From the NCBI RefSeq assembly GCF_900086705.1, contig NZ_LT575483.1:3515533-3579532 (forward strand): a stretch of DNA of 64,000 nt, written 5' to 3'. Positions 1 through 64,000 of the stretch are shown piece after piece. This DNA comes from Massilibacillus massiliensis (lineage in GTDB: Bacteria > Bacillota > Negativicutes > FLKF01). A model generated the notes under the pieces. It worked only from the letters and a program-made list of their open reading frames with translations, searched no databases and was not told the origin of the DNA. The stretch's first letter is position 1; the number at the start of each line of letters is the position of its first letter. The position numbers and the translations under genes are program-made.

Positions 1-39
1 GATACATTAGGCTTAGTGGAAGAAGTAACGAAATTATAA
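1..39 (+). CDS. 3' end of an upstream gene (partial)
   Basis: The first 12 codons read in frame 1 as DTLGLVEEVTKL and end at TAA (37-39). The gene begins before the window, so neither family nor function can be told. It could be a chance open frame, but the codons look ordinary and the strand agrees with everything downstream. Confidence 0.35.
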   Translation, partial: DTLGLVEEVTKL

Positions 40-394
40 TTTAGTTTTGTAGGTAAATGTATGAAGATGGGGTGCGAATCGCAGCCTATCTTCATATTGT
101 TTATAAGTGGAATGATGTATCTTATTTTATCTATACGCTGAGATCTCTTGCTAACTTTGCGAGAGGTTTATTTTTTTTGGATGGAAAGCAAGATTTTACA
201 TACAATATAAAAATGTAGTGAACATCCTCTAAATTGTTAGGATTCGTTGTTTTTAGAGAATTTTCAAAAAAAATAGTACAAAAGGTCTAATTTTCACAAA
301 TGCTATGATTTTTGAAAAATTTTCTTTGGATTTAAAAGGGTTTTAATGTTAGAAAGAGAATAGCAATAGGAATAAGAGTTGAGGGGTTTTGCGT
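40..394. other. Intergenic region upstream of cdaA
   Basis: About 350 bases without a convincing gene. An imperfect inverted repeat at 61-95 (ATGAAGAT ... ATCTTCAT) could be the terminator of the upstream gene, although its T-tail is poor. Words from 85-145 (GCAGCCTATCTTC, AAGTGGAA, TTTATTTT-TCTA-ACGCTGA) recur in the same order at about 45450-45535, so this looks like a remnant of a dispersed intergenic repeat. Positions 160-380 are AT-rich and presumably hold the cdaA promoter; I cannot place it with confidence. Confidence 0.4.
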
Positions 395-1216
395 ATGCCT
401 ATACAATTGAGGGGATTATTATCGACCATTGAATTTTTAGACCTAGTTGATATTTTGATCGTAGCATTCATTTTATATAAATTATATGTTTTGCTAAAAG
501 ATACAAGAGCAATCACGCTGGTAAAAGGCTTGCTTGTGCTTCTAATACTTACGATGATCAGCAATTGGCTTGGTTTAAATGTAATCTATTGGTTATTACA
601 GAAAACAGTTACATTGGTATTTGTGGCGTTACCGCTTGTTTTTCAGCCGGAATTAAGACGTACTTTGGAACATTTAGGACAGGGAAAACTGTTCGGCAGA
701 AGCGTATTTTTAAATGTGGAAGAAGCAAAGTCCTTGGTGAATGAACTAGATAAAGCAGTGACGGTACTCGCACAGAATAAGATTGGTGCACTTATCGTTT
801 TAGAGCGGGAAGTTGGGTTAAATGATTATTGCGCGACTGGTATACAGATAGATGGACTTATTACTTCAGAATTTTTGATTAATGTATTTATACCAAATAC
901 GCCGCTGCATGATGGTGCGGCGATCATTCGCGGGAATCGTATGGTTGCCGCCGGATGTTTATTGCCATTAACAGAGGATCGGACTTTGAGTAAGGAACTG
1001 GGGACTCGGCATCGGGCTGCAATTGGGATCAGTGAGCATTCTGATGCGATTGTGTTGGTGGTGAGTGAGGAGACAGGAACAGTTTCTATTGCACGGGGCG
1101 GGAGATTGATACGCCATTTGGATTCAGAAAAATTAAAGCAGAACTTAAGACCGTTATTTGCAACGCGCCAGACCAATTTTACTGATATGTTTTCTAAATG
1201 GAGGCATAATAAATGA
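395..1216 (+). CDS. cdaA: Diadenylate cyclase CdaA (c-di-AMP synthase)
   Basis: Makes the second messenger c-di-AMP from two ATP at the membrane. The 273-residue product has hydrophobic N-terminal segments (about residues 15-90, usually three helices in this family) and then a DAC domain. The DGA motif is at 173-175 and the RHR motif at 205-207 (context GTRHRAAIGIS). Both are catalytic or ligand-binding signatures of DisA_N/DAC enzymes. I chose ATG 395 because GAGGGG (381-386) lies 8 nt upstream; an in-frame TTG at 389 is too close. The end overlaps the next gene by four bases (ATGA), so CdaA and CdaR are probably translationally coupled. The downstream order cdaR ... glmM is the classic c-di-AMP/amino-sugar locus of Bacillota, which supports the call. 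Confidence 0.95.
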   Translation: MPIQLRGLLSTIEFLDLVDILIVAFILYKLYVLLKDTRAITLVKGLLVLLILTMISNWLGLNVIYWLLQKTVTLVFVALPLVFQPELRRTLEHLGQGKLFGRSVFLNVEEAKSLVNELDKAVTVLAQNKIGALIVLEREVGLNDYCATGIQIDGLITSEFLINVFIPNTPLHDGAAIIRGNRMVAAGCLLPLTEDRTLSKELGTRHRAAIGISEHSDAIVLVVSEETGTVSIARGGRLIRHLDSEKLKQNLRPLFATRQTNFTDMFSKWRHNK

Positions 1217-2160
1217 TGGATATACTGAACAAAAATTTATTTGCAAAAATCGTTGCATTGATTGTCGCGATTGTATTATGGTTTTTTGTTATGAATGAAC
1301 AAAATCCTGCGATTGACAGTAGTTTTACACTTCCTCTTGAAGTTACGCATGCTCCGGAAGGTTATACAGTGAATCGGAGTGTAGAAAATATCAAATTAAA
1401 GGTACGCGGACCGCGGAGTTTGTTTGCGATGGCAACCGAACGCGATTTTAAAGCATATGTTGATTTGAGCGGCGTAAAAGAAGGACGGCATTCGATTAAA
1501 GTGCAGACTGTATTACCACAGGGCTTTGATCTGGTTAGTGTTTCGCCGGAAACGATTATTTTTGATATTGATAAAGAATTACAGCGCAATGTCAATATTG
1601 ACGTTGCTTTCTCCGGTACGCCTGATTCTGGAGTTACCATAGGAAAGGCTATACCTGCTGTAAATTCCGTAACACTTGAAGGGGCAAGTTCCGCTGTAAA
1701 TTCTGTTGCAAAAGTAGTGGGATATATTAATTTGGCTGGGAAAAATAGTGATTTTACAGTCGACATGCCGCTTGTTGCAGTGAATAATGAAGGCAAAGAA
1801 GTCGGCGATGTTAAGTTGTCACCAGGGTCTGTTAAAGTATCAGTATCCATTGTCAAAGGTCTATATAAAAAGTTTGTTGATATTAAGCCAAATCTTGCCG
1901 AGGATTTGCCGGCCGGATATATTTTAAACAGCGTTACGCTTGAACCGGCCAAAATGGATATTTATGGAGATCAGAGAGTGGTAGATACGTTAGAAGTTTT
2001 ATATACAGAAAAAATTAGCTTGTCGGATATAGACAGACCGACAACAAAACAAATAAAAGTGCAGTTGCCGATTGGAATTACGGTGACAAACGATACAATA
2101 ACTGCTAAAATTGATATCGTAAAGCGAAAAGAAGAAGCAGTTAAAAAAGAAAAGCAATAA
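1213..2160 (+). CDS. cdaR: CdaR/YbbR-domain regulator of CdaA
   Basis: A 315-residue membrane-anchored protein. The N-terminal hydrophobic segment (about residues 10-27, FAKIVALIVAIVLWFFV) is followed by an extracytoplasmic series of YbbR repeats, roughly at 35-110, 120-205 and 215-300. The family is known to bind CdaA and tune c-di-AMP production. The start overlaps the cdaA stop; two adjacent ATGs (1213 and 1216) are possible. The lysine/glutamate-rich tail is ordinary for the family. The ribosome site of the next gene (GGAGAG) begins right after this stop, so the genes are co-transcribed. Confidence 0.9.
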   Translation: MMDILNKNLFAKIVALIVAIVLWFFVMNEQNPAIDSSFTLPLEVTHAPEGYTVNRSVENIKLKVRGPRSLFAMATERDFKAYVDLSGVKEGRHSIKVQTVLPQGFDLVSVSPETIIFDIDKELQRNVNIDVAFSGTPDSGVTIGKAIPAVNSVTLEGASSAVNSVAKVVGYINLAGKNSDFTVDMPLVAVNNEGKEVGDVKLSPGSVKVSVSIVKGLYKKFVDIKPNLAEDLPAGYILNSVTLEPAKMDIYGDQRVVDTLEVLYTEKISLSDIDRPTTKQIKVQLPIGITVTNDTITAKIDIVKRKEEAVKKEKQ

Positions 2161-2174
2161 GGAGAGAAAAATTA

Positions 2175-3779
2175 TTGTTACGGATAACTAATTTTAGTGT
2201 ACCTTTCGATGATGAATCTCCGCTAAATGATATTGTGGCTAAACGCTTAAAATTACCACCTGAAGCTGTGCTTGAGGTGGTAGTTGTGCGTAAAGCCATT
2301 GACGCTAGGCGGTATAAGAATAGTCCGATTTGTTTTGTTTATATGTTAGATGTGAAGATTGCGGTGCCTGAGAAGAAAGTGCTGGCAAAGCTTCGCAATG
2401 ATAAAAATATAGCATTACTTGTGGAAAAGCCACAGACGTCTATTGTTTATGGAGAAACATCTCTAACGGAGCGTCCGATTGTTATCGGGTTAGGCCCGGC
2501 GGGGCTTATTGCAGCTTGGAAACTAGCCAAAGCAGGCTATAAACCTTTGGTTTTAGAACGTGGACGAGATGTAGATCGCAGGACAGCGGATATACAAAAA
2601 TTCTGGCAATCGGGTATATTAGATGAAACTTCAAATGTACAATTCGGTGAAGGCGGTGCGGGAACTTTTTCAGATGGCAAACTGACAACGCGCATTAATG
2701 ATAGTAAAATAGGTGATATCATTGAATTATTTATTTCTGCCGGCGCGCCGCCGGAAATTCGTTATTTGCATAAACCTCACATTGGTACGGATAAATTACG
2801 AAATATCGTAAAAAATATTCGCAATCAAATTATTCGCTTTGGTGGAGAGGTAAGATTTGAATCCACTGTAACAAATATCGATATCAAAAACGGCACAATA
2901 AAAGGTATTATGATAAATGAGAGTGAATATATTCCTTGTTCGGTCGTTATGCTTGCTATCGGACATAGTGCGCGTGATACCTATGCTATGCTTCATCAAA
3001 ACAAGATTGCGATGGAGGCAAAGGCTTTTGCGATTGGTGTTAGAATTGAGCATCCGCAAGAATGGATTGATCGGGCGCAGTATCATATGGATGCGGGAAA
3101 TCCGAGACTGCCGGTTGCCGATTATGCATTGACCTATCAAGATAAAGAGACTGGACGTGGCGCGTACTCTTTTTGTATGTGTCCCGGAGGACAAGTTGTT
3201 GCTGCTGCTTCAGAAAAAGATCGAGTGGTGACGAATGGAATGAGTAACTATAAAAGAAATTCTGGCGTAGCCAATAGTGCGCTTTTAGTTACCGTTTCTC
3301 CTGCTGACTTTGGTAGTGAAGTACTGGATGGTATCGACTTTCAACGTAAGTATGAAGCGTTGGCATTTACGTCTGCCGGCAGTAACTATTATGCACCGGT
3401 GCAAAGTGTTGGAGATTTTTTGATCAAGCAAAAAGGCAGTAAGAATTTTGTCACGAAACCAACTTATTCACCAGGTGTGACACCTGTCGATTTACATGAT
3501 TGTTTACCGGTGTTTGTGACACATACTTTAGAGAAAGCATTGCCTTATTTTGGTCAGAAAATAAAAGGGTTCGATGATGTTGATGTATGTATGACAGGGA
3601 TAGAAACACGGTCATCAGCGCCGTGCAGAATCATTCGCAATCGCGATTTCGTCTCACTGAATACGGAAGGATTATATCCGATTGGTGAAGGCGCTGGTTA
3701 TGCTGGGGGAATTATGAGTGCAGCAATTGATGGCTTGAATGGAGCGATTGCTGTTATGGAAAAGTATAAATTTGAATAA
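2175..3779 (+). CDS. NAD(P)/FAD-dependent oxidoreductase (COG2509-type)
   Basis: A 534-residue flavoprotein. A short N-terminal domain (residues 1-95) precedes a Rossmann-type dinucleotide-binding motif, VIGLGPAGLIAAWKLA, at about 103-118. The internal segment FGEGGAGTFSDGKLTTR and the C-terminal segment IGEGAGYAGGIMSAAIDGLNGA are hallmarks of the 'FAD-dependent protein' family. Its physiological substrate is not established. It starts at TTG 2175, with GGAGAG eight nt upstream. It often sits between cdaR and glmM in Negativicutes and Clostridia (from memory), so a link to envelope or redox balance is plausible but unproven. Confidence 0.85.
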   Translation: MLRITNFSVPFDDESPLNDIVAKRLKLPPEAVLEVVVVRKAIDARRYKNSPICFVYMLDVKIAVPEKKVLAKLRNDKNIALLVEKPQTSIVYGETSLTERPIVIGLGPAGLIAAWKLAKAGYKPLVLERGRDVDRRTADIQKFWQSGILDETSNVQFGEGGAGTFSDGKLTTRINDSKIGDIIELFISAGAPPEIRYLHKPHIGTDKLRNIVKNIRNQIIRFGGEVRFESTVTNIDIKNGTIKGIMINESEYIPCSVVMLAIGHSARDTYAMLHQNKIAMEAKAFAIGVRIEHPQEWIDRAQYHMDAGNPRLPVADYALTYQDKETGRGAYSFCMCPGGQVVAAASEKDRVVTNGMSNYKRNSGVANSALLVTVSPADFGSEVLDGIDFQRKYEALAFTSAGSNYYAPVQSVGDFLIKQKGSKNFVTKPTYSPGVTPVDLHDCLPVFVTHTLEKALPYFGQKIKGFDDVDVCMTGIETRSSAPCRIIRNRDFVSLNTEGLYPIGEGAGYAGGIMSAAIDGLNGAIAVMEKYKFE

Positions 3780-3825
3780 ATCTGTAGATTCTTAAGTATG
3801 GTGGATTTTGAAGGGAGAAATAAAG

Positions 3826-5175
3826 ATGGCAAGACTTTTTGGAACTGATGGTGTACGCGGAGAAGCAAATATTGATCTCACACCGGAATTGGCGTATCGT
3901 TTAGGCAGGGCTGCAACGATATTTTTTGGAGAGAAAACAGATGAACAGCCAGTTTTGTTAATTGGCAGAGATACAAGGATTTCTGGACCTATGTTTGAAG
4001 CTGCGCTTGCAGCGGGAATTTGTTCTGCTGGCGGAAAAGCGATTTTAGCAGGTGTTGTTCCGACGCCGGCAATTGCTTATTTGACAAAACAATTAAATGC
4101 GCAGGCGGGAATTGTGATTTCAGCATCGCATAATCCGTTCCAGGATAACGGGATTAAATTTTTTGGCAGCAATGGTTACAAATTGCCTGATGCGGTTGAA
4201 GACCAGTTAGAAGAGCGTGTACATGCGATTGAACACGGATCGGAATTATTTCGCCCAACAGGAGAAAAGATTGGCACAATTGTATATCGCCATGACTTGA
4301 TCAAAGAATACATAAACTACGTAGTGACAACCGTGCAGGAAGATTTTAAGGGAGTCAAAGTAGTTCTTGATTGTTCAAATGGTGCTTCTTTTGAAGCGAT
4401 GCCGGTTGTGCTAAAGAAATTAGGCGCAGAAGTCATTGTCATTCATGATCAGCCAAATGGAATCAATATAAATAAAAATTGCGGATCTACGCATATTGAA
4501 ACTTTGCAGGCTGCAGTTTTATCGCATAAAGCAGATATTGGAATTGCACATGACGGTGATGCAGATCGTTGCCTTGCCGTAGATGAAAAGGGGCAATTAA
4601 TTGATGGCGATAAAATTCTTGTTATTTGTGCATTAGAAATGATGGAAAAGGGAACATTAAAAGATCATACACTGGTTACAACTGTTATGGCGAATATTGG
4701 TTTGCATCAAGCAATTAAAAAAGCTGGCGGCAGACTCGAAGTAACAAAAGTTGGTGACCGCTATGTATTGGAAAATATGCTGGAAAATGGTTATACATTA
4801 GGCGGTGAACAATCCGGACATATTATATTTAGTGAATTCAGTACAACCGGCGATGGATTGATTACAGCGATTCAATTGATTTCTTCTGTAAAGAGAAGCG
4901 GAAAAAGTGCATCTGAACTTGCCGGGCTTATGACAAGCTACCCGCAATTGTTAGTAAATGTACGGGTAAAAACCAAAGAAGGCTGGGAAGAAAATACCGA
5001 TATCCAAGCGGCAATTCAAGCTGGTGATGATGAACTTGGTGATAATGGTCGTATTTTAGTACGTCCATCCGGTACAGAACCTTTAATTCGTGTCATGGCA
5101 GAAGGCCCGGATCAAGACCAATTGGATAAGATTTGTCATGAAATAGCTGGCGTCGTAAAGTCAGTGCAGGGATAA
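3826..5175 (+). CDS. glmM: Phosphoglucosamine mutase GlmM
   Basis: Interconverts glucosamine-6-phosphate and glucosamine-1-phosphate, feeding UDP-GlcNAc for peptidoglycan. The product is 449 residues, normal for the family. It opens with the diagnostic MARLFGTDGVRG. The phosphoserine loop ISASHNP places the active serine at residue 101. The metal loop DGDADR is at about 241-246, and the phosphate-binding loop RPSGTEPLIRVM is near the C-terminus. ATG 3826 was chosen over an upstream in-frame TTG (3808) because GGGAG (3814-3818) precedes it at good spacing. It closes the cdaA-cdaR-glmM group and is followed by a short hairpin before the glmS ribozyme. Confidence 0.97.
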   Translation: MARLFGTDGVRGEANIDLTPELAYRLGRAATIFFGEKTDEQPVLLIGRDTRISGPMFEAALAAGICSAGGKAILAGVVPTPAIAYLTKQLNAQAGIVISASHNPFQDNGIKFFGSNGYKLPDAVEDQLEERVHAIEHGSELFRPTGEKIGTIVYRHDLIKEYINYVVTTVQEDFKGVKVVLDCSNGASFEAMPVVLKKLGAEVIVIHDQPNGININKNCGSTHIETLQAAVLSHKADIGIAHDGDADRCLAVDEKGQLIDGDKILVICALEMMEKGTLKDHTLVTTVMANIGLHQAIKKAGGRLEVTKVGDRYVLENMLENGYTLGGEQSGHIIFSEFSTTGDGLITAIQLISSVKRSGKSASELAGLMTSYPQLLVNVRVKTKEGWEENTDIQAAIQAGDDELGDNGRILVRPSGTEPLIRVMAEGPDQDQLDKICHEIAGVVKSVQG

Positions 5176-5224
5176 AAGTATTGACCGATTGACCAACTTA
5201 TATTACAATATGGATTGTATACGA

Positions 5225-5250
5225 AAAGGAGCACAAAAGTGCTCCTTTAT
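5225..5250 (+). terminator. Hairpin after glmM
   Basis: GGAGCAC-AAAA-GTGCTCC forms a perfect 7-bp stem at 5228-5245, flanked by AAA and TTTAT. The T-run is short, so termination may be partial and some glmM transcripts may continue into glmS. Confidence 0.55.
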
Positions 5251-5321
5251 GCGTATGTTATAGCGAATGATGGGGAGGTGAGAATGAGAGGAAAAATTAG
5301 GAAGGTTTATCTATAATTATA

Positions 5322-5463
5322 GCGCTAGCTCTTAGAGTGATAAGAGGACGAGGAAGAGGTTTATCGAAAATCGGCGGATACCTCTCGGCTGACTACAGTC
5401 GTTACAAACCGACAAAACTGTGGGGTGACTTACAGGCCAAAGCGGTGCGAGTAGCAAAGATCG
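5322..5463 (+). ncRNA. glmS ribozyme (glucosamine-6-phosphate-responsive self-cleaving leader)
   Basis: The leader of glmS matches the glmS ribozyme consensus in order. The cleavage site and P1 strand read ATTATA/GCGCTAGCTC, so cleavage is expected between 5321 and 5322. Then come GAGGACGAGGAAGAGGTTTA, TCGGCGGATACCTC and CGGCTGA, the central pseudoknot core. A P3/P4 part with GGGGTGACTTACAGGCCAAA and the closing AGCAAAGATCG follow. Glucosamine-6-phosphate acts as a coenzyme for self-cleavage, after which the mRNA is degraded, giving feedback on GlmS. The element ends about 40 nt before the glmS start. The conservation is strong enough that I regard this as secure without a covariance-model search. 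Confidence 0.93.
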
Positions 5464-5506
5464 TTTTTTTCGTAAATAAAAATGTAGAACAATGGAGGAT
5501 TCACTT

Positions 5507-7336
5507 ATGTGTGGTATCGTTGGTTATGTAGGCTCGAAAGAGGCTGCACCATTTCTTATTGAAGGTTTGACAAAATTAGAATATCGTGGGTATGATTCCG
5601 CTGGTATCGCTGTATTCGACGGCGAAAAAATCAATGTGGAAAAAAGCGTTGGCCGTCTCAACGTATTAGAAAAGAAACTTGAAGGCAGAACGCCGCAAGG
5701 GGTATTAGGTATCGGTCATACGAGATGGGCAACACACGGACGTCCATCAGATCGCAATTCCCATCCGCACACAGACTGTTCGGGAAATTTTGTCGTAGTG
5801 CATAATGGGATTATCGAGAATTACCTGCACTTAAAAGAAAAATTAATCGAAAAAGGGCATATATTTACTTCTGAAACGGATACAGAAGTTGTTGCACATT
5901 TAGTCGAAGATTTATATGAGGGTGATCTTGAGGTAACTGTTAGAAAAGTCCTTAAATTAATCGAAGGATCTTACTCGCTTGTCTTTATGGCACGCAATGA
6001 ACCTGATAAATTAATTTGTACAAAACAAGATAATCCGCTTGTCATTGGTCTTGGTGAAGGGGAGAATTTTATCGCCTCTGATATTCCTGCGATTATTTCA
6101 CGCACACGCAAAACTTACATTGTAAGTGACGGCGAAATTGCAGTTGTAAAAGCTGATTCTGTATGGATTACAAATCGTGAAGGTGTACCTGTTACGAAAA
6201 AGGTATTTGAAGTAAACTGGAATGCGGAAGCTGCGGAAAAAGGCGGTTATGAACATTTCATGTTAAAAGAAATCTACGAACAGCCAAAAGCTGTACGTGA
6301 AACGATGTCAGCACGCTTAGCAAAAGACGACAGTGCAGTTGTAATGGATGAATTAAAATGGAATAAAGATTATTTAAAATCCTTTAAGAAAATCTTCATC
6401 GTTGCGTGCGGAACTGCATATCATGCAGGCGTTGTCGGCAAATATTATATAGAAAAATTAGCGCGTATCCCGGTTGAAGTAGACATTGCGTCTGAATTCC
6501 GTTATCGCGGACCAATCATTGACGATCGTACATTGACGATTGTTGTGAGTCAATCAGGTGAAACCAGTGATACTTTGGCTGCGTTAAAAGAAGCGAAACG
6601 TCTAGGTGCGAAAACACTGGCGATTACCAATGTAGTAGGCTCCTCGATTGCGCGTGAAGCCGATCAAGTGATCTATACTTGGGCAGGTCCAGAAATTGCT
6701 GTTGCATCAACGAAAGCGTATACAACACAATTGATTACAATGTTCATGCTTGCAACGTATATGTCTCAAATCAAAGAAACGATTACACCAGAATGTACAA
6801 AAAAATTAATTGATTCTTTACGGAAACTTCCTGCACAAGTGCATGAAATCTTAGAAGATGTAGAACCGATTAAGACATTTGCGCAAAAATATGGCTTCAA
6901 TGAAGATGTGTTCTTCATCGGTCGTTCTCTTGATTATGCGGTAGCATTGGAAGGCTCATTGAAATTAAAAGAAATTTCCTATATTCATGCTGAAGCATAT
7001 GCTGCTGGTGAATTAAAACATGGTACGTTATCTTTGATTATCGAAGGTGTGCCAGTGATTGCACTTGCAACACAAAAGAGTGTATATGAAAAAACTTTGA
7101 GTAATATCAAGGAAGTAAAAGCACGTGATGCAGTCGTAATTGGTATTGCGCTTGAAGATGATAACCAAATTGAAAAATATGTGGATCATATTATTAAAGT
7201 GCCAAATACAGATGAATTATTAGCGCCATTGTTGGCTGTAATTCCACTGCAATTGCTAGCTTACTATGCAGCAATTACCAGAGGCTGTGACGTAGATAAA
7301 CCTCGTAATTTGGCAAAATCAGTTACGGTGGAATAA
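5507..7336 (+). CDS. glmS: Glutamine-fructose-6-phosphate aminotransferase GlmS
   Basis: Makes glucosamine-6-phosphate from fructose-6-phosphate and glutamine. The 609-residue protein begins MCGIVGYVG; Cys2 becomes the N-terminal nucleophile after Met removal, which fixes the start at 5507 (GGAGG 5492-5497 upstream) and rules out the longer frame. The glutaminase half runs to about residue 240 (HTRWATHG, HNGIIEN). Two SIS domains follow (VACGTAYHAG; SQSGETSDTLAALKEAK; STKAYTTQ). The C-terminus ends in the typical PRNLAKSVTVE. It is controlled by the upstream ribozyme and closed by a strong terminator. Confidence 0.97.
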   Translation: MCGIVGYVGSKEAAPFLIEGLTKLEYRGYDSAGIAVFDGEKINVEKSVGRLNVLEKKLEGRTPQGVLGIGHTRWATHGRPSDRNSHPHTDCSGNFVVVHNGIIENYLHLKEKLIEKGHIFTSETDTEVVAHLVEDLYEGDLEVTVRKVLKLIEGSYSLVFMARNEPDKLICTKQDNPLVIGLGEGENFIASDIPAIISRTRKTYIVSDGEIAVVKADSVWITNREGVPVTKKVFEVNWNAEAAEKGGYEHFMLKEIYEQPKAVRETMSARLAKDDSAVVMDELKWNKDYLKSFKKIFIVACGTAYHAGVVGKYYIEKLARIPVEVDIASEFRYRGPIIDDRTLTIVVSQSGETSDTLAALKEAKRLGAKTLAITNVVGSSIAREADQVIYTWAGPEIAVASTKAYTTQLITMFMLATYMSQIKETITPECTKKLIDSLRKLPAQVHEILEDVEPIKTFAQKYGFNEDVFFIGRSLDYAVALEGSLKLKEISYIHAEAYAAGELKHGTLSLIIEGVPVIALATQKSVYEKTLSNIKEVKARDAVVIGIALEDDNQIEKYVDHIIKVPNTDELLAPLLAVIPLQLLAYYAAITRGCDVDKPRNLAKSVTVE

Positions 7337-7350
7337 GAAACTCATAATTT

Positions 7351-7387
7351 TACCCCTTAGGATATAAAAATCCTAAGGGGTATTTTT
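7351..7387 (+). terminator. Rho-independent terminator of glmS
   Basis: TACCCCTTAGGA ... TCCTAAGGGGTA forms a perfect 12-bp stem followed by TTTTTG, directly after the glmS stop codon. Confidence 0.9.
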
Positions 7388-7570
7388 GTTTTTATAGGTT
7401 AAAAGTCTAACAAAGTAAGTGATTTACTGAGAATACATAAGTTTTTCAAAAGTTCTTCATAGTATATTCATAAAATTTTGCTAAGATAAAAACAAATAAA
7501 TTTTCTGATCGCTCATGAAGCTTTACAGAAAGATACATGAGATAAGTTTCTATAGAAAGCAGGCAAAAGT

Positions 7571-8341
7571 ATGCATCCGATTTTATTTAGTATTGGAAGT
7601 TTGGAATTTCGCGTTTGGGGAGTTTTAGTGTCGATAGGAATTTTCGCTGGTGTTTGGTTGACGATTCGGTTAGCAAAAAACAGTGAATTCACATCAGAAA
7701 TGATACAAGAATATATCTTATATGGTGTATTTGCAGGCCTTTTGGGTGCCAGGCTATGGGAGGTCATCTTCTCGTGGGAAGAATATAGTTCAAACCCAGT
7801 GGAAATGTTGATGTTTTGGCAAGGCGGTTTATCCATCCAAGGTGCAGTTTTTGCGAATGTTATATTTGGTTGGTGGTATTTCAGACGAAAAAAAGTAAGC
7901 TTTCGTCGATTTGCTGATATTGCTTCACCCGGACTTCTTTTAGGGCAGGCCATTGGTCGGATTGGTTGCTTTTTTAATGGTGATGCATATGGAAAACCGA
8001 CAGAAGCTTGGTATGGTATAATTTATCAGCCAGGTACGCCAGCCTTTCATGCATGGGGAGCCACGTCCCTTGTGCCCGCGGAATTAATGGAGGCAGGGAT
8101 AGATCTTCTGATTTTACCGATTGTACTATGGATATTTCGTAAAAAGAAATTTGATGGTCAGGTGGCTTTGACGTATTTTATTTTATACTCACTGGCTCGA
8201 TTTGGACTAGAATTTCTGCGAACCGATAGTCTGATGATTGGAGGTTTTAAAGCAGCGCAACTGACTGCATTGCTGACTGTTTTGGTAGCAGCAAGTCTTT
8301 GGATATGGAACTTTCGTAAAGGTCAGAAGTCTTACGAATGA
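7571..8341 (+). CDS. lgt: Prolipoprotein diacylglyceryl transferase Lgt
   Basis: Transfers diacylglycerol from phosphatidylglycerol to the lipobox cysteine of prolipoproteins in the cytoplasmic membrane. The 256-residue polytopic protein carries the Lgt signature GQAIGRIGCFFNGDAYG at about residues 133-149, slightly variant from GRxGNFxNxE, and the WQGGLSIQGA segment upstream of it. It starts with MHPILFSIG, typical of the family. It is followed after 31 nt by another membrane enzyme gene, and both probably share one transcript. Confidence 0.92.
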   Translation: MHPILFSIGSLEFRVWGVLVSIGIFAGVWLTIRLAKNSEFTSEMIQEYILYGVFAGLLGARLWEVIFSWEEYSSNPVEMLMFWQGGLSIQGAVFANVIFGWWYFRRKKVSFRRFADIASPGLLLGQAIGRIGCFFNGDAYGKPTEAWYGIIYQPGTPAFHAWGATSLVPAELMEAGIDLLILPIVLWIFRKKKFDGQVALTYFILYSLARFGLEFLRTDSLMIGGFKAAQLTALLTVLVAASLWIWNFRKGQKSYE

Positions 8342-8372
8342 TTGAATAAATAAAATGTTTGGAGGGAATACG

Positions 8373-9023
8373 ATGGAACATACAATGTGGGGCTATGGAT
8401 TATGGCCGGTTGTGATCATCAATTCTTTGATATTTATTATATTTGCTTTTAGTTTTGCTCGTCCTCGATCGTTGACAGATTGGCGAACTTTTGGTACTTT
8501 TTCTGCGTTTATCGTAGCTTTGTTTACGGAAATGTATGGTTTTCCATTAACGATTTATCTTTTGTCCGGTTGGTTAGCTAAATATTTTCCGGAGAGTGCC
8601 TTGTTCAGCCATGATGCCGGACATATCTGGTATACCTTGCTGGGGATGAGTGGGGATCCGCATCAAAATCCAATTCATGCGTTAAGTAGCTGGTTGATCT
8701 TGGGAGGCATGATGTTTTTAGCATTTACTTGGGTATATCTTTATCGTGCACAACGAAAGCAAGAACTGGCACAGACTGGTCCATATGCGGTGATTCGTCA
8801 TCCGCAATATGTTGCCTTTATTGCCATTATGACCGGTTTTTTGTTGCAATGGCCAACGCTTTTAACAGTTTTGATGTATCCTATTTTGGTAGTGATGTAT
8901 ATACGGTTGGCGCGTTTGGAAGAGCGTGAATCTCGCGCGTATTTTGGGGAGGTTTACGAGCAATATCAAGCAGTAACACCAGGCTTTATACCACGTCAAA
9001 AGCGCAAGCACGAAACTAGATAA
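8373..9023 (+). CDS. Membrane methyltransferase of the ICMT/PEMT family
   Basis: A 216-residue integral membrane protein with about five hydrophobic segments. The C-terminal motif GPYAVIRHPQYVAFI (about residues 135-150) and the later LEERESRAYFGEVYEQY are the S-adenosylmethionine- and membrane-binding signature of isoprenylcysteine carboxyl methyltransferase-like and phospholipid N-methyltransferase-like proteins. The bacterial substrate is not known. ATG 8373 is preferred to 8355 because GGAGGG (8361-8366) lies just before it. It ends 16 nt upstream of a bidirectional-looking terminator. Confidence 0.75.
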   Translation: MEHTMWGYGLWPVVIINSLIFIIFAFSFARPRSLTDWRTFGTFSAFIVALFTEMYGFPLTIYLLSGWLAKYFPESALFSHDAGHIWYTLLGMSGDPHQNPIHALSSWLILGGMMFLAFTWVYLYRAQRKQELAQTGPYAVIRHPQYVAFIAIMTGFLLQWPTLLTVLMYPILVVMYIRLARLEERESRAYFGEVYEQYQAVTPGFIPRQKRKHETR

Positions 9024-9038
9024 GAATTAGGGGAAATT

Positions 9039-9086
9039 AACACAAGGCGCATTACAAATTGGATGAAAAGTAATGCGCCTTGTGTT
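9039..9086. terminator. Bidirectional terminator between convergent genes
   Basis: AACACAAGGCGCATTA ... TAATGCGCCTTGTGTT makes a 16-bp perfect stem with a ~16-nt loop. It lies between the plus-strand methyltransferase gene and the minus-strand gene at 9136-9441, and probably serves both. Confidence 0.85.
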
Positions 9087-9135
9087 AAGATTTTTATATG
9101 AATTTATAAAGCTTTTAGATGCAGAAAATACGATT

Positions 9136-9441
9136 TTAATTTGGTGTTACCCCATATAGGTCTAAAGGAGGTTCCTTTGAAGGATTCATTACAATCGCAA
9201 ATACAAGAGCGGAATCCATTTGATAAATAGCTTTTTCTACATAAATTGTGAGTTCATCGCTATAGATAATTTCATAAGCAGCTTGTTGGATATCCTGCGG
9301 TTTTCCAATTTGAACAGTTGGAAAGGTGGTGCGTTGCTTGCCGCAGCAAGCATAACATTCTTCACTTTGAAATTGGATCGTTATTGCCGCACCGTGATCG
9401 AGTATAAATTGTTTTGTTTCTGAAGCGTATTGAAATTCCAT
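9136..9441 (-). CDS. Small Cys-rich-motif protein, possibly CC/Se-motif family
   Basis: The only clear minus-strand gene. I start it at ATG 9441-9439, where AAGGAG lies 8 nt upstream on the minus strand; the open frame extends further to 9594 without a ribosome site. The 101-residue product begins MEFQYASETKQFILDHG and contains ECYACCGKQRTTFP, a clustered-cysteine motif. It resembles short 'CC/Se motif' proteins, which pair an N-terminal helix with a CC(G) redox or metal motif, but that assignment is from memory of the pattern. Function is unknown. It is isolated, facing the terminator at 9039-9086. Confidence 0.55.
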   Translation of the reverse strand: MEFQYASETKQFILDHGAAITIQFQSEECYACCGKQRTTFPTVQIGKPQDIQQAAYEIIYSDELTIYVEKAIYQMDSALVFAIVMNPSKEPPLDLYGVTPN

Positions 9442-9616
9442 GAAATTTTCTCCTTCATATTTTCTTGGAAATATTGATTCGTCATTATACAATACAGGCT
9501 CTATTCCTTGCAAGTTCAATGATTTGAGAAAATAAAAAAGTAAAGTGGGCTTTAAATATAGGAAGTAGCCAAAGCTTATGAGTGATAAATTCACCGTGTT
9601 TTCTTATAAAAATGCA

Positions 9617-9627
9617 TATGGTATAAT
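9617..9627 (+). promoter_or_regulatory. Probable extended -10 promoter element
   Basis: TATGGTATAAT contains a consensus TATAAT with the TGn extension, about 120 nt upstream of the HTH regulator start at 9746. No good -35 box was seen, which is acceptable for an extended -10 promoter. Confidence 0.45.
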
Positions 9628-9745
9628 AAAATATAGTTCGTTTATTTATTGTATTTTGGTGGAATATTTTATAACATAGAAAATATTTTTGCAATTTAGC
9701 GAAAAGATTTGGATACTTATAAGCTATTTTTGAATGGAGAAAAAA

Positions 9746-10681
9746 ATGGAAGAAAAAAAAGCTTTATCAACACAAGATGTTGCCAATATGCTGAATGTCA
9801 GTAAAAGTACGATTTACGGATTAATTAAAAGCGGTGAAATCGTATCTTACAAAGTTGGTAGAAAAGTTCGTTTTACAGAACGCGATGTAGCAGACTATAT
9901 CAATCGTTCACGAAATGAACAGACTGTTTCTACTGAAAAGCAGGAAATGTCGCCCATGAAAGCCATAGAAAAAAATGAAAATAGAAGTGAGTTTGTTATT
10001 TGTGGACAAGATATTCTATTGGATGTACTTTCGAACTATATGCGCAGCTACGGGTATCCTGCTTTGCGCGCGTATATTGGTAGCTATGATAGTCTAACTT
10101 CGTTATATAGAAACAAGATTGATGTAGCTTCAGCGCACTTGTGGGATGGTGAGACGAATCAATATAACATTCCATATGTAAAATGTTTGCTGCCTGGAAT
10201 TCCAAGTATCATTATACATTTTACAAAACGTATGCAAGGCTTTTTCGTCGCCAAAGGAAATCCGAAGCAAATTACTTCATGGCAAGATTTTGAGCGTTCT
10301 GATATCGTTTTAGTTAATAGAGAATTTGGTGCTGGTTCTAGAGTTTTATTAGATGAAAAATTAAAACTGCTTGGCATCTCACGGAAAAAAATTCATGGAT
10401 ATGAAAATCAAGTGCAGTCGCACCTTGCTGTTGCAAGTGCAGTTGGTCGCGGCGAAGCGGATGTTGGAATCGGCATAGAAAAGATTTCAAAACAGGTAGA
10501 TGGTGTAGACTTTATACCATTACAACAAGAAAATTATGATTTAGTTATAAAAAAAGAAGATCTAGATCGACCAGAAATCATAGCAATGCTGAGAATTATA
10601 CGATCAGAAGAATTTAAAAAAGAATTTAAAAATATCGGTGGCTATGATATCAGTGAAATGGGAGAACTCGTAAAATTTTAA
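9746..10681 (+). CDS. HTH (excisionase/MerR-type) regulator with a periplasmic-binding-protein-like sensor domain
   Basis: A 311-residue one-component regulator. Residues 5-55 (LSTQDVANMLNVSKSTIYGL ... VGRKVRF) form an excisionase-type winged HTH. After a linker, residues about 85-310 resemble a type-2 substrate-binding protein (PBP-like domain, as in molybdate/tungstate regulators), with segments such as DVASAHLWDG, GSRVLLDEKL and GEADVGIGIE. Such proteins usually sense a small oxyanion or anion and control nearby transport or metabolic genes; no transporter gene is adjacent here. ATG 9746 is chosen because GGAG (9736-9739) precedes it; an ATG at 9734 overlaps that site. It ends in a terminator. 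Confidence 0.75.
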   Translation: MEEKKALSTQDVANMLNVSKSTIYGLIKSGEIVSYKVGRKVRFTERDVADYINRSRNEQTVSTEKQEMSPMKAIEKNENRSEFVICGQDILLDVLSNYMRSYGYPALRAYIGSYDSLTSLYRNKIDVASAHLWDGETNQYNIPYVKCLLPGIPSIIIHFTKRMQGFFVAKGNPKQITSWQDFERSDIVLVNREFGAGSRVLLDEKLKLLGISRKKIHGYENQVQSHLAVASAVGRGEADVGIGIEKISKQVDGVDFIPLQQENYDLVIKKEDLDRPEIIAMLRIIRSEEFKKEFKNIGGYDISEMGELVKF

Positions 10682-10692
10682 ATCGTATAAGA

Positions 10693-10737
10693 AAACAATG
10701 GAGATATCCTGTAGCTGGATACCTTCATTGTTTTTTT
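10693..10737 (+). terminator. Terminator of the HTH/PBP regulator
   Basis: AACAATGGAGATATCC, a short loop, GGATACCTTCATTGTT and then seven T residues, starting about 10 nt after the stop codon. Confidence 0.85.
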
Positions 10738-11387
10738 ATGCAATGAATGTGATATCTGCGATTTAAAATTTTCTCAAATAAGATGTACTGCTTAAATATT
10801 TTCGATTTTTGTAAAAAAGAAATTTGTAGGATCAAATTGCGTTAATATAGTGATTTTATAAATTGAGAAAAATGATTTTATGTTAACAGATTGCGTTATA
10901 GAATATGAATTGTTTTTAGTGGGGATAAATCATAATTATTTAAAACTTTTTCAGACGTACATAGAATTTCTCAGTTCGGAAATTATCTAACAATCATTGC
11001 ATGATTTTATTAAGTTACATGGAAGTAGCGTCATGTAAATTTAGATAAATCCCAAGGTTGCATGTGAGATTTTTAAATCAAATGAAGGCGAATCTTTATT
11101 AAAAAATCCATTGCATAATAAAATGGATGCAAGTGTAGTCGTTTGTACAAGATACTAAATATAGCTATTTTATGTTATCTAAATAAAACGTCAATTTTAA
11201 ATTAAATTTGCTTTAAAAGATAAAAAAATGAACAAAATATACAGGCCGTAGCGAAGTCTTTTATTTGCAAAATTTGGGCATGCCGAAGAGAAAAAATTTC
11301 CTCTACGGATGTTTTTATTTGCGGGATTACCTTGCTGCAGTATAATCCAAACGCAACTCTAAAATACTATGGATTGGAGGTGGAATC
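10738..11387. other. 650-base AT-rich intergenic region and leader of the glutamate synthase-like gene
   Basis: No coding frame with a ribosome site was found. Near the right end the segment 11240-11320 can form two competing stems: CCGTAG (11246-11251) or CCGAAGAG (11283-11290) can each pair with the same CTCTACGG (11301-11308), which is followed by ATGTTTTTA. This could be a weak terminator or a regulated leader, but it matches no riboswitch class I recognise. Confidence 0.35.
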
Positions 11388-12791
11388 ATGTTATTTAATT
11401 GGTTAACAATGAAATTAATGGATCCCGCAATGGATGACACGGTTAAGAAAATGTTCACTGAAGGTTATTCGGATAATCTTTTTCTCATGGTGACTGCTGC
11501 TGAAAAAATTTCACCAAAAGCTATGGTTGAAGCGGCAATGCGTGCTGAGTCAGGAAAGGAATTAGTAAGACCTTTGGGAAGTCCTGTCGTACTATCGCCA
11601 TGGGACAAAATTTTACTAAATCCGAAGCAGCTATTTCAATTACCAACTGAGGATTATACCAAGGTAAAAATGCAGACGGTCATTGGTCCAAATGCTAAGA
11701 AACCGCTCGTTTTGGACATGCCGATTATGATTACCGGAATGTCATATGGAGGATCACTTAGTTTGCCAATGAAAGTAGCTTTGGCAAAAGGAGCCGCGAT
11801 GGTCGGGACTTCTACAAACACCGGTGAATCCGCTGTAACGAATGAAGAACGCAGAGCCGCAAAATTTCTAATCGGCCAGTACCATCGTGGTGGCATGTTA
11901 AGTGGAAAAGAGCAATTAAGCGCGCTGGACGCGATCGAAATTCAGCTTGGTCAAGGTGCGTGGGGTGGTGCTGTAGATGAACCTATGTTGGCAGAAGAAA
12001 TTGGTAACCATCTGCGAAAATCCTGGCACTTGGAAAAAGGAAAGGATGCCACCGTTTATGCTCGGATGCCTGGTAAAAGCACGACAAAAGATTATATAAA
12101 TATGATCAATGAAATGAAAAAACAATATGACGTGCCTGTTGGTGTAAAGATTGCGGGAACAGACTATATTGAATATGAGCTGGCTGTCATTGCACAAACG
12201 CAGGCCGATTATATTGTAATTGATGGATCCGAAGGCGGTACAGCATCATCAAACCCAACGCTTCAAGATAATGTAGGTTTGCCGACACTTCATACTTTAG
12301 TCAGAACAGTCGCTTGGTTAACCAAACATGATTTAAGAGAAAAATTTAGCATTATCGTTGCAGGCGGTATGACGACACCGGGACATTTCTTAAAAGCACT
12401 TGCGCTTGGTGCGGATGCGATTTATATCGGGACGATTGCACTTTTAGCTGCGATGCATACCCAAGTTACCAAGGTTTTACCGCAATCACCACCATCACAA
12501 TTAGCTTTATATTCAGGAAAGAAAACGCATAAGTTGGATGTTGACGTGGCGGCGGAGCATCTAGCCAATTTTTTAACTTCGTGTACACTAGAAATGCAGC
12601 TTGCCATCCAAGCAGTTGGCAAAAGTGCCGCAAAAGAACTCAATGGCAGCGATTTGGTAACTGTGGATAAAGAATTAGCAGAATTTATTGGCATTCGTTG
12701 TGCTGCCTCACCAAGACAAGATCACGCAGAAAATACAAAAGAATCGGTACAAGAAGAAGCGCATAATGATTCTAGATCATTCCTTCAATGA
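11388..12791 (+). CDS. FMN-binding glutamate synthase family protein
   Basis: A 467-residue TIM-barrel flavoenzyme corresponding to the central and FMN domains of the glutamate synthase large subunit, without the amidotransferase domain. Visible features are MITGMSYGGSLS, GTSTNTGESAV, the KIAGTDYIEYELAVIAQTQADYIVIDGSEGGTASS stretch (broken here only by naming) and GGMTTPGHFLKALALGADAIYIG, the usual phosphate/FMN-binding glycine loops. The start at ATG 11388 has a good TTGGAGGTGG site. Such stand-alone proteins are common in anaerobes and may make glutamate from ammonia or act on related substrates; the reaction is inferred. It has its own leader and terminator, so it is monocistronic. Confidence 0.85.
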   Translation: MLFNWLTMKLMDPAMDDTVKKMFTEGYSDNLFLMVTAAEKISPKAMVEAAMRAESGKELVRPLGSPVVLSPWDKILLNPKQLFQLPTEDYTKVKMQTVIGPNAKKPLVLDMPIMITGMSYGGSLSLPMKVALAKGAAMVGTSTNTGESAVTNEERRAAKFLIGQYHRGGMLSGKEQLSALDAIEIQLGQGAWGGAVDEPMLAEEIGNHLRKSWHLEKGKDATVYARMPGKSTTKDYINMINEMKKQYDVPVGVKIAGTDYIEYELAVIAQTQADYIVIDGSEGGTASSNPTLQDNVGLPTLHTLVRTVAWLTKHDLREKFSIIVAGGMTTPGHFLKALALGADAIYIGTIALLAAMHTQVTKVLPQSPPSQLALYSGKKTHKLDVDVAAEHLANFLTSCTLEMQLAIQAVGKSAAKELNGSDLVTVDKELAEFIGIRCAASPRQDHAENTKESVQEEAHNDSRSFLQ

Positions 12792-12841
12792 CCTGAACTT
12801 GAAATTCGGTTATATGCACATTTGAAAAGTTATGGTTTGGC

Positions 12842-12895
12842 AAAAGGCCCTGAGAAACAAACAAGTAAAAGCTGTTTGTTTCTCAGGGCCTTTTT
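12842..12895 (+). terminator. Strong terminator after the glutamate synthase-like gene
   Basis: AAAAGGCCCTGAGAAACAAA, a loop, TTTGTTTCTCAGGGCCTTTT and TGTCTTTT. The stem is nearly perfect over about 20 bp. It separates housekeeping chromosome from the secretion cluster. Confidence 0.92.
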
Positions 12896-13256
12896 GTCTT
12901 TTCAGCTTACTTTGCTGCAAGCAAAATAGCATATTTTATAAAATTAACATGGTTGAAAAATGAAATAAAATGACGAAATATGTAGAAAAATGTAATTCTG
13001 TATTTCAGTGGGACAAATGTATCATTTTTACATAAAAACCATGGAAACTAATGACATATAAAGTCGGAGTATGTTAATATTTTTTTATCGCAGAGTTATA
13101 AAAAATTTATTTAAGTAGTTCTGTTATAGATGCTGAGGTTTTTCATTTAGATTATTTCGCTGATCGATTTACAAATGTAAATACCTTTTTGCATTGTATG
13201 GATCTTCTAAATAGGAAATGCATTTGCGTTTTTTCAAAGGAGGTGAAAAACGAAAA
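12896..13256. other. Intergenic region upstream of the injection-system cluster
   Basis: About 360 AT-rich bases with no gene. As the whole 13-31 kb block runs on one strand with tight spacing, its main promoter most likely lies here, but I see no box strong enough to place. AAAGGAGGTG at 13236-13245 is the ribosome site of the first gene. Confidence 0.4.
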
Positions 13257-14990
13257 TTGCAACAAAGAAAAATTTTAAAAATGCCGACGTTACTTTTTAT
13301 TTTTATTTTTGTGTTAACGTGCTTTTGGGGGAATTTTTCTAGAGGCGCAGCATCGGAAGCCGTAAAACAGCATGAAGTCATCTTCCTCATTGATGTCAGC
13401 AATTCTATGAATACGACTGATGCGGGGAAACTTGTGCCAGACTGTTTAGAAAAGATTTTATATCTATTGCCGGATAACTATGCAGTAGGGCTCGTTGCCT
13501 ACGGTACAGAAGTGCAGTCAATAAATTCGGTGGATCTGAAACGAGAGGCAATTGCTGAAACGCTTCGGCAATTGAGTTATACGGGATATACGAATGCCGG
13601 AGTCGGATTGGAGAAAGCACTGACTTTGTTCAAAGATAGCGAAGCAGAAAAAACGGTAATTTTACTTTCCGATGGTGAAATTATGCTAGATACCCCGGAT
13701 GCAACAAAAGTTTCCGAAATGCAGTTTAGTCAAGCGATGCAAACGGCGGCGCAGCGCGGTATTCGTGTTTTATCCGTCGCAATCGGTGAACAGGGGCGTT
13801 TATCACAGGCGAATATTTACAATGCGAACAACCCTAAAAATGGAGATTTGTTTCACGTTGACACTGTTGCTGAATTACACGATATTGCCAAAACAATCGT
13901 ATATGGGAAATTTGGCATTGCCAAGACATCGGTTAGCAGTAGTGATCTACAAAATGATGCACTCCGTGTACATCTGCCGCTAAAACATATGGAGTATATC
14001 AATAAAGCGAAAATCTCTCTTACCTCCACAGTACCGTTATACAATGTTGGCGCTGATTATACTGCACAGAGCGGTAAAATTGTGAGTGGTAAACAATTTG
14101 CAGTTGTGAATTTATGGCAACCGCAAAGCGAAGCAGTTCAGATTCGTTTTCTAGCTGCGAATGGAGGGAATGTACAGGCTGATCTGATCTTAGAAATGAA
14201 TGCATCTGTTCAAGTTGAGGTGAAAAATACAACACTTGAAGAATCCGGTCAAAAAATAGCTGAAGTTAGATTAGTTCCTGTCAGTACACAAAATCAAAAT
14301 TTACATCTTTTAGATGATCCATATTTTGAGGGAAAATCAGTTCGAGTAACAGCAGATGATCAGGAAATTGCGGCAGTTGTGGAAAATGGATCTATTCGTT
14401 TTTCTCTGTCAGCCGATCAATCGCGTAGTGTAGAGGTCAAAGTGCACTATGAAGATCTCGGTGTCAACATGATTACACCGGAAACAATTTCTGTACAGGT
14501 TAAACAGGCGGAAGGTTATGAAAAATTATGGATTGCTTGTATTGTCATAGCAACTGTTGGGTTGATTTGGTGGAGAATGCGCGAGCCAAAACCGCTGCCC
14601 CCGCCGCCGATCATAAGTCGTTATGAATATGCTGGTAAATTCAAAATTTATATTACACAGACGCCAGATGATAGTGACATTGCACCTATGGAATATAATT
14701 TATACCGTAACTTCCAAAAGGAAGAAATCACGCTGGGGGCAATTCTAGAGCAATGTGGGATTTCCTTTTCCTTGCCTGGTGCATATAAAATCTTCTTTAG
14801 TCCGGGTGCCAATAAAGCACTGGTACTTACCAATAAATCTGACTGCACCATTTTGAAAAATAGGGATTTGTTAGTCAAAGATCATAGCTGTCTCGTCTAC
14901 TTTCATGAAAGAATTCATATTACATTTGAGGACGAACACAGCGAACTTATCTTAGAATATAAAAATGTCAAGCCGTCTGAACGACGCTAA
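13257..14990 (+). CDS. VWA-domain membrane protein of the injection-system cluster
   Basis: A 577-residue exported protein. The N-terminal hydrophobic signal/anchor (about residues 10-28) leads into a von Willebrand A domain at about 40-215. Its MIDAS metal site reads FLIDVSNSMN (D46, S48, S50), with LLSDGEI later. A second predicted transmembrane segment, LWIACIVIATVGLIWW, is at about 424-439, followed by a proline-rich link and a ~130-residue cytoplasmic beta-rich tail. VWA proteins commonly organise envelope complexes with the phosphorylation genes found downstream (FHA, PP2C). I start at TTG 13257, after the strong AGGAGG at 13238-13243 (spacing long at 13 nt); ATG 13218 is possible but lies before that site. 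Confidence 0.8.
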   Translation: MQQRKILKMPTLLFIFIFVLTCFWGNFSRGAASEAVKQHEVIFLIDVSNSMNTTDAGKLVPDCLEKILYLLPDNYAVGLVAYGTEVQSINSVDLKREAIAETLRQLSYTGYTNAGVGLEKALTLFKDSEAEKTVILLSDGEIMLDTPDATKVSEMQFSQAMQTAAQRGIRVLSVAIGEQGRLSQANIYNANNPKNGDLFHVDTVAELHDIAKTIVYGKFGIAKTSVSSSDLQNDALRVHLPLKHMEYINKAKISLTSTVPLYNVGADYTAQSGKIVSGKQFAVVNLWQPQSEAVQIRFLAANGGNVQADLILEMNASVQVEVKNTTLEESGQKIAEVRLVPVSTQNQNLHLLDDPYFEGKSVRVTADDQEIAAVVENGSIRFSLSADQSRSVEVKVHYEDLGVNMITPETISVQVKQAEGYEKLWIACIVIATVGLIWWRMREPKPLPPPPIISRYEYAGKFKIYITQTPDDSDIAPMEYNLYRNFQKEEITLGAILEQCGISFSLPGAYKIFFSPGANKALVLTNKSDCTILKNRDLLVKDHSCLVYFHERIHITFEDEHSELILEYKNVKPSERR

Positions 14991-15010
14991 AGCAAAGGAG
15001 TGGACAAAAA

Positions 15011-17200
15011 TTGGCCATTATTACGCAAACCAATCGAACTATATTGTTTGAAGAAATCAATCCTGAAAAACTCGACTTGCTCACTATGGTGGGCGATGTA
15101 AAGGAAATGGACAGCTTAAATGACGAGAAAATCAAAGAGATCAATGAACATCTGTTAGTCAGAAATTTTGACGAGTTCCTAGAAAAATTTGATCCTGTGG
15201 TTTACTCCTTTTATAATGCGAATAATCAACGTGTCATGTATACGTTGAAAAAACCTGAAAGTATTCCGGACGAACTGTTAACAGAAATTCATCTTAACAT
15301 GCACAATGATTTTCTTAAGATGTTATTGACATTGGTAGAAACCAAACGCTCACAAGGTCTTTTAAATGTCGATTTCAAATTTGAAAAATTGACCAATTTG
15401 ATTTCGCCGGCCAAAGTTATGGAAGATATTCGTCAGCTTAGAAAAGAAATGCGCTATATTTATTCCGAGTATGCGCAGCTTGATGATGGTGATCCAAAAA
15501 AACTTGATGTGGGCGACAAACTGAATGTCATGTTTGAAGAAGCCAGCACGAATTACAACAACGTTATGGCTATGCTTCCACTGGCGATTGAAGATATTAA
15601 GACACGGCTGTTACTAGGTGCCGGCGGTGACGGTGCAAATGATACACCGCTTACGCTTGGGGTATTGTCCATGGGGGAAGAAGGCGAACTCAAAATACTA
15701 GAAGCGCCAAAACCGGAAACAAAGGCATTGGCAACGCTGGACGATCAGATCAATGGAGGCCTCATTACAGCAATTGAAGAAGATTATGAAGCATTGAACG
15801 AAGAAAATCACAACAATTATGTAAAAGCACTCGTTGCTCGGACCTTTTGTCCATTGCCGTCCACAATGGTATCAACTGTTGATGCCGCAAAAGAAATTGC
15901 AAACTACAATTCCTACTTGGAATTTTATAAAACCGCTAAAGATGATTTTATTAAAACTGTAAAACCTTTGATTGAAAAAGTACTGGGGGTCAGGATGTTC
16001 TTCGAACAATATCCGACAAAACTTAAAGGCATGCGTCCATCCTTGCTCATTAGCAACGCGAGCAATGACATGGTAGCAAAAACATCAAATGTTCCACGTC
16101 TGACCACGTATTTAAATACAGTCAATGCGAAAAATGATTTCAATAACACCTTATGGTACGCGATCTTCCCATCCGTATCGCTTGATCAAAATTCAAAAAT
16201 GAAATTAACGCGCGAACGGTTTAAAGGAAATCAAATCGTCGAAAATCTAAACGTCAACAGCGTAGAATCATTAGCACGCATTCTCGATGTGATGAAAGAT
16301 TATCGTGTACAATGCTTCTTTAGCTATGAGACTGGCGACAAAACGACCTTTAATTATATGGCGACTGAAGGAATCGACAAATTTGTTGAACGTTGTGCGA
16401 GTCTGACAGGTAAAACGTACAGTGAATTTGCCATCCCATGTATTCCGAATTTCACCATCGTACCAAAAGATAAATCTGGTGTCATTCTCGATAAAAAGAT
16501 GTTCTTAAACGATGCGAATCTGGCGGAACTTTCTGACGCGAAAGAAGATATCATGAAGCTATGGATAGATGGTGTTTACATTGGGGCAGCTTTTGTTGCA
16601 GCAGGTCTGTGCGCTGCGATGCAATGTCCGGAATACCTCAAAAAAACCTTTAAGCGTAATGTTGACAGCGAATTGCCGGGTGTGCGTTTTGATATCGAAG
16701 CCGATGATCATCCGCTTCGTGTGCGGACATCGCTGGCAAAGGAAATTACCGGATTTACAAACAGCATTAAAGACGATATCAATCGTAAAAGCTTCGGCTT
16801 CGTGTTTTCCTCTGAAAACGCTGCCTTCGATGGCATGAATATTACGGATATCATGGTATATAAAGCGCGCAACCTTCTTTATGATGCGGAGCTTGGTGTT
16901 TACGAACCAATTTTTAAGACACAGGTTACGACTTATATCGAACGTATTCTGCGTCATGCTACCGGTGATTTCAAACAAGATAATATTGTAAAATTCTTTT
17001 CCAATAATCCGCAGAGTCAAAAAAGCCTATGGGTTGGGAAACGCGATAAAATCAACTCAATTATCAGTGAAGGCGATGATATTAGTTACATCATTGACGA
17101 AATTAACGGCATCTGTACGCTGGATATCACCTTTAACGGCAATGTGAAAAATCTTGAAATTGAGATCAACCGTTTGACTTCAGCAGGACACAGCGCATAA
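15011..17200 (+). CDS. Probable contractile sheath protein (TssC-like, single large subunit)
   Basis: A 729-residue soluble protein starting at TTG 15011 (AAGGAG 14995-15000). I do not recognise a close named family. Several things suggest a sheath subunit. It is followed directly by a small Hcp-like tube gene, as tssC is by hcp. Its N-terminal part (LISPAKVMEDIRQLRKEMRY) resembles the TssB/TssC helical start. The middle has LWYAIFPSV, SLARILDVMKDYRVQCFF and EFAIPCIPNFTIVP, typical sheath-like strand/helix alternation. The C-terminal part (ARNLLYDAELGVY, VTTYIERILRHATGDF) resembles the TssC region before the handshake strand. If right, one protein does the work of both TssB and TssC. The role is inferred from context, so confidence in function is moderate. 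Confidence 0.55.
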   Translation: MAIITQTNRTILFEEINPEKLDLLTMVGDVKEMDSLNDEKIKEINEHLLVRNFDEFLEKFDPVVYSFYNANNQRVMYTLKKPESIPDELLTEIHLNMHNDFLKMLLTLVETKRSQGLLNVDFKFEKLTNLISPAKVMEDIRQLRKEMRYIYSEYAQLDDGDPKKLDVGDKLNVMFEEASTNYNNVMAMLPLAIEDIKTRLLLGAGGDGANDTPLTLGVLSMGEEGELKILEAPKPETKALATLDDQINGGLITAIEEDYEALNEENHNNYVKALVARTFCPLPSTMVSTVDAAKEIANYNSYLEFYKTAKDDFIKTVKPLIEKVLGVRMFFEQYPTKLKGMRPSLLISNASNDMVAKTSNVPRLTTYLNTVNAKNDFNNTLWYAIFPSVSLDQNSKMKLTRERFKGNQIVENLNVNSVESLARILDVMKDYRVQCFFSYETGDKTTFNYMATEGIDKFVERCASLTGKTYSEFAIPCIPNFTIVPKDKSGVILDKKMFLNDANLAELSDAKEDIMKLWIDGVYIGAAFVAAGLCAAMQCPEYLKKTFKRNVDSELPGVRFDIEADDHPLRVRTSLAKEITGFTNSIKDDINRKSFGFVFSSENAAFDGMNITDIMVYKARNLLYDAELGVYEPIFKTQVTTYIERILRHATGDFKQDNIVKFFSNNPQSQKSLWVGKRDKINSIISEGDDISYIIDEINGICTLDITFNGNVKNLEIEINRLTSAGHSA

Positions 17201-17295
17201 AATGCGAACCCTATGCCGACGTGAATAGATTTGTTTTTTAGCAGAGCCAATTGGCGTCGGTAAATTTACATATACAACAAAAGGGAGGAATTCAT

Positions 17296-17727
17296 ATGGG
17301 TTTCAGATTAAAGGTCACTGGTGGACCGGAGGATATTGCATTTGACGAAAGAGCAATCTTAAAAGCAGAATTTTTTTCCGACTCACCAAATGATTCCAAT
17401 GCAAGAGCGACTGATGTAGCGCTCAGCATCAAAGTTTGGGGGAAAATGCTCTACTCTCTCGGCGGTAAAGAAGCCGATGCTACTCTCAACGTGGCAAAAT
17501 GGTCGCAGGTACCGAGTGAAAAAGCGGACTGCTACAGAAATGTACAGCTTGACATTGTCGCTGCCAGCCAAATGGTGCGGCAGTATACACTATCAGATGC
17601 CTTCGTAATGGAATACACAGAAGAACTAGACGACGAAACTGGCGTTGGTACGTTCTATCTTCACATGAAACAGAAAAAAGACCAAAATGCTATGGTCAAA
17701 CTCGAAGGTGGCTTTGGGGCTGAGTAA
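17296..17727 (+). CDS. Hcp-like tube protein, copy 1
   Basis: A 143-residue beta-rich protein beginning MGFRLKVTGG. It shares its plan with the proteins at 19692 and 39804: an N-terminal strand, a SNARATDV-type turn, a W-x-x-VP-x-EKADCYR segment, and a C-terminal AFVMEYTEELDDETGVGTF ... MRQKKD-like end. Size, all-beta character and position after the probable sheath gene fit an Hcp/gp19-type inner tube. ATG 17296 is preceded by GGGAGG (17283-17288), so the longer frame from 17251 is rejected. Three copies suggest either different tubes or Hcp-delivered effectors. Confidence 0.6.
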   Translation: MGFRLKVTGGPEDIAFDERAILKAEFFSDSPNDSNARATDVALSIKVWGKMLYSLGGKEADATLNVAKWSQVPSEKADCYRNVQLDIVAASQMVRQYTLSDAFVMEYTEELDDETGVGTFYLHMKQKKDQNAMVKLEGGFGAE

Positions 17728-17732
17728 GGATT

Positions 17733-18155
17733 ATGGTCAATCGCATGAAACAGGTCTTGTCAAAATACCACTGGCTGTGGAATGCAGCAATTGTGCTGGT
17801 CGTATCTGTGCTAGTATTTTATTTCGACCCGGTCGGCAGAGCCTATGAAGCAAGTGATTTCCGCAAGGATGGCGGCCTAAAATGGATTGCGATTATCGTT
17901 TCCATCGTTACGATGATGTCGACGATCTTCTCTTTACGGCATTATTGGAAATGGGTCATTGTGGCACCGTTTTTTGTTGGGACGGCCAATCACCTGCATA
18001 GTATTTTTATTCGTTTTGCAGGAGCGTACCCCGAGTATACACCAATGATGCATGTGGAAGGGATTATTCTCAACGATTTGATCTATGTAATTTTTGCACT
18101 GCCAACCACAGCCTTGGTACTGTTTATTCGAACAAGGAACCAAGAGAGGAAGTAA
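17733..18155 (+). CDS. Small membrane protein, tandem copy 1 (possible immunity protein)
   Basis: A 140-residue protein with about four hydrophobic segments (WLWNAAIVLVVSVLVFYF; IAIIVSIVTMMSTIFSL; the middle segment around VIVAPFFVGTA; DLIYVIFALPTTALVLF). It is five bases after the Hcp-like gene and is nearly identical in its first two-thirds to the third copy at 18655. No named family was recognised. Three copies before a probable cell-wall-acting enzyme suggest membrane immunity proteins or holin/anchor-like partners; this is inference. Confidence 0.6.
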   Translation: MVNRMKQVLSKYHWLWNAAIVLVVSVLVFYFDPVGRAYEASDFRKDGGLKWIAIIVSIVTMMSTIFSLRHYWKWVIVAPFFVGTANHLHSIFIRFAGAYPEYTPMMHVEGIILNDLIYVIFALPTTALVLFIRTRNQERK

Positions 18156-18163
18156 CAAATGAT

Positions 18164-18583
18164 ATGAAAAAAGTCTCAGTTGCTTACCAATATCTGTGGA
18201 ATACGACGATTGTGTTGACCATGTCTGTGTTAGTGTTTTACTTCGACCCAGTCTGGAATGCGTATCAAATTACACATACCGGAAAAGATGGTGGCATCTT
18301 ATCGATACTGGTTGTTGTTTCTATTGTAACGATGATCGCTATGTGTATATCGCTGCGAAATTATTGGAAATGGGTGGCTGGGGCAACGTTTTGTGTAACC
18401 TTTTCTAGTTTTTTGAATGTTTATAGCAGACAGTATGAAAATATAGATAGAATCGTCCCATATACATATCAAACATACATTTGGGAAAGTACTGCAAATG
18501 GTTTTGTATATGTAGTTTTCACACTGCCAGTTGCAGCATGGGTGTTATTTAGCCGGAAAAGGAAAAATAACGAGAATTATTGA
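18164..18583 (+). CDS. Small membrane protein, tandem copy 2
   Basis: A 139-residue paralogue of its two neighbours with the same hydrophobic layout, but the most diverged copy: it keeps LWN-TIVL-MSVLVFYFDPVW and YWKWV. It starts at ATG 18164, nine bases after the previous stop. Divergence of the middle copy while the outer two stay alike suggests that copy 1 and copy 3 arose from a more recent duplication or are kept alike by gene conversion. Confidence 0.6.
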   Translation: MKKVSVAYQYLWNTTIVLTMSVLVFYFDPVWNAYQITHTGKDGGILSILVVVSIVTMIAMCISLRNYWKWVAGATFCVTFSSFLNVYSRQYENIDRIVPYTYQTYIWESTANGFVYVVFTLPVAAWVLFSRKRKNNENY

Positions 18584-18654
18584 CGATGAATCAAATGTTG
18601 TCTCTGATTGCATGAATTTTATTGCCTAAACTAAAAGCAAAATGGGGCGATACG

Positions 18655-19077
18655 ATGAGAAGATTTTTCGAAAACAATCACTGGCTGTGGAATGCAGCGA
18701 TTGTTCTGGTGGTATCTGTGTTGGTATTTTATTTCGACCCAGTCGGCAGAGCCTATGAAGCAAGTGATTTCCGCAAGGATGGCGGACTAAAATGGATTGC
18801 GATTATCGTCTCCATAGTTACGATGATGTCAACGATTTTCTCTTTACGGCATTATTGGAAATGGGTCATTGTGGCACCATTTTTTGTTGGGACGGCCAAT
18901 CAACTGCATAGCACGTTTATTCGTTTTGCAGGAAGTTATCAAAATTATACGCCTATGATGCATCTGAGAGAAATAATTCTCAACGATTTGATCTATGTAA
19001 TTTTTGCACTGCCAACCACGGCCTTGGTGCTGTTTATCCGAAAGAAGAAACAGAAAGGATGTGACAACAATGTGTGA
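18655..19077 (+). CDS. Small membrane protein, tandem copy 3
   Basis: A 140-residue paralogue, almost identical to copy 1 at DNA level across most of its length (compare 17745-18130 with 18668-19050). I start at ATG 18655; the in-frame upstream start at 18622 has no ribosome site. Its end overlaps the ATG of the enzyme gene at 19070 by eight bases, which suggests coupled expression of enzyme and partner. Confidence 0.6.
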   Translation: MRRFFENNHWLWNAAIVLVVSVLVFYFDPVGRAYEASDFRKDGGLKWIAIIVSIVTMMSTIFSLRHYWKWVIVAPFFVGTANQLHSTFIRFAGSYQNYTPMMHLREIILNDLIYVIFALPTTALVLFIRKKKQKGCDNNV

Positions 19078-19609
19078 AAGTCGGTTTACTTTGACCGTAT
19101 ACATTGCACCACCATTTACCAGCGAGTCAAATGTAGGGCATATGTGGATTAGCTTGGATGATAACGAGGAAGGTCTAAAAGAGCATTATGGGTTTCATCC
19201 CAAAGAAGATGGAAAGGCTTATTCAGATGTCGGCAGAGTTGCAACGGATGATGGAATAAAATACACGATCCTTTCTACCCGGCAATCATTTCCGCTTACG
19301 GAAGAAACCTATCACAACGTACATGCATATTGCCAGTCTACAATATATGGAACCTTTGGTCCATACCTTGCCGTTGGCAATGCTTGTGTAAATTACGCAT
19401 GGGATATTATGCAGGCAGCTGGTATTGGCAATGAGGGGCTTAATGCACTTGGCTTTGTGATTGAAACTGATGACCCTAGAGGGGCTGTCTGGCCAACATT
19501 CAATCAAAAAAAGCTTAACATGGTTCATGATTATTATATGGCAGAATGGAATGGGGAAGATCCCCAAACCGTAGGTGAATTCATCATGGATAAAATGAAG
19601 GTTTGGTAA
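19070..19609 (+). CDS. Possible papain-like (NlpC/P60-type, permuted) hydrolase; candidate effector
   Basis: A 179-residue protein starting at ATG 19070 (GAAAGGA 13-7 nt upstream). The family was not recognised with certainty. H24 in NVGHMWISL lies in a strand-like context, and C106 in GNACVNYAWDIMQAAG begins a helix. That His-then-Cys order is the arrangement of permuted NlpC/P60 (YiiX-like) papain-fold enzymes, which cut peptides, amides or acyl groups. It lies between two Hcp-like genes and after three tandem membrane proteins, exactly where a tube-delivered effector and its immunity genes would be. It has no signal peptide, as expected for an injected effector. Catalysis is an inference from two residues and context. 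Confidence 0.45.
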   Translation: MCESRFTLTVYIAPPFTSESNVGHMWISLDDNEEGLKEHYGFHPKEDGKAYSDVGRVATDDGIKYTILSTRQSFPLTEETYHNVHAYCQSTIYGTFGPYLAVGNACVNYAWDIMQAAGIGNEGLNALGFVIETDDPRGAVWPTFNQKKLNMVHDYYMAEWNGEDPQTVGEFIMDKMKVW

Positions 19610-19691
19610 CAAGCGGAGCAAGGAAGAGTCCAGGCTTCGGTAAAAAATAACATATTGAAGGATATCTAAAATTTAAGGAGGTTGAAACACT

Positions 19692-20117
19692 ATGGCGTTT
19701 CGTATCAAAATTGAAGGACAAGAACCATTTGACATTCCGCCGGAATGTACAAAAAGCGTAAGCTTTACGACAGAAATTCCACTTGATTCCAATGCGCGCA
19801 CTAAGGATGTGGGAACAGGCTTGGTGATCACTGGGAAAATCCTCGCCGCTACGGATGGCGACCCGGATGACAGTACGCGCAAGATGGCTTTGTGGTCAGT
19901 CGTACCGGCAGAAAAAGCAGATTGCTATCGCAAAATTACGATTGAGTTGACGGCAGCAGGCATTATTGAACGGAAATACCATTTTCCAAATGCATTTGTC
20001 GTAGACTATAAAGAAGAATATGGCGATGTGAATGGTACAGGCACCTTTACGCTGGTTCTCCGGCAGAAGAAAGATAAATTCGCAAATGTTACCGTAGAAG
20101 GCGGATACCCTGCCTAA
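19692..20117 (+). CDS. Hcp-like tube protein, copy 2
   Basis: A 141-residue protein of the same family as 17296, with AAGGAGG at 19675-19681 and ATG 19692. It carries the shared SNARTKDVG turn, the WSVVPAEKADCYRKI segment and a C-terminal FVVDYKEEYGDVNGTGTFTL. It differs enough from copy 1 to be an independent gene. The next gene follows after 70 bases. Confidence 0.6.
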   Translation: MAFRIKIEGQEPFDIPPECTKSVSFTTEIPLDSNARTKDVGTGLVITGKILAATDGDPDDSTRKMALWSVVPAEKADCYRKITIELTAAGIIERKYHFPNAFVVDYKEEYGDVNGTGTFTLVLRQKKDKFANVTVEGGYPA

Positions 20118-20187
20118 TGGAATCGAAGAGGCGTGTCCTGACCGGACGCGCCTTTTCTAAATTGACTGATGAAAGTGAAGTGACAAC

Positions 20188-20637
20188 ATGGATTTTAATC
20201 CTTATGCAATACTGGGAGTGTCAAAGGACGCTGGCGAAGAAGAAATTAAAAAGGCGTATCGGAAGCTTGCAAAAAAATATCACCCGGACGTCAATCGAGA
20301 TAATCCGGTAGCGGAGCAAAAATTTAAAGATGTTGGCGAAGCCTATCGGATTTTAAGTGACAAACAGGCGCGCCGATCCTATGATACGGCAGCGCAAAAA
20401 ACAGCGAAAACAGCATCGAAAGAGCCACGGCGGCAGTCTTTCGAGACAAATGACGCGTTTGACATTGCCAATATGGCACAGGGAATGCAGGGGAATTTTG
20501 AACGTTACTTTGGTTTTGATCCTCAGACCGGCAAGGTTACAAGAGAAGAAAAATTAAATGTAAATGCGAAAAAAAAGAAAAATCCGCTTGATACCACCGC
20601 TATGTTTGACAGTTTCTTTTCCAGTTTTAAAAAGTAA
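20188..20637 (+). CDS. J-domain (DnaJ-like) co-chaperone
   Basis: A 149-residue protein. Residues 1-65 are a J domain ([27 protein letters not shown] with the HPD tripeptide, AYRILSD). The rest is a polar link with a lysine-rich end and lacks the zinc-finger and C-terminal domains of DnaJ. It probably stimulates the Hsp70-like ATPase encoded at 24738, a pairing otherwise unexpected in a secretion cluster. Its role may be assembly or recycling of the sheath or loading of effectors; both are inference. Confidence 0.85.
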
Positions 20638-20649
20638 GGATGTGCAGGA

Positions 20650-21198
20650 ATGAATAAGAAAAAAAATATTGATTTGGCAATTGCCGGACTGTGCGGATTG
20701 ATCCTTTTGATTGCTTTGTACGGTCTGGAAGATGCCATGAGTGGAGTATATATCGCTGTTTGCGCCGGCAGTGCTCTGATTGTATTCTTGGCTTTTTATT
20801 TGACGTCCGCGTCTAAAGAATGGAATGTAGCAGAGCATCTGCCAATTGCAGGGGGCGGCATTATTACAGAATTGGTGCTCCTCAATGAAGAAGAGAATCC
20901 AATTGCCGCCTGGGATATGTTTGAGAAAACGGCGCTCGTTATCGGTAAAGACGTCAAGGAAAATCACGTAGATGTCAATCTAAATCAAAGTGTTTATGCT
21001 TCGATGATCGATATCGAACATGCTGTTTTAAATTATGCTGACAACCATTGGTATATCGAAGACTTAGGTTCAAAAAATGGTGTGATACTGCAAAAAAATG
21101 CTGACGGACGAAAATACAAACTTTCCGCTGATCAGCCGTGCAAGCTCGATTCAGGTGATATGATCATCATCGGGTTGACAAAGCTGTTAGCAAAGTAA
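20650..21198 (+). CDS. Membrane-anchored FHA-domain protein 1
   Basis: A 182-residue protein. Two hydrophobic segments near the N-terminus (about 8-25 and 30-52) anchor it. The C-terminal half (about 90-180) is an FHA domain, with SMIDIEHAVLNY, YIEDLGSKNGVIL and GDMIIIG in the order expected of a phosphothreonine-binding fold. The key Arg of the first loop seems replaced (VIGKDVKEN), so phosphopeptide binding may be altered. FHA proteins in type VI systems assemble the machine in response to Thr phosphorylation (Fha1/TagH). It follows the J-domain gene by 12 bases. Confidence 0.75.
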   Translation: MNKKKNIDLAIAGLCGLILLIALYGLEDAMSGVYIAVCAGSALIVFLAFYLTSASKEWNVAEHLPIAGGGIITELVLLNEEENPIAAWDMFEKTALVIGKDVKENHVDVNLNQSVYASMIDIEHAVLNYADNHWYIEDLGSKNGVILQKNADGRKYKLSADQPCKLDSGDMIIIGLTKLLAK

Positions 21199-21294
21199 AA
21201 AAACAATTACAAAATTTTTGTAGGCACTAAACTGCAATTGAAATCGCATGAAAATTTATGATTTAAATAAAAGATTAGAGAAAGAAGGCATCAT

Positions 21295-21843
21295 ATGAGC
21301 AATTTAATTCGCTGTCAAAATGGACATATGTTTAGTTCTAGGCGTTACGGAACGGTTTGTCCGTACTGCAATATTGAAACAGCTACTAAAGAAAAAAAAG
21401 AAACCGGACTTACGGATGTTGATGTGGAAGAAATGCTGTTTTTAGAAGATGTGCAGCCGGTGTGTGGCTGGATCGTATGTATATCAGGACCTAGACAAGG
21501 TAAGGATTACAAAATTAAAACAGGAAAAAACTTTATTGGGCGTGCCGACGATATGGATATCCAAATTCTCGGTGACAATAAAATCTCACGCCGCAATCAT
21601 GGCATCATTGTTTTCGATCCTAAGAAGAAAGAAACTGTTCTATTACCGGGGGAATCAAACGGTATCGTCTATCATCAAGGTGACGCTGTTTATATGCCGA
21701 AAGTTTTAAATACCTATGATGTCATTGAACTGGGAGACAGTAAATTTCTCTTCATTCCATTCTGTGGAGATCAGTTTAATTGGGAAGATGTGAAAAAACC
21801 GAAAGGCGATGCACAGAGTGGTGCGGCGGGAGCAGAATCATGA
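21295..21843 (+). CDS. Zinc-ribbon FHA-domain protein 2
   Basis: A 182-residue cytoplasmic protein. The N-terminus has a zinc-ribbon-like knuckle (RCQNGHMF ... CPYCNIET). Residues about 60-165 are a canonical FHA domain, with FIGRADDMDIQI, ISRRNHGII and ESNGIVYH. The key Arg and Ser/Arg/Asn residues are present, so it probably binds phosphothreonine. Its stop overlaps the PP2C start by four bases (ATGA at 21840). This couples reader and eraser of the phosphorylation signal; no kinase is encoded in the window. Confidence 0.8.
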   Translation: MSNLIRCQNGHMFSSRRYGTVCPYCNIETATKEKKETGLTDVDVEEMLFLEDVQPVCGWIVCISGPRQGKDYKIKTGKNFIGRADDMDIQILGDNKISRRNHGIIVFDPKKKETVLLPGESNGIVYHQGDAVYMPKVLNTYDVIELGDSKFLFIPFCGDQFNWEDVKKPKGDAQSGAAGAES

Positions 21844-22655
21844 CACAAATACCGGGTATTCTTATCCTCGTACTAACGCTTCTTGTCTTTGCCTTGCTCA
21901 TAAAAAGAATGTGTGCTTCATCTGCAAAGACTGTTAGGATAGGAAAATGTATGACCATCGGTGATCGTGAAGTGCAAGAAGACAATTACGCCGTTTGGGA
22001 AAATAGTGCAGGATCACTGCTGGTACTAGCCGATGGTATGGGCAGAAAGTATGGTGGTAAAATTGCCGGACGCATTGCCGTAGAAACCTTCGTTGATTTA
22101 TTTAAAGAGTATAAAGCATTTGAAAAACCACACTATTACTTTCGCAAAGCCTTCCATGCGGCGAATCGAGCCATATTAAACAAGGTCGAAGACGGACGTG
22201 GCTCGGCGAGTGTTGCCGCAGTGCTGATTACTGACCATACGCTTTACTATGCGCTTGTCGGTAATATTAAAATTGCGGTCTATCATGGTGATGATCTTGT
22301 ACCGGTCAGTGAAGGGCATACCATTGACGTGCTAGCCAGACAAAAATATGTGCAGGGAAGTTTAGCAAAAGAAAGTGCAATTGCGCTTTTAGACCGACAC
22401 CGATTATATAATTTTGTCGGACAAGATGGTTTTAAAGATATAGAATTTTTCAGCCAGCCGCTGCCGCTTCGTTCAGGCGATGCTGTTGTTCTCATGAGTG
22501 ATGGCGTTTACGAAACACTGATTTGGCGTGAAATAGAGCAAGAACTCGCACAAGGACGAGATGCGCAGGCGCAGGCTTTACAAATAATCGAACGAGTGAA
22601 CCGCAGTAAATTTCAAGGCAAAGACAATGCCAGCATTATGATTTATAAAGAGTAG
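21840..22655 (+). CDS. PP2C-type Ser/Thr phosphatase (PppA/Stp-like), membrane-anchored
   Basis: A 271-residue protein. One N-terminal transmembrane segment (about residues 5-22) is followed by a PP2C domain. The metal-binding motifs are present: QEDNYAV, LADGMGRKYGG, MSDGVYE and the closing KDNASIMI. In the threonine-phosphorylation pathway of type VI systems, PppA dephosphorylates FHA-bound targets and resets the machine; that role is transferred here by analogy. Start and coupling to the FHA gene are fixed by the ATGA overlap. Confidence 0.85.
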   Translation: MTQIPGILILVLTLLVFALLIKRMCASSAKTVRIGKCMTIGDREVQEDNYAVWENSAGSLLVLADGMGRKYGGKIAGRIAVETFVDLFKEYKAFEKPHYYFRKAFHAANRAILNKVEDGRGSASVAAVLITDHTLYYALVGNIKIAVYHGDDLVPVSEGHTIDVLARQKYVQGSLAKESAIALLDRHRLYNFVGQDGFKDIEFFSQPLPLRSGDAVVLMSDGVYETLIWREIEQELAQGRDAQAQALQIIERVNRSKFQGKDNASIMIYKE

Positions 22656-22682
22656 CAGCCAGCAGCTCTACAGGGGGATTTT

Positions 22683-24668
22683 ATGAAAAAGCTAAACAGT
22701 GAATTAAAAGCTGCATTTATATCGGAAGCCGGGGCAGCACTTACGAACAATGACTACTTCGCTTTTGTCGAGCTCGACGATTATGCTTGTTACGTCATTG
22801 CGGATGGGCTTACGGATTTAGAACGATCAGAAAGTGCCCAAAAAGCGGTGGAAAGTGTTATCTTGCATTTTCAAGAACGGCCGTCGATATCCGGGCGCGT
22901 TTTAGGCTCCTATTTGGTGAAAGCCAATCGTGATCTTTTGCAGACGAATGGACGTGAAGCACTCAAGGCTTCGGTGACTGTGATTGTTACGGACTATGAA
23001 TCCGTACGCTATGCTGTTGCCGGTAATACACGTTTCCGCCTGTATCGGGACGGCATGCTCAGTGCAAAATCAAAAGATATGTCTTTAGCCCAAGATCTAG
23101 TCGAAAAAAACGAAATTACACCCAATGTCCTGTCCAGGCATGAAGAAAGACATAATCTTTATACCTATCTCGGGCAGGAAAAAGATTTTAAGCCTTACGT
23201 ATCCGGTAAACAAAAATTGATGAATGGCGATATCGCTGTTCTATACACACGTGGTATATGGGAAAACCTTGAGGAAGCGGATCTCGACGATATATTTTCT
23301 GAGACGACGGATGATCCGCAGGAACCATTGGATAATACAGAAGATATGCTGCTGTCCAAACAGCTGCCGGCTCTTGATAATTATACGATGGCAGTTGTCT
23401 TCATCAATAAAGTTTTCATTGATCCAAATCGTGATCGACGACGGAAACGCAGGATCAAAATTGCCATCATTGTTTGTATTGTTCTTCTTATCATTGGGGT
23501 GATTGCCTATGTTCTTTATAGCCGTCACAAAGATAAAGTCGATGAGATGAATCTTAGGATGGATAGTGCGATTGCTTGTATGCAGGACAATAACTATATT
23601 CGGGCTCGTGACGAAGTGCAAAAAGCGCTGCAACCGGCTGAAAAACTCAAAGACAAAGAAAAAATCGAGCAGCTTAATAACTACCTGCGATTGATAGAGA
23701 GTGTTATCGCCGCTGATGATGCCTATCAGAATCAGAAATTCGAAGATGCTTACCAAGGCTATCAAACCGCGCTGGAGAGATCGCGTTATGCAGATAAACT
23801 TGGTGAGAAATATATTCAAAGACGGCTTGCAAATACCGAAGACAATATGACAGTTGCAGACTTTATTAATCTAGGTGACAAAGCTATGGAACAGGGCGAG
23901 CTTGGACAAGCGGAAGTGTATTATTTGCGGGCAAAAGCCTTTGCTGCTAAAATCCATTCCGCTGACGGTAAAGTGCAGGCACAAGTTGCGATTGACAAAT
24001 TGTATGATGCAAAACAGAAACAAAAAGATGAACAGGAAAAGAAAGATAAACAACGCTTGAGTGATGACATTAGCGATCTGATTACCCAGGGGGATGCATT
24101 ATCACAATACGGTGATTTAGATTTGGCGGAACAAAAATATCTGTCGGCCCGTGCTCTGGCAGCTGCCCATTATGATGCAGATGGTAAAAAAGAAGCACTG
24201 GGAGCTCTTGAAAAACTTGGTCAAGCGAGAGGAAAAGCAGCACAAGCAGCGCAAAAAGAAGCAAATCAATACGCCTCGGACTATATGAGTGCGGCTGCAC
24301 TTGTCGGACAAGGCGATGCGGCATTTTCTCAGGCGGACTATACAGGTGCTGCGGCTAGTTATAACGCTGCATTATCTCAATACACCGCACTTGGTGATAC
24401 AGCGCAAAGTTCGATTCTTAGCGGTAAACTGCAAAGCGTAGCTGCCAAGCAGCAGGAGATCGATCAGCAGAAAATCAATGCCGTGCAAACGGAAGCACAG
24501 GCGAGTGCGCTCTATGCTTCCAAAGAGTATAGTGCAGCGAAACAGATGTACCGCCAAGCGCAGCAGCTCTATTTGGCGCTTGGTAATCAGACGAAAGCAG
24601 ATGAAATTGCAATTATGCTTGACAGAATTGATGCGGATGCCGCGATTATGGCGAATCTGCCGCAGTAA
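22683..24668 (+). CDS. Degenerate PP2C domain - transmembrane - TPR protein
   Basis: A 661-residue protein. Residues 1-245 are PP2C-like (NNDYFAFVELD, VIADGLTD, LDNYTMAVVFI), but the metal-binding SDG of the third motif is replaced by LYTRGIWENL. It is therefore likely a pseudophosphatase or strongly altered. A basic stop-transfer patch and a transmembrane helix follow at about 258-280. The outer part (290-655) is alpha-helical, rich in Ala/Gln/Lys, and reads as TPR-like repeats and coiled coils (AAASYNAALSQYTALGD; AAKQMYRQAQQLYLALGN). This could be an envelope-spanning scaffold sensing phosphorylation inside and binding partners outside, perhaps replacing TssL/TssM; that is inference. Confidence 0.7.
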   Translation: MKKLNSELKAAFISEAGAALTNNDYFAFVELDDYACYVIADGLTDLERSESAQKAVESVILHFQERPSISGRVLGSYLVKANRDLLQTNGREALKASVTVIVTDYESVRYAVAGNTRFRLYRDGMLSAKSKDMSLAQDLVEKNEITPNVLSRHEERHNLYTYLGQEKDFKPYVSGKQKLMNGDIAVLYTRGIWENLEEADLDDIFSETTDDPQEPLDNTEDMLLSKQLPALDNYTMAVVFINKVFIDPNRDRRRKRRIKIAIIVCIVLLIIGVIAYVLYSRHKDKVDEMNLRMDSAIACMQDNNYIRARDEVQKALQPAEKLKDKEKIEQLNNYLRLIESVIAADDAYQNQKFEDAYQGYQTALERSRYADKLGEKYIQRRLANTEDNMTVADFINLGDKAMEQGELGQAEVYYLRAKAFAAKIHSADGKVQAQVAIDKLYDAKQKQKDEQEKKDKQRLSDDISDLITQGDALSQYGDLDLAEQKYLSARALAAAHYDADGKKEALGALEKLGQARGKAAQAAQKEANQYASDYMSAAALVGQGDAAFSQADYTGAAASYNAALSQYTALGDTAQSSILSGKLQSVAAKQQEIDQQKINAVQTEAQASALYASKEYSAAKQMYRQAQQLYLALGNQTKADEIAIMLDRIDADAAIMANLPQ

Positions 24669-24737
24669 GCAACGTCAGTGCTTGGACAGAAACAAAGGTT
24701 CTCGTCCAAGTCTGTCGTCCGATGGAGGCGATACTTT

Positions 24738-27377
24738 ATGGATAAATACAGTTATACCTTGAATATTGATGGTAATGCGGTCAAAAGAAAGCAAAACCGC
24801 TATTATAAACGTGACCTGGAACTTATGACGGGGCACCAGCTCAGAGAAATATGCAGACGGGAAAAGATCATCCATGGGGTTGTAAGTCCGCTTGACAAAG
24901 ATGACTTGATTCGTGTCATTCTCAGATACCGTGGTGCAGATGAGAATCTTTTAATTAAAACCTATAATGAAAAAGGTTATGCGGCTTTACAAAATGTGAT
25001 TTCTAAAGTACAGATCCATTATGAAACCGATATCCGCCCCGATTGCAGTGCCAAAATTGTCGTTTATGAAGGGTTATCGCTCGATTACTACGACGAACTG
25101 ACAATTAAATATCATGCCAAGCTAGCTGGGACCAATGCGCTGATCGTAAGCGCGGATAACACTTTGTGCGGCATTTTAAATGTTGAAACCAAAGGCAGCA
25201 GCAAAGATTCTTTATATTTAACTAAAGCATCTAGACTGCCCTGCAGCGAAGCACAAATCAAAAATTACAGTCTGCTGTGTATGGACAAGGCAAATTCTGA
25301 GATGCTGCAGCGTATTTACAGCGGCGATTACGCTTATATGCCACAACATTTGATTGTATATCGCGTGCCGCTTTTAGATTTTATGGTGAGAAAACCGGTA
25401 GCGCTTACCATGCCCATTGCGATAGATTTTGGTACTACGAGCACGACAGCCGGTGTATATCTGGATAGTCTGTACTTTGAGCGCACTGATATGGAGCCGG
25501 GACAGCTTGGTCTGTTAGAAAACGATGTAAATTATGCAGTGTTTTACGATAGCATCCAGGATTATCATGAAACCACGCTCTTACCGAGCGTAGTTGGTGT
25601 CCTTTCCATTCACGGTGGGGCAGACCCGGAATACCTATTTGGCTATGATGCTGTAAAACTAGCCAATTCCAGTTATATCGATGAAGGGTTTTGTGTGTTT
25701 TATGATATCAAGCGGTGGATCGGTGATTATGAAAAAAGTGAGGAAATTATCGATAAACAAGGGCGACGTGCTTTTGTCAAACGAAAAGATATCCTAAAAG
25801 CCTACTTTCGGCATATCGTCGAAGCGATGAAAAATCGTTTCAAATGCGATATTCAGGCTGTACATATTTCCAGTCCTGTCAAACAAAAGTATTTGTTTCA
25901 AGCGCTCTTTTCTGAAATCCTGCCTGAATATACCGTCGAAAAAGAAGATATGCTCGATGAAGGAATTGCCGTACTTTACAATACGATTTCTGAAATGATT
26001 TCGCAAAAAAGTGCGCAGGAAAATACAACTTACAGAGCACTGGTCATTGATTGCGGCGGCGGAACTACTGACTTATCCTCCTGTAGTTTTCGTGTCAGTA
26101 CCCAGCGGGTTGCTTATAAAATCGACATTGAGACTGCTTACGAAAACGGGGATACCGACTTTGGCGGCAACAACCTGACCTTCCGGATTATGCAGCTTTT
26201 AAAAATCCGTCTCTATAAAGCATTGGCCCCGAAAGAATGGCAGTCAGGCAGTCCGGACATCAATGATCTATTGAATACATTCGATCTGGATGTATTCCGC
26301 TATGTAGACGAGTATGGGGCGAAGAAGCTTTATCAGCAATTTGATACCGCGTACGCTGAAGCAGAGGCATTCTTGCCAACAAAATTCCGTGATTGGGAAA
26401 AGCTTAGCCGCAGTGATTACTACAAGGTGAAAAATAATTTTTATTTTCTGTTTCACACAGCCGAACGCATAAAAAAAGAATTCTACAATAAAGTCGGCAC
26501 ACTGCGTGTTGGTCTATCGTGTAATGATCGCATAGATTCGGCGGCTACCATGCTCTTTGTGGATAAATGGAAATTGACTGCGATGCAAGGCAGAGATCTT
26601 GTAACCGTGAAAGATTTCCCTGAAGTATATTTCAGTATATTTGATATTATGCTGATCCTGCGGGCCGACATTTATGGTGTCATCCATAAATTTATGGATG
26701 AGATGTATGGCAGCCATGAGCTGGATGAATATACCATGATTAAATTGACCGGACAATCCTGTAAGATTGATATCTTTCGTGATGCATTAAAGGAATTTGT
26801 CCCGGGAAAGACCATCAAATTTAAACGAAAATCCGGCGATCTTACAGATGATTTTGAACTTAAAATGACTTGTATCGATGGTGCTTTAAAATATCTGAAA
26901 GACAAAAAATATGGGTTTGCCGACGTCAAAATTACCAGCCGCACGCCGGCATTGCCGTATATCATTACTGCGTATACGCATACAGGGCAGGAAATTGTGC
27001 TCATCCATGGTTTGCAAAAAGGGAAAAGCGGCGGACATATCTCCCGCAATATGGATGACTTGACGTTAAAGCTCTATCTCAAAGATATGAATGAAAAAGT
27101 CCGTTACAACTTCACGTATGCTTGTACATTAGGCGAATTTCAGGCAATGGAGTATGAAAAAATAGCCGAGCTCTATGAGGTTGATATTCCACAGGATGAT
27201 GTCGACAGTATCGTTGACCGTGAAGTGAAATTTTTTGCCTGGACCGAACCACGTCGGTGGGGATTTCTCGTTTTACCGATTTATCGTGACGGAGAAATTC
27301 TGATGCTGGGACGCTTACAGTTCTTTAGTTTCGAAAGCGATGCTTGGGTAGAAAATTTCTTTGACGGAACCAAATGA
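24738..27377 (+). CDS. Hsp70/actin-fold ATPase with SAP-like N-terminus
   Basis: An 879-residue protein. I start at ATG 24738 (GGAGGCG 15-9 nt upstream). A small SAP-like helix-extension-helix (LMTGHQLREICRREKI ... DLIRVILRY) is at about 30-65. An actin/Hsp70-fold ATPase begins near 225, with phosphate-1 loop IAIDFGTTSTT at 227-237 and phosphate-2 loop VIDCGGGTTDLSS at about 436-448. The rest is unlike the DnaK substrate-binding domain. Together with the J-domain protein at 20188 it forms a dedicated chaperone pair. ClpV is missing, so a role in sheath recycling or assembly is a tempting but unproved idea. Confidence 0.7.
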   Translation: MDKYSYTLNIDGNAVKRKQNRYYKRDLELMTGHQLREICRREKIIHGVVSPLDKDDLIRVILRYRGADENLLIKTYNEKGYAALQNVISKVQIHYETDIRPDCSAKIVVYEGLSLDYYDELTIKYHAKLAGTNALIVSADNTLCGILNVETKGSSKDSLYLTKASRLPCSEAQIKNYSLLCMDKANSEMLQRIYSGDYAYMPQHLIVYRVPLLDFMVRKPVALTMPIAIDFGTTSTTAGVYLDSLYFERTDMEPGQLGLLENDVNYAVFYDSIQDYHETTLLPSVVGVLSIHGGADPEYLFGYDAVKLANSSYIDEGFCVFYDIKRWIGDYEKSEEIIDKQGRRAFVKRKDILKAYFRHIVEAMKNRFKCDIQAVHISSPVKQKYLFQALFSEILPEYTVEKEDMLDEGIAVLYNTISEMISQKSAQENTTYRALVIDCGGGTTDLSSCSFRVSTQRVAYKIDIETAYENGDTDFGGNNLTFRIMQLLKIRLYKALAPKEWQSGSPDINDLLNTFDLDVFRYVDEYGAKKLYQQFDTAYAEAEAFLPTKFRDWEKLSRSDYYKVKNNFYFLFHTAERIKKEFYNKVGTLRVGLSCNDRIDSAATMLFVDKWKLTAMQGRDLVTVKDFPEVYFSIFDIMLILRADIYGVIHKFMDEMYGSHELDEYTMIKLTGQSCKIDIFRDALKEFVPGKTIKFKRKSGDLTDDFELKMTCIDGALKYLKDKKYGFADVKITSRTPALPYIITAYTHTGQEIVLIHGLQKGKSGGHISRNMDDLTLKLYLKDMNEKVRYNFTYACTLGEFQAMEYEKIAELYEVDIPQDDVDSIVDREVKFFAWTEPRRWGFLVLPIYRDGEILMLGRLQFFSFESDAWVENFFDGTK

Positions 27378-27401
27378 TGACCGACGGAAAAGGAGGTACC
27401 G

Positions 27402-28565
27402 ATGAAAACAACCATGCGACGAATGGTGGTGTTCTTGCTTTTACTCAGTCTTATATTGACCGGTTTGCCCCAAGTACAGGCTGTGAATATCAGCAAAGAT
27501 ACCCTCAAAAAAATTGACAAAGATGATCTGAAAAAAGTCGCTGCAATCGGTGCGGCAGCCGTGGCAGTAGAAAAACTCAAACCAAAAGCCAAGCCGCCTG
27601 TTTTGCCGGAATCGCCTAAAGTAGAGATTCCCGGCACAGAACCACCGGCAGAATCAACAAACAAAAAAGAAGTAAAAAAAGCAGCAAAGGAAAAAGCGGA
27701 AGCTTTAGAAGAGGCCGCAGAAGAAAGCTTTGCCCAAGTCGCAGCGATGGCAGAAACTGGAGATGTGCAAGCGCAATATATTTTGGGCATTGCCTACTAT
27801 ACCGGCATGCAGGTGCAAATGGATGAGCAAGCCGCGATTACTTGGTGGCGCAGGGCTTCCCTTGGCGGTCATCCCGACGCCGGTGCATATATCGGACTTG
27901 CTTATGCCGAAGGTTTTGGCAATATGACAAAAAGTCAGGAAGGTGCTGATTGGAACTATCTGCAGGCTGAACAAAAAGATTCTGCACTTGCCAGAGTATT
28001 ACTTGGCATTGCTGATTATAAAACCAACGATCTTACCCAAAAAGACAAGGCCGTGAAACGCTTCCAAGCAGCCGCACAACAAGGCAATCCTCAGGCTAAA
28101 ACTTTTTTAGAAGTCATCGCACAGAGAGGCACCGAAGCACCGATTGATTTCGGTAAAAATCTTGATTGGAAAAAGGAAGCACAGAAAACGCCGCTGACTG
28201 ATCTTTATACACAAGCAGGTACAAATGCTTTCTGGGGACGTATTGTTGCGCAGGATTATACAGTCGCTGTTCATTGGTGGGAACTGGCTGCAAAGCAGGA
28301 TCACTCGTTAGCCCAAGCTTTGCTTGGTACCGCCTATTATACGGGACGTGGTGTACCGCAAGACGAAGAAACAGCCGTTGTGCTTTTTAAAACAGCCGCT
28401 GCTAAAAATGAACCGCTGGCACAATATATGCTCGGAAAGGCTTATTTGGCTGGAAATGTGATACAAAGAAATAAAGAATTGGCCCGCCAGCTTTTCCGCG
28501 CAGCGGGAGCGGCTGGTATTGCAGATGCTGTTCGGCAAGCGGAACTATTGGAAAGAGGAAAATAA
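27402..28565 (+). CDS. Exported Sel1-repeat protein
   Basis: A 387-residue protein with a clear signal peptide (residues 1-27; basic start, VVFLLLLSLILTGL core, cleavage near VQA). After a Lys/Pro/Glu-rich stretch there are Sel1-like repeats in two blocks (about 110-235 and 270-385), e.g. AQYILGIAYYTGM, AQALLGTAYYTGRGVPQ and AQYMLGKAYLAG. Sel1 proteins scaffold complexes in the envelope. AAGGAGG at 27391-27397 sets the start, and the next gene starts one base after the stop, so expression is coupled. Confidence 0.8.
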   Translation: MKTTMRRMVVFLLLLSLILTGLPQVQAVNISKDTLKKIDKDDLKKVAAIGAAAVAVEKLKPKAKPPVLPESPKVEIPGTEPPAESTNKKEVKKAAKEKAEALEEAAEESFAQVAAMAETGDVQAQYILGIAYYTGMQVQMDEQAAITWWRRASLGGHPDAGAYIGLAYAEGFGNMTKSQEGADWNYLQAEQKDSALARVLLGIADYKTNDLTQKDKAVKRFQAAAQQGNPQAKTFLEVIAQRGTEAPIDFGKNLDWKKEAQKTPLTDLYTQAGTNAFWGRIVAQDYTVAVHWWELAAKQDHSLAQALLGTAYYTGRGVPQDEETAVVLFKTAAAKNEPLAQYMLGKAYLAGNVIQRNKELARQLFRAAGAAGIADAVRQAELLERGK

Positions 28566-28566
28566 C

Positions 28567-29856
28567 ATGCGCATATTTGATGAAGAATTTGATATGAAAA
28601 CTTATGTGAAAAATCGGTTGCTGCAAATGGACAACCTTGAAAGCCGCCGCGTTTTCAAAGCCGTCGTCGAAGACCTGTTCCTCGAACTGCACGGCGAAAT
28701 TGAAGCACAATATAAAGGCTTGGAACAGCGCGTGTTCGAAGAAGTGCCGATGCCGATTGAAGGGCCGGCTATTGTAACGAATATCATGGATCGTAATCTT
28801 TATGATGTTACCGATGAGTTTTTGCTGCCGATGCGACTCGAAGATCTGCAGCCTACACAGATTGATACGGAGGCTATGTGCAAAAGTCTTAGTGAAAAGT
28901 CACCGTATTTTCTCTATACCGTTTTTCTGCAGGCGGATTATCTGGAAACAGAAAAATTTGCTGCGCCTGAAAGAAGTTTTCGTGGTGTCGTTAAAACGCA
29001 GCATAGCGAATACAATGCGCAGTTTCATGTTCGACGAAACCTAACCTACAGACAACAGGTTGAGGATTTATATAGAATATTTGGACTCAATTATTTGCCC
29101 TGGCGCAGTGTTTGTGCACCCTATCTCTATAAACTTTTTGATGTTTATATTGATGAGATTGAAAACTGGAATGACGAGGACAGCATAGAAGAAGCCATCC
29201 TTGATTTTGAAGAATATACCTCCGTAATTCGTTATCAGCAGGTGCCATTATGGAACTTGGAAACGGTGTCGATGCGTACAAGTACATATCCGGAACCGTG
29301 CGTTGACAAAATCAATTACGAACATCGGATTTTTCGTCATAAATTTAAAGAAGGGGCGCGATATCTGGTTACCAACCCCGATGTTGCGATTTCCAACATA
29401 CGTTGGACGCAAGGTGATCTCTTAATCACCTGTCCACTAGAAGATCCGATGAACTGGACGATGTATAAGTGCAACCCTTTGCGTAAAGCTACCTATCCAA
29501 ATCGGACGTTACACAACACGAATCAAGCATCCTTTGCCAATACGCTTATGGGGGTATTTGGTAAGACGATCAAGACGAAATTGGAATTGAATCGATTGAT
29601 TCAAGCCTGCGGTTACGAAAATGATTTGACGTTTATCGGTGTAGAACTCATCAAGAATTTCCCGGGAAAAGAAACCTATATCGTAGATGGATTCATAAAG
29701 GACGAATTGCGAACCGGTACCTGGGAAACAGCGATGCGGCTGGATTTTCAGCCTGCTGACTATGATTTTTATCTGAACCGGGACATCATGAGTTTTCTCG
29801 TCAGTGTGGTGCAACGGCAGTTTCCTGAATATGAATGCTGCGGTCGGCTAGTGTAA
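28567..29856 (+). CDS. Probable baseplate protein, paralogue 1
   Basis: A 429-residue soluble protein with AGAGG before ATG 28567. A second copy of the family is at 40456 (both share the start KNRLLQMDNLESRRVFKAV / RDRILSTNNLEMRRIVKEV, the YRIFGLNYLPWRSV / YRLFQFNNIKWRTV block and the end VVQRQFPEYECCGRL / ELQYRYPEYRWIGEL). No characterised family was recognised; similar proteins are sometimes misnamed in databases. Position between the Sel1 gene and other small soluble proteins, and duplication beside VgrG modules, suggest a wedge component such as TssF/gp6. This is inference from context. Confidence 0.5.
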   Translation: MRIFDEEFDMKTYVKNRLLQMDNLESRRVFKAVVEDLFLELHGEIEAQYKGLEQRVFEEVPMPIEGPAIVTNIMDRNLYDVTDEFLLPMRLEDLQPTQIDTEAMCKSLSEKSPYFLYTVFLQADYLETEKFAAPERSFRGVVKTQHSEYNAQFHVRRNLTYRQQVEDLYRIFGLNYLPWRSVCAPYLYKLFDVYIDEIENWNDEDSIEEAILDFEEYTSVIRYQQVPLWNLETVSMRTSTYPEPCVDKINYEHRIFRHKFKEGARYLVTNPDVAISNIRWTQGDLLITCPLEDPMNWTMYKCNPLRKATYPNRTLHNTNQASFANTLMGVFGKTIKTKLELNRLIQACGYENDLTFIGVELIKNFPGKETYIVDGFIKDELRTGTWETAMRLDFQPADYDFYLNRDIMSFLVSVVQRQFPEYECCGRLV

Positions 29857-29868
29857 GGAGAGGATACC

Positions 29869-30579
29869 ATGAATTTTATATGGGATATTGTTTTGCAGGC
29901 CGAGGCACAAGGCGTAGATAAGGCGGAACTCATATTTCAACAGGCACAAGAGTACAGCCCATATTGCGAACAGGCCTTTTCCTGCATCAATCAAGCGGGC
30001 TTGGACAACAAGTTTGTCGAGCTCAATGCACTCTATCGATTTAGTCATATCTTTCAAGAACTTTTGCATCCGGAATTCTTAGAGCAGGAAGAAAACCAGG
30101 AACTTGCGCAGTGTGCTGCCAGCTTTTTTGACGTTATCGTACATCTTTTGAGCGAAGTTGATCTAAAGCATGGACTTACGAAAAGAGAATATTTTATTCG
30201 GCAATTGCGGGCTGAACTTCTAGATGGTGTGTATGGTGCTAAAGCGGCTGCTGCAGTCGCGATCATGCATCGAAATCTACAATTTTGTTTGTCAAATGAA
30301 CTGTTAACCCAGATGCAGACAGGCACGAGCCTGCGGGTTTTTCGCCGTGCGGTACGAACTGCATTTACCGGCAGCCTGATTTATCAGAATAATTACAACG
30401 ATAAAGAACTGCTCCTGTATTTAGGCGAAAAAGAAACCGGCGATAACGAAAAAATTATGCAATTCTTGCTGGATATGTTTTTACCCTTTGGGTTTTCAGC
30501 GCGGTTGTTTTGGGAATATCATTTCGGCATTCTTGGCGTAGACGCCGCTATGCAGGCGGATGCCATCGCGTTATTTTAG
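29869..30579 (+). CDS. Unknown soluble protein, probable baseplate component
   Basis: A 236-residue, mostly helical protein that I do not recognise (it includes LFWEYHFGILGVDAAMQ near its end). It starts 12 bases after the previous gene with AAGGAGAGG, and is single-copy in the window. Its place between two probable baseplate genes makes a TssG/gp53-like wedge role possible, but no sequence motif proves it. Confidence 0.45.
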   Translation: MNFIWDIVLQAEAQGVDKAELIFQQAQEYSPYCEQAFSCINQAGLDNKFVELNALYRFSHIFQELLHPEFLEQEENQELAQCAASFFDVIVHLLSEVDLKHGLTKREYFIRQLRAELLDGVYGAKAAAAVAIMHRNLQFCLSNELLTQMQTGTSLRVFRRAVRTAFTGSLIYQNNYNDKELLLYLGEKETGDNEKIMQFLLDMFLPFGFSARLFWEYHFGILGVDAAMQADAIALF

Positions 30580-30610
30580 TACGGATAAGAAAGAAAGGAA
30601 GCAAAACTTT

Positions 30611-31387
30611 ATGAATGGACAGATTTTTCCTCTGTTTGAACAAGCGCATGTCCTAAGGACGACCATGCTCACGGCATTGCGCGACTACGCCTATGAATAT
30701 GGACGTCTCATCCACGAAGACTATAGCGACGGGATTGTAAGCGGCTGTCATATCACAACAACGAGAGATACCATTACGTTAAACCGGGGTGTTATCCGTT
30801 ATCTGGGACATCTCTATTTGATTACTGAACCGCTTTCACTTACCTACGCTCCCACCGATGAATGGATGATTTTCAAATTGGAATTTAAAGATGAGGCACG
30901 AAAAAATGGTTATATTTACCGTGAAGTGGAAATTGCATTTTCAAATAACCTTCACTTAGTGCATGCAGAAATAGAACTATGTCGTTTTAAACTGCAGGCT
31001 GGTGCCAGCCTTCGTATAAACTACGTAGATTTTGCTGACCGCAATACAGAATTTGACACGGTTAACATGATTTATGCACCTTTTGCCGCTCGGGAGAAAA
31101 GCTCAATATCACCAGATATCACGTATGCCTTTGCTAAAGAAGCAATGACATTCACATTGGACTCTGTAGATACGGCATTTTGCCTGCAAGCGTTAAATGC
31201 AAAAGAAGCGATGAATCGGGAGGTCATTCTTTTATACATCGCAACGAAGCTGAAAAAAGCATTTGCCGAGTATGATAATCTGGAAATTTTTGAAGCGCTG
31301 AGGGCGATATTACAGAATATTAAAAACGGCGGCGAACGCGAATTGCTTCGTGGATATCGGCAAAGGCGACAGGTAATTGTAGACTAA
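30611..31387 (+). CDS. Probable baseplate protein (TssK-like position)
   Basis: A 258-residue protein starting at ATG 30611 (GAAAGGAAG upstream). The N-terminal half is strand-rich after a helix (PLFEQAHVLRTTMLTALRDY), with HITTTRDTITLNRGVIRYLGHLYLI, a layout like the shoulder domain of phage receptor-binding proteins or TssK. The C-terminal half is helical and ends LLRGYRQRRQVIVD. The last 61 codons recur as a broken copy at 41938-42123, and a shorter relic of its end is at about 40285-40318, so this gene has been duplicated and lost twice nearby. Function is inferred. Confidence 0.5.
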   Translation: MNGQIFPLFEQAHVLRTTMLTALRDYAYEYGRLIHEDYSDGIVSGCHITTTRDTITLNRGVIRYLGHLYLITEPLSLTYAPTDEWMIFKLEFKDEARKNGYIYREVEIAFSNNLHLVHAEIELCRFKLQAGASLRINYVDFADRNTEFDTVNMIYAPFAAREKSSISPDITYAFAKEAMTFTLDSVDTAFCLQALNAKEAMNREVILLYIATKLKKAFAEYDNLEIFEALRAILQNIKNGGERELLRGYRQRRQVIVD

Positions 31388-31761
31388 TGAAAGGCTGGAA
31401 AGTTATTTTCGAAGCAGAAAATCCTACATTTATTACCGTAGAACAAACAGGTAAATCAATTTCGAAAATTACAATGCCAGGATATATCTTTGACTTGTCA
31501 TTTAACGCTGAAGGACGCTATTTGGCTATAGGACATACTGGAGAGATGAACTCTAAAAAAGATGGCGATGTGAGAATTGATGTTTGGAATTTAACGTTGA
31601 ATTAGCCTGTTGATTTAAAGAAAGAGGAAGCGATCCAAAAAGCCCAGGAATACTTTCCTAAGGCATTTATAAGTCCCACGGTAGGTTTTAGTCCTGACGG
31701 CCGTTATCTGGCGCTTGAAAAAGACGATTATATAAAATTTTGGGATGTTGCAGGGAAATAA
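31388..31761 (+). pseudogene. Chimeric gene remnant: baseplate paralogue tail fused to a WD40 fragment
   Basis: Begins in frame with MKGWKVIFEAENPTFITVEQ, matching residues near the C-terminus of the baseplate paralogue at 40456 (EVMKVIFEAENSTFITVEQ, 41630-41690). It then switches abruptly to WD40 sequence (GYIFDLSFNAEGRYLAIGH ... FSPDGRYLALE ... IKFWDVAGK) like the immunity-type proteins at 34278 and 35837. An in-frame TAG at 31603-31605 interrupts it, and the frame runs on to TAA 31759. This is a deletion scar showing that both families once lay here. Confidence 0.75.
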
Positions 31762-31886
31762 TAAAAGTAGAAGTAAGCAAGAGGAGAAATCTGAGCGGCG
31801 GGAATATATTTCCCAATTTCTAGATAGTTTTATCTACATTTCACTCAAATAAAATTAGTAGAATGTAAAAGAGGAGAGATTTGATT

Positions 31887-33338
31887 ATGAAAATTCCAAT
31901 GCTGAGTTTTGACTGCTTACAGGTATCGCCTTACCAGTTGAAGCACATTCAGGACTTGAAAATCGTTCAAAAGATCAACGATCACGCTAGGCTAAACCTG
32001 ACTGCCATCGTCGATGAAGCGCAAAAAGACTTTTATGTGGAGATGACTACGCTGGAAACCAACGTAAAGTTGGAATATTTCTACCCGGAAAACTTACTAA
32101 TGCCGTCTGAAAGCGCCACAGGAATTTTATTCCAGGGGATTGTCACCCATATTGAGATAAAGGCCGTAATGGGGACTTATTGCTTATATCTTGAGGCGCT
32201 TTCGCATACCCATATGTTTGATATTGCAAAAAGAACGCGATCGTTTCAAGACTCCAGTCAAAAGTATGGCGGACTGGTGAGCGATATAATCAAGCCATAT
32301 GAAGGGGCAAATGTTATTTTCAATGTGGGGGGGAATTCTCCAACCCCAGGATTCATACTGCAATATGAGGAAACGGATTGGGAGTTTATGAAGCGCATGG
32401 CGTCTAATCTTACCGTAGGGTTAGTTCCAGAAACAAGAGCCGCGTCGCCAAAATTCTTTTTTGGTACCTCGGAGGGTACGAAACCGGAAACACTGGAGGA
32501 CGCCCACTATACAATTGAAAAAAGAATCGGCAAATGGACAGCTTCTGCGACAAATAGTATTCCGGGCTGGTCTCAAGAAGAAACGATACTTTCTTATCGA
32601 GTGCGAAGTGAAAAATTACTGCAAATTGGACAACAAGTCATATTTAGAGGTCAGCCACTCTACGTCGAGAGTATTATTTCCAGTATACACAAGAGTATTC
32701 TCACACATGAATATACCTTAACCTCAAAATGGGCTTTGAAGCAGGATCATTTCTATAATATTAATATAGTTGGTCTTTCGCTTAGAGGCAGTGTCATTGA
32801 TGTTTTGCGGGAGAAAATAAAAATTCATTTGTTTGTTGATAAGGAACAAGCTGTGGAAAAAGCCTATTGGTTTGAATATGCCAGTATGTTTACATCCAAT
32901 ATCGACAGTGGGTGGCATTTTATGCCGGAGATCGGCGATAGAGTACATGTTTATTTCCCAAGTGAAAGAGAACATGATAGTGTAGCCATTAATTCATGTT
33001 CGAGTGGTCCATATTTAGTAAATCCGAAATGGGAAAAAGCCCCTCCCTTTGGACTAGAACGCGACCGGTGGGCCGACCCTGCGATTAAAAGCCTTAAAAC
33101 TAAAGATGGTAAAGAGATTATCTTCGCCCCTGACAGGATTATCATCCATTCTGATGGAGTATCTATCACTCTAAATGATGAGGATGGAGTTGAAATCTAT
33201 ACCGAAAACAACATTAACATCATCTCTAAAGAAAGAATATCCATGGAAGCAGAAGAAATTATGATAAATGGCAAAGAAAAAGTGACGATTGCCGGAGGAA
33301 AAACTAAGATTACCGGGGCTGCAATTAAAATAAATTAG
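31887..33338 (+). CDS. vgrG: VgrG-like spike protein 1
   Basis: A 483-residue spike. Residues 1-320 are gp27-like (start KIPMLSFDCLQVSPYQLKHI; ILQYEETDWEFMKRMASNL is the conserved W-x-F-x-x-RM segment). A gp5-like OB fold follows at about 330-400 (SGWHFMPEIGDRVHVYFPSE), then a short beta-helix of strand repeats (GVEIYTENNINIIS ...). There is no C-terminal toxin. GAGGAGAG (31871-31878) favours ATG 31887. The lipase gene follows after 78 bases, so this spike probably carries it. Confidence 0.85.
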   Translation: MKIPMLSFDCLQVSPYQLKHIQDLKIVQKINDHARLNLTAIVDEAQKDFYVEMTTLETNVKLEYFYPENLLMPSESATGILFQGIVTHIEIKAVMGTYCLYLEALSHTHMFDIAKRTRSFQDSSQKYGGLVSDIIKPYEGANVIFNVGGNSPTPGFILQYEETDWEFMKRMASNLTVGLVPETRAASPKFFFGTSEGTKPETLEDAHYTIEKRIGKWTASATNSIPGWSQEETILSYRVRSEKLLQIGQQVIFRGQPLYVESIISSIHKSILTHEYTLTSKWALKQDHFYNINIVGLSLRGSVIDVLREKIKIHLFVDKEQAVEKAYWFEYASMFTSNIDSGWHFMPEIGDRVHVYFPSEREHDSVAINSCSSGPYLVNPKWEKAPPFGLERDRWADPAIKSLKTKDGKEIIFAPDRIIIHSDGVSITLNDEDGVEIYTENNINIISKERISMEAEEIMINGKEKVTIAGGKTKITGAAIKIN

Positions 33339-33416
33339 TAACTTGATTTAAGAAAAACATCCTAAACAAAAAAAGCTATACCCGTGTAGTACGAGTAAAA
33401 AAGGAGATGATTTTAA

Positions 33417-34169
33417 ATGGCTATAACTACTATAGAGTATTGTGCACTTTGCAATGCAGTCTATGATGGTTCGATTCCTGATGGATGGGAGAAGCTGCCA
33501 GGAGGATGGTATGCACCTGACCCGGAGTCCTTTTGTGGGCAAGCCTATATAAAAGGAACTGAAATTGTATTGGCAATTAGAGGAACCTCTAATATACAAG
33601 ACGTTGAGACGGATGTTCTACTGGTTCTTAAAGAAAAAGGAATTCATTTTTGGCACGTGATAGAGTTTTATTATAGCGCAATATTTAACAATCCCCCCTA
33701 CAATAACTATGAAAATTATCCTTTTTCCATTACTGGACACTCATTAGGTGGAGCGCTTGCCCAATATTTATCATATATGTTATTTATCAACAATAACGAA
33801 ACACCCATTCCTACAGAAACCTTCAATGCCCCAGGGATAATAGAACTAGATAATTCTATTACTAATGTTTCGGGCACTGGTATTATTAACCATATGCGAG
33901 CCGCTGATATTGTGCAAGCGGTGGGAATACATGTGGGAAGCTGCGTGTATTATTCCCCCAGCGATTATCCGCGAGGCCCAGCGGGAATGGCCTTAAGTGT
34001 GGCAACCATGGCGCTTACTAGGGGAAGAGGACTTACGGCCAAGGCAGGGGCCAGTGCATTTGCCCAGACGGTAGGCTATAAATTTGTGCAGCATAGTATA
34101 AGTTATTTTTATGAGGATCTGTGTAATGGCAAAGCGGAAACGGTCAATGCTGATCCAAACATGGTTTGA
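33417..34169 (+). CDS. Class-3 lipase/phospholipase, candidate effector (Tle-like)
   Basis: A 250-residue alpha/beta hydrolase. The nucleophile elbow GHSLGGALAQYLSYML is at about residues 107-122, with Ser109. ETFNAPG and NHMRAADIVQAV probably carry the acidic residue, and a C-terminal histidine (QHSISYFY) completes a Lipase_3/DUF2974-type triad. No signal peptide. It lies between a VgrG gene and two membrane proteins that could neutralise it, the usual arrangement for type VI phospholipase effectors that attack membranes in the target periplasm. Confidence 0.75.
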   Translation: MAITTIEYCALCNAVYDGSIPDGWEKLPGGWYAPDPESFCGQAYIKGTEIVLAIRGTSNIQDVETDVLLVLKEKGIHFWHVIEFYYSAIFNNPPYNNYENYPFSITGHSLGGALAQYLSYMLFINNNETPIPTETFNAPGIIELDNSITNVSGTGIINHMRAADIVQAVGIHVGSCVYYSPSDYPRGPAGMALSVATMALTRGRGLTAKAGASAFAQTVGYKFVQHSISYFYEDLCNGKAETVNADPNMV

Positions 34170-34277
34170 TTACCTAAAATAGGACAGCCATGCATGCTAA
34201 TGGTAAGAAACCTCTCGTCCTAATGTCTTCTATGTGGCAGTGGTTAATTATTTTAATAGTAACTTAAGGAGGGAACT

Positions 34278-35840
34278 ATGATGATAAAAGAGGAAACCAA
34301 GATAAAAGAAAATTTAGGCAAGATTCGGGTAGGGATAATTATTTTTGCGGTATATTTATGGTATCAGACGAGTATCAGCACGCTTGCCTTATTCCCCGTA
34401 GTCCTTCTCGCAGCATCTATGTTACTAACTACATGGACTATGAGAGGAGAAAGCTGGCTATACGTGCTCACCGCGTCTCTTATCCAGTCGCTAATATTCC
34501 TGGTACTTAGTGCCGGTGCATCTTTGACATATTGGATTGAACTACAGGCATTGGCTGCTCATACCACCAGCATTTTTGAAATCATCATAAATATAACTGT
34601 CTGCGTTTTCTTGGGGGCACTTTGTCTATTTGTTAGAAAAAATAAAGCAGCATGGAAATTTGAATATGCGTCGATAACCAAATGGCGAAAAGCAGTAGTA
34701 ATACTCATAGCAAGTAGCCTGTCGGTTTTGCCGTGGGCAAGTATCGCATTCGATAAATCGCTCATCGAATTTGATTTTATTCCATTTTCTCAGTTTCAGA
34801 GACCACTTACCGGACAGCTCACTTTCAGCCCGGACAGCTCAAAGATTATTGCGTTTAGCGCTAATACGATGGGGAAGGAAATCAGCAGTTGGGATGTGAA
34901 AAAAGGAGAGCAGCTGCCGACAATTACAGCGCCAGGTAGGGTACAACAGGCCGCCTTTAGTAATAATGGACAATATATGGCAATTGGCTGGCGCCGCTCT
35001 TGGAATCCCTCTGAAAAAGATGCTTATCTGACTCTTTTAGACCTTAAAACCAATACGCCCATTGAGCTAAACCGAAAAGAGCCGATAGACAATGTAACTT
35101 ACATAGGAATCAACTCGGTCGCCTTTAGTAATGACAGCAAGTACTTGGCGCTGCTGATTGCGCCTGTGCCTGGTGAGGCTTCTCAAAAAGAAACGGTTAA
35201 TACCATCATTGAAATATGGGATACCGAAACGTGGGAGATGACAAAAATTATTAAAGGACCTCTTGGGACATGGGGAGGTAAACTAACATACAGCCCGGAT
35301 GGGCGATATCTGGCCATGGTTGGAAGAGAAAAAGACAATCGTTGCATTTGCATTTGGGACGTATCTACAGGCACTTTGCATAAAGTTTTGGCGCAAGAAA
35401 AAGAACTGGACCTTCGTAACGAGGTAGTAACTCCTTATGCTTTGGGAAATATTATCTTTAGCCCGGATGGCAGACACTTTGCTGCCGCTATTCGTCTTGA
35501 TGAAGGCAGGTTTATTAAAATATGGGATGTTACTACTTGGAAAATGGTACGAATCCTACCTTTGCGTTATGGAACTTACGAAAATGCCATGGCTTACAGT
35601 CCGGATGGTGGTTATCTAGCTGTTATTGACGAGAGTTCTGTAAAAGTTTGGAATACAAAGAATCATCTATTAGCCGGAACCTTACCGCATCCCGAAAAGT
35701 ATTTGACAAGAGGCATAGCCTATAGTCCTGATGGGCGCTATATCGCAGCAGGGGGAGAAAAATATATTAAAATATGGGATGTATCTGAATATGAATTAGG
35801 AAAGTTTAAGTGGAAAACCCGGAGTGGCATAGAACTATGA
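34278..35840 (+). CDS. Membrane-anchored WD40 protein 1, candidate lipase immunity
   Basis: A 520-residue protein. The N-terminal ~165 residues have four hydrophobic segments (e.g. GIIIFAVYLWYQTSISTLAL; SLSVLPWASIAF). Residues about 185-510 are a WD40-like propeller with repeated FSPDGRYLAM, WDVSTG and IKIWDV words. TTAAGGAGGG sets the start at ATG 34278/34281. Its position after the lipase, and tandem duplication, suggest that it protects the cell's own membrane from the lipase. Nothing enzymatic is seen. Confidence 0.7.
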   Translation: MMIKEETKIKENLGKIRVGIIIFAVYLWYQTSISTLALFPVVLLAASMLLTTWTMRGESWLYVLTASLIQSLIFLVLSAGASLTYWIELQALAAHTTSIFEIIINITVCVFLGALCLFVRKNKAAWKFEYASITKWRKAVVILIASSLSVLPWASIAFDKSLIEFDFIPFSQFQRPLTGQLTFSPDSSKIIAFSANTMGKEISSWDVKKGEQLPTITAPGRVQQAAFSNNGQYMAIGWRRSWNPSEKDAYLTLLDLKTNTPIELNRKEPIDNVTYIGINSVAFSNDSKYLALLIAPVPGEASQKETVNTIIEIWDTETWEMTKIIKGPLGTWGGKLTYSPDGRYLAMVGREKDNRCICIWDVSTGTLHKVLAQEKELDLRNEVVTPYALGNIIFSPDGRHFAAAIRLDEGRFIKIWDVTTWKMVRILPLRYGTYENAMAYSPDGGYLAVIDESSVKVWNTKNHLLAGTLPHPEKYLTRGIAYSPDGRYIAAGGEKYIKIWDVSEYELGKFKWKTRSGIEL

Positions 35841-37393
35841 TGCAAGAAGAGGAAACCAAGATAAAAGAATATTTAGGCAAGATTCGGGCAGGGATAATGA
35901 TTTTTGCGGTATGTTTGTGGTATCAAACAAGTATCAGCAAGCTTGCCTTATTCCCCGTAGTCTTTCTCGCAGCCTCGCTGTTACTCGCTACATGGACTAT
36001 GCGAGGAAAAAGCTGGCTATACCTGCTTACCGCGTCTCTTGTCCAGTTGCTAATATTCGTGGTACTTAGTGTCGGTGCATCTTTGACATATTGGATTGAA
36101 CTACAGGCATTGGCTGCTCATACCACCAGCATTTTTGAAATCATCATAAATATAACTGTCTGCGTTTTCTTGGGGGCGCTCTGTCTATTTGTTAGAAAAA
36201 ATAAAGCAGCATGGAAATTTGAATATGCATCGATAACCAAATGGCGAAAAGCAATAGTAATACTTATGGCAATAAGTTTGTCGGTTTTGCCGTGGGCAAG
36301 TATCGCATTCGATAAATCCCTCATCGAATTTGATTTCATTCCATATTCTCAGTTTCAGAGACCACTTACCGGACAGCTCACTTTCAGCCCTGACAGTTCC
36401 AAGATTATTGCTTTTAGCGCTACTACGATGGGGAAGGAAATCAGTGGTTGGGATGTAAAAAAAGGGGAGCAGCTGCCGACAATTACAGCGCCAGATAGGG
36501 TATCACAGGCCGCCTTTAGTAATAATGGACAATATATGGCAATTGGCTGGCGCCGCTCTTGGAATCCCTCTGAAAAAGATGCTTATCTGCTCCTTTTAGA
36601 CCTTAAAACCGATAAGCCCATTGAATTAAACCGAAAAGAGCGGATAGACAATGTAACTTACAGAGGAATCAACTCGGTCGTCTTTAGTAATGACAGCAAG
36701 TACTTGGCACTGCTGATTGCGCCCGGGAATGTTGAGGCTTCTCAAAAAGAAACGGTTAACACCATCATTGAAATATGGGATACGGAAACGAGGGAGATGA
36801 CAAAAATTATCAAAGGACCTCTTGGGACATGGGGAGGTAACCTAACGTACAGCCCGGACGGGCGATATCTGGCCATGGTTGGAAGAGAGAAAGACAATAT
36901 TTCTATTTGCATTTGGGACGTAGCTACAGGCAATTTGCATAAAGTTTTGGCGCAAGAAAAAGAACTGGACCTTTATAACAAGGAAGTAATTCCTTATGCT
37001 TTGGGAAATATTATCTTTAGCCCGGATGGCAAATATATCGCTGCCGCCATTCGTCTTAGTCAAGTCAGTTTTATTAAAATATGGGATGTTACTACTTGGA
37101 AATTAGTGGACATCCTGCCCTTGCGATATGGCGCTTATGACAATAGCATGGCTTACAGTCCGGATGGCGTTTATCTAGCTTATATTAGCGAGAACTCTGT
37201 AAAAGTCTGGAATACAAGGAGTCATCTATTAGCCGGAACCTTGCCGCATCCCGAAAAGTATTTGACAAGAGGAATAGCCTATAGTCCTGATGGGCGCTAT
37301 ATCGCAGCAGGGGGAGAAAAATATATTAAAATATGGGATGTATCTGAATATGAATTAGGAAAGTTTAAGTGGAAAACCCGGAGGGACGAGTGA
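35837..37393 (+). CDS. Membrane-anchored WD40 protein 2, tandem copy
   Basis: A 518-residue near-copy of the preceding protein; large stretches are identical at DNA level, including the last ~100 bases. The ATG overlaps the stop of copy 1 (ATGA at 35837-35840). Differences cluster in propeller blades (for example EKELDLRNEVVTPYAL versus EKELDLYNKEVIPYAL), which is where specificity for different lipases could change. Such tandem copies are common for immunity genes that accumulate against related effectors. Confidence 0.7.
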   Translation: MMQEEETKIKEYLGKIRAGIMIFAVCLWYQTSISKLALFPVVFLAASLLLATWTMRGKSWLYLLTASLVQLLIFVVLSVGASLTYWIELQALAAHTTSIFEIIINITVCVFLGALCLFVRKNKAAWKFEYASITKWRKAIVILMAISLSVLPWASIAFDKSLIEFDFIPYSQFQRPLTGQLTFSPDSSKIIAFSATTMGKEISGWDVKKGEQLPTITAPDRVSQAAFSNNGQYMAIGWRRSWNPSEKDAYLLLLDLKTDKPIELNRKERIDNVTYRGINSVVFSNDSKYLALLIAPGNVEASQKETVNTIIEIWDTETREMTKIIKGPLGTWGGNLTYSPDGRYLAMVGREKDNISICIWDVATGNLHKVLAQEKELDLYNKEVIPYALGNIIFSPDGKYIAAAIRLSQVSFIKIWDVTTWKLVDILPLRYGAYDNSMAYSPDGVYLAYISENSVKVWNTRSHLLAGTLPHPEKYLTRGIAYSPDGRYIAAGGEKYIKIWDVSEYELGKFKWKTRRDE

Positions 37394-37543
37394 TTTTTTG
37401 TTGAGCAGAGAAGCCGCGACGACGCATACTGGAAGGAGTCTGCTAGGAGTAGCTGACGAAGTATAACGAAAAAACGTCGCTGATACAGCAGTTTCTAGTC
37501 TATGATCACAGTTTTTTAATAAACAAGAAGGAGGCCCATTATC
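37394..37543. other. Intergenic spacer with inverted-repeat debris
   Basis: About 150 bases, less AT-rich than usual, containing ACGACG-CATACTGG and AACGTCGCTGATACAGCAG, words resembling the GC-rich spacer at 45310-45450. It probably belongs to the same class of degenerate intergenic repeat. AAGGAGGCCC near 37530 is the ribosome site of the next gene. Confidence 0.3.
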
Positions 37544-38731
37544 ATGAACAGACAAGAGGCTTTAAAACATTTTAGAGAAAAATACCTAAACCCTAAACTA
37601 GCCGAGCAAATAAAAGCGGTGGACAGTTATTTCCGGAAAAATAAAGATGACCTAGCCAAGGATTTTTTAGCAAGTTTTCAAGAGGTATGTAGTGCCGTCA
37701 AAGAACAACAAGAAACGCAAAATAAGCCTCCTCTTCGTTCGATTAATTTATCTCTGCTTCGAACTTCGTTATGTAGAGGCGAGGCAGTCTATCGCTGGGA
37801 TGTCTATGATGCGTTGGGAGCATGGGATTGGGAAGGAAAATCTTATAGATATGATGCTCAGTGGTGCATACAGCTGCTGCACCAGACAATACCCGAGTTA
37901 GAGCCAAGCCGCAAAAGATATGTATTCGCGCTCATTCCGCAAGACCTCGTCAGGATTGGACAGTCAGATATAGCTAACTTTCACCTTTATATTATCCAGT
38001 TAGCCCGCTACAGCTTGCAAAACGTGTCAGCGATACCTGAGTTTCAAGACATTCAAAGGGAAAATCCCTTTACCATTTATGTAGGTGAGTTTTTAAAAGA
38101 TTATCAGCCGGTATCCATCGAGCCAAACCCAACGATAAAAATTAAAGGCATAAGAACTCGAATCAAAAGAAAACCTCATCAGTGCTTCCGGTCACTCCAA
38201 AATATGGATCTGGGCTCAGAACAATATACATATGTTAATTTTAGCTATAGTGATTTAAATGGCAGTGACTTAAGTGGTTGCGAACTGCAACAAGGAATCT
38301 TTGTCGGTACAAATTTACAAAACTGCAATCTGGAGAGAACTAACTTTAGTCATTGCTCAATACATGACGCCAACTTTAGTCATTGCAACCTAGAAAAAGC
38401 CAATTTTTCCGGCACAAAGGGAGGAATAGGAATCGATAGTACTCCTCTACAGATATACCAGTCACAACTTTCCTGCGTAGATGAGGAAAGCACCATTGAC
38501 AGAGATAAAATCCCGTCGTTTTTTGGAGTTGATTTTTACGGGAGTAACCTTGTTCAGACTGACTTTAGTGGAGCTGATTTACGCGGGGCTGATTTTCGTA
38601 AGGCTATATTTGGGCAAACCTCTTTTCAGGACGCTTTGCTACATGAAGCTATATTTTTAAAAGAAAGCCAAAATGAAATAAAATTAACCCCAGAGCAAAC
38701 AGATAGTATTTGCTGGGTAATGGAGGAGTAA
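37544..38731 (+). CDS. Pentapeptide-repeat protein with a VgrG-module N-terminal domain
   Basis: A 395-residue protein. The N-terminal domain (1-185, starting MNRQEALKHFREKY) is shared with the gene at 44718. The C-terminal part (215-385) is a right-handed beta-helix of pentapeptide repeats A(D/N)LxX (NGSDLSGCEL, NLEKANFSGT, DFSGADLRGADF). The N-terminal domain precedes an Imm11-like gene and a PAAR-like gene in both spike modules, so it is probably an adaptor or accessory of tip assembly rather than a DNA-gyrase mimic. The family is unnamed as far as I can tell. Confidence 0.7.
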   Translation: MNRQEALKHFREKYLNPKLAEQIKAVDSYFRKNKDDLAKDFLASFQEVCSAVKEQQETQNKPPLRSINLSLLRTSLCRGEAVYRWDVYDALGAWDWEGKSYRYDAQWCIQLLHQTIPELEPSRKRYVFALIPQDLVRIGQSDIANFHLYIIQLARYSLQNVSAIPEFQDIQRENPFTIYVGEFLKDYQPVSIEPNPTIKIKGIRTRIKRKPHQCFRSLQNMDLGSEQYTYVNFSYSDLNGSDLSGCELQQGIFVGTNLQNCNLERTNFSHCSIHDANFSHCNLEKANFSGTKGGIGIDSTPLQIYQSQLSCVDEESTIDRDKIPSFFGVDFYGSNLVQTDFSGADLRGADFRKAIFGQTSFQDALLHEAIFLKESQNEIKLTPEQTDSICWVMEE

Positions 38732-38733
38732 AG

Positions 38734-39219
38734 ATGGAATATTTCATATTGCGCCAGGACCGCAACCTAACTGGCGCCATAAAGCCACTAAATCTGTCAT
38801 GGCTAAAAAAAATACATGATTTTGAAGATATAACGGTAGTGGCGGTAGACAAACAAAGCCACGAGCAGTATGTAGACTTTCTGGATAGTCCGCGAGCGAT
38901 AGCCTCTGACAAACTTAAACGAATATTGTCGGCATATAACTCACAGATAATATTTAAAATTCTTATGCTCGTTGATGTCAAATCTATTTATTGGTTATTT
39001 GAGGCACCGGAAATTGATTGTTTATCGCCCAATACCGAGCTACAAAAAAAGGACAAGATCACGCGTCTAGTATTAGACCGCGAAAAAGTGAAGGAGCATG
39101 CTGTTTTTTCAGTCAAAGGTATTCCAGAGCATTATATAATCATTAATCTTAATGTAGCGGAAAAAATATTTCAGCAAGACCCTTGGGGAATTATACTTCA
39201 AGAGGTAGAGGCAATTTAA
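38734..39219 (+). CDS. Imm11/DUF1629-like protein, module A
   Basis: A 161-residue protein starting at ATG 38734 (ATGGAGGAG upstream). It begins MEYFILRQDRN and contains LDSPRAIASDKLKRIL, EIDCLSPNTE and a C-terminal domain ending IILQEVEAI. The order W/D-SPRA-SdKLk-iDCLs-LvLDr-kik-h-iF matches the DUF1629/Imm11 fold as I remember it. A homologue at 45584 occupies the same place in module B, each just before a DUF4280 gene. It may be an immunity protein or a tip-loading adaptor. Confidence 0.5.
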   Translation: MEYFILRQDRNLTGAIKPLNLSWLKKIHDFEDITVVAVDKQSHEQYVDFLDSPRAIASDKLKRILSAYNSQIIFKILMLVDVKSIYWLFEAPEIDCLSPNTELQKKDKITRLVLDREKVKEHAVFSVKGIPEHYIIINLNVAEKIFQQDPWGIILQEVEAI

Positions 39220-39248
39220 AAATCTTAAGAAAAAGGAGCGTTTAAAAC

Positions 39249-39590
39249 ATGACAAATGATGAACAAGGACAAAGTTACGTGGTTGACGGTGCCAGTATTG
39301 AGTGTAGCGCGGGGAGCATGGCAGGTAGGCTCAGTTTCTCACAATCCCATCAATGTGATATCAATGGAAAAGCCGTATTAAATATTAAAGATAGCCAGTC
39401 TATGGTCAATATCGGCAGTATGGGGAAGTGTAAAAACAAAAAAAATGCCCCTTGCGTACCCGCGCTCAGCGGAGAGTGGCAATGCGGTAAAGACGGCGTA
39501 GATATTGACAATACTCCGGCGCTTCTCAACACCTCTATTATTCCTTGTGGTAACGGCGGCGTTATTAAAATTGTAGCTGATGGACAATAA
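39249..39590 (+). CDS. DUF4280 PAAR-like spike-tip protein 1
   Basis: A 113-residue protein with AAAAAGGAGCG before ATG 39249. YVVDGASIECSAG, the Cys-containing NIGSMGKCKNKKNAPCVPAL and the C-terminal DIDNTPALLNTSIIPCGNGGVIKI are the DUF4280 signature. That family is a PAAR-like, zinc-binding sharpened tip that sits on VgrG trimers; the paired cysteines fit metal binding. It is one of two in the window. Confidence 0.85.
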   Translation: MTNDEQGQSYVVDGASIECSAGSMAGRLSFSQSHQCDINGKAVLNIKDSQSMVNIGSMGKCKNKKNAPCVPALSGEWQCGKDGVDIDNTPALLNTSIIPCGNGGVIKIVADGQ

Positions 39591-39803
39591 AATTTCAAAA
39601 ATAATGAGTTGAATTTCAAGAAAAAAGACGATATCTATATAAAAAGTACTAAAGATTTGTACATATAGCAATCATCAGAAAGGGGGATAGGGCTGAGCGG
39701 CGTTACGCAGGAAGCAAGCGATGCGCTATCCTCCTTTTTGGTAGACTGGTAAAAAGTTTAGTGGTTATATATATTATAAAAAATGAATGGGGAGGATGTT
39801 CAT

Positions 39804-40235
39804 ATGGGATTTAAATTAACGGTTACAGGAGAAAACGCCACAGTTCAGTTAGGTGAAAAAGTGATCAATTCAGTCGATGTAAGCACATCTACGGAAAGCA
39901 GTGCGTTAGCAAAAACAAACATTGTTGCTACGATGACTGTAAGTGGTAAACTACTGTCTAACAACAAGGCAATGGATGACCTTGAAACCGAAAAAATGTT
40001 TGCATGGTCGTTGGTTCCACCGGAAGATAAAGATGCTTACCGTAGTGTGATTGTAGAAGTTGTCTCAGCCGGTAGAGTTCCACGCAAAATATATTTTCCC
40101 AAGGCCTTTGTTGTTGACTATAACGAAAAATATAGCCATGCCGACGGGGCGGGAGAGTTTTCTTTGGTGATGCGGCAAAAAATTGATTCTGTACATGCAG
40201 TAAAATCTGAAAGTGGATTAGATGTAGAAGAATAA
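39804..40235 (+). CDS. Hcp-like tube protein, copy 3
   Basis: A 143-residue protein starting at ATG 39804 (GGGGAGGATG upstream). It shares with copies 1 and 2 the start MGFKLTVTGE, the WSLVPPEDKDAYRSV segment and the end AFVVDYNEKYSHADGAGEFSLVMRQK. It is the most diverged at the N-terminus and sits inside spike module A, 200 bases after the PAAR-like gene. The intergenic 39591-39803 holds no gene. Confidence 0.6.
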   Translation: MGFKLTVTGENATVQLGEKVINSVDVSTSTESSALAKTNIVATMTVSGKLLSNNKAMDDLETEKMFAWSLVPPEDKDAYRSVIVEVVSAGRVPRKIYFPKAFVVDYNEKYSHADGAGEFSLVMRQKIDSVHAVKSESGLDVEE

Positions 40236-40455
40236 AAGAGAAACAAGCTGGATAACGTGAATTTATTATAAAGATGGCTACGCGGCCAACGGCAAAGATG
40301 ACAGGTCATTGTAGACTAATGAAAGGAGCGAAAGTAAGAAGAATCTATTAGTTTGTTGTAAAAAGTGCTTCGAACAAAAAGTAATATAATGGGAAAATTA
40401 TCTGTAGCATGTTTCAATAGAGAGATATTGTTTTGTTGTATGGAGGTTATGAAAT
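40236..40455. other. Spacer with relic of the TssK-like gene end
   Basis: Positions about 40285-40325 match the end of the baseplate gene at 30611 and its junction (CATTGTAGACTAATGAAAGG, compare 31375-31395), but no coding frame remains upstream of it. The rest, to the ribosome site TGGAGG at 40441-40446, is AT-rich and gene-free. Confidence 0.55.
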
Positions 40456-41754
40456 TTGAATGAAACGAAATGGAGAAAATTAGTTCGAGACAGAATTCTG
40501 AGTACAAACAATCTTGAAATGCGGCGTATCGTAAAAGAAGTCTTACAAGGACCCTTTATGGATATTGTACAGTATCAATTGGACGCGGATAAAGCATTAG
40601 AAGAAAAAGTAATGAAAGAGTTACCTTTAGATCATACAAAATGTGCTATTTATACAACAGTTTGTACTAAAAGTGACTATGTGCAAGACAATGCAGGCTT
40701 GTTTCCTATGCTTCCAGGCGAGTTTAGCAGGTTTGTTTATCAGGTTGACTGGATTAAAGAAAAAATTGAGCAAGATGGAAAAGCAGTCCTGTGCAATGTT
40801 TTCATGGAATGTGAAGGAAAAATCATTCAGCAGATGCTCGACGAACAAGCGGAATATAACTATCACGTCGAAATAGTGACAGACAGGAATAATACATACA
40901 TAACAAACATCGAACTATCTCCAAGTATGAAATATTTGAAACCAATGGAAAAAGTCTATAGACTTTTTCAGTTTAATAACATCAAATGGAGAACTGTCAA
41001 CAATCCTTATGCCTATAAATTTGTCAACGTAGCGATTAAAGAGTTGCCTCCGTTTAAACCCAATGAAAAAATCAACGCAATTACAGTACATTTAGGTGAT
41101 TATGAACAGTATAAAAAAAACGATATGATGTTGCTCTGGAATGTCCAGCAGCTCACTATCGCCAAGAACGATTTTCCTATCCCAGTACCAGGCAAAGACC
41201 TATTTGAGCATCAATTTTTGCTGTCGGAATTAGGAGCTGATCATGGCTACCTAGTTCATCCGGACAATTCGAATATCGTTGACGTACGATTTGATGCGGA
41301 TAAACTAGTGATTATCACGAATATACCGAAAATGCCAAGATGGCAGGTAGCCAAATTCCATATACCTTCAGATACGGATATACCTTGGCTGCATTACCAA
41401 ATTGTTAGCAACCGTCGCAAGGAGAGCTTTATTGAACGCTTTGCGACGGCGAAAAACAACCAGCCGATACGAACTAAAGGAGAGTTCATTCGTATAGTCA
41501 ACAGTTTTCATGCGGCTGAGGAAATTAAATTTTATAAGATCGACAACCAAGCAAACCAAGACACTGTAGGGGAAACCAGCGATCTAAACTACTTTGTAGC
41601 AGATGAGATTCGCGACGAGCACGCTAAAGAGGTGATGAAAGTTATTTTCGAAGCAGAAAACTCTACGTTTATTACCGTAGAACAAATGAGCTTTCTGGTT
41701 TCAGAGCTTCAGTATCGCTACCCTGAGTACCGCTGGATCGGAGAATTAGCCTAG
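40456..41754 (+). CDS. Probable baseplate protein, paralogue 2
   Basis: A 432-residue homologue of the protein at 28567. TTG 40456 is taken as start because TGGAGG (40441-40446) is nine bases upstream and the nearby ATGs are out of frame. A second full-length wedge-like protein is unusual for one machine. It may serve a second baseplate that pairs with module A/B spikes, or be a specialised replacement. Part of its C-terminal coding sequence recurs in the chimeric remnant at 31388. Confidence 0.5.
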   Translation: MNETKWRKLVRDRILSTNNLEMRRIVKEVLQGPFMDIVQYQLDADKALEEKVMKELPLDHTKCAIYTTVCTKSDYVQDNAGLFPMLPGEFSRFVYQVDWIKEKIEQDGKAVLCNVFMECEGKIIQQMLDEQAEYNYHVEIVTDRNNTYITNIELSPSMKYLKPMEKVYRLFQFNNIKWRTVNNPYAYKFVNVAIKELPPFKPNEKINAITVHLGDYEQYKKNDMMLLWNVQQLTIAKNDFPIPVPGKDLFEHQFLLSELGADHGYLVHPDNSNIVDVRFDADKLVIITNIPKMPRWQVAKFHIPSDTDIPWLHYQIVSNRRKESFIERFATAKNNQPIRTKGEFIRIVNSFHAAEEIKFYKIDNQANQDTVGETSDLNYFVADEIRDEHAKEVMKVIFEAENSTFITVEQMSFLVSELQYRYPEYRWIGELA

Positions 41755-41782
41755 AGTTAAAACTATATTGAGGAGTAAAAAC

Positions 41783-41830
41783 ATGGTAATGGACTATTTC
41801 TTAAGGCGTATAAACCCTATTGGGGATTAA
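41783..41830 (+). pseudogene. 5' stub of an Imm11-like gene cut by a palindromic repeat
   Basis: After a ribosome-site-like GAGGAG (41770-41775), ATG 41783 begins MVMDYFLRRINP, which resembles the start of the Imm11-like proteins (MEYFILRQDRN; MQYFLFHSG). It stops after about 15 codons exactly where the palindromic repeat begins. I read this as a gene whose remainder was deleted. Confidence 0.45.
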
Positions 41831-41929
41831 TGGGGTCAGGCTTGAGTTATATAAGAATTGACTTATAGGATTTATAGTAAAAGACCTGCTAAGCTTGAAA
41901 TCAAGTAATATAACTCAAGCCTGACCCCA
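41831..41929. repeat. Palindromic REP/MITE-like element, copy A
   Basis: Starts TGGGGTCAGGCTTGAG and ends with its reverse complement CTCAAGCCTGACCCCA. The middle contains AAAGACCTGCTAAGCTTG and CTTGAAATCAAG. This copy carries about 9 extra bases in the left half (TTATAGGATTTATAG). It joins an Imm11-like gene stub (left) to a 3' fragment of the TssK-like gene (right). Confidence 0.9.
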
Positions 41930-41937
41930 AATATACA

Positions 41938-42123
41938 AAAGAAGCGATGAATCGAGAAGTTATTCTTTTATACATCGCAACGAAGTTGAAAAAAGCATTT
42001 GCCGAGTATGATAATCTGGAAATTTTTGAAGCTCTGAGGGCGATATTACAATCCATCAAAAACGGCGGCGAACGCGAATTGCTTCGTGGATATCGGCAAA
42101 GACGCCAGGTCATTGTAGACTAA
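41938..42123 (+). pseudogene. 3' fragment of the TssK-like baseplate gene
   Basis: Sixty-one codons from KEAMNREVILLYIATK to RQRRQVIVD and a stop, almost identical to the end of the gene at 30611-31387. No start codon context remains; the left end abuts palindromic repeat copy A. It is a leftover of a duplicated baseplate gene. Confidence 0.85.
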
Positions 42124-42153
42124 ATGTATAGCATGTTAAGGGGGAGATAGATT

Positions 42154-42795
42154 ATGGCGCGTGAATATATGGACGAAACCGTACTGAAAGTTTTGCAGGA
42201 GGCTGAAGACCAGGCGGCGGCAGAGGCTGCCGAAGCTGCATTGTCCGAGGAAATTGCTGCACAGGATCTTGAAAGTGGAGAAGTACTGATCAATCGCAAA
42301 CTGGTACGTTTTGCCCCTAGAGAATTTTTAGATGGTCGAGTAAAAATTAGTATGCCAGAGAACTGGAAGGACATGGAACTAGAAGTTGCCAAGCGAAAAT
42401 ATCCGTATGAAACAAGACCACCGATCATTCAGACGGATGAGACGATGACGTTTAATCTCACGCTGAATCATACCAATACGCCGCTGAAAAAAGAAGAAAT
42501 GAAAACTTTTATCGATGCGATGAAAATGTATGCAGGCAAGGCGGTGAAGGTGCAGTTGATCGAACAAGGTGAAAGCATAGAAGAAAGTGGAATTGTCGTT
42601 GGCTGGTTTGATTTTATCAGTCCGGGGTTTGATGAATTGATCTACAATTTTGTCTTTTGCACCGTGTTGGAGAAAAAAGCGCTGATCATGACCTTTAATT
42701 GTTTAAACAGTCAGCAGGAACGCTGGCGTTCAGTTGCCCATGCAATGATGCATACCTTGGAAATTGTAGATGATCATTCTGAAAAGGAGGCGTAA
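42154..42795 (+). CDS. DUF1795/DcrB-like protein, candidate Eag-type effector chaperone
   Basis: A 213-residue protein. An acidic, alanine-rich N-terminal helix (20-50) leads to a domain (about 60-205) with the DcrB/DUF1795 look: VKISMPENWKDMELE, then VVGWFDFISPGFDELIYNF, FCTVLEKKALIMTFNC and the closing AHAMMHTLEIVDD. DUF1795 includes Eag chaperones, which shield the transmembrane part of VgrG/PAAR-linked effectors. It is immediately upstream of VgrG 2, as eag genes often are. The assignment rests on pattern and neighbourhood. AGGGGGAGAT precedes the ATG. Confidence 0.6.
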   Translation: MAREYMDETVLKVLQEAEDQAAAEAAEAALSEEIAAQDLESGEVLINRKLVRFAPREFLDGRVKISMPENWKDMELEVAKRKYPYETRPPIIQTDETMTFNLTLNHTNTPLKKEEMKTFIDAMKMYAGKAVKVQLIEQGESIEESGIVVGWFDFISPGFDELIYNFVFCTVLEKKALIMTFNCLNSQQERWRSVAHAMMHTLEIVDDHSEKEA

Positions 42796-42798
42796 ACT

Positions 42799-44700
42799 GT
42801 GATGAAACATGGTTTGATGGGAAATATACCGCAGCATCCGGCAGCCCTTGGACAACATGATTTGCGCGATATTGCGCAGTTTACCAAAGAAGCTGCAAGT
42901 CTTGGGCTGCTGCAAGAAGATGCGAATAAGCTAACGACGTTTATCGGCACTGCGGCAAATGCAGGTGGTTTGTCAGAACCACTGGATGAATCAACGATAA
43001 AAGCTTGTCTGGACGCAGGCGCGCAAGCGGGGCTGATCGATGCAACTGCGAGGAATGTTGTGGCGCAGACACAGTCTCTGCTGGCAAATGCCAGGGCACT
43101 GGGTGTAACGCCGTATAACTATCAGGACTGTATTACAAACATTTTAAGTAAAGCACAGCGCACAGGAATTTTGTCGGCGCAAAACACCCAAATGCATGCA
43201 GCTCTGGGAGAGCAGCAAAGTGAGGCACCTATAGATCCGCTCGCACCTGCTGAAGGTCCGGCTGTAAACAGTCTCACCCTGCGTTTTGAGCCAATCGAGG
43301 GAAAAATCTTAAGTGTCTCAATAAAAACAGAGATTAATGAACATGCTGTGCTCAGAGTCAAAGGAATCTTAGCGCCGGCTGAAGCCGGAGAAGATGGCAG
43401 TACACCGCCTGACGACAGGTTTCTGACTGAAATTGCCCCGGGAACACCGGCAGCTCTGTTTAGTATCGATCCAAAAGGCGAAGTGGAATGCCTTTTTCAG
43501 GGTATACTGCTTCGCGCTGTGCAGACCCAAGCCACCACGTATAAAGAGTTTGAAGCAGAAGTTGCCAGCCCTAGTTACCTGCTGGACATTGAAAAAGATA
43601 GCCAGTCCTTTCAACGCATGTCCGACACCTATAATGATATTGTTCAAAAAGTGGCCGGGGATGCCTGTATCTACAACAACCTGCCGGATGTGACAACGGG
43701 TAAGCTGATTGTCCGTTATAAAGAAACGGTATGGGAATTTGTAAAACGTATGTGTTCACGTCTAAACAGCGGACTAGTTCCCGACATCTATTCTGACAGC
43801 ATTCGCATCGGGTTTGGCATACCGGAAAGTGGAGAAGCCAAGGAATTTACGGTCAGCAGTTACACCGTAAAAAAAGAACTGCAAAGATATCAGACGGCAC
43901 AAGCCAATCAACTGAAACATTCCAGCCCGACGGTCATGGATATTGATTTTATGTATTACCAGGTGAAAAGTGTTGACCGTCTTGCCATTGGTGATTGCGT
44001 GACCTTTTTAGAACACACACTGTATGTGCGCGCTGTGGAAGGCTGTCTGGAAGGAGATATTCTTGTCTTCACTTATGATTTGGTGAGTAAGCAGGGACTT
44101 GTTCAGCCTGATATTTATAACGAAGAACTGGCGGGCGTTTCTCTAATCGGAGAAGTCAAGGTGATTACCAATGACCAGATCAAAGCACATATCACAGAAA
44201 TTGATGCCGAATGGGATGGTGGCGGAGACTGGTATTTTCCATACTCGACGCTGTTTTCCAGTCCCGGCGGTTCAGGCTGGTATGTGATGCCTGAACCGGG
44301 CGATACCGTAAAAATTACAATGCTGAATAACAAAGAGGAAGATGCTGTTGCATCAAGCTCTGTCAATCGTACCAGCGAAGCCCCTGAAAAACGCAGTAAT
44401 CCTGATTATAAATCCCTAAGCAATGTCCATGGTAAAGAAGTACTGTTTACCCCGGACGGTATTTATATTACCAACCAGTCAGGCCGTGTTTTCATTAACT
44501 TGACCGATGCTGACGGCATCACCATCATCAGTGATAAAAACATCAATATTGAGGCCGCTGAAAATATTGTTGTGAAAGCAGCCAAAGACGTGATCATCAT
44601 CGCTGAAGAAAATATGAAATTAAACTGCGGACAGGCCACGCTGCAAAGCGAAAAAAGCGGACTCATCGACATCCAAGGCAAAGAAGTCCGCACAAATTAA
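42799..44700 (+). CDS. vgrG: VgrG-like spike protein 2 with a helical N-terminal extension
   Basis: A 633-residue protein. Residues 1-155 are an added alanine-rich helical region with repeated AGLxD/GxTxxNxxxQ-like units. The gp27-like part follows (LIVRYKETVWEFVKRMCSRL), then an OB fold (SGWYVMPEPGDTVKI), then a beta-helix (GITIISDKNINIEAAENIVVKAAKDV ...). No toxin tail. GTG 42799 has AAGGAGG eight bases upstream; ATG 42802 is the alternative. The extension may bind the neighbouring DUF1795-like protein or an effector. Confidence 0.82.
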   Translation: MMKHGLMGNIPQHPAALGQHDLRDIAQFTKEAASLGLLQEDANKLTTFIGTAANAGGLSEPLDESTIKACLDAGAQAGLIDATARNVVAQTQSLLANARALGVTPYNYQDCITNILSKAQRTGILSAQNTQMHAALGEQQSEAPIDPLAPAEGPAVNSLTLRFEPIEGKILSVSIKTEINEHAVLRVKGILAPAEAGEDGSTPPDDRFLTEIAPGTPAALFSIDPKGEVECLFQGILLRAVQTQATTYKEFEAEVASPSYLLDIEKDSQSFQRMSDTYNDIVQKVAGDACIYNNLPDVTTGKLIVRYKETVWEFVKRMCSRLNSGLVPDIYSDSIRIGFGIPESGEAKEFTVSSYTVKKELQRYQTAQANQLKHSSPTVMDIDFMYYQVKSVDRLAIGDCVTFLEHTLYVRAVEGCLEGDILVFTYDLVSKQGLVQPDIYNEELAGVSLIGEVKVITNDQIKAHITEIDAEWDGGGDWYFPYSTLFSSPGGSGWYVMPEPGDTVKITMLNNKEEDAVASSSVNRTSEAPEKRSNPDYKSLSNVHGKEVLFTPDGIYITNQSGRVFINLTDADGITIISDKNINIEAAENIVVKAAKDVIIIAEENMKLNCGQATLQSEKSGLIDIQGKEVRTN

Positions 44701-44717
44701 AAAAGGAGAAAGCACCG

Positions 44718-45305
44718 ATGCGACGTGAAGAAGCACTACAACGTTTTCACGAAGAAGATGTAGAGCCGCAAATAGAGCAAAGCTTGGCGGCACTTGATCT
44801 TTTCTATCAAGAAAATGAAGAGAATTTGGCCGAAGATCTCAAAACGGCCTTTCGTAAACTTTGGCAAAGGATCGCTATGCTGCAGGCCGCAGGGCAAAAA
44901 AACAGCATCGTCTATATCTATGGTTCTTTTCTTTATAGTTCACTATGCCTCGGACAAAGTGCCTATCGACTGGATGCGTATGATGAAACCTGGTTTCTCG
45001 ACACGAAAGAGTGTGCTGCCTCGTATGACGCTGCCTGGGCATTTTCTTTCCTGCACGATGCATGTGATCGCCTGTATGAGAAAAGCAAAAAATATGCCGG
45101 CTGCATTACACGCTATGATATCGCCTGTATAAAGCGGGCAGAGGCGCCTCGGTTTAGTGAATATATCGAAGAACTTGGCAAAGTGGTCATTGAAGAAATG
45201 TTTTTAACACCGGAATTCCAAGAACTGAAAAAAGCAGATGAACTCACCGTATATATGGGTGAATATAAAGATCAATGCCAGGAAATCGGTACGTCGGGCT
45301 CTTGA
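44718..45305 (+). CDS. N-terminal-domain homologue of the pentapeptide protein, probably truncated
   Basis: A 195-residue protein (MRREEALQRFHEEDVEPQI ...) matching residues 1-185 of the protein at 37544 but with no pentapeptide repeats. The coding similarity stops at MGEYKDQCQEI; the last residues GTSGS and stop come from the GC-rich spacer that follows. Either the family has short members or the 3' half was replaced by the spacer at about 45290. It precedes the Imm11-like and PAAR-like genes, in the same order as module A. Confidence 0.65.
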   Translation: MRREEALQRFHEEDVEPQIEQSLAALDLFYQENEENLAEDLKTAFRKLWQRIAMLQAAGQKNSIVYIYGSFLYSSLCLGQSAYRLDAYDETWFLDTKECAASYDAAWAFSFLHDACDRLYEKSKKYAGCITRYDIACIKRAEAPRFSEYIEELGKVVIEEMFLTPEFQELKKADELTVYMGEYKDQCQEIGTSGS

Positions 45306-45583
45306 TAAACTGTGGACAGATAGGCCGCGGGTCGGCGATAAGCACTCATCTGCGGCGTTGCAACAAGGGGCTGCTTGTCGACGTACAGCAGTACGACTCC
45401 TTCGCAACCCCTTGCTGCGCCTTGCAGCTGAGCACTTCTCACCAACCGGCAGCCTATCTTCGTACTAGTCACTAAGTGGAACGGTTTTAGAAGTTTTCGA
45501 AGGCATATAAATACTTTATTTTGTCTACACGCTGATATGCACAAAAATCGGCACATATTCAATCGGAAAAGGGGGAATTCCCT
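45306..45583. other. Spacer with GC-rich imperfect inverted repeat
   Basis: Positions 45340-45435 contain GGGGCTGCTTGTCGACGTAC and, facing it, GTACGACTCCTTCGCAACCCC-like sequence, inside flanks GCGTTGCAACAAG / CCTTGCTGCGCC. It is clearly unlike the AT-rich neighbours. Positions about 45450-45535 share words in order with 85-145 at the window start. It looks like a dispersed non-coding element; short frames in it are not believed. Confidence 0.5.
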
Positions 45584-46135
45584 ATGCAATATTTTCTGTT
45601 TCATAGTGGTGCATATGCCAGAACCTTGGAAACAGAGCAACTGCCGGAAGCAGTATTAACGCAGAAACTTTTGACCAAAAATCAGGCACTGGAACTCGAA
45701 GATACCTATGTCATTCTCGTCGACAGCCAGACAGAAGAACCGTACCCTGATATCATCAGCCGTCCGGCGTATTTAATCAGCAACGGTGTCCGTATGATCC
45801 TTGGAAAATATGACCGCAGTCTTGTCTTTAAAGCAGTACCCATAATAGAACAAGAAACCGGTGCGCAATATCTCTACTGGATGATGGGCGTCGATGAAAT
45901 CGACTGCCTCTCAGATCAGACGGTCTATGACAAAGGTGGTCAGATCAAGGAAATCGTGTTAGATGAAACAAAAATAGGAAGCAAAACAATATTTAAAGTG
46001 CGCACAAGGTTGGGAAAATACCTGATCGTACGCTTGGACGCAGCAGAAAGCCTGCTAAGACGTCCTTTCTACGGGATATCTCTAACCCCTGTCCGCACCC
46101 AGCAAGAGGAGGAGGAATACGATGTCATTTTATAG
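45584..46135 (+). CDS. Imm11/DUF1629-like protein, module B
   Basis: A 183-residue homologue of the protein at 38734 (MQYFLFHSG; YLISNGVRMILGKYDRSLVFKAVP; VDEIDCLSDQT; EIVLDETKIGSKTIFKVR; RRPFYGISLTPVRTQ). AAAAGGGGGAAT precedes the ATG. Its end overlaps the PAAR-like gene by 14 bases, so the two products are probably made in a fixed ratio, which suits an adaptor to the tip better than a free immunity protein. Confidence 0.55.
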   Translation: MQYFLFHSGAYARTLETEQLPEAVLTQKLLTKNQALELEDTYVILVDSQTEEPYPDIISRPAYLISNGVRMILGKYDRSLVFKAVPIIEQETGAQYLYWMMGVDEIDCLSDQTVYDKGGQIKEIVLDETKIGSKTIFKVRTRLGKYLIVRLDAAESLLRRPFYGISLTPVRTQQEEEEYDVIL

Positions 46136-46490
46136 AGCACCGCACATGCACCCGGCTAGTGGTGCTGAAAAAAGCTATGTTGTGCACGGCGCTCAGACCA
46201 GTTGCAGCAACGGCAGCGGTCCGAGTCTGCTCGTGGTTCCAAATTCGCACGGCGTATACCTGAAAGGTCAGGCACAGCTTAATATTAACGATTGCAAGCC
46301 CAATACGAATATCCTGCCATTCGGCACTTGTAAAAAATTAAAAGGGCCTTGCAGCCCGGGCACCGGTCCGTGGATCGGCGGCAAAGAAGACGTACTCATT
46401 GAAGGTGCGCCGGCTCTGTTAAACACTTGCTGCAATGCCTGTGCAATCGGTGGTATGATCACCATTACGGACGATGGACAAGAAGGCTGA
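46122..46490 (+). CDS. DUF4280 PAAR-like spike-tip protein 2
   Basis: A 122-residue tip protein: KSYVVHGAQTSCSNGSG, FGTCKKLKGPCSPG, and LIEGAPALLNTCCNACAIGG with several paired cysteines. GAGGAGGAAT, inside the previous gene, is its ribosome site. It is followed by the toxin-tipped VgrG, so this is the tip of that spike. Confidence 0.85.
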   Translation: MSFYRAPHMHPASGAEKSYVVHGAQTSCSNGSGPSLLVVPNSHGVYLKGQAQLNINDCKPNTNILPFGTCKKLKGPCSPGTGPWIGGKEDVLIEGAPALLNTCCNACAIGGMITITDDGQEG

Positions 46491-46533
46491 CCAAACGAAT
46501 GAACTAACCCCAAAACGGAAAGGGGAAAATAAA

Positions 46534-48795
46534 ATGGAAGAAAAAGAAAAACATCCCGCATTTACGCACACTGATATCCAGTATCTGCTGCCCGTACCAA
46601 TCATAAGCATAGCTTCATTGGAAATCGTGCAAAATTTAAATGAACATGTTAAAATGAAACTAACAGCGTTAGCGCCGGATACGCTAGGAATCAAAGACAT
46701 AGAAGCCGTGCCCGAAAATTCCAAAATAGAAATACAACTGCCCGGGCGCAGCACACCCTACTTTGCCGGCGTATGTACAAACATAGAAATGCAGGTAGAA
46801 GGCGGACTTAAAACGATCACCCTAGAAGCGCTGTCCTGGACCTATGCACTCGATATCGTCGAGTACAGTCGCTCCTACCAACAACTCGGCATCAGCTATG
46901 AAACACTGCTCGCCGACATCCTAAAAGAATACCCTGAAACAATGTATCTGGTAGAACTGGAAGCTGGACGGCAATACGACCAATTCATCGTTCAGTATAA
47001 AGAAACGCCCTGGAACCTCCTAAAACGTATAGCGGCGCGCGAAGGAACCATACTGACCCCGGAATATGCCGATGGAAAACACCGTCCGAGGTTTTGGCTG
47101 GGACTGCCGCAGACCATAGCCGAAGAACTTCCGCTCAATGCCGATCAATACATACAAAAAGATAATAAAACTTACCTAGAACTCGCGGCGAATCAATTTC
47201 CCAAAGTAGAAGAAGCCGACTTTCTGATCTACCAAACAACCGGCTACGAAACCATGCACCTCGGACAAGCAGTCACCTATCATGAAAAAGACCTCATCGT
47301 AATCCACATCGACAGCCGTCTGGAAAAAGAACTTTTAACCCATACCTTCACCCTGGCACCAACAGAAAATATCGTCCTAAAAGAATCGGGAGGAAATACC
47401 AGGTTAAAAAGCTGTGCGCTGCCCGGAACCATAATCGAAAGAAGCGACGTCCACGTAAAAATTCATCTGGATATAGACGAACAACAAGACAAGGCAATAG
47501 CTAAATGGTTTCCCTACGCAGCCGATGGAGACAGCTTTATGTACTGTATGCCGCATGAAGGAGAAAGCATCAACCTCTACTTCAGAAATGAATGGGAAGA
47601 AGAAGCCATCGCAATCAGCGGTGCCAGAGCCAACGGACAAAGCTGTCAAAAAACAGGCGACTACAACCACAGATATTTCACCAACCACGAACGCAAAGAA
47701 ATGTACATAGCCCCCGATACGTTATCCTTTACCGCCGACGAAAGTGCGGCAGTAAAAATAGCCGTAGTCATGACCGATGCCAACGGAATAGACATCGTAA
47801 GCGCCAAAGACATCGTGTTTTCCGCGGAAAACGATCTCAAAATCAAAGGCAAAACCATCTCCATAGAAGCAGGCGCCCCGGGAAGTCAACCTGCAGCAGG
47901 CGCAACACCTCCCGGACTCTATCTAAACACAGGGCTCGCCAGCATCATCCTGAAAGAAGATATCACCAACATCTACGGAAAGCCGGTAAAACTCGAAGGC
48001 ACCAACAAAGCCCCATGTCCGCAGCCGGAAGAAGTCGAAGAAGATGCCGAAGAAGGAGAAAGTGGGCTGACCGCCGAAGACTGGAAAGACATTGGATTAG
48101 CAGTTGTAGGCTGTATCCCAATCGTAGGATCGGTCGTAGCAGTCGGAGAAGCATTGTCAGAAGCCTACGATGGAAATTACGTAGATGCAGGCATATCTTT
48201 GGCAGGCGTCATACCCTTTGCTGGCACTGTCGGAAAAGTAGCGAAATTTGCGAAAAAAGGTAAGATAGCAGGAAAGATCGCTAAAGCACTTAATGTTGGG
48301 AAAAAACTAAAAAAAGGGTTTAAAGGTAAAAAAACACGTCTGCCGTTTGGAAAGATGAAGACCAAAGGCAAACGTGTCCAGGCTAATACGAATAAGGTGA
48401 CAAAGGATGCAGCGGGGAAGATTGCTGATGCTAAGGAGAAAGCTAAAAAATTTAAATTCGGAAAATATCTTAAAAGTAAAATTGGTGGACCACCTGCCGG
48501 AATGAAGAATCCGCATGCACATCATATTTTGTTTAAAGAAGGATTAGGAAAAGCTCAGAAGAAATTGGTTAAAGAAGGGCAAAAGATACTGAAAAAATAT
48601 GATATCGATCCAATTTATGGGGTTGAAAATTTAGTTTGGGCACCAAATGGAGTAAAAGGTCAGCATGATATTAAAGCTCTCAAGAATGTTGTTGATAAAC
48701 TTAAAGAAGCTGATATGCTTGGTGGAACAAAACAACATATTGTTGAAACGTTAAAAGAACTAGGTAACCAAGCTGCAAAAAGAGGAGGAACATAA
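46534..48795 (+). CDS. vgrG: VgrG-like spike protein 3 with C-terminal AHH nuclease toxin
   Basis: A 753-residue evolved VgrG. The gp27-like part (1-330; FIVQYKETPWNLLKRIAAR) is followed by the OB fold, a beta-helix (about 410-470) and an acidic linker ([17 protein letters not shown]). A pre-toxin region with hydrophobic Gly/Ala helices (GLAVVGCIPIVGSVVAVGEA; VIPFAGTVGKVAKFAKK) and a lysine-rich stretch come next. The AHH-family HNH-superfamily nuclease starts near 655 (A662-H663-H664, then VENLVWAPN and a conserved QHD). GAAAGGGG before ATG 46534 sets the start. The immunity gene starts directly at the stop. Its 3' part from about 47215 is the donor of all fragments further right. Confidence 0.87.
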   Translation: MEEKEKHPAFTHTDIQYLLPVPIISIASLEIVQNLNEHVKMKLTALAPDTLGIKDIEAVPENSKIEIQLPGRSTPYFAGVCTNIEMQVEGGLKTITLEALSWTYALDIVEYSRSYQQLGISYETLLADILKEYPETMYLVELEAGRQYDQFIVQYKETPWNLLKRIAAREGTILTPEYADGKHRPRFWLGLPQTIAEELPLNADQYIQKDNKTYLELAANQFPKVEEADFLIYQTTGYETMHLGQAVTYHEKDLIVIHIDSRLEKELLTHTFTLAPTENIVLKESGGNTRLKSCALPGTIIERSDVHVKIHLDIDEQQDKAIAKWFPYAADGDSFMYCMPHEGESINLYFRNEWEEEAIAISGARANGQSCQKTGDYNHRYFTNHERKEMYIAPDTLSFTADESAAVKIAVVMTDANGIDIVSAKDIVFSAENDLKIKGKTISIEAGAPGSQPAAGATPPGLYLNTGLASIILKEDITNIYGKPVKLEGTNKAPCPQPEEVEEDAEEGESGLTAEDWKDIGLAVVGCIPIVGSVVAVGEALSEAYDGNYVDAGISLAGVIPFAGTVGKVAKFAKKGKIAGKIAKALNVGKKLKKGFKGKKTRLPFGKMKTKGKRVQANTNKVTKDAAGKIADAKEKAKKFKFGKYLKSKIGGPPAGMKNPHAHHILFKEGLGKAQKKLVKEGQKILKKYDIDPIYGVENLVWAPNGVKGQHDIKALKNVVDKLKEADMLGGTKQHIVETLKELGNQAAKRGGT

Positions 48796-49956
48796 ATGGA
48801 TATGCATACTGCTAAGGATATACTTGGAGCTGTTGAAGCAGGTGATTGTGGAAAAGTCTCTAATTTAATTGGTTCAAATAAAGAACATTTCGATTTTACT
48901 ACTAGTGTATTTGGGACATGGTTACATGTTGCAGCAAAAAGAGGAAAACTCAATATGGTTAAATATCTTGTAGAGTTAGGAATGGATGTAAATAAGCGTG
49001 GGGGCATTTCTGATAGTTATGCTATAAATCAAGCTATTACGTATGGTCATATCGAGATTGTAAGATATTTATTGTCTTGTGGTGCAAAGTTAGATGTCGG
49101 CGATCCTGTGAGAAATCCCCTGTTTGATGCTATTACTGATGGACATGTAGAAATTGCTAAATTTTTAATAGATAGTGGAATTGATATTCATGTAAAATAT
49201 GAAAATGGTAGAGACGCACTTGCTTATGCAATTGAAAGAGGAGAAAACGAGATTGCTGACTTAATACGAGATGCTATGGGGGGAAGTGAAATAGAACCCA
49301 AAAAAAATGTTGATTTTGGTGAAGAGAATCAAGGACAGCATGATGAAATCCTAAAATATGTAACGAGAAATTATGGAAAAGTTACGCAAACGATCAGTGA
49401 AATTGTACCAGGTAGCAGAGTAGCAGTGAATCTTCATATTATTCCGGCATCAAAAGATCGAAAATATATAACGATTTTTACAACTGGAATGAGCGATTAT
49501 CCAATGGATGAAGCAGAAGAGGCTAAAGAAACAGCTTACGCAGAGCTTCTAATAAAATTACCAGCAGATTGGCCATTAGAGCAGAAGAAAATGAAAGATG
49601 AGAATAATTATTGGCCATTAGGATGGTTAAGAAAAACAGCGCATATTCCTCATCTTTACGATGGCGTACTAGGAGAAGAAGTTATTTTACCAAACGGGGA
49701 ACCACCAGAACCATTTGCTGCTAAAACGAAACTTTCTTGTATTATGGTATGTAAGCCTAAAGAAGAGAAGATGGAAAAGTTCATAACGTCGAAAGGGAAG
49801 ATTATTAATTTTTATTTAATAATGCCAATATATGAAGAAGAAAGAAACATTGCGCTAACAGAAGGATATGAATATTTACTAGAAAAATTGAATCAGAATA
49901 GAATTGGTGATGTCCTAGACATAGCGAGAAAGAATGTTGGATTGAAGACAGAGTGA
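48796..49956 (+). CDS. Ankyrin-SUFU fusion, immunity protein for the AHH toxin
   Basis: A 386-residue cytoplasmic protein directly following the toxin stop. Ankyrin repeats at about 35-160 (GTWLHVAAKRGKLNMVKYLV; INQAITYGHIEIVRYLLSCG) are joined by GGSEIEPK to a suppressor-of-fused (SUFU) domain at 180-386 (GSRVAVNLHIIP, FTTGMSDYPM, NYWPLGWLRK). Ankyrin repeats and SUFU are both known immunity folds of polymorphic toxin systems; fused here they may bind two faces of the toxin. A G6 tract at 49275-49280 lies at the domain border; the duplicate at 56308 has G7 and is frameshifted. Confidence 0.85.
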   Translation: MDMHTAKDILGAVEAGDCGKVSNLIGSNKEHFDFTTSVFGTWLHVAAKRGKLNMVKYLVELGMDVNKRGGISDSYAINQAITYGHIEIVRYLLSCGAKLDVGDPVRNPLFDAITDGHVEIAKFLIDSGIDIHVKYENGRDALAYAIERGENEIADLIRDAMGGSEIEPKKNVDFGEENQGQHDEILKYVTRNYGKVTQTISEIVPGSRVAVNLHIIPASKDRKYITIFTTGMSDYPMDEAEEAKETAYAELLIKLPADWPLEQKKMKDENNYWPLGWLRKTAHIPHLYDGVLGEEVILPNGEPPEPFAAKTKLSCIMVCKPKEEKMEKFITSKGKIINFYLIMPIYEEERNIALTEGYEYLLEKLNQNRIGDVLDIARKNVGLKTE

Positions 49957-49977
49957 CATGCTTTTAAACGAATGAAA

Positions 49978-50023
49978 TACAATAAAAATGACTAGCAAAG
50001 AAGGCTGGTCATTTTTATTGTAT
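49978..50023 (+). terminator. Cassette-border hairpin 1
   Basis: TACAATAAAAATGACTAGC, loop, GCTGGTCATTTTTATTGTA: a long stem with AATGACTAGC/GCTGGTCATT core and T-run. It ends the AHH immunity gene. The same core recurs after six other immunity genes. Confidence 0.85.
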
Positions 50024-50029
50024 AATACC

Positions 50030-50090
50030 ATTTACCGCCGATGAAAGTGCGGCAGTAAAAATAGCCGTAGTCATGACCGATGCCAACGGG
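50030..50090 (+). pseudogene. Short vgrG 3 fragment
   Basis: TTTACCGCCGATGAAAGTGC ... GATGCCAACGGG, nearly identical to vgrG 3 at 47731-47790 and to 57543-57603. It runs from cassette hairpin 1 to the half palindrome. It is non-coding debris but provides homology for recombination. Confidence 0.85.
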
Positions 50091-50095
50091 ATTAA

Positions 50096-50116
50096 TGGGG
50101 TCAAGCTTGAGTTGTA
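50096..50116. repeat. Palindromic REP-like element, half copy B
   Basis: Only the left arm (TGGGGTCAAGCTTGAGTTG) remains. It is joined directly to ACTAAAAAATAAGTGATGG, the last codons of the HNH toxin whose full gene lies at 61468-62145. The breakpoint shows how a cassette was lost while its immunity gene stayed. Confidence 0.8.
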
Positions 50117-50146
50117 CTAAAAAATAAGTGATGGTGATTGAATTTT

Positions 50147-50845
50147 ATGGAGAAAAAATATGAGTTTTTAAAAAAATATAATAGAGACGTTAAGATTATA
50201 TCACTAGATGAGAACAACAATCTTGATAGCAATATTTTACCAAATGAATGGATTAAGTTATTCAAAGAGAAAAAGGGAATAGGTAGGATTGAGTTTTTTT
50301 AAAAAATATGGAAAAAACATGTAGGAAAGGAGCTTTCTAATACTATTGCATACTTAAATGACTATCTAGAAGATGTTGAATTAATTAAGATTGCAGAACG
50401 ATATTCTATTTTATATACAATCAAAAATTCAAAAGGTCATACATTATATTATGAAGGTAGAAATCCGAATGAAGAATTCAATAATGGAAATTTGGAAGAA
50501 TCATGGAATAAGTTACCTATTTCAATTAGAAAATTCTATGAAAATGTTCATAATGGATTTTTCTATTATGCTAGTGAGTCGATGGGGTTAGTACCATTAG
50601 AATCTGTGACGTATCTTAATGACTATGAATGGGGAATTCTTGATGAATTGAAAGAACCATTACAATTAGATTTTAAAACATCATTTGGTTTTTTTAGCAA
50701 TGGGATGGGAGGGTATGTAGTTTCCGATTATCAGAATTGTAATAATAATAATGGCACATTATGGTGGAAAGATGATCAACCTGATTATAAAATTAACTTT
50801 TGGGATGTAGTAGACGAATGGATTGTAATTGGTTTTGAGCCATAG
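50147..50845 (+). pseudogene. SUKH-type immunity gene with premature stop (copy of 62161-62859)
   Basis: Near-identical to the intact 232-residue gene at 62161. Around 50291-50310, GAGTTTTTTTAAAAAATATG replaces GAGTTTCTTTTAAAAATATG at equal length, turning a Leu codon into TAA. The rest stays open to 50845. A shorter product could start inside, but the SUKH fold would lack its N-terminal third. The toxin partner has been deleted apart from its last codons. Confidence 0.85.
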
Positions 50846-50883
50846 ACTACGTGATCGAAATCTGTCTAACAAATGGAATCTTA

Positions 50884-50980
50884 ATCTACCAAACAACCGG
50901 CTACGAAACGATGCACCTCGGACAAGCAGTCACCTATCATGAGAAAAATCTCATTGTAATCCATATCGACAGCCATTTAG
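50884..50980 (+). pseudogene. vgrG 3 fragment (gp27-like region)
   Basis: ATCTACCAAACAACCGGCTA ... GACAGCCATTTAG matches vgrG 3 at about 47227-47322 (IYQTTGYETMHLGQAVTYHEKDLIVIHID). It ends at palindromic copy C. An identical fragment is at about 62898-62994. Confidence 0.85.
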
Positions 50981-50985
50981 ATTAA

Positions 50986-51075
50986 TGGGGTCAGGCTTGA
51001 GTTATATAAAAATTGACCTATAGTAAAAGACCTGCTAAGCTTGAAATCAAGTAATATAACTCAAGCCTGACCCCA
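50986..51075. repeat. Palindromic REP-like element, copy C
   Basis: Complete copy with both arms (TGGGGTCAGGCTTGAG ... CTCAAGCCTGACCCCA). Left neighbour: a vgrG 3 fragment. Right neighbour: about 14 codons that look like a toxin tail, then a lone immunity gene. Confidence 0.9.
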
Positions 51076-51082
51076 AATACAC

Positions 51083-51127
51083 AAAAATTTCGCCTACAAA
51101 AGTGGGAATTGTTCGTCCGGATAATTA
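51083..51127 (+). pseudogene. Probable toxin 3' tail
   Basis: A short open stretch (KISPTKVGIVRPDN and TAG at 51125-51127) directly between palindromic copy C and the ribosome site of the DUF6572 gene. In every complete cassette this position is the end of a toxin, so I read it as the last codons of a deleted one. Too short to classify. Confidence 0.4.
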
Positions 51128-51148
51128 GTGTTATTAGGAGGTTAGGCT

Positions 51149-51505
51149 ATGTCTTTAAAACAAGTTGATGTTTTGGATTATATAAGTGTTAATAAAGCAT
51201 CTGGTCATGTCGTATTAACAATTAGTGATGACTTGAGTTGGGAAGAACCGGATCGACATTTGGTATTACTTCAAGATAAGTTGAATTTTTATTTGGGATT
51301 TATTGAAAGTGATCAAATATATGTGGATTATCCAGATGCTCGAGATCGAAAATTTGATATAAGGATTTATAGTCAATATAATATCCCTGATATTGGAATT
51401 GATTTTATGAAAAAAGTAGCAAATTTGTTTCAGCGAAGTGGATATGGTCTTAGTGTTAAAGAAGCCATACCTAATTCCGAAGGATGGTTAGATATTAAAC
51501 TATAA
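51149..51505 (+). CDS. DUF6572-family protein, orphan immunity gene
   Basis: A 118-residue cytoplasmic protein with AGGAGG before ATG 51149. VDVLDYISVNKASGHVVLTI, HLVLLQDKLNFYLGFIES and the mid-protein DIRIYSQYNIPD match the DUF6572 pattern as I know it. It is followed by the cassette hairpin, so it occupies an immunity position, but its toxin has been lost. It may protect against siblings that still use that toxin. Confidence 0.7.
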   Translation: MSLKQVDVLDYISVNKASGHVVLTISDDLSWEEPDRHLVLLQDKLNFYLGFIESDQIYVDYPDARDRKFDIRIYSQYNIPDIGIDFMKKVANLFQRSGYGLSVKEAIPNSEGWLDIKL

Positions 51506-51548
51506 AGGCAAGTTGAAGAAATTTTGTCTAGATGATTGTAACTCAATC

Positions 51549-51582
51549 AAAAATGACTAGCAAAAAAATGCTGGTCATTTTT
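51549..51582 (+). terminator. Cassette-border hairpin 2
   Basis: AAAAATGACTAGC, A-rich loop, GCTGGTCATTTTT after the DUF6572 gene; same core as hairpin 1. Confidence 0.85.
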
Positions 51583-51629
51583 AAGTTTGCTCTGAATATG
51601 CGATAACCAGGTGGGGATTAATGGATTAA

Positions 51630-51719
51630 TGGGGTCAGACTTGAGTTATATAAAAATTGATTTATATTAAAAGACCTGCTAAGCTTGAAATCAAGTAATA
51701 TAACTGAAGCCTGACCCCA
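51630..51719. repeat. Palindromic REP-like element, copy D
   Basis: Complete copy with small changes (TCAGACTTGAG on the left, ATAACTGAAGCC on the right, the latter shared with copy G). It is followed at once by a vgrG 3 fragment (GAATGATCTCAAAATCAAAG), so the junction of this cassette is the same as at 63089-63110. Confidence 0.9.
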
Positions 51720-51969
51720 AATACACCCAGAGAATGATCTCAAAATCAAAGGGAAAACCATCTCCATAGAAGCAGGCGCCCCGGGAAGTCAACCCGCATC
51801 AGGCGCAACACCCCCGGGACTCTATCTAAACACAGGACTCGCCAGCATCATCCTAAAAGAAGACATCACCAACATCTACGGGAAACCGGTAAAACTCGAA
51901 GGCACCAACAAAGCCCCATGTCCGCAGCCGGAAGAAGTCGAAGAAGATGCCGAAGATGAAGAAGACGAA

Positions 51970-52653
51970 ATGACCGCCGAAGATTGGGCAGAAATCGGAC
52001 TCGCAGTCGCAGGATGTATCCCCGGTCTGGGAACAATCACATCAGTAGGGGAAGCATTGCTAGAGGCCTACAAAGGAAATTACGTAGATGCAGGTATAAA
52101 GCTATCAGGAGCCATACCATATGCAGGAACAATAGGGAGAGTTCAAAAGCTTGCAAGTAAAGGTAAAATAGCAAAAAAAATTGCCAAAGTACTTAACGCC
52201 GGGAAAAAAGGCGGTAAACTGAAAAAAATTAAGGGCAAAGGGAAAAAAACACGTCTGCCGTTTGGAAAAATGAAGACCAAAGGCAAACGTGTCCAGACTG
52301 ATACGGGTAAAGCGATAAAGGATGCAGCGGGTAAGATTGCTAAGGTGAAGAAGGCAGGTAAAGCTAAAAAGTTCTATCGCAGTAAGAGCGAAAGGCGTAA
52401 AGCTTTGTTACGCGATGCGAATGACCCAAATAGTGGATTGTCACCAGAAGCGAGAGAGTATATTAAGAAAACCAAGGGGAATAACGTTCCTAAAGGATAT
52501 GAAGTTTCACATGAAAAGCCACTTTATACAGGAAAAACAGTTGAACAAAAGAAAGAGCTGGATAAGATGGATAATATGAAAACGCAGGAAAAGAAATTTC
52601 ATCGTAGTAGACATAAAGAATGCGGTGATCAATATCATGATTATCCACGTTAA
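51970..52653 (+). CDS. Orphan VgrG tip with HNH/EndoVII-like nuclease domain
   Basis: The vgrG-derived frame is open from about 51730 and has no start or ribosome site of its own; the first ATG is 51970 ([19 protein letters not shown]). Residues 1-150 are the shared pre-toxin region. The tip (about 150-227) reads RSKSERRKALLRDANDPNSG, GYEVSHEKPLYTG, DNMKTQEKKFHRSRH. The GYEVSHEKPL ... DNMKTQ ... HRxRH layout is that of a treble-clef HNH/EndoVII nuclease toxin. It is probably silent until moved onto a complete vgrG. Its partner gene follows after 18 bases. Confidence 0.7.
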   Translation: MTAEDWAEIGLAVAGCIPGLGTITSVGEALLEAYKGNYVDAGIKLSGAIPYAGTIGRVQKLASKGKIAKKIAKVLNAGKKGGKLKKIKGKGKKTRLPFGKMKTKGKRVQTDTGKAIKDAAGKIAKVKKAGKAKKFYRSKSERRKALLRDANDPNSGLSPEAREYIKKTKGNNVPKGYEVSHEKPLYTGKTVEQKKELDKMDNMKTQEKKFHRSRHKECGDQYHDYPR

Positions 52654-52671
52654 TCTTGGGAGGTAATGTTA

Positions 52672-53385
52672 ATGGATATAAGTGAATTAAAAAAAATATA
52701 TGAATTTGCAAAAGAAGGTGACGATTTATCTGGTGAAAAAATTAAACGTAGCTTTGCTTTTTTAAAACTGCTTTTATCTAATAATTCTCCAGAGTTTATT
52801 CGTTTCCATTATGATTTATTAAAAAAGCGAGAATGTAAGGAACTTTATTATGATATACGTGCTGCATTTAAGAAACGTCCAGAAGCAGAAGAATTTTTAG
52901 TTGAACAGATCTTAACTGAAACTGATCCCATAACATTAGGTGATATTTTGCATATTTTAGGAGGTGTTAGAAGTTCTCATGCTGCTCCTTTAGCTCGACA
53001 ATTTGTAAATAGTGATAATGAATACCAGCGCGAGGTAGCTTTATATGTGCTTGGATGGGTAGGAAATGAAATGGACTTAGACCTTATTAAATCACATCTT
53101 CTCGAAGAGCGTTCTTCACGATTACGGAGAACTTCAGCTAGTGCACATCGACAGGTATACTGGCGTTTGCCTGAACTAAAAGACAAACTGTTGGCAAGTC
53201 TTAAACAAGGTTTCGAACAAGAAAAAGATGATGAAGTTATGGCTAGGATTATCATTATGATTGAGAGTATCGCAGTAAAAAAATTGGGATTACGTGAAGA
53301 TAAGCAGGATCCATATATCATTCATGGCGATGTACAGAAGGCTAAACTAAAAACAGCTAAATTTTTATCTGAGCTTAAGTTATAG
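52672..53385 (+). CDS. HEAT-repeat-like immunity protein
   Basis: A 237-residue all-helical protein. GGGAGG (52658-52663) fits ATG 52672; ATG 52666 is too near. Middle helices (ITLGDILHILGGVRSSHAAP; EVALYVLGWVGNEMDLDLIK) have HEAT-repeat spacing. HEAT proteins are known immunity types, and position after the HNH-like tip supports that. Its codons are AT-rich, unlike the vgrG-derived part before it. Confidence 0.65.
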   Translation: MDISELKKIYEFAKEGDDLSGEKIKRSFAFLKLLLSNNSPEFIRFHYDLLKKRECKELYYDIRAAFKKRPEAEEFLVEQILTETDPITLGDILHILGGVRSSHAAPLARQFVNSDNEYQREVALYVLGWVGNEMDLDLIKSHLLEERSSRLRRTSASAHRQVYWRLPELKDKLLASLKQGFEQEKDDEVMARIIIMIESIAVKKLGLREDKQDPYIIHGDVQKAKLKTAKFLSELKL

Positions 53386-53420
53386 CAGTAGAATATTCGG
53401 AAACTTGTATAAAAAATGCA

Positions 53421-53469
53421 ATTTAAACGAAAATGACTAGCAAAGAATGCTGGTAATTTTCGTTTAAAT
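53421..53469 (+). terminator. Cassette-border hairpin 3
   Basis: ATTTAAACGAAAATGACTAG, loop, GCTGGTAATTTTCGTTTAAAT: the shared core with longer flanking pairing than the other copies. Confidence 0.85.
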
Positions 53470-53495
53470 GTTATGTAAAGATCCCAATAGATTAA

Positions 53496-53584
53496 TGGGG
53501 TCAGGCTTGAGTTATATAAAAATTGACTTATAGAAAAGACCTGCTAAGCTTGAAATCAAGTAATATAACTCAAGCCTGACTCAA
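53496..53584. repeat. Palindromic REP-like element, copy E
   Basis: Complete copy; the right end is altered (CCTGACTCAA in place of CCTGACCCCA), and the middle lacks one TA. Its right neighbour is a vgrG 3 fragment beginning TACATAGCGCCCGATACG. Confidence 0.9.
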
Positions 53585-53659
53585 AATACCAAATACATAG
53601 CGCCCGATACGTTATCCTTTACCGCTGACGAAAGTGCGGCAGTAAAAATAGCCGTAGTC

Positions 53660-54655
53660 ATGACCGATGCCAACGGAATAGACATCGTAAGTGCCAAAGA
53701 TATCGTGTTTTCCGCAGAAAACGATCTCAAGATCAAAGGGAAAACCATCTCTATAGAAGCAGGCGCCCCGGTAAGCCAACCCGCAGCAGGCGCAACACCC
53801 CCGGGACTCTATCTAAACACAGGACTCGCCAGTATCATCCTAAAAGAAGACGTCACCAACATCTACGGCAAACCTGTAAAACTCGAAGGCACCAACAAAG
53901 CCCCATGTCCGCAGCCGGAAGAAGTCGAGGAAGACGCCGAAGCTGAAGAAGACAAAATGACTGCCGAAGATTGGGCAGAAATCGGACTCGCAGTCGCAGG
54001 CTTTATTCCATCGCCAGGTGCAACTGCAGCAGTAGCCGTCGGCGAAACAGCCTTGGCAGTTCACCAAGGAGACTATGTAGGAGCAGGAGTATCAGTACTA
54101 AGTGGAATCCCTGTAGTCGGAGGCTTTGTAAGAGTAGCGAAGGTCATGAAAAAGGGTAAGATAGCGCGGAAGATACTGCACCTAATCAACAAAGGAAAAA
54201 ATTTAGCGAAACGTGTATTCAAAAAAATCGCCAAGAAAGCCAAGTCAATTGGTGGCAAGATGAAAACCCTAAGCAGTCACATGATGGCCGATGCGCGTAA
54301 AGCGATAGAGAATGCAGCGAAGAAGATTGCGGGAAAGACGGGGAAAGCTAGGCCTTATTCACATTTAGAGGATCCACCTAATGTTGGTCCAGGTAAAGAT
54401 TTTACAGCAGCTCAAAAGAAAAAAATAATTGAAGAAAATAAAAAAATGAATAATGGAAAAGTTAGATCTGATGATCCAAATGACTTTGCTGGTGAGAGTC
54501 TTGTCAAACCTAGCAAAAGCCAAAAGGGAGTGACACCACCTGAAAATGAGTGGCAGATAGATCATATTGTAGCTAAAGCTAATGGTGGAACTAATAGTTA
54601 TAGTAATGCTCAGGTGCTGTCACGTAAACAGAATAGAATTAAATCTGATAAATAA
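53660..54655 (+). CDS. Orphan VgrG tip with HNH nuclease domain (1)
   Basis: VgrG homology begins about 53595, just after copy E; ATG 53660 equals an internal VgrG methionine. The 331-residue frame has the beta-helix end, the acidic linker, pre-toxin helices of the second type ([30 protein letters not shown]), and from about 235 an HNH tip. NEWQIDHIVAKANGGTNSY and SNAQVLSRKQNRIK are the textbook DHI-x-GG-x(4)-N-x-Q-x-L HNH layout. No ribosome site at the start, so probably unexpressed. A related tip lies at 63100-64000. Confidence 0.8.
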   Translation: MTDANGIDIVSAKDIVFSAENDLKIKGKTISIEAGAPVSQPAAGATPPGLYLNTGLASIILKEDVTNIYGKPVKLEGTNKAPCPQPEEVEEDAEAEEDKMTAEDWAEIGLAVAGFIPSPGATAAVAVGETALAVHQGDYVGAGVSVLSGIPVVGGFVRVAKVMKKGKIARKILHLINKGKNLAKRVFKKIAKKAKSIGGKMKTLSSHMMADARKAIENAAKKIAGKTGKARPYSHLEDPPNVGPGKDFTAAQKKKIIEENKKMNNGKVRSDDPNDFAGESLVKPSKSQKGVTPPENEWQIDHIVAKANGGTNSYSNAQVLSRKQNRIKSDK

Positions 54656-54669
54656 TGGAGGTTGTTAGA

Positions 54670-55353
54670 ATGAATAATAAGTTGTATGAGTTAAAATGGG
54701 CAAAAGAACAGCTTTGGCAAGGATGCATTTTGGCATCTATTGCACATGCAATTATGGTTGCACATTATCCTGAGTTGTCAAATGAGCAATCTTGGGATGG
54801 AATAAATTATAATGTACAGAACAATACAGGTGCAAGAGGTACTGTAACCTTTGGATCTCAATATTGTATTGCAGCTTTTCGGGATGATCATAGTGATCGC
54901 ATTGTAACAAAGAATAAAATACAGGAGGCCAATACATACTTTAAAAATGCACCTAAGGAGATAATGAATTTTGCAGAAATCGAGACATTACAATATTTAC
55001 TGGATAATGTAGATGGGAAAACGGTTCCTCTCATTACAACAGCATTTTGGGAGATGGAAGATAAACTATTTTCTGTAGATTCTTTTGATGATATGATAAA
55101 TAATGGAGGATTTTTATTAAAGTCGCAAGTAATGGGGTTTGAAATGGCCGTAAGGGAATGGAAAGAATACTATGATATGTCTGTACAACAGTGTACTTTA
55201 CTTGAATCTATTTATACACGTAAAGTTTCTCGACCAAATAGTAATTTAGTTTTATCAAGAGAAGAGGTAGCTTTGATTGGAACCGATGATCCAGGGACAC
55301 TTGATGAAAGTAAAACTTCTTTTGGAGAATTAAATATTCAATGGGAAGATTAA
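54670..55353 (+). CDS. Immunity protein for the HNH tip (unknown family)
   Basis: A 227-residue soluble protein with GGAGG at 54657-54661 and ATG 54670. I do not recognise its family (YELKWAKEQLWQGCILASI; FGSQYCIAAFRDDHSDR; EKTSFGELNI-like end). The assignment as immunity comes only from its place between an HNH tip and a cassette hairpin. Confidence 0.55.
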   Translation: MNNKLYELKWAKEQLWQGCILASIAHAIMVAHYPELSNEQSWDGINYNVQNNTGARGTVTFGSQYCIAAFRDDHSDRIVTKNKIQEANTYFKNAPKEIMNFAEIETLQYLLDNVDGKTVPLITTAFWEMEDKLFSVDSFDDMINNGGFLLKSQVMGFEMAVREWKEYYDMSVQQCTLLESIYTRKVSRPNSNLVLSREEVALIGTDDPGTLDESKTSFGELNIQWED

Positions 55354-55425
55354 AAATAAAAGTAATGTTACGAGAATTTTAGAGATAAGCTGACAGAAAA
55401 CTTATCTCAATAATGTAACGCAATC

Positions 55426-55458
55426 GAAAATGGCTAGCAAATAATGCTGGTCATTTTT
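55426..55458 (+). terminator. Cassette-border hairpin 4
   Basis: GAAAATGGCTAGC, loop, GCTGGTCATTTTT. A second small stem (AGATAAG ... CTTATCT, 55382-55407) precedes it. The hairpin's last T-run runs straight into ATGAGTAAAGAAGAC of the next VgrG piece, with no palindromic element between. Confidence 0.8.
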
Positions 55459-55459
55459 A

Positions 55460-56308
55460 ATGAGTAAAGAAGACATCACCAACATCTACGGAAAGCCAGT
55501 AAAACTCGAAGGCACCAACAAAGCCCCATGTCCGCAGCCGGAAGAAGTCGAAGAAGATGCCGAAGAAGGAGAAAGTGGGCTGACCGCCGAAGACTGGAAA
55601 GACATTGGACTAGCAGTTGCAGGCTGTATCCCAATCGTAGGATCGGTCGTATCAGTCGGAGAAGCCTTAGTAGAAGCCTACAATGGAAATTACGTAGATG
55701 CAGGCATATCTTTGGCAGGTGTCATACCATTTGCTGGAACTGTCGGAAAAGTAGCGAAATTTGCGAAAAAAGGTAAGATAGCGGGGAAGATCGCTAAAGC
55801 ACTTAATGCCGGAAAAAAACTAAAAAAAGGATTTAAAGGTAAAAAAACACGTCTGCCGTTTGGAAAAATGAAGACCAAAGGCAAACGCGTCCAGGCTGAT
55901 GCGGGTAAGGCAATAAAGGATGCAGCGGGTAAGATTGCTGATGCTAAGGAGAAAGCTAAAAAATTTAAATTCGGAAAATATCTTAAAAGTAAAATTGGTG
56001 GACCACCTGCCGGAATGAAGAATCCGCATGCACATCATATTTTGTTTAAAGAAGGATTAGGAAAAGCTCAGAAGAAATTGGTTAAAGAAGGGCAAAAGAT
56101 ACTGAAAAAATATGATATCGATCCAATTTATGATGTTGAAAATTTAGTTTGGGCACCAAATGGAGTAAAAGGTCAGCATGATATTAAAGCTCTTAAGAAT
56201 GTTGTTGATAAACTTAAAGAAGCTGATACGCATGGTGGTACAAGGGAAGATATAGTTGAAACACTTAAAATGCTAGGTGAAAAGGCTGCAAAGAGAGGAA
56301 GTACATAA
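55460..56308 (+). CDS. Orphan VgrG tip with AHH nuclease (duplicate of the VgrG 3 tip)
   Basis: A 282-residue frame that starts with an ATG formed at the hairpin junction (MSKEDITNIYGK) and then copies vgrG 3 from its DITNIYG segment to the end. The AHH domain is nearly identical to residues 655-753 of vgrG 3 (GMKNPHAHHILFKEG), with a few changes such as IYDVENLV and the altered end DTHGGTREDIVETLKML. There is no ribosome site before the ATG. It may be an older version of the present active tip. Confidence 0.8.
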   Translation: MSKEDITNIYGKPVKLEGTNKAPCPQPEEVEEDAEEGESGLTAEDWKDIGLAVAGCIPIVGSVVSVGEALVEAYNGNYVDAGISLAGVIPFAGTVGKVAKFAKKGKIAGKIAKALNAGKKLKKGFKGKKTRLPFGKMKTKGKRVQADAGKAIKDAAGKIADAKEKAKKFKFGKYLKSKIGGPPAGMKNPHAHHILFKEGLGKAQKKLVKEGQKILKKYDIDPIYDVENLVWAPNGVKGQHDIKALKNVVDKLKEADTHGGTREDIVETLKMLGEKAAKRGST

Positions 56309-56802
56309 TGAATATACAAATATCTAGAGATATTCGTGCTGCTATTAAGCAAGGAAATTTGGAGAAAGTCATTGGGTTAATTGCTAATGATAAAGAACGC
56401 TTAAATTTTTCTACGAGTGTATTTGGGACATGGTTGCATGTCGCAGCAAATGCTGGGCAACTGGATATTGTCCAATATTTTGTAGAAGCAGGAATTGATA
56501 TTAATCAACATGGTGGTATATTTGAAGGTAGTCCGATTAATGAGGCAGCTTCAAAAGGGCATCTGGAAATTGTTAAGTATCTTCTTTCTTGTGGAGCTGA
56601 ATTGGATGTCAGTGATCCTGTGAGAAATCCATTATTTAGTGCTATTACTGGTGGTCATATAAAGATAGTGAAATTCTTGATAGATAGTGGAATTGATATT
56701 CATGTAAAATATGAAAATGGTAGAGACGCACTTGCTTATGCAATTGAAAGAGGAGAAAACGAGATTGCTGACTTAATACGAGATGCTATGGGGGGGAAGT
56801 GA
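56308..56802 (+). CDS. Ankyrin half of a frameshifted Ank-SUFU immunity gene
   Basis: A 164-residue ankyrin protein (GTWLHVAANAGQLDIVQYFV; INEAASKGHLEIVKYLLSCG) that overlaps the toxin stop by one base. It is the counterpart of residues 1-160 of the protein at 48796. A run of seven Gs at 56790-56796 replaces six Gs and shifts the frame, giving a stop at 56800. The first half is more diverged from 48796 than the part after 56690, where the DNA becomes almost identical, so the end was probably copied from the other gene. Confidence 0.8.
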   Translation: MNIQISRDIRAAIKQGNLEKVIGLIANDKERLNFSTSVFGTWLHVAANAGQLDIVQYFVEAGIDINQHGGIFEGSPINEAASKGHLEIVKYLLSCGAELDVSDPVRNPLFSAITGGHIKIVKFLIDSGIDIHVKYENGRDALAYAIERGENEIADLIRDAMGGK

Positions 56803-57469
56803 AATAGAACCCCAAAAAAATGTTGATTTTGTTGAAGATAATCAAGGTCAGCATGATGAAATCCTAAAATATGTAGCGGAAAATTATGGGAAAGTTACGC
56901 AAACGATCAGTGAAATTGTACCAGGTAGCAGAGTAGCAGTGAGTCTTCATATTATTCCAGCATCAAAAGATCGAAAATATATAACGATTTTTACAACTGG
57001 AATGAGCGATTATCCAATGGATGAAGCAGAAGAGGCTAAAGAAACAGCTTATGCAGAGCTTCTAATAAAATTACCAGCAGATTGGCCATTAGAGCAGAAG
57101 AAAATGAAAGATGAGAATAATTATTGGCCATTAGGATGGTTAAGAAAAACAGCGCATATTCCTCATCTTTACGATGGCGTACTAGGAGAAGAAGTTATTT
57201 TACCAAACGGGGAACCACCAGAACCATTTGCTGCTAAAACGAAACTTTCTTGCATTATGGTATGTAAGCCTAAAGAAGAGAAGATGGAAAAGTTCATAAC
57301 GTCGAAAGGGAAGATTATTAATTTTTATTTAATAATGCCAATATATGAAGAAGAAAGAAACATTGCGCTAACAGAAGGATATGAATATTTACTAGAAAAA
57401 TTGAATCAGAATAGAATTGGTGATGTCCTAGACATAGCGAGAAAGAATGTTGGATTGAAGACAGAGTGA
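56783..57469 (+). CDS. SUFU half of the frameshifted Ank-SUFU immunity gene
   Basis: An open frame of 228 residues that begins at ATG 56783 inside the overlap (MLWGGSEIEPQ) and contains the whole SUFU domain, almost identical to residues 165-386 at 48796. It could be made separately by reinitiation from the upstream stop, or jointly if the G tract slips back to six. It is therefore unclear whether it is a broken gene or a switch. Confidence 0.75.
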   Translation: MLWGGSEIEPQKNVDFVEDNQGQHDEILKYVAENYGKVTQTISEIVPGSRVAVSLHIIPASKDRKYITIFTTGMSDYPMDEAEEAKETAYAELLIKLPADWPLEQKKMKDENNYWPLGWLRKTAHIPHLYDGVLGEEVILPNGEPPEPFAAKTKLSCIMVCKPKEEKMEKFITSKGKIINFYLIMPIYEEERNIALTEGYEYLLEKLNQNRIGDVLDIARKNVGLKTE

Positions 57470-57492
57470 CATGCTTTTAAACGAATGAAATA

Positions 57493-57537
57493 CAATAAAA
57501 ATGACTAGCAAAGAAGGCTGGTCATTTTTATTGTATA
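57493..57537 (+). terminator. Cassette-border hairpin 5
   Basis: Identical to hairpin 1 with its flanks (ACAATAAAAATGACTAGC ... ATTTTTATTGT), as expected if this whole cassette is a copy of the one at 46.5-50.1 kb. Confidence 0.85.
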
Positions 57538-57542
57538 ATACC

Positions 57543-57603
57543 ATTTACCGCCGATGAAAGTGCGGCAGTAAAAATAGCCGTAGTCATGACCGATGCCAAC
57601 GGG
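57543..57603 (+). pseudogene. Short vgrG 3 fragment (second copy)
   Basis: Same fragment as 50030-50090, in the same place after the hairpin, ending GCCAACGGG where the palindromic element begins (with an additional ATTAATGG here). Confidence 0.85.
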
Positions 57604-57616
57604 ATTAATGGATTAA

Positions 57617-57706
57617 TGGGGTCAGGCTTGAGTTATATAAAAATTGACTTATAGTAAAAGACCTGCTAATCTTGAAATCAAGTAATATAACTCAAGCCTG
57701 ACCCCA
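57617..57706. repeat. Palindromic REP-like element, copy F
   Basis: Complete copy with one middle change (CTGCTAATCTTG). It joins the short vgrG fragment on its left to a later vgrG fragment (CATAGAAGCAGGCGCC) on its right. Confidence 0.9.
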
Positions 57707-57918
57707 AATACACCATAGAAGCAGGCGCCCCGGTAAGCCAACCCGCAGCAGGAGCAACACCGCCGGGACTCTATCTAAACACAGGACTCGCCAGTATCAT
57801 CCTAAAAGAAGACGTCACCAACATCTACGGAAAGCCTGTAAAACTCGAAGGCACCAACAAAGCCCCATGTCCGCAGCCGGAAGAAGTCGAGGAAGACGCC
57901 GAAGCTGAAGAAGACAAA

Positions 57919-58641
57919 ATGACTGCCGAAGATTGGGCAGAAATCGGACTCGCAGTCGCAGGCTTTATTCCATCGCCAGGTGCAACTGCAGCAGTTGCCG
58001 TCGGTGAAACAGCCTTGGCAGTTCACCAAGGAGACTATGTAGGAGCAGGAGTATCCGTACTAAGTGGAATCCCTGTAGTCGGAGGCTTTGTAAGAGTAGC
58101 GAAGGTCATGAAAAAGGGTAAGATAGCGCGGAAGATACTGCACCTCATCAACAAAGGAAAAAATTTAGCGAAACGTGCATTCAAAAAAATAGCTAAGAAG
58201 GCAAAACAACTTGGTGGCAAGATGAAGACCCTAAGCAGTCACATGATGGCCGATGCGCGTAAAGCGATAGAGAATGCGGCGAAGAAGATTGCGGGGAAGA
58301 CGGGCAAGGGGAAAGCTAAAGTTGAGGTTAAAATTTCGAAAAGTAAATATCCAGAATCTGCTCAACATATTGAAGACGCGATTAAAAATGGGCACCCAGA
58401 TACGTTAACAATAAAACGTAGTGGTGCAGCTGCTAATCGTAAGGAGTCGCTAAAGGGAGTAGAAACTGTAAAGGGGAAAGACCGTGACGAATATCCTCCT
58501 GCAATGTTTGAAGAGGGAGGAAAAGGCGCAAGTGTGAGAACAATTTCAAGTTCCGATAATAGGGGAGCAGGCTCTACAATGGGACAGCAATTGCGTTCAT
58601 ATCCAGATGGAACAAAAGTTAAAATAAAAGTTGAAGAATAA
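57919..58641 (+). CDS. Orphan VgrG tip with NucA/NucB-type DNase
   Basis: VgrG homology is open from about 57711; first ATG 57919. Residues 1-130 are the second type of pre-toxin region. The tip (about 135-240) is a NucA/NucB nuclease: [20 protein letters not shown], then [16 protein letters not shown] and [15 protein letters not shown], with the conserved DRDEYPPA and the Asn/Arg of DNRGAG. NucB-type enzymes are metal-dependent extracellular DNases. It lacks a ribosome site. The partner gene is DUF2625. Confidence 0.85.
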
Positions 58642-58666
58642 ATAATTTTAGGTGGTGAAAAATATA

Positions 58667-59344
58667 ATGAAGCAGTTAGATGAACTAATTGATAAAAAGG
58701 ATGAAATGTGGCAATTAATTCAAGAATGGGCTACGAAATCTGGTCATAAAAATGAAATTTTGCCTGTGAATTTTGATAATGCACAAAAAGTAATTCTCAA
58801 GTTACAAGTTTCAACTAAATCTGCATTAGGAGCTGTAGCTTATAAGACGGGTGGAATACTAGTTGATAATAGATGGCTGAGAATACTTGGATCAGGACAT
58901 GAGCGCTTTTCGAGAAATATTATATCATGGAATAAAATAGATATTTTAGAAGGTAGTCCTAAAATGAAGGGGTGCTTACTTATTGCGGATGATGTATTGG
59001 GTGGATTTTTCGCTATAAATGGAGGCGGTATTCAAGGAGAAATGGGAAATGTATTTTATTTTGCTCCTGATACTTTAGAATGGGAGGACATGGAAATGGG
59101 ATACACGGATTTCATTCACTGGGCAATGGCAGGCGATGTTGCTAAGTTTTACGAAGGGCTTCGCTGGAATGAATGGAAAAATGAAGTATTAAACATTAAC
59201 TGTGATCAAGGAATTTTAATATATCCTTTTTTGTGGGCTGAAGGCTCTGAAATAACTAATCGTGCACGAAAAGCAGTTTCAATTGATGAATTGTGGAATA
59301 TTAATTTGATGAATAAAGAAAAAATTTCAAGGCAAAGTGATTAA
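58667..59344 (+). CDS. DUF2625-family immunity protein for the NucA/NucB tip
   Basis: A 225-residue protein; ATG 58667 follows TTAGGTGGTG. It matches DUF2625 well (KSALGAVAYKTGGILVDNRW, LLIADDVLGGFFAINGGG, FYFAPDTLEWEDMEMGYTDF, DQGILIYPFLWAEG). DUF2625 is of unknown biochemical role; the place after a DNase tip suggests it is the specific inhibitor. The pairing NucA/NucB with DUF2625 is a testable prediction. Confidence 0.8.
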   Translation: MKQLDELIDKKDEMWQLIQEWATKSGHKNEILPVNFDNAQKVILKLQVSTKSALGAVAYKTGGILVDNRWLRILGSGHERFSRNIISWNKIDILEGSPKMKGCLLIADDVLGGFFAINGGGIQGEMGNVFYFAPDTLEWEDMEMGYTDFIHWAMAGDVAKFYEGLRWNEWKNEVLNINCDQGILIYPFLWAEGSEITNRARKAVSIDELWNINLMNKEKISRQSD

Positions 59345-59386
59345 GACAGGTGACGGAAAGCTTGTTTTATAGCTTAAATTTAAATG

Positions 59387-59420
59387 AAAATGACTAGCAC
59401 AAAGAATGCTGGTCATTTTT
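59387..59420 (+). terminator. Cassette-border hairpin 6
   Basis: AAAATGACTAGC, loop, GCTGGTCATTTT. The following bases, AACGAAAAAAGAAGAC, lead directly into the next VgrG piece, as after hairpin 4. Confidence 0.85.
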
Positions 59421-59424
59421 AACG

Positions 59425-60291
59425 AAAAAAGAAGACATCACCAACATCTACGGAAAGCCTGTAAAACTCGAAGGCACCAACAAAGCCCCATGTCCGCAGC
59501 CGGAAGAAGTCGAGGAAGATGCCGAAGAAGGAGAAAGTGGGCTGACCGCCGAAGACTGGAAAGACATTGGGCTAGCCGTTGTAGGGTGTATTCCAATCGT
59601 AGGAAACGTTGTAGCAGTCGGAGAAGCCTTAGTAGAAGCCTACAATGGAAATTACGTAGATGCAGGGATATCTTTGGCAGGTGTCATACCCTTTGCTGGA
59701 ACTGCCGGAAAAGTAGCGAAATTTGCGAAAAAAGGTAAGATAGCGGGGAAGATACTGAACCTGCTCAACAAAGGAAAAAATTTAGTAAAACGCTTAGCCA
59801 AGAAAGCGAAAGCGCTCGGCGGCAAGATGAAAACCCTAAGCAGTCACATGATGGTCGATGCGCGTAAAGCGATAGAGAATGCGGCGAAAAAGATTGCGGG
59901 GAAGACGGGGAAGGGGAAAAAATCGTTAGCGAGTCGTCTTGCTGATAAGGTACAGAATTTACCTGCTCGACAAAGGCCGAATACTGTTGCAGTATTAAAA
60001 ACTCGAGATGGTCAAATTATAGTTGGAAGAAATCAGGGAGGCGTAATTAATAATAGAGTACAACAAGTGTTAAAAGATATACCGCCTAATGAATTTAACG
60101 GAGAATGTGCGGAGGTTAATGTTATTTCACGGGCATTAAATAAAAAACTTAACTTGAATGGGGCGGAAATTACCGTAGCGAATGTAAGAGGGGCAGCTAG
60201 TACTACTGGCATGCATGGAACATCAAAAGCCCCATGTAATGTTTGTAAACAGTTATTAAATAATTTTGGAGTAAAAAATGTTAACCCATAA
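59425..60291 (+). CDS. Orphan VgrG tip with YwqJ-like deaminase
   Basis: Open in one frame from 59425 (KKEDITNIYGK) without ATG near the start; the nearest alternative is TTG 59674. After the shared pre-toxin region, the tip (about 175-288) carries the deaminase zinc motifs: NGECAEVNVISRALN (CAE) and APCNVCKQLLNNFG (PCxxC), plus TVAVLKTRDGQIIVGRNQGG. This is the YwqJ/toxin-deaminase arrangement, likely acting on bases in nucleic acids or nucleotides. It is the only non-nuclease tip in the window. Two partner genes follow. Confidence 0.82.
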   Translation, partial: KKEDITNIYGKPVKLEGTNKAPCPQPEEVEEDAEEGESGLTAEDWKDIGLAVVGCIPIVGNVVAVGEALVEAYNGNYVDAGISLAGVIPFAGTAGKVAKFAKKGKIAGKILNLLNKGKNLVKRLAKKAKALGGKMKTLSSHMMVDARKAIENAAKKIAGKTGKGKKSLASRLADKVQNLPARQRPNTVAVLKTRDGQIIVGRNQGGVINNRVQQVLKDIPPNEFNGECAEVNVISRALNKKLNLNGAEITVANVRGAASTTGMHGTSKAPCNVCKQLLNNFGVKNVNP

Positions 60292-60306
60292 GGAGGAAGT
60301 AGTTAA

Positions 60307-60813
60307 GTGATAGATTTATTACAAAGTATGTCAATTAGAAAAAAACAAGCATATGCAGCATTGTGTTTAGCTAATTTTTGTGCTGAAAAAAGAATAGTTC
60401 ATGAGAGTATTAAGGAATTAATAGAGCACCTTCTTTCAATCTTAATTGAGAAAAATTTAGTGAAATGGGAAAGTGCAGGTTGTTCTTTAGAGATATCAGG
60501 AAGAGGGGATCCTCTTCCTGATCATATAAAGATGATTGTACCAAGTGAAATTTATGGTGTATTTAATCATCTTGTTGAAAGTGTTGTTGAAGTTGGTATT
60601 GTTGATATGTATGGTGCAATATCAGATGAGCCCTTGAAATTTTTGCTGGAAAGTATCAAAATAGTTCAATCTAGTGGTGTCCAAATACCTGATGTTAATA
60701 ATGTTTTTGATCGAGAACCAGAAAATTCAAGTGATAATGGCTGGGGAAATCCAGTGAGCGAAGAAGAATATGATAAAGTTATTTGTGCTTACAAACAAAT
60801 TATCGGTTTATGA
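60307..60813 (+). CDS. Immunity-position protein 1 of the deaminase cassette
   Basis: A 168-residue acidic, mainly helical protein from GTG 60307 (AGGAGGAAG upstream). Family not recognised (LCLANFCAEKRIVHESIKEL; NGWGNPVSEEEYDKVI). It directly follows the tip, so it is probably the cognate immunity protein. Its stop overlaps the next start (ATGA at 60810-60813), so two immunity-type proteins are coupled. Confidence 0.55.
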   Translation: MIDLLQSMSIRKKQAYAALCLANFCAEKRIVHESIKELIEHLLSILIEKNLVKWESAGCSLEISGRGDPLPDHIKMIVPSEIYGVFNHLVESVVEVGIVDMYGAISDEPLKFLLESIKIVQSSGVQIPDVNNVFDREPENSSDNGWGNPVSEEEYDKVICAYKQIIGL

Positions 60814-61391
60814 TGAGTGTATCTAATGAAAAAAAACAACTTGCTAATTATGTGGCGAATATATTTGATGGAAAAGCTTCAGTTTTTACATATGGTGACG
60901 ATAATGAAAAAAGTAAAATTGCCATTTTGCATGCAGAAGAATCGCCTAATGTAGGGGAAACATCATATTCAACGATTGGATTATCAGATTACAATATTGA
61001 CTTGGATGTTGAAAGTGGGCCACTAAGAGTGGAAATTGTTGCTGCCGCACCAAGCGATCTTAAAGAATATGGAAATGTAATTAGTACATGTGCCTTCAAT
61101 ATAATTAACTCTGGGTATTCTTGTTTTCCAGGAACAATTTACCCGGATGTAGTACAAATGTATTATCCTGATTATCATATGAAACATATTATGTTTGTAA
61201 GTCCTTTTCTTTGGGATGAAAAATTAGAAACAAAAAATATGGAAGATAAAATAATTGCATGGTTACAGGCTATTCCAATTTCTGAATCAGAATATCAATA
61301 TGTAGAAAAAAATGGGGTTGAAATTTTTTTAGATTTGTTAGAAAAATCTAATATCGATATATTAGATTTAGACCGAGAGTCTGTAGTATAG
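60810..61391 (+). CDS. SUFU-domain immunity-type protein of the deaminase cassette
   Basis: A 193-residue protein coupled to the previous gene. SVFTYGDDNEKSKIAILHAEE, YSTIGLSDYNIDLD, PGTIYPDVVQMYYP and HIMFVSPFLWD have the pattern of short SUFU immunity domains, distinct from the SUFU of the AHH cassettes. It is followed by the cassette hairpin. Confidence 0.75.
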   Translation: MMSVSNEKKQLANYVANIFDGKASVFTYGDDNEKSKIAILHAEESPNVGETSYSTIGLSDYNIDLDVESGPLRVEIVAAAPSDLKEYGNVISTCAFNIINSGYSCFPGTIYPDVVQMYYPDYHMKHIMFVSPFLWDEKLETKNMEDKIIAWLQAIPISESEYQYVEKNGVEIFLDLLEKSNIDILDLDRESVV

Positions 61392-61433
61392 GATAGGACG
61401 AAGGGAAACTTATCTAATAATTGAAATACAATT

Positions 61434-61466
61434 AAAAATGACTAGCAAATAATGCTAGTCATTTTT
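61434..61466 (+). terminator. Cassette-border hairpin 7
   Basis: AAAAATGACTAGC, AAATAAT loop, GCTAGTCATTTTT: a perfect 13-bp stem. It runs directly into ATGAATGAAGAAGAC of the next piece, without a palindromic element. Confidence 0.85.
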
Positions 61467-61467
61467 A

Positions 61468-62145
61468 ATGAATGAAGAAGACAAAACGGCCGTCGAAGAC
61501 TGGAAAGACATTGGACTAGTAGTTGCAGGATGCATCCCAATCGTAGGATCGGTCGTAGCAGTCGGAGAAACATTGTCAGAAGCCTACAATGGAAATTACG
61601 TAGATGCGCATATCTTTGGCAGGTGTCATACCATTTGCTGGAACCGCCGGAAAAGTAGCGAAATTTGCGAAAAAAGGAAAGATAGCGGGGAAGACGGGGA
61701 AAGCTAGATATGGAGATGGAAAAAGAAAAATTTCAGATGATTTATATAAGAAATTGAGGAGAAATTCACCTAACGATGAAATAAGAAATAAAGTAAATGA
61801 AGGTATTGAATTACCAATCCCAGATCCGGCACTTCCTGGTAAAATTATAAAATCAAGACTAGAAGCAGATCATATTGTGTCAATGGATAAAATCACTCGT
61901 ATGGAGGGTTTTGATAAGTTGACTTATGAGCAACAGCTTAAAGTTTTAAATAATTCGGAAAATTTTACTGGATTAAGTAAAACGGCAAATACGTCAAAAG
62001 GTTCGAAATCTTACGAGGAATGGACTGCGTACAAAAAGAGGCTATTGAAGTTAATTCTGAATTTAGACAAAAAATGATGGAAAAGTCATTAAAACTCGAA
62101 GGAGAAATACAGAAGCAAATTGATGATTTACTAAAAAATAAGTGA
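61468..62145 (+). pseudogene. Orphan VgrG tip with HNH nuclease, broken by two frameshifts
   Basis: Begins MNEEDKTAVEDWKDIGLVV at the hairpin junction. At about 61606 GATGCGCATATC replaces GATGCAGGCATATC (two bases lost), shifting the frame. The HNH tip follows (KSRLEADHIVSMDKI, VLNNSENFTGLSKTANTSKG). At about 62032 a run of five As, where six would keep frame, causes a second shift; restored, the protein ends EVNSEFRQKMMEKSLKLEGE ... LLKNK at TGA 62143-62145. The pre-toxin part is also shortened ([14 protein letters not shown]). As written it is non-functional, though its immunity gene is intact. Confidence 0.8.
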
Positions 62146-62160
62146 TGGTGATTGAATTTT

Positions 62161-62859
62161 ATGGAGAAAAAATATGAGTTTTTAAAAAAATATAATAGAG
62201 ACGTTAAGATTATATCACTAGATGAGAACAACAATCTTGATAGCAATATTTTACCAAATGAATGGATTAAGTTATTCAAAGAGGAAAAGGGAATAGGTAG
62301 GATTGAGTTTCTTTTAAAAATATGGAAAAAACATGTAGGAAAGGAGCTTTGTAATACTATTGCATACTTAAATGACTATCTAGAAGATGTTGAATTAATT
62401 AAGATTGCAGAACGATATTCTATTTTATATACAATCAAAAATTCAAAAGGTCATACATTATATTATGAAGGTAGAAATCCGAATGAAGAATTCAATAATG
62501 GAAATTTGGAAGAATCATGGAATAAGTTACCTATTTCAATTAGAAAATTCTATGAAAATGTTCATAATGGATTTTTCTATTATGCTAGTGAGTCGATGGG
62601 GTTAGTACCATTAGAATCTGTGACGTATCTTAATGACTATGAATGGGGAATTCTTGATGAATTGAAAGAACCATTACAATTAGATTTTAAAACATCATTT
62701 GGTTTTTTTAGCAATGGGATGGGAGGGTATGTAGTTTCCGATTATCAGAATTGTAATAATAATAATGGCACATTATGGTGGAAAGATGATCAACCTGATT
62801 ATAAAATTAACTTTTGGGATGTAGTAGACGAATGGATTGTAATTGGTTTTGAGCCATAG
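62161..62859 (+). CDS. SUKH (SMI1/KNR4-like) immunity protein
   Basis: A 232-residue protein; start at ATG 62161 rather than TTG 62152. The SUKH-type central part is LPISIRKFYENVHNGFFYYASESMGLVPLES ... GFFSNGMGGYVVSDY (split here). SUKH is the most widespread immunity superfamily of polymorphic toxin systems and often pairs with HNH toxins. The same gene with a premature stop is at 50147. Downstream DNA to copy G is also duplicated. Confidence 0.8.
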   Translation: MEKKYEFLKKYNRDVKIISLDENNNLDSNILPNEWIKLFKEEKGIGRIEFLLKIWKKHVGKELCNTIAYLNDYLEDVELIKIAERYSILYTIKNSKGHTLYYEGRNPNEEFNNGNLEESWNKLPISIRKFYENVHNGFFYYASESMGLVPLESVTYLNDYEWGILDELKEPLQLDFKTSFGFFSNGMGGYVVSDYQNCNNNNGTLWWKDDQPDYKINFWDVVDEWIVIGFEP

Positions 62860-62897
62860 ACTACGTGATCGAAATCTGTCTAACAAATGGAATCTTA

Positions 62898-62994
62898 ATC
62901 TACCAAACAACCGGCTACGAAACGATGCACCTCGGACAAGCAGTCACCTATCATGAGAAAAATCTCATTGTAATCCATATCGACAGCCATTTAG
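62898..62994 (+). pseudogene. vgrG 3 fragment (gp27-like region, second copy)
   Basis: Same as 50884-50980, following the SUKH gene and preceding palindromic copy G. Confidence 0.85.
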
Positions 62995-62999
62995 ATTAA

Positions 63000-63089
63000 T
63001 GGGGTCAGGCTTGAGTTATATAAAAATTGACCTATAGTAAAAGACCTGCTAAGCTTGAAATCAAGTAATATAACTGAAGCCTGACCCCA
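63000..63089. repeat. Palindromic REP-like element, copy G
   Basis: Complete copy with the ATAACTGAAGCC variant shared with copy D. Its right neighbour (GAATGATCTCAAAATC) is the same vgrG breakpoint as at copy D. Confidence 0.9.
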
Positions 63090-63099
63090 AATACACCCA

Positions 63100-64000
63100 G
63101 AGAATGATCTCAAAATCAAAGGGAAAACCATCTCCATAGAAGCAGGCGCCCCGGTAAGCCAACCCGCAGCAGGAGCAACACCGCCGGGACTCTATCTAAA
63201 CACAGGACTCGCCAGTATCATCCTAAAAGAAGACGTCACCAACATCTACGGAAAGCCTGTAAAACTCGAAGGCACCAACAAAGCCCCCTGTCCGCAGCCG
63301 GAAGAAGTCGAAGAAGACGCCGAAGAAGGAGAAAGTGGGTTGACCGCCGAAGACTGGAAAGACATTGGACTAGCAGTTGTAGGCTGTATCCCAATAGTAG
63401 GAAGCGTTGTAGCAGTAGGAGAAGCATTGTCAGAAGCCTACGATGGAAATTACGTAGATGCAGGCATATCTTTGGCAGGTGTCATACCCTTTGCTGGAAC
63501 TGCCGGAAAAGTAGCGAAATTTGCGAAAAAAGGTAAGATAGCGGGGAAGATACTGAACCTGATCAACAAAGGAAAAAATTTAGTAAAACGCTTAGCCAAG
63601 AAAGCGAAAGCACTCGGCGGCAAAATGAAGACCCTAAGCAGTCACATGATGGCCGATGCGCGTAAAGCGATAGAGAATGCGGCGAAGAAGATTGCGGGGA
63701 AAACGGGTAAGGGGAAAGTGAAAAGACCATATTCACATATTCCTGATTCTCCAAGTGTAGGTCCAGGCAAAAAGTTTACCAAAGCTCAAAAAGAAAAAAT
63801 AATTCAAGACAACATGAAGAAAAATGGTGGCGTTGTAAGGTCTGATCAATCAGGAGCTGAGTTAGTTAGGCCTCAAAAGAGTCAAAAGGGGGTTAAACCT
63901 GATTCAAATGAGTGGCAAATAGATCATATCGATGCAAGGAGTAAAGGTGGTTCTAATAGTAATAGTAATAGTAACGCTCAAGTGCTATCACGAGAAGAAA
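63100..64000 (+). CDS. Orphan VgrG tip with HNH nuclease domain (2), cut by the window end
   Basis: Open in one frame from about 63100 to the window edge with no start of its own. It has the acidic linker, pre-toxin helices (GLAVVGCIPIVGSVVAVGEA), a lysine-rich region and, from about 63720, an HNH tip similar to the one at 53660: RPYSHIPDSPSVGPGKKFTK, NEWQIDHIDARSKGGSNS and NAQVLSREE. The array therefore continues beyond 64 kb, and the immunity gene is outside the window. Confidence 0.78.

What the first reader, a model, noticed from the sequence alone, without database searches (positions are those of the whole stretch)
15011..17200. A single 729-residue protein may combine TssB and TssC
Only one sheath candidate is present, upstream of Hcp-like genes. 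It has a TssB/C-like helical N-terminus and a TssC-like end, and is much longer than TssC (~500). A fused sheath would resemble phage sheaths and some extracellular injection systems.
Basis: inference. Interest (0 to 1): 0.6.

Follow-up and report, generated by a model that had tools for sequence, protein, structure and literature searches.

The report
One-piece sheath of bacterial toxin injector
This gene encodes a one-piece version of the two-part contracting sheath of the type VI toxin-injection machine, and it sits in a complete-looking but undescribed injector gene cluster that is widespread in Firmicutes, including human gut Lachnospiraceae, where such a machine had only been guessed at.

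Summary
The 729-aa ORF is real (15011–17200, TTG start). It is full-length and 58–91% identical across many Bacillota; divergent members (22–26%) keep the same sheath–Hcp–VgrG gene order. No Pfam, NCBIfam, PHROG or PDB sequence model recognises it.

AlphaFold2 (pLDDT 81, pTM 0.83) gives a contractile-sheath fold. The best 44 PDB entries in the re-ranked structural comparison are all sheaths (Z 13.5–22.2); the next unrelated entry is Z 7.4. Foldseek's only two significant PDB hits are TssC. TssC chains align only to residues ~287–712; one-chain phage and eCIS sheaths span 1–711.

Residues ~35–147 match TssB in profile–profile tiling: four windows beat all 100 shuffles and lie in TssB order. The rest of the protein does not match, and neither do Bacillota phage sheaths. 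So the N-terminal ~200 residues are TssB-like and the rest TssC-like. The TssC part rests on fold alone.

Hcp, VgrG, PAAR-like (DUF4280), a TssF-like candidate, FHA, PP2C, toxins and immunity genes surround it. Canonical VipB is absent from 398 Bacillota genomes; gp25 and IcmF are absent from this genome. [quoted passage not shown] this sheath probably belongs to it.

The parts
15011..17200 (+). fused TssB-TssC-like contractile sheath protein, 729 aa
15011..15616 (+). residues 1-202: TssB (VipA)-like part; first strand (res. 9-12) expected to form the N-terminal handshake arm
   Evidence: TssB profile matches at residues 35-64 (15113-15202) and 115-147 (15353-15451); arm from DSSP of the model, role inferred
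15617..15751 (+). residues 203-247: low-confidence, length-variable joint with a short conserved hairpin (G217, L219, G225)
   Evidence: pLDDT < 50; length range and conservation
15752..17197 (+). residues 248-729: TssC (VipB)-like part; C-terminal strands res. 701-718 (17111-17164) expected to complete the handshake sheet
   Evidence: TssC chains align to model 287-712 with Z 16.5-19.5; Foldseek 5myu_A 3e-4, 9n4v_A 4.3e-4
13218..14990 (+). membrane-anchored vWA protein, conserved neighbour in the typical clusters
   Evidence: Pfam VWA 4.5e-14; synteny
17251..17727 (+). Hcp-like tube protein 1
   Evidence: same family as 19692 in iterated profile search; position after sheath in the clusters
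19692..20117 (+). Hcp-like tube protein 2
   Evidence: Pfam TssD E=0.0038, sub-threshold
20188..20637 (+). J-domain protein (DnaJ), conserved in cluster
20650..21843 (+). two FHA-domain proteins (20650, 21295)
21780..24668 (+). two PP2C-type phosphatase proteins; second with TM helix and repeats
24678..27377 (+). Hsp70/actin-like (ASKHA) ATPase-like protein, conserved in cluster
   Evidence: phosphate motifs AIDFGTT / VIDCGGGTTD read directly; weak ParM-like phrog 2.2e-4; synteny
28567..29856 (+). candidate baseplate wedge, TssF-like fold
   Evidence: AF2 pLDDT 89; best structural match T6SS TssK-TssF-TssG entry, chain 6n38_I, Z 8.0, 315 residues
29869..31387 (+). two conserved cluster proteins of unknown fold (236 and 275 aa), possible baseplate parts
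   Evidence: synteny only
31881..33338 (+). VgrG-like hub/spike
   Evidence: Phage_GPD 7e-6, Phage_base_V 5.7e-4; hhalign to T6SS VgrG 98.4%
39249..39590 (+). PAAR-like DUF4280 spike tip
   Evidence: 3.5e-23
39783..40235 (+). Hcp-like protein 3
   Evidence: TssD E=0.01, sub-threshold
42799..44700 (+). second VgrG-like protein
   Evidence: Phage_GPD 3.5e-6
46122..48795 (+). DUF4280 PAAR-like protein and VgrG with C-terminal AHH nuclease toxin
   Evidence: DUF4280 4.6e-29; Phage_GPD 3.2e-12; AHH 2.8e-4, just below its curated cut-off

Best explanation
The protein is the contractile sheath subunit of a type VI-like contractile injection system native to Bacillota. TssB and TssC, separate proteins in canonical T6SS, are here one polypeptide: residues ~1-200 TssB-like, a flexible joint, and ~248-729 TssC-like. 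Proposed mechanism: one copy replaces each TssB/TssC heterodimer in the sheath helix, with the N-terminal strand and C-terminal strands of neighbouring subunits joined in the usual handshake. The sheath builds around an Hcp tube on a baseplate and, on contraction, drives the tube with its VgrG/DUF4280 spike and attached toxins into a neighbouring cell. FHA and PP2C proteins probably gate firing by phosphorylation. The J-domain and Hsp70-like proteins may do the assembly or recycling work of ClpV. Shown by computation: conserved gene, sheath fold, TssB-specific N-terminus, tube/hub/spike and toxin/immunity neighbours. Inferred: polymerisation, contraction, injection, regulation, recycling.
For: AF2 model pLDDT 81, pTM 0.83. 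Foldseek: the only two PDB hits with E<1e-3 are TssC. VIA: rows 1-44 are all contractile sheaths, Z 22.2-13.5, next row Z 7.4. TssC chains cover model ~287-712, single-chain sheaths 1-711. TssB profile matches, all four windows over residues 1-175 above 100/100 shuffles and collinear, 16 other windows not (also 83). Bacillota phage sheaths negative in the same test with 60 shuffles. Length close to TssB+TssC plus a ~40-aa insertion. Conserved order sheath-Hcp in typical clusters and sheath-Hcp-VgrG-TssF-like-b236 in divergent ones. VgrG, DUF4280 and toxins present. Not found in phage, plasmid or viral-contig collections.
Against: No sequence-profile similarity of the C-terminal part to TssC. 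Sheath-range Z values also hold for phage and eCIS sheaths, with the highest Z from these. No recognisable TssE (gp25) or TssM (IcmF) in the genome, and no TssK family match in nine relatives. ClpV was not seen in the cluster but was not searched genome-wide. The TssB matches are modest individually (hhalign probability 1-15%, E 0.0017-0.036). No experiment shows expression, polymerisation or contraction.
Confidence: 0.87

Rival explanations
1. It is a phage- or eCIS-type single-chain sheath (domestication of a prophage tail) that is not specially related to TssB/TssC.
For: Highest structural Z values are with cyanophage A-1(L), Streptomyces CIS, AFP, PVC and pyocin sheaths, which align from residue 1 to 711. 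One chain is the normal state in phages and eCIS.
Against: TssB profile signal in residues 35-147 that Bacillota phage sheaths lack; Foldseek's significant hits are both TssC; no Phage_sheath_1 match for the window protein; none in 50,697 phages or viral contigs; FHA/PP2C neighbours resemble T6SS regulation.
Confidence: 0.1
2. It is an unsplit ancestor-like form: the lineage branched before TssB and TssC separated, so it is not a secondary fusion. The working mechanism is the same (this is a sub-question inside the best explanation, not a competitor for function).
For: Single-chain sheaths are general outside T6SS; the family is deeply divergent from TssC in sequence; all members aligned, including 22-26% identical ones, are one chain.
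Against: The joint is low-confidence and length-variable, as expected of a linker between formerly separate chains, but this is weak evidence either way.
Confidence: 0.4
3. Sheath-like protein with a non-contractile or accessory role (scaffold, shield or decoy) in a secretion cluster.
For: No assembly test was possible; a truncated TssB::TssC fusion beside a canonical tssBC exists in Leisingera.
Against: No other sheath gene in the window and no VipB in the genome; strict synteny with tube and hub genes in both subfamilies.
Confidence: 0.05

Closest known systems
T6SS sheath TssB/TssC (VipA/VipB)
   Same: TssB motifs in residues 35-147; TssC fold over ~287-712 (Z 16.5-19.5); gene next to Hcp and linked to VgrG and PAAR-like genes
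   Different: one 729-aa chain instead of two; ~40-aa insertion between the two TssB motifs; no TssC sequence-profile match; no gp25 or IcmF in the genome, no VasE/TssK match in relatives
Phage and eCIS single-chain sheaths (cyanophage A-1(L), AFP, PVC, Streptomyces CIS, pyocin R2)
   Same: one chain forming the whole sheath core, Z 18-22, N and C termini both in the conserved core
   Different: no TssB-like sequence signal in Bacillota phage sheaths; no gp25 in the genome; FHA/PP2C/vWA/DnaJ neighbours
'Unknown phage-like translocation system' inferred from Phage_GPD VgrG next to DUF4280 PAAR in Firmicutes (PMC8651086, 2021)
   Same: same phylum, same VgrG (Phage_GPD) plus DUF4280 pairing
   Different: that paper found no conserved T6SS/eCIS genes nearby; here the sheath, tube and a baseplate candidate are named
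Leisingera aquaemixtae 1205-aa TssB::TssC protein WP_311199422.1
   Same: TssB and TssC regions in one polypeptide
   Different: accessory copy beside a canonical tssB-tssC pair, TssC match ends before its C-terminal ~125 residues, long acidic repeats, no similarity to the 729-aa family

Membership tests
Contractile sheath superfamily | sheath core fold made of N- and C-terminal parts | tested here: met
Contractile sheath superfamily | tube gene immediately downstream | tested here: met
   Hcp-like 17251 and conserved order
Contractile sheath superfamily | polymerises and contracts | not testable with these tools
   needs expression and electron microscopy
T6SS sheath (TssB/TssC) | TssB sequence signature | tested here: met
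   phage-sheath control negative
T6SS sheath (TssB/TssC) | TssC sequence signature (PF05943 / profile match) | tested here: not met
T6SS sheath (TssB/TssC) | TssC fold | tested here: met
   3e-4, 4.3e-4; Z up to 19.5
T6SS sheath (TssB/TssC) | two separate subunits | tested here: not met
   single chain in all 48 aligned members
Canonical T6SS (subtype i) | Hcp, VgrG and PAAR | tested here: met
   Hcp weak, VgrG, DUF4280
Canonical T6SS (subtype i) | membrane complex TssJLM (IcmF family) | tested here: not met
   PF06761 absent from own genome
Canonical T6SS (subtype i) | TssE/gp25 | tested here: not met
   PF04965 absent from own genome
Canonical T6SS (subtype i) | TssK (VasE family) | tested here: not met
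   PF05936 absent from nine relatives holding the 729-aa family; own genome not searched
Canonical T6SS (subtype i) | TssF wedge | tested here: inconclusive
   28567-29856 best match 6n38_I Z 8.0, borderline
Canonical T6SS (subtype i) | ClpV recycling ATPase | not tested
   none seen among cluster ORFs, no genome-wide test
Prophage / phage tail sheath | Phage_sheath_1 family match | tested here: not met
   no match at E<1 for the window protein; not among the families shown for the 48 members
Prophage / phage tail sheath | occurs in phage genomes | tested here: not met
   no match in phages or viral contigs
Extracellular CIS | gp25-type baseplate and eCIS AAA+ ATPase | tested here: inconclusive
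   gp25 absent; AAA+ not searched

The most novel reading that the evidence does not exclude
A separate class of contractile injection system, native to Bacillota and present in monoderm gut commensals as well as diderm Negativicutes, built on a one-chain TssB-TssC sheath, without the TssJLM membrane complex and with a J-domain/Hsp70-like pair in place of ClpV, carrying a large antibacterial toxin arsenal.
Probability: 0.6. Interest if true: 0.88.

Novelty: new variant of a known kind. Interest (0 to 1): 0.74.

Why it matters
Contact-dependent injectors of this kind are described as a Gram-negative trait; a 2016 genome-wide survey listed only T4SS and T5SS for Negativicutes (PMC4793230) and a 2021 PAAR survey could only guess at an unknown system in Firmicutes (PMC8651086). 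Naming its sheath gives a marker, absent from current Pfam/NCBIfam/PHROG models, to find and test the system in gut bacteria such as Roseburia, Lachnoanaerobaculum and Selenomonas. A one-chain TssB–TssC also bears on whether the two-part T6SS sheath arose by splitting a single chain.

Tried and rejected
Direct family searches (Pfam, NCBIfam, PHROGs, PADLOC, PDB by sequence, single and profile) found nothing for the 729-aa protein. Profile-profile search of the C-terminal part against TssC: nothing convincing in 14 tiled windows; the two lowest shuffle counts (1/60, 3/60) were a 21-column match to the extreme TssC C-terminus at the wrong place in the protein and were discarded. Profile search of the 236-, 275- and 429-aa neighbours against TssA/E/F/G/K/L: nothing; only the structure of the 429-aa one gave a lead. 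BFVD structural search gave one significant hit without a name. Plasmid and phage collections hold no member. Hcp-like proteins did not match T6SS Hcp in hhalign; their assignment rests on sub-threshold Pfam TssD hits, family membership and position. Promoter/terminator scan was at the level expected by chance. The segment limits were chosen after seeing a first alignment, so the unbiased tiling is the result to rely on. A search for fused TssB/TssC or a Bacillota injection system in the held literature found no description; preprints and subscription journals are mostly not held, so prior description cannot be excluded.

Full report
Observation. The ORF at 15011–17200 is intact, 729 codons, with a TTG start and a good ribosome-binding site. 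Relatives of full length and 58–91% identity occur in many Bacillota (Pelosinus, Selenomonas, Roseburia, Lachnoanaerobaculum, Anaerotruncus, Clostridium, Erysipelotrichaceae). A profile search of Negativicutes adds a divergent branch at 22–26% identity. The window lies in a 4.0-Mb genome whose nearest relative among the searched genomes is Pelosinus fermentans JBW45. None of Pfam, NCBIfam, PHROGs, PADLOC or PDB sequences recognises the protein.

Fold. AlphaFold2 on a 48-sequence alignment gave pLDDT 81.2 and pTM 0.83; residues 203–247 are the main poorly modelled stretch. Foldseek against the PDB gave two hits with E<1e-3, both TssC: VipB 5myu_A (3.0e-4) and A. vinelandii 9n4v_A (4.3e-4). VIA-align's second look at Foldseek's candidates put 44 contractile-sheath entries at the top, Z 22.2 to 13.5, then a gap to Z 7.4. 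In that table single-chain sheaths (phage, AFP, PVC, pyocin, Streptomyces CIS) align to model residues 1–711, while TssC chains start at 287–318. So the first ~285 residues supply what TssB supplies in T6SS.

TssB at the sequence level. I built a TssB profile from 11 plasmid-borne T6SS loci and tiled the 729-aa family against it in 70-residue windows with 100 column shuffles each. Windows 1–70, 36–105, 71–140 and 106–175 each beat all shuffles; the other 16 windows did not. The matches are in TssB order: residues 35–64 with TssB 55–80 (VRNFDEFLEKFDPVVY against VDNFDARLRSMKPRVA) and 115–147 with TssB 91–123 (NVDFKFEKLTNLISPAKV against PVDLTFEQMDDFSPAAV). The stretch between them is ~40 residues longer than in TssB. 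Single-chain phage sheaths from Bacillota genomes, tiled the same way with 60 shuffles, gave no comparable signal. The corresponding test of the C-terminal part against TssC was negative, so that half is TssC-like by fold only. The total length, 729, compares with 666–680 for TssB+TssC. The joint region is length-variable, though it keeps a short conserved hairpin.

Surroundings. The conserved typical order is vWA, sheath, Hcp, Hcp, DnaJ, FHA, FHA, PP2C, PP2C, a 429-aa protein, a 236-aa protein, an Hsp70-like protein, a 275-aa protein, a 213-aa protein, VgrG, then PAAR-like and VgrG–toxin genes; in the window and in JBW45 the Hsp70-like gene precedes the 429-aa one. In one genome (G335) a protein kinase gene lies beside vWA, so kinase, phosphatase and FHA parts known from T6SS regulation are all present there. 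The divergent branch keeps a smaller core: sheath, Hcp, VgrG, 429-aa and 236-aa relatives, with Hsp70-like and DUF4280-type toxin genes nearby. VgrG is well supported (hhalign 98.4% to T6SS VgrG). The Hcp assignment is weaker by sequence (TssD E=0.004–0.01) but consistent in position. The 429-aa protein was modelled well (pLDDT 89); its best structural match is chain I of the T6SS TssK–TssF–TssG baseplate entry 6n38, which I take from its length to be TssF, Z 8.0 over 315 residues. Foldseek alone found nothing significant for it, so this is a lead, not an identification. The genome has no VipB, gp25 or IcmF match; nine relatives have no VasE/TssK match; 398 Bacillota genomes have no VipB at all, while 13 of 398 in the same kind of draw have the 729-aa family.

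Cargo. The VgrG and PAAR-like genes are followed by toxins and immunity genes: AHH, HNH, NucA/NucB, YwqJ-type deaminase, lipase, SUFU-type immunity (the AHH of 46474 and the HNH are just below Pfam cut-offs). A second VgrG island in the same genome (locus L155) holds a paralogue of the 429-aa protein and amidase-type genes. This points to an antibacterial weapon.

Mechanism. Shown: sheath fold, TssB-like N-terminus, synteny with tube, hub and tip, toxin cargo. Inferred from the families: one chain per TssB/TssC position, handshake through the N-terminal strand (residues 9–12) and C-terminal strands (701–718), contraction that injects the tube and spike, phospho-regulation, and chaperone-assisted assembly or recycling. 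The recycling role of the J-domain/Hsp70-like pair is the weakest step.

Known or new. T6SS subtypes i–iv are described in PMC10433429, and TXSScan reported only T4SS and T5SS in Negativicutes (PMC4793230). [quoted passage not shown] this cluster fits it and supplies its sheath. I found no description of the sheath or cluster in the held papers, but preprints and most subscription journals are not held. A TssB::TssC fusion is not unique as a gene architecture: a 1205-aa Leisingera protein carries both regions, but it is a truncated accessory copy beside a canonical pair. I therefore rate this a new variant of a known kind. It is not filed as a member of canonical T6SS, since separate subunits, TssC sequence signature, IcmF and gp25 were tested and not met.

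Noticed in passing
window 17733-19609: Three paralogous 139-151 aa membrane proteins and a 201-aa protein with GHMWISL / NACVNYAWDIM motifs sit between Hcp1 and Hcp2; probably an Hcp-linked effector with triplicated immunity. JBW45 (L014) has one copy.
   Followed up: partly
window 46474-62859: VgrG::AHH nuclease followed by an array of displaced toxin C-termini sharing an N-terminal MTAEDW... segment (HNH, AHH, NucA/NucB, YwqJ deaminase) with SUFU/ankyrin immunity duplicates: a polymorphic toxin cassette reservoir.
   Followed up: partly
L155 (own genome C6 about 1.784 Mb): Second VgrG island: paralogue of the 429-aa TssF-like protein, VgrG, duplicated Amidase_6/peptidoglycan-binding proteins with small membrane or exported partners, pentapeptide-repeat and 169-aa adaptor-like genes.
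   Followed up: partly
L122:2992-7531: Two tandem divergent sheath genes in one cluster, and several rumen Selenomonadaceae genomes hold both the typical and the divergent sheath type.
   Followed up: no
L187:6232-9849: Leisingera 1205-aa protein with acidic repeats, a TssB-like region and a TssC region lacking its C-terminal ~125 residues, beside a canonical tssB-tssC pair.
   Followed up: partly
L086:9937-12157: Sheath gene of Lachnoanaerobaculum orale is interrupted by an in-frame stop (333 + 408 aa open frames).
   Followed up: no
window 40456-41754: A second paralogue of the 429-aa TssF-like protein precedes the second VgrG, so each VgrG island seems to carry its own copy; odd for a structural wedge and compatible with an adaptor role.
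   Followed up: no
window 34278-37393: Two very similar tandem genes for membrane-anchored WD40-repeat proteins directly after a class 3 lipase; possibly duplicated immunity for a lipase effector.
   Followed up: no
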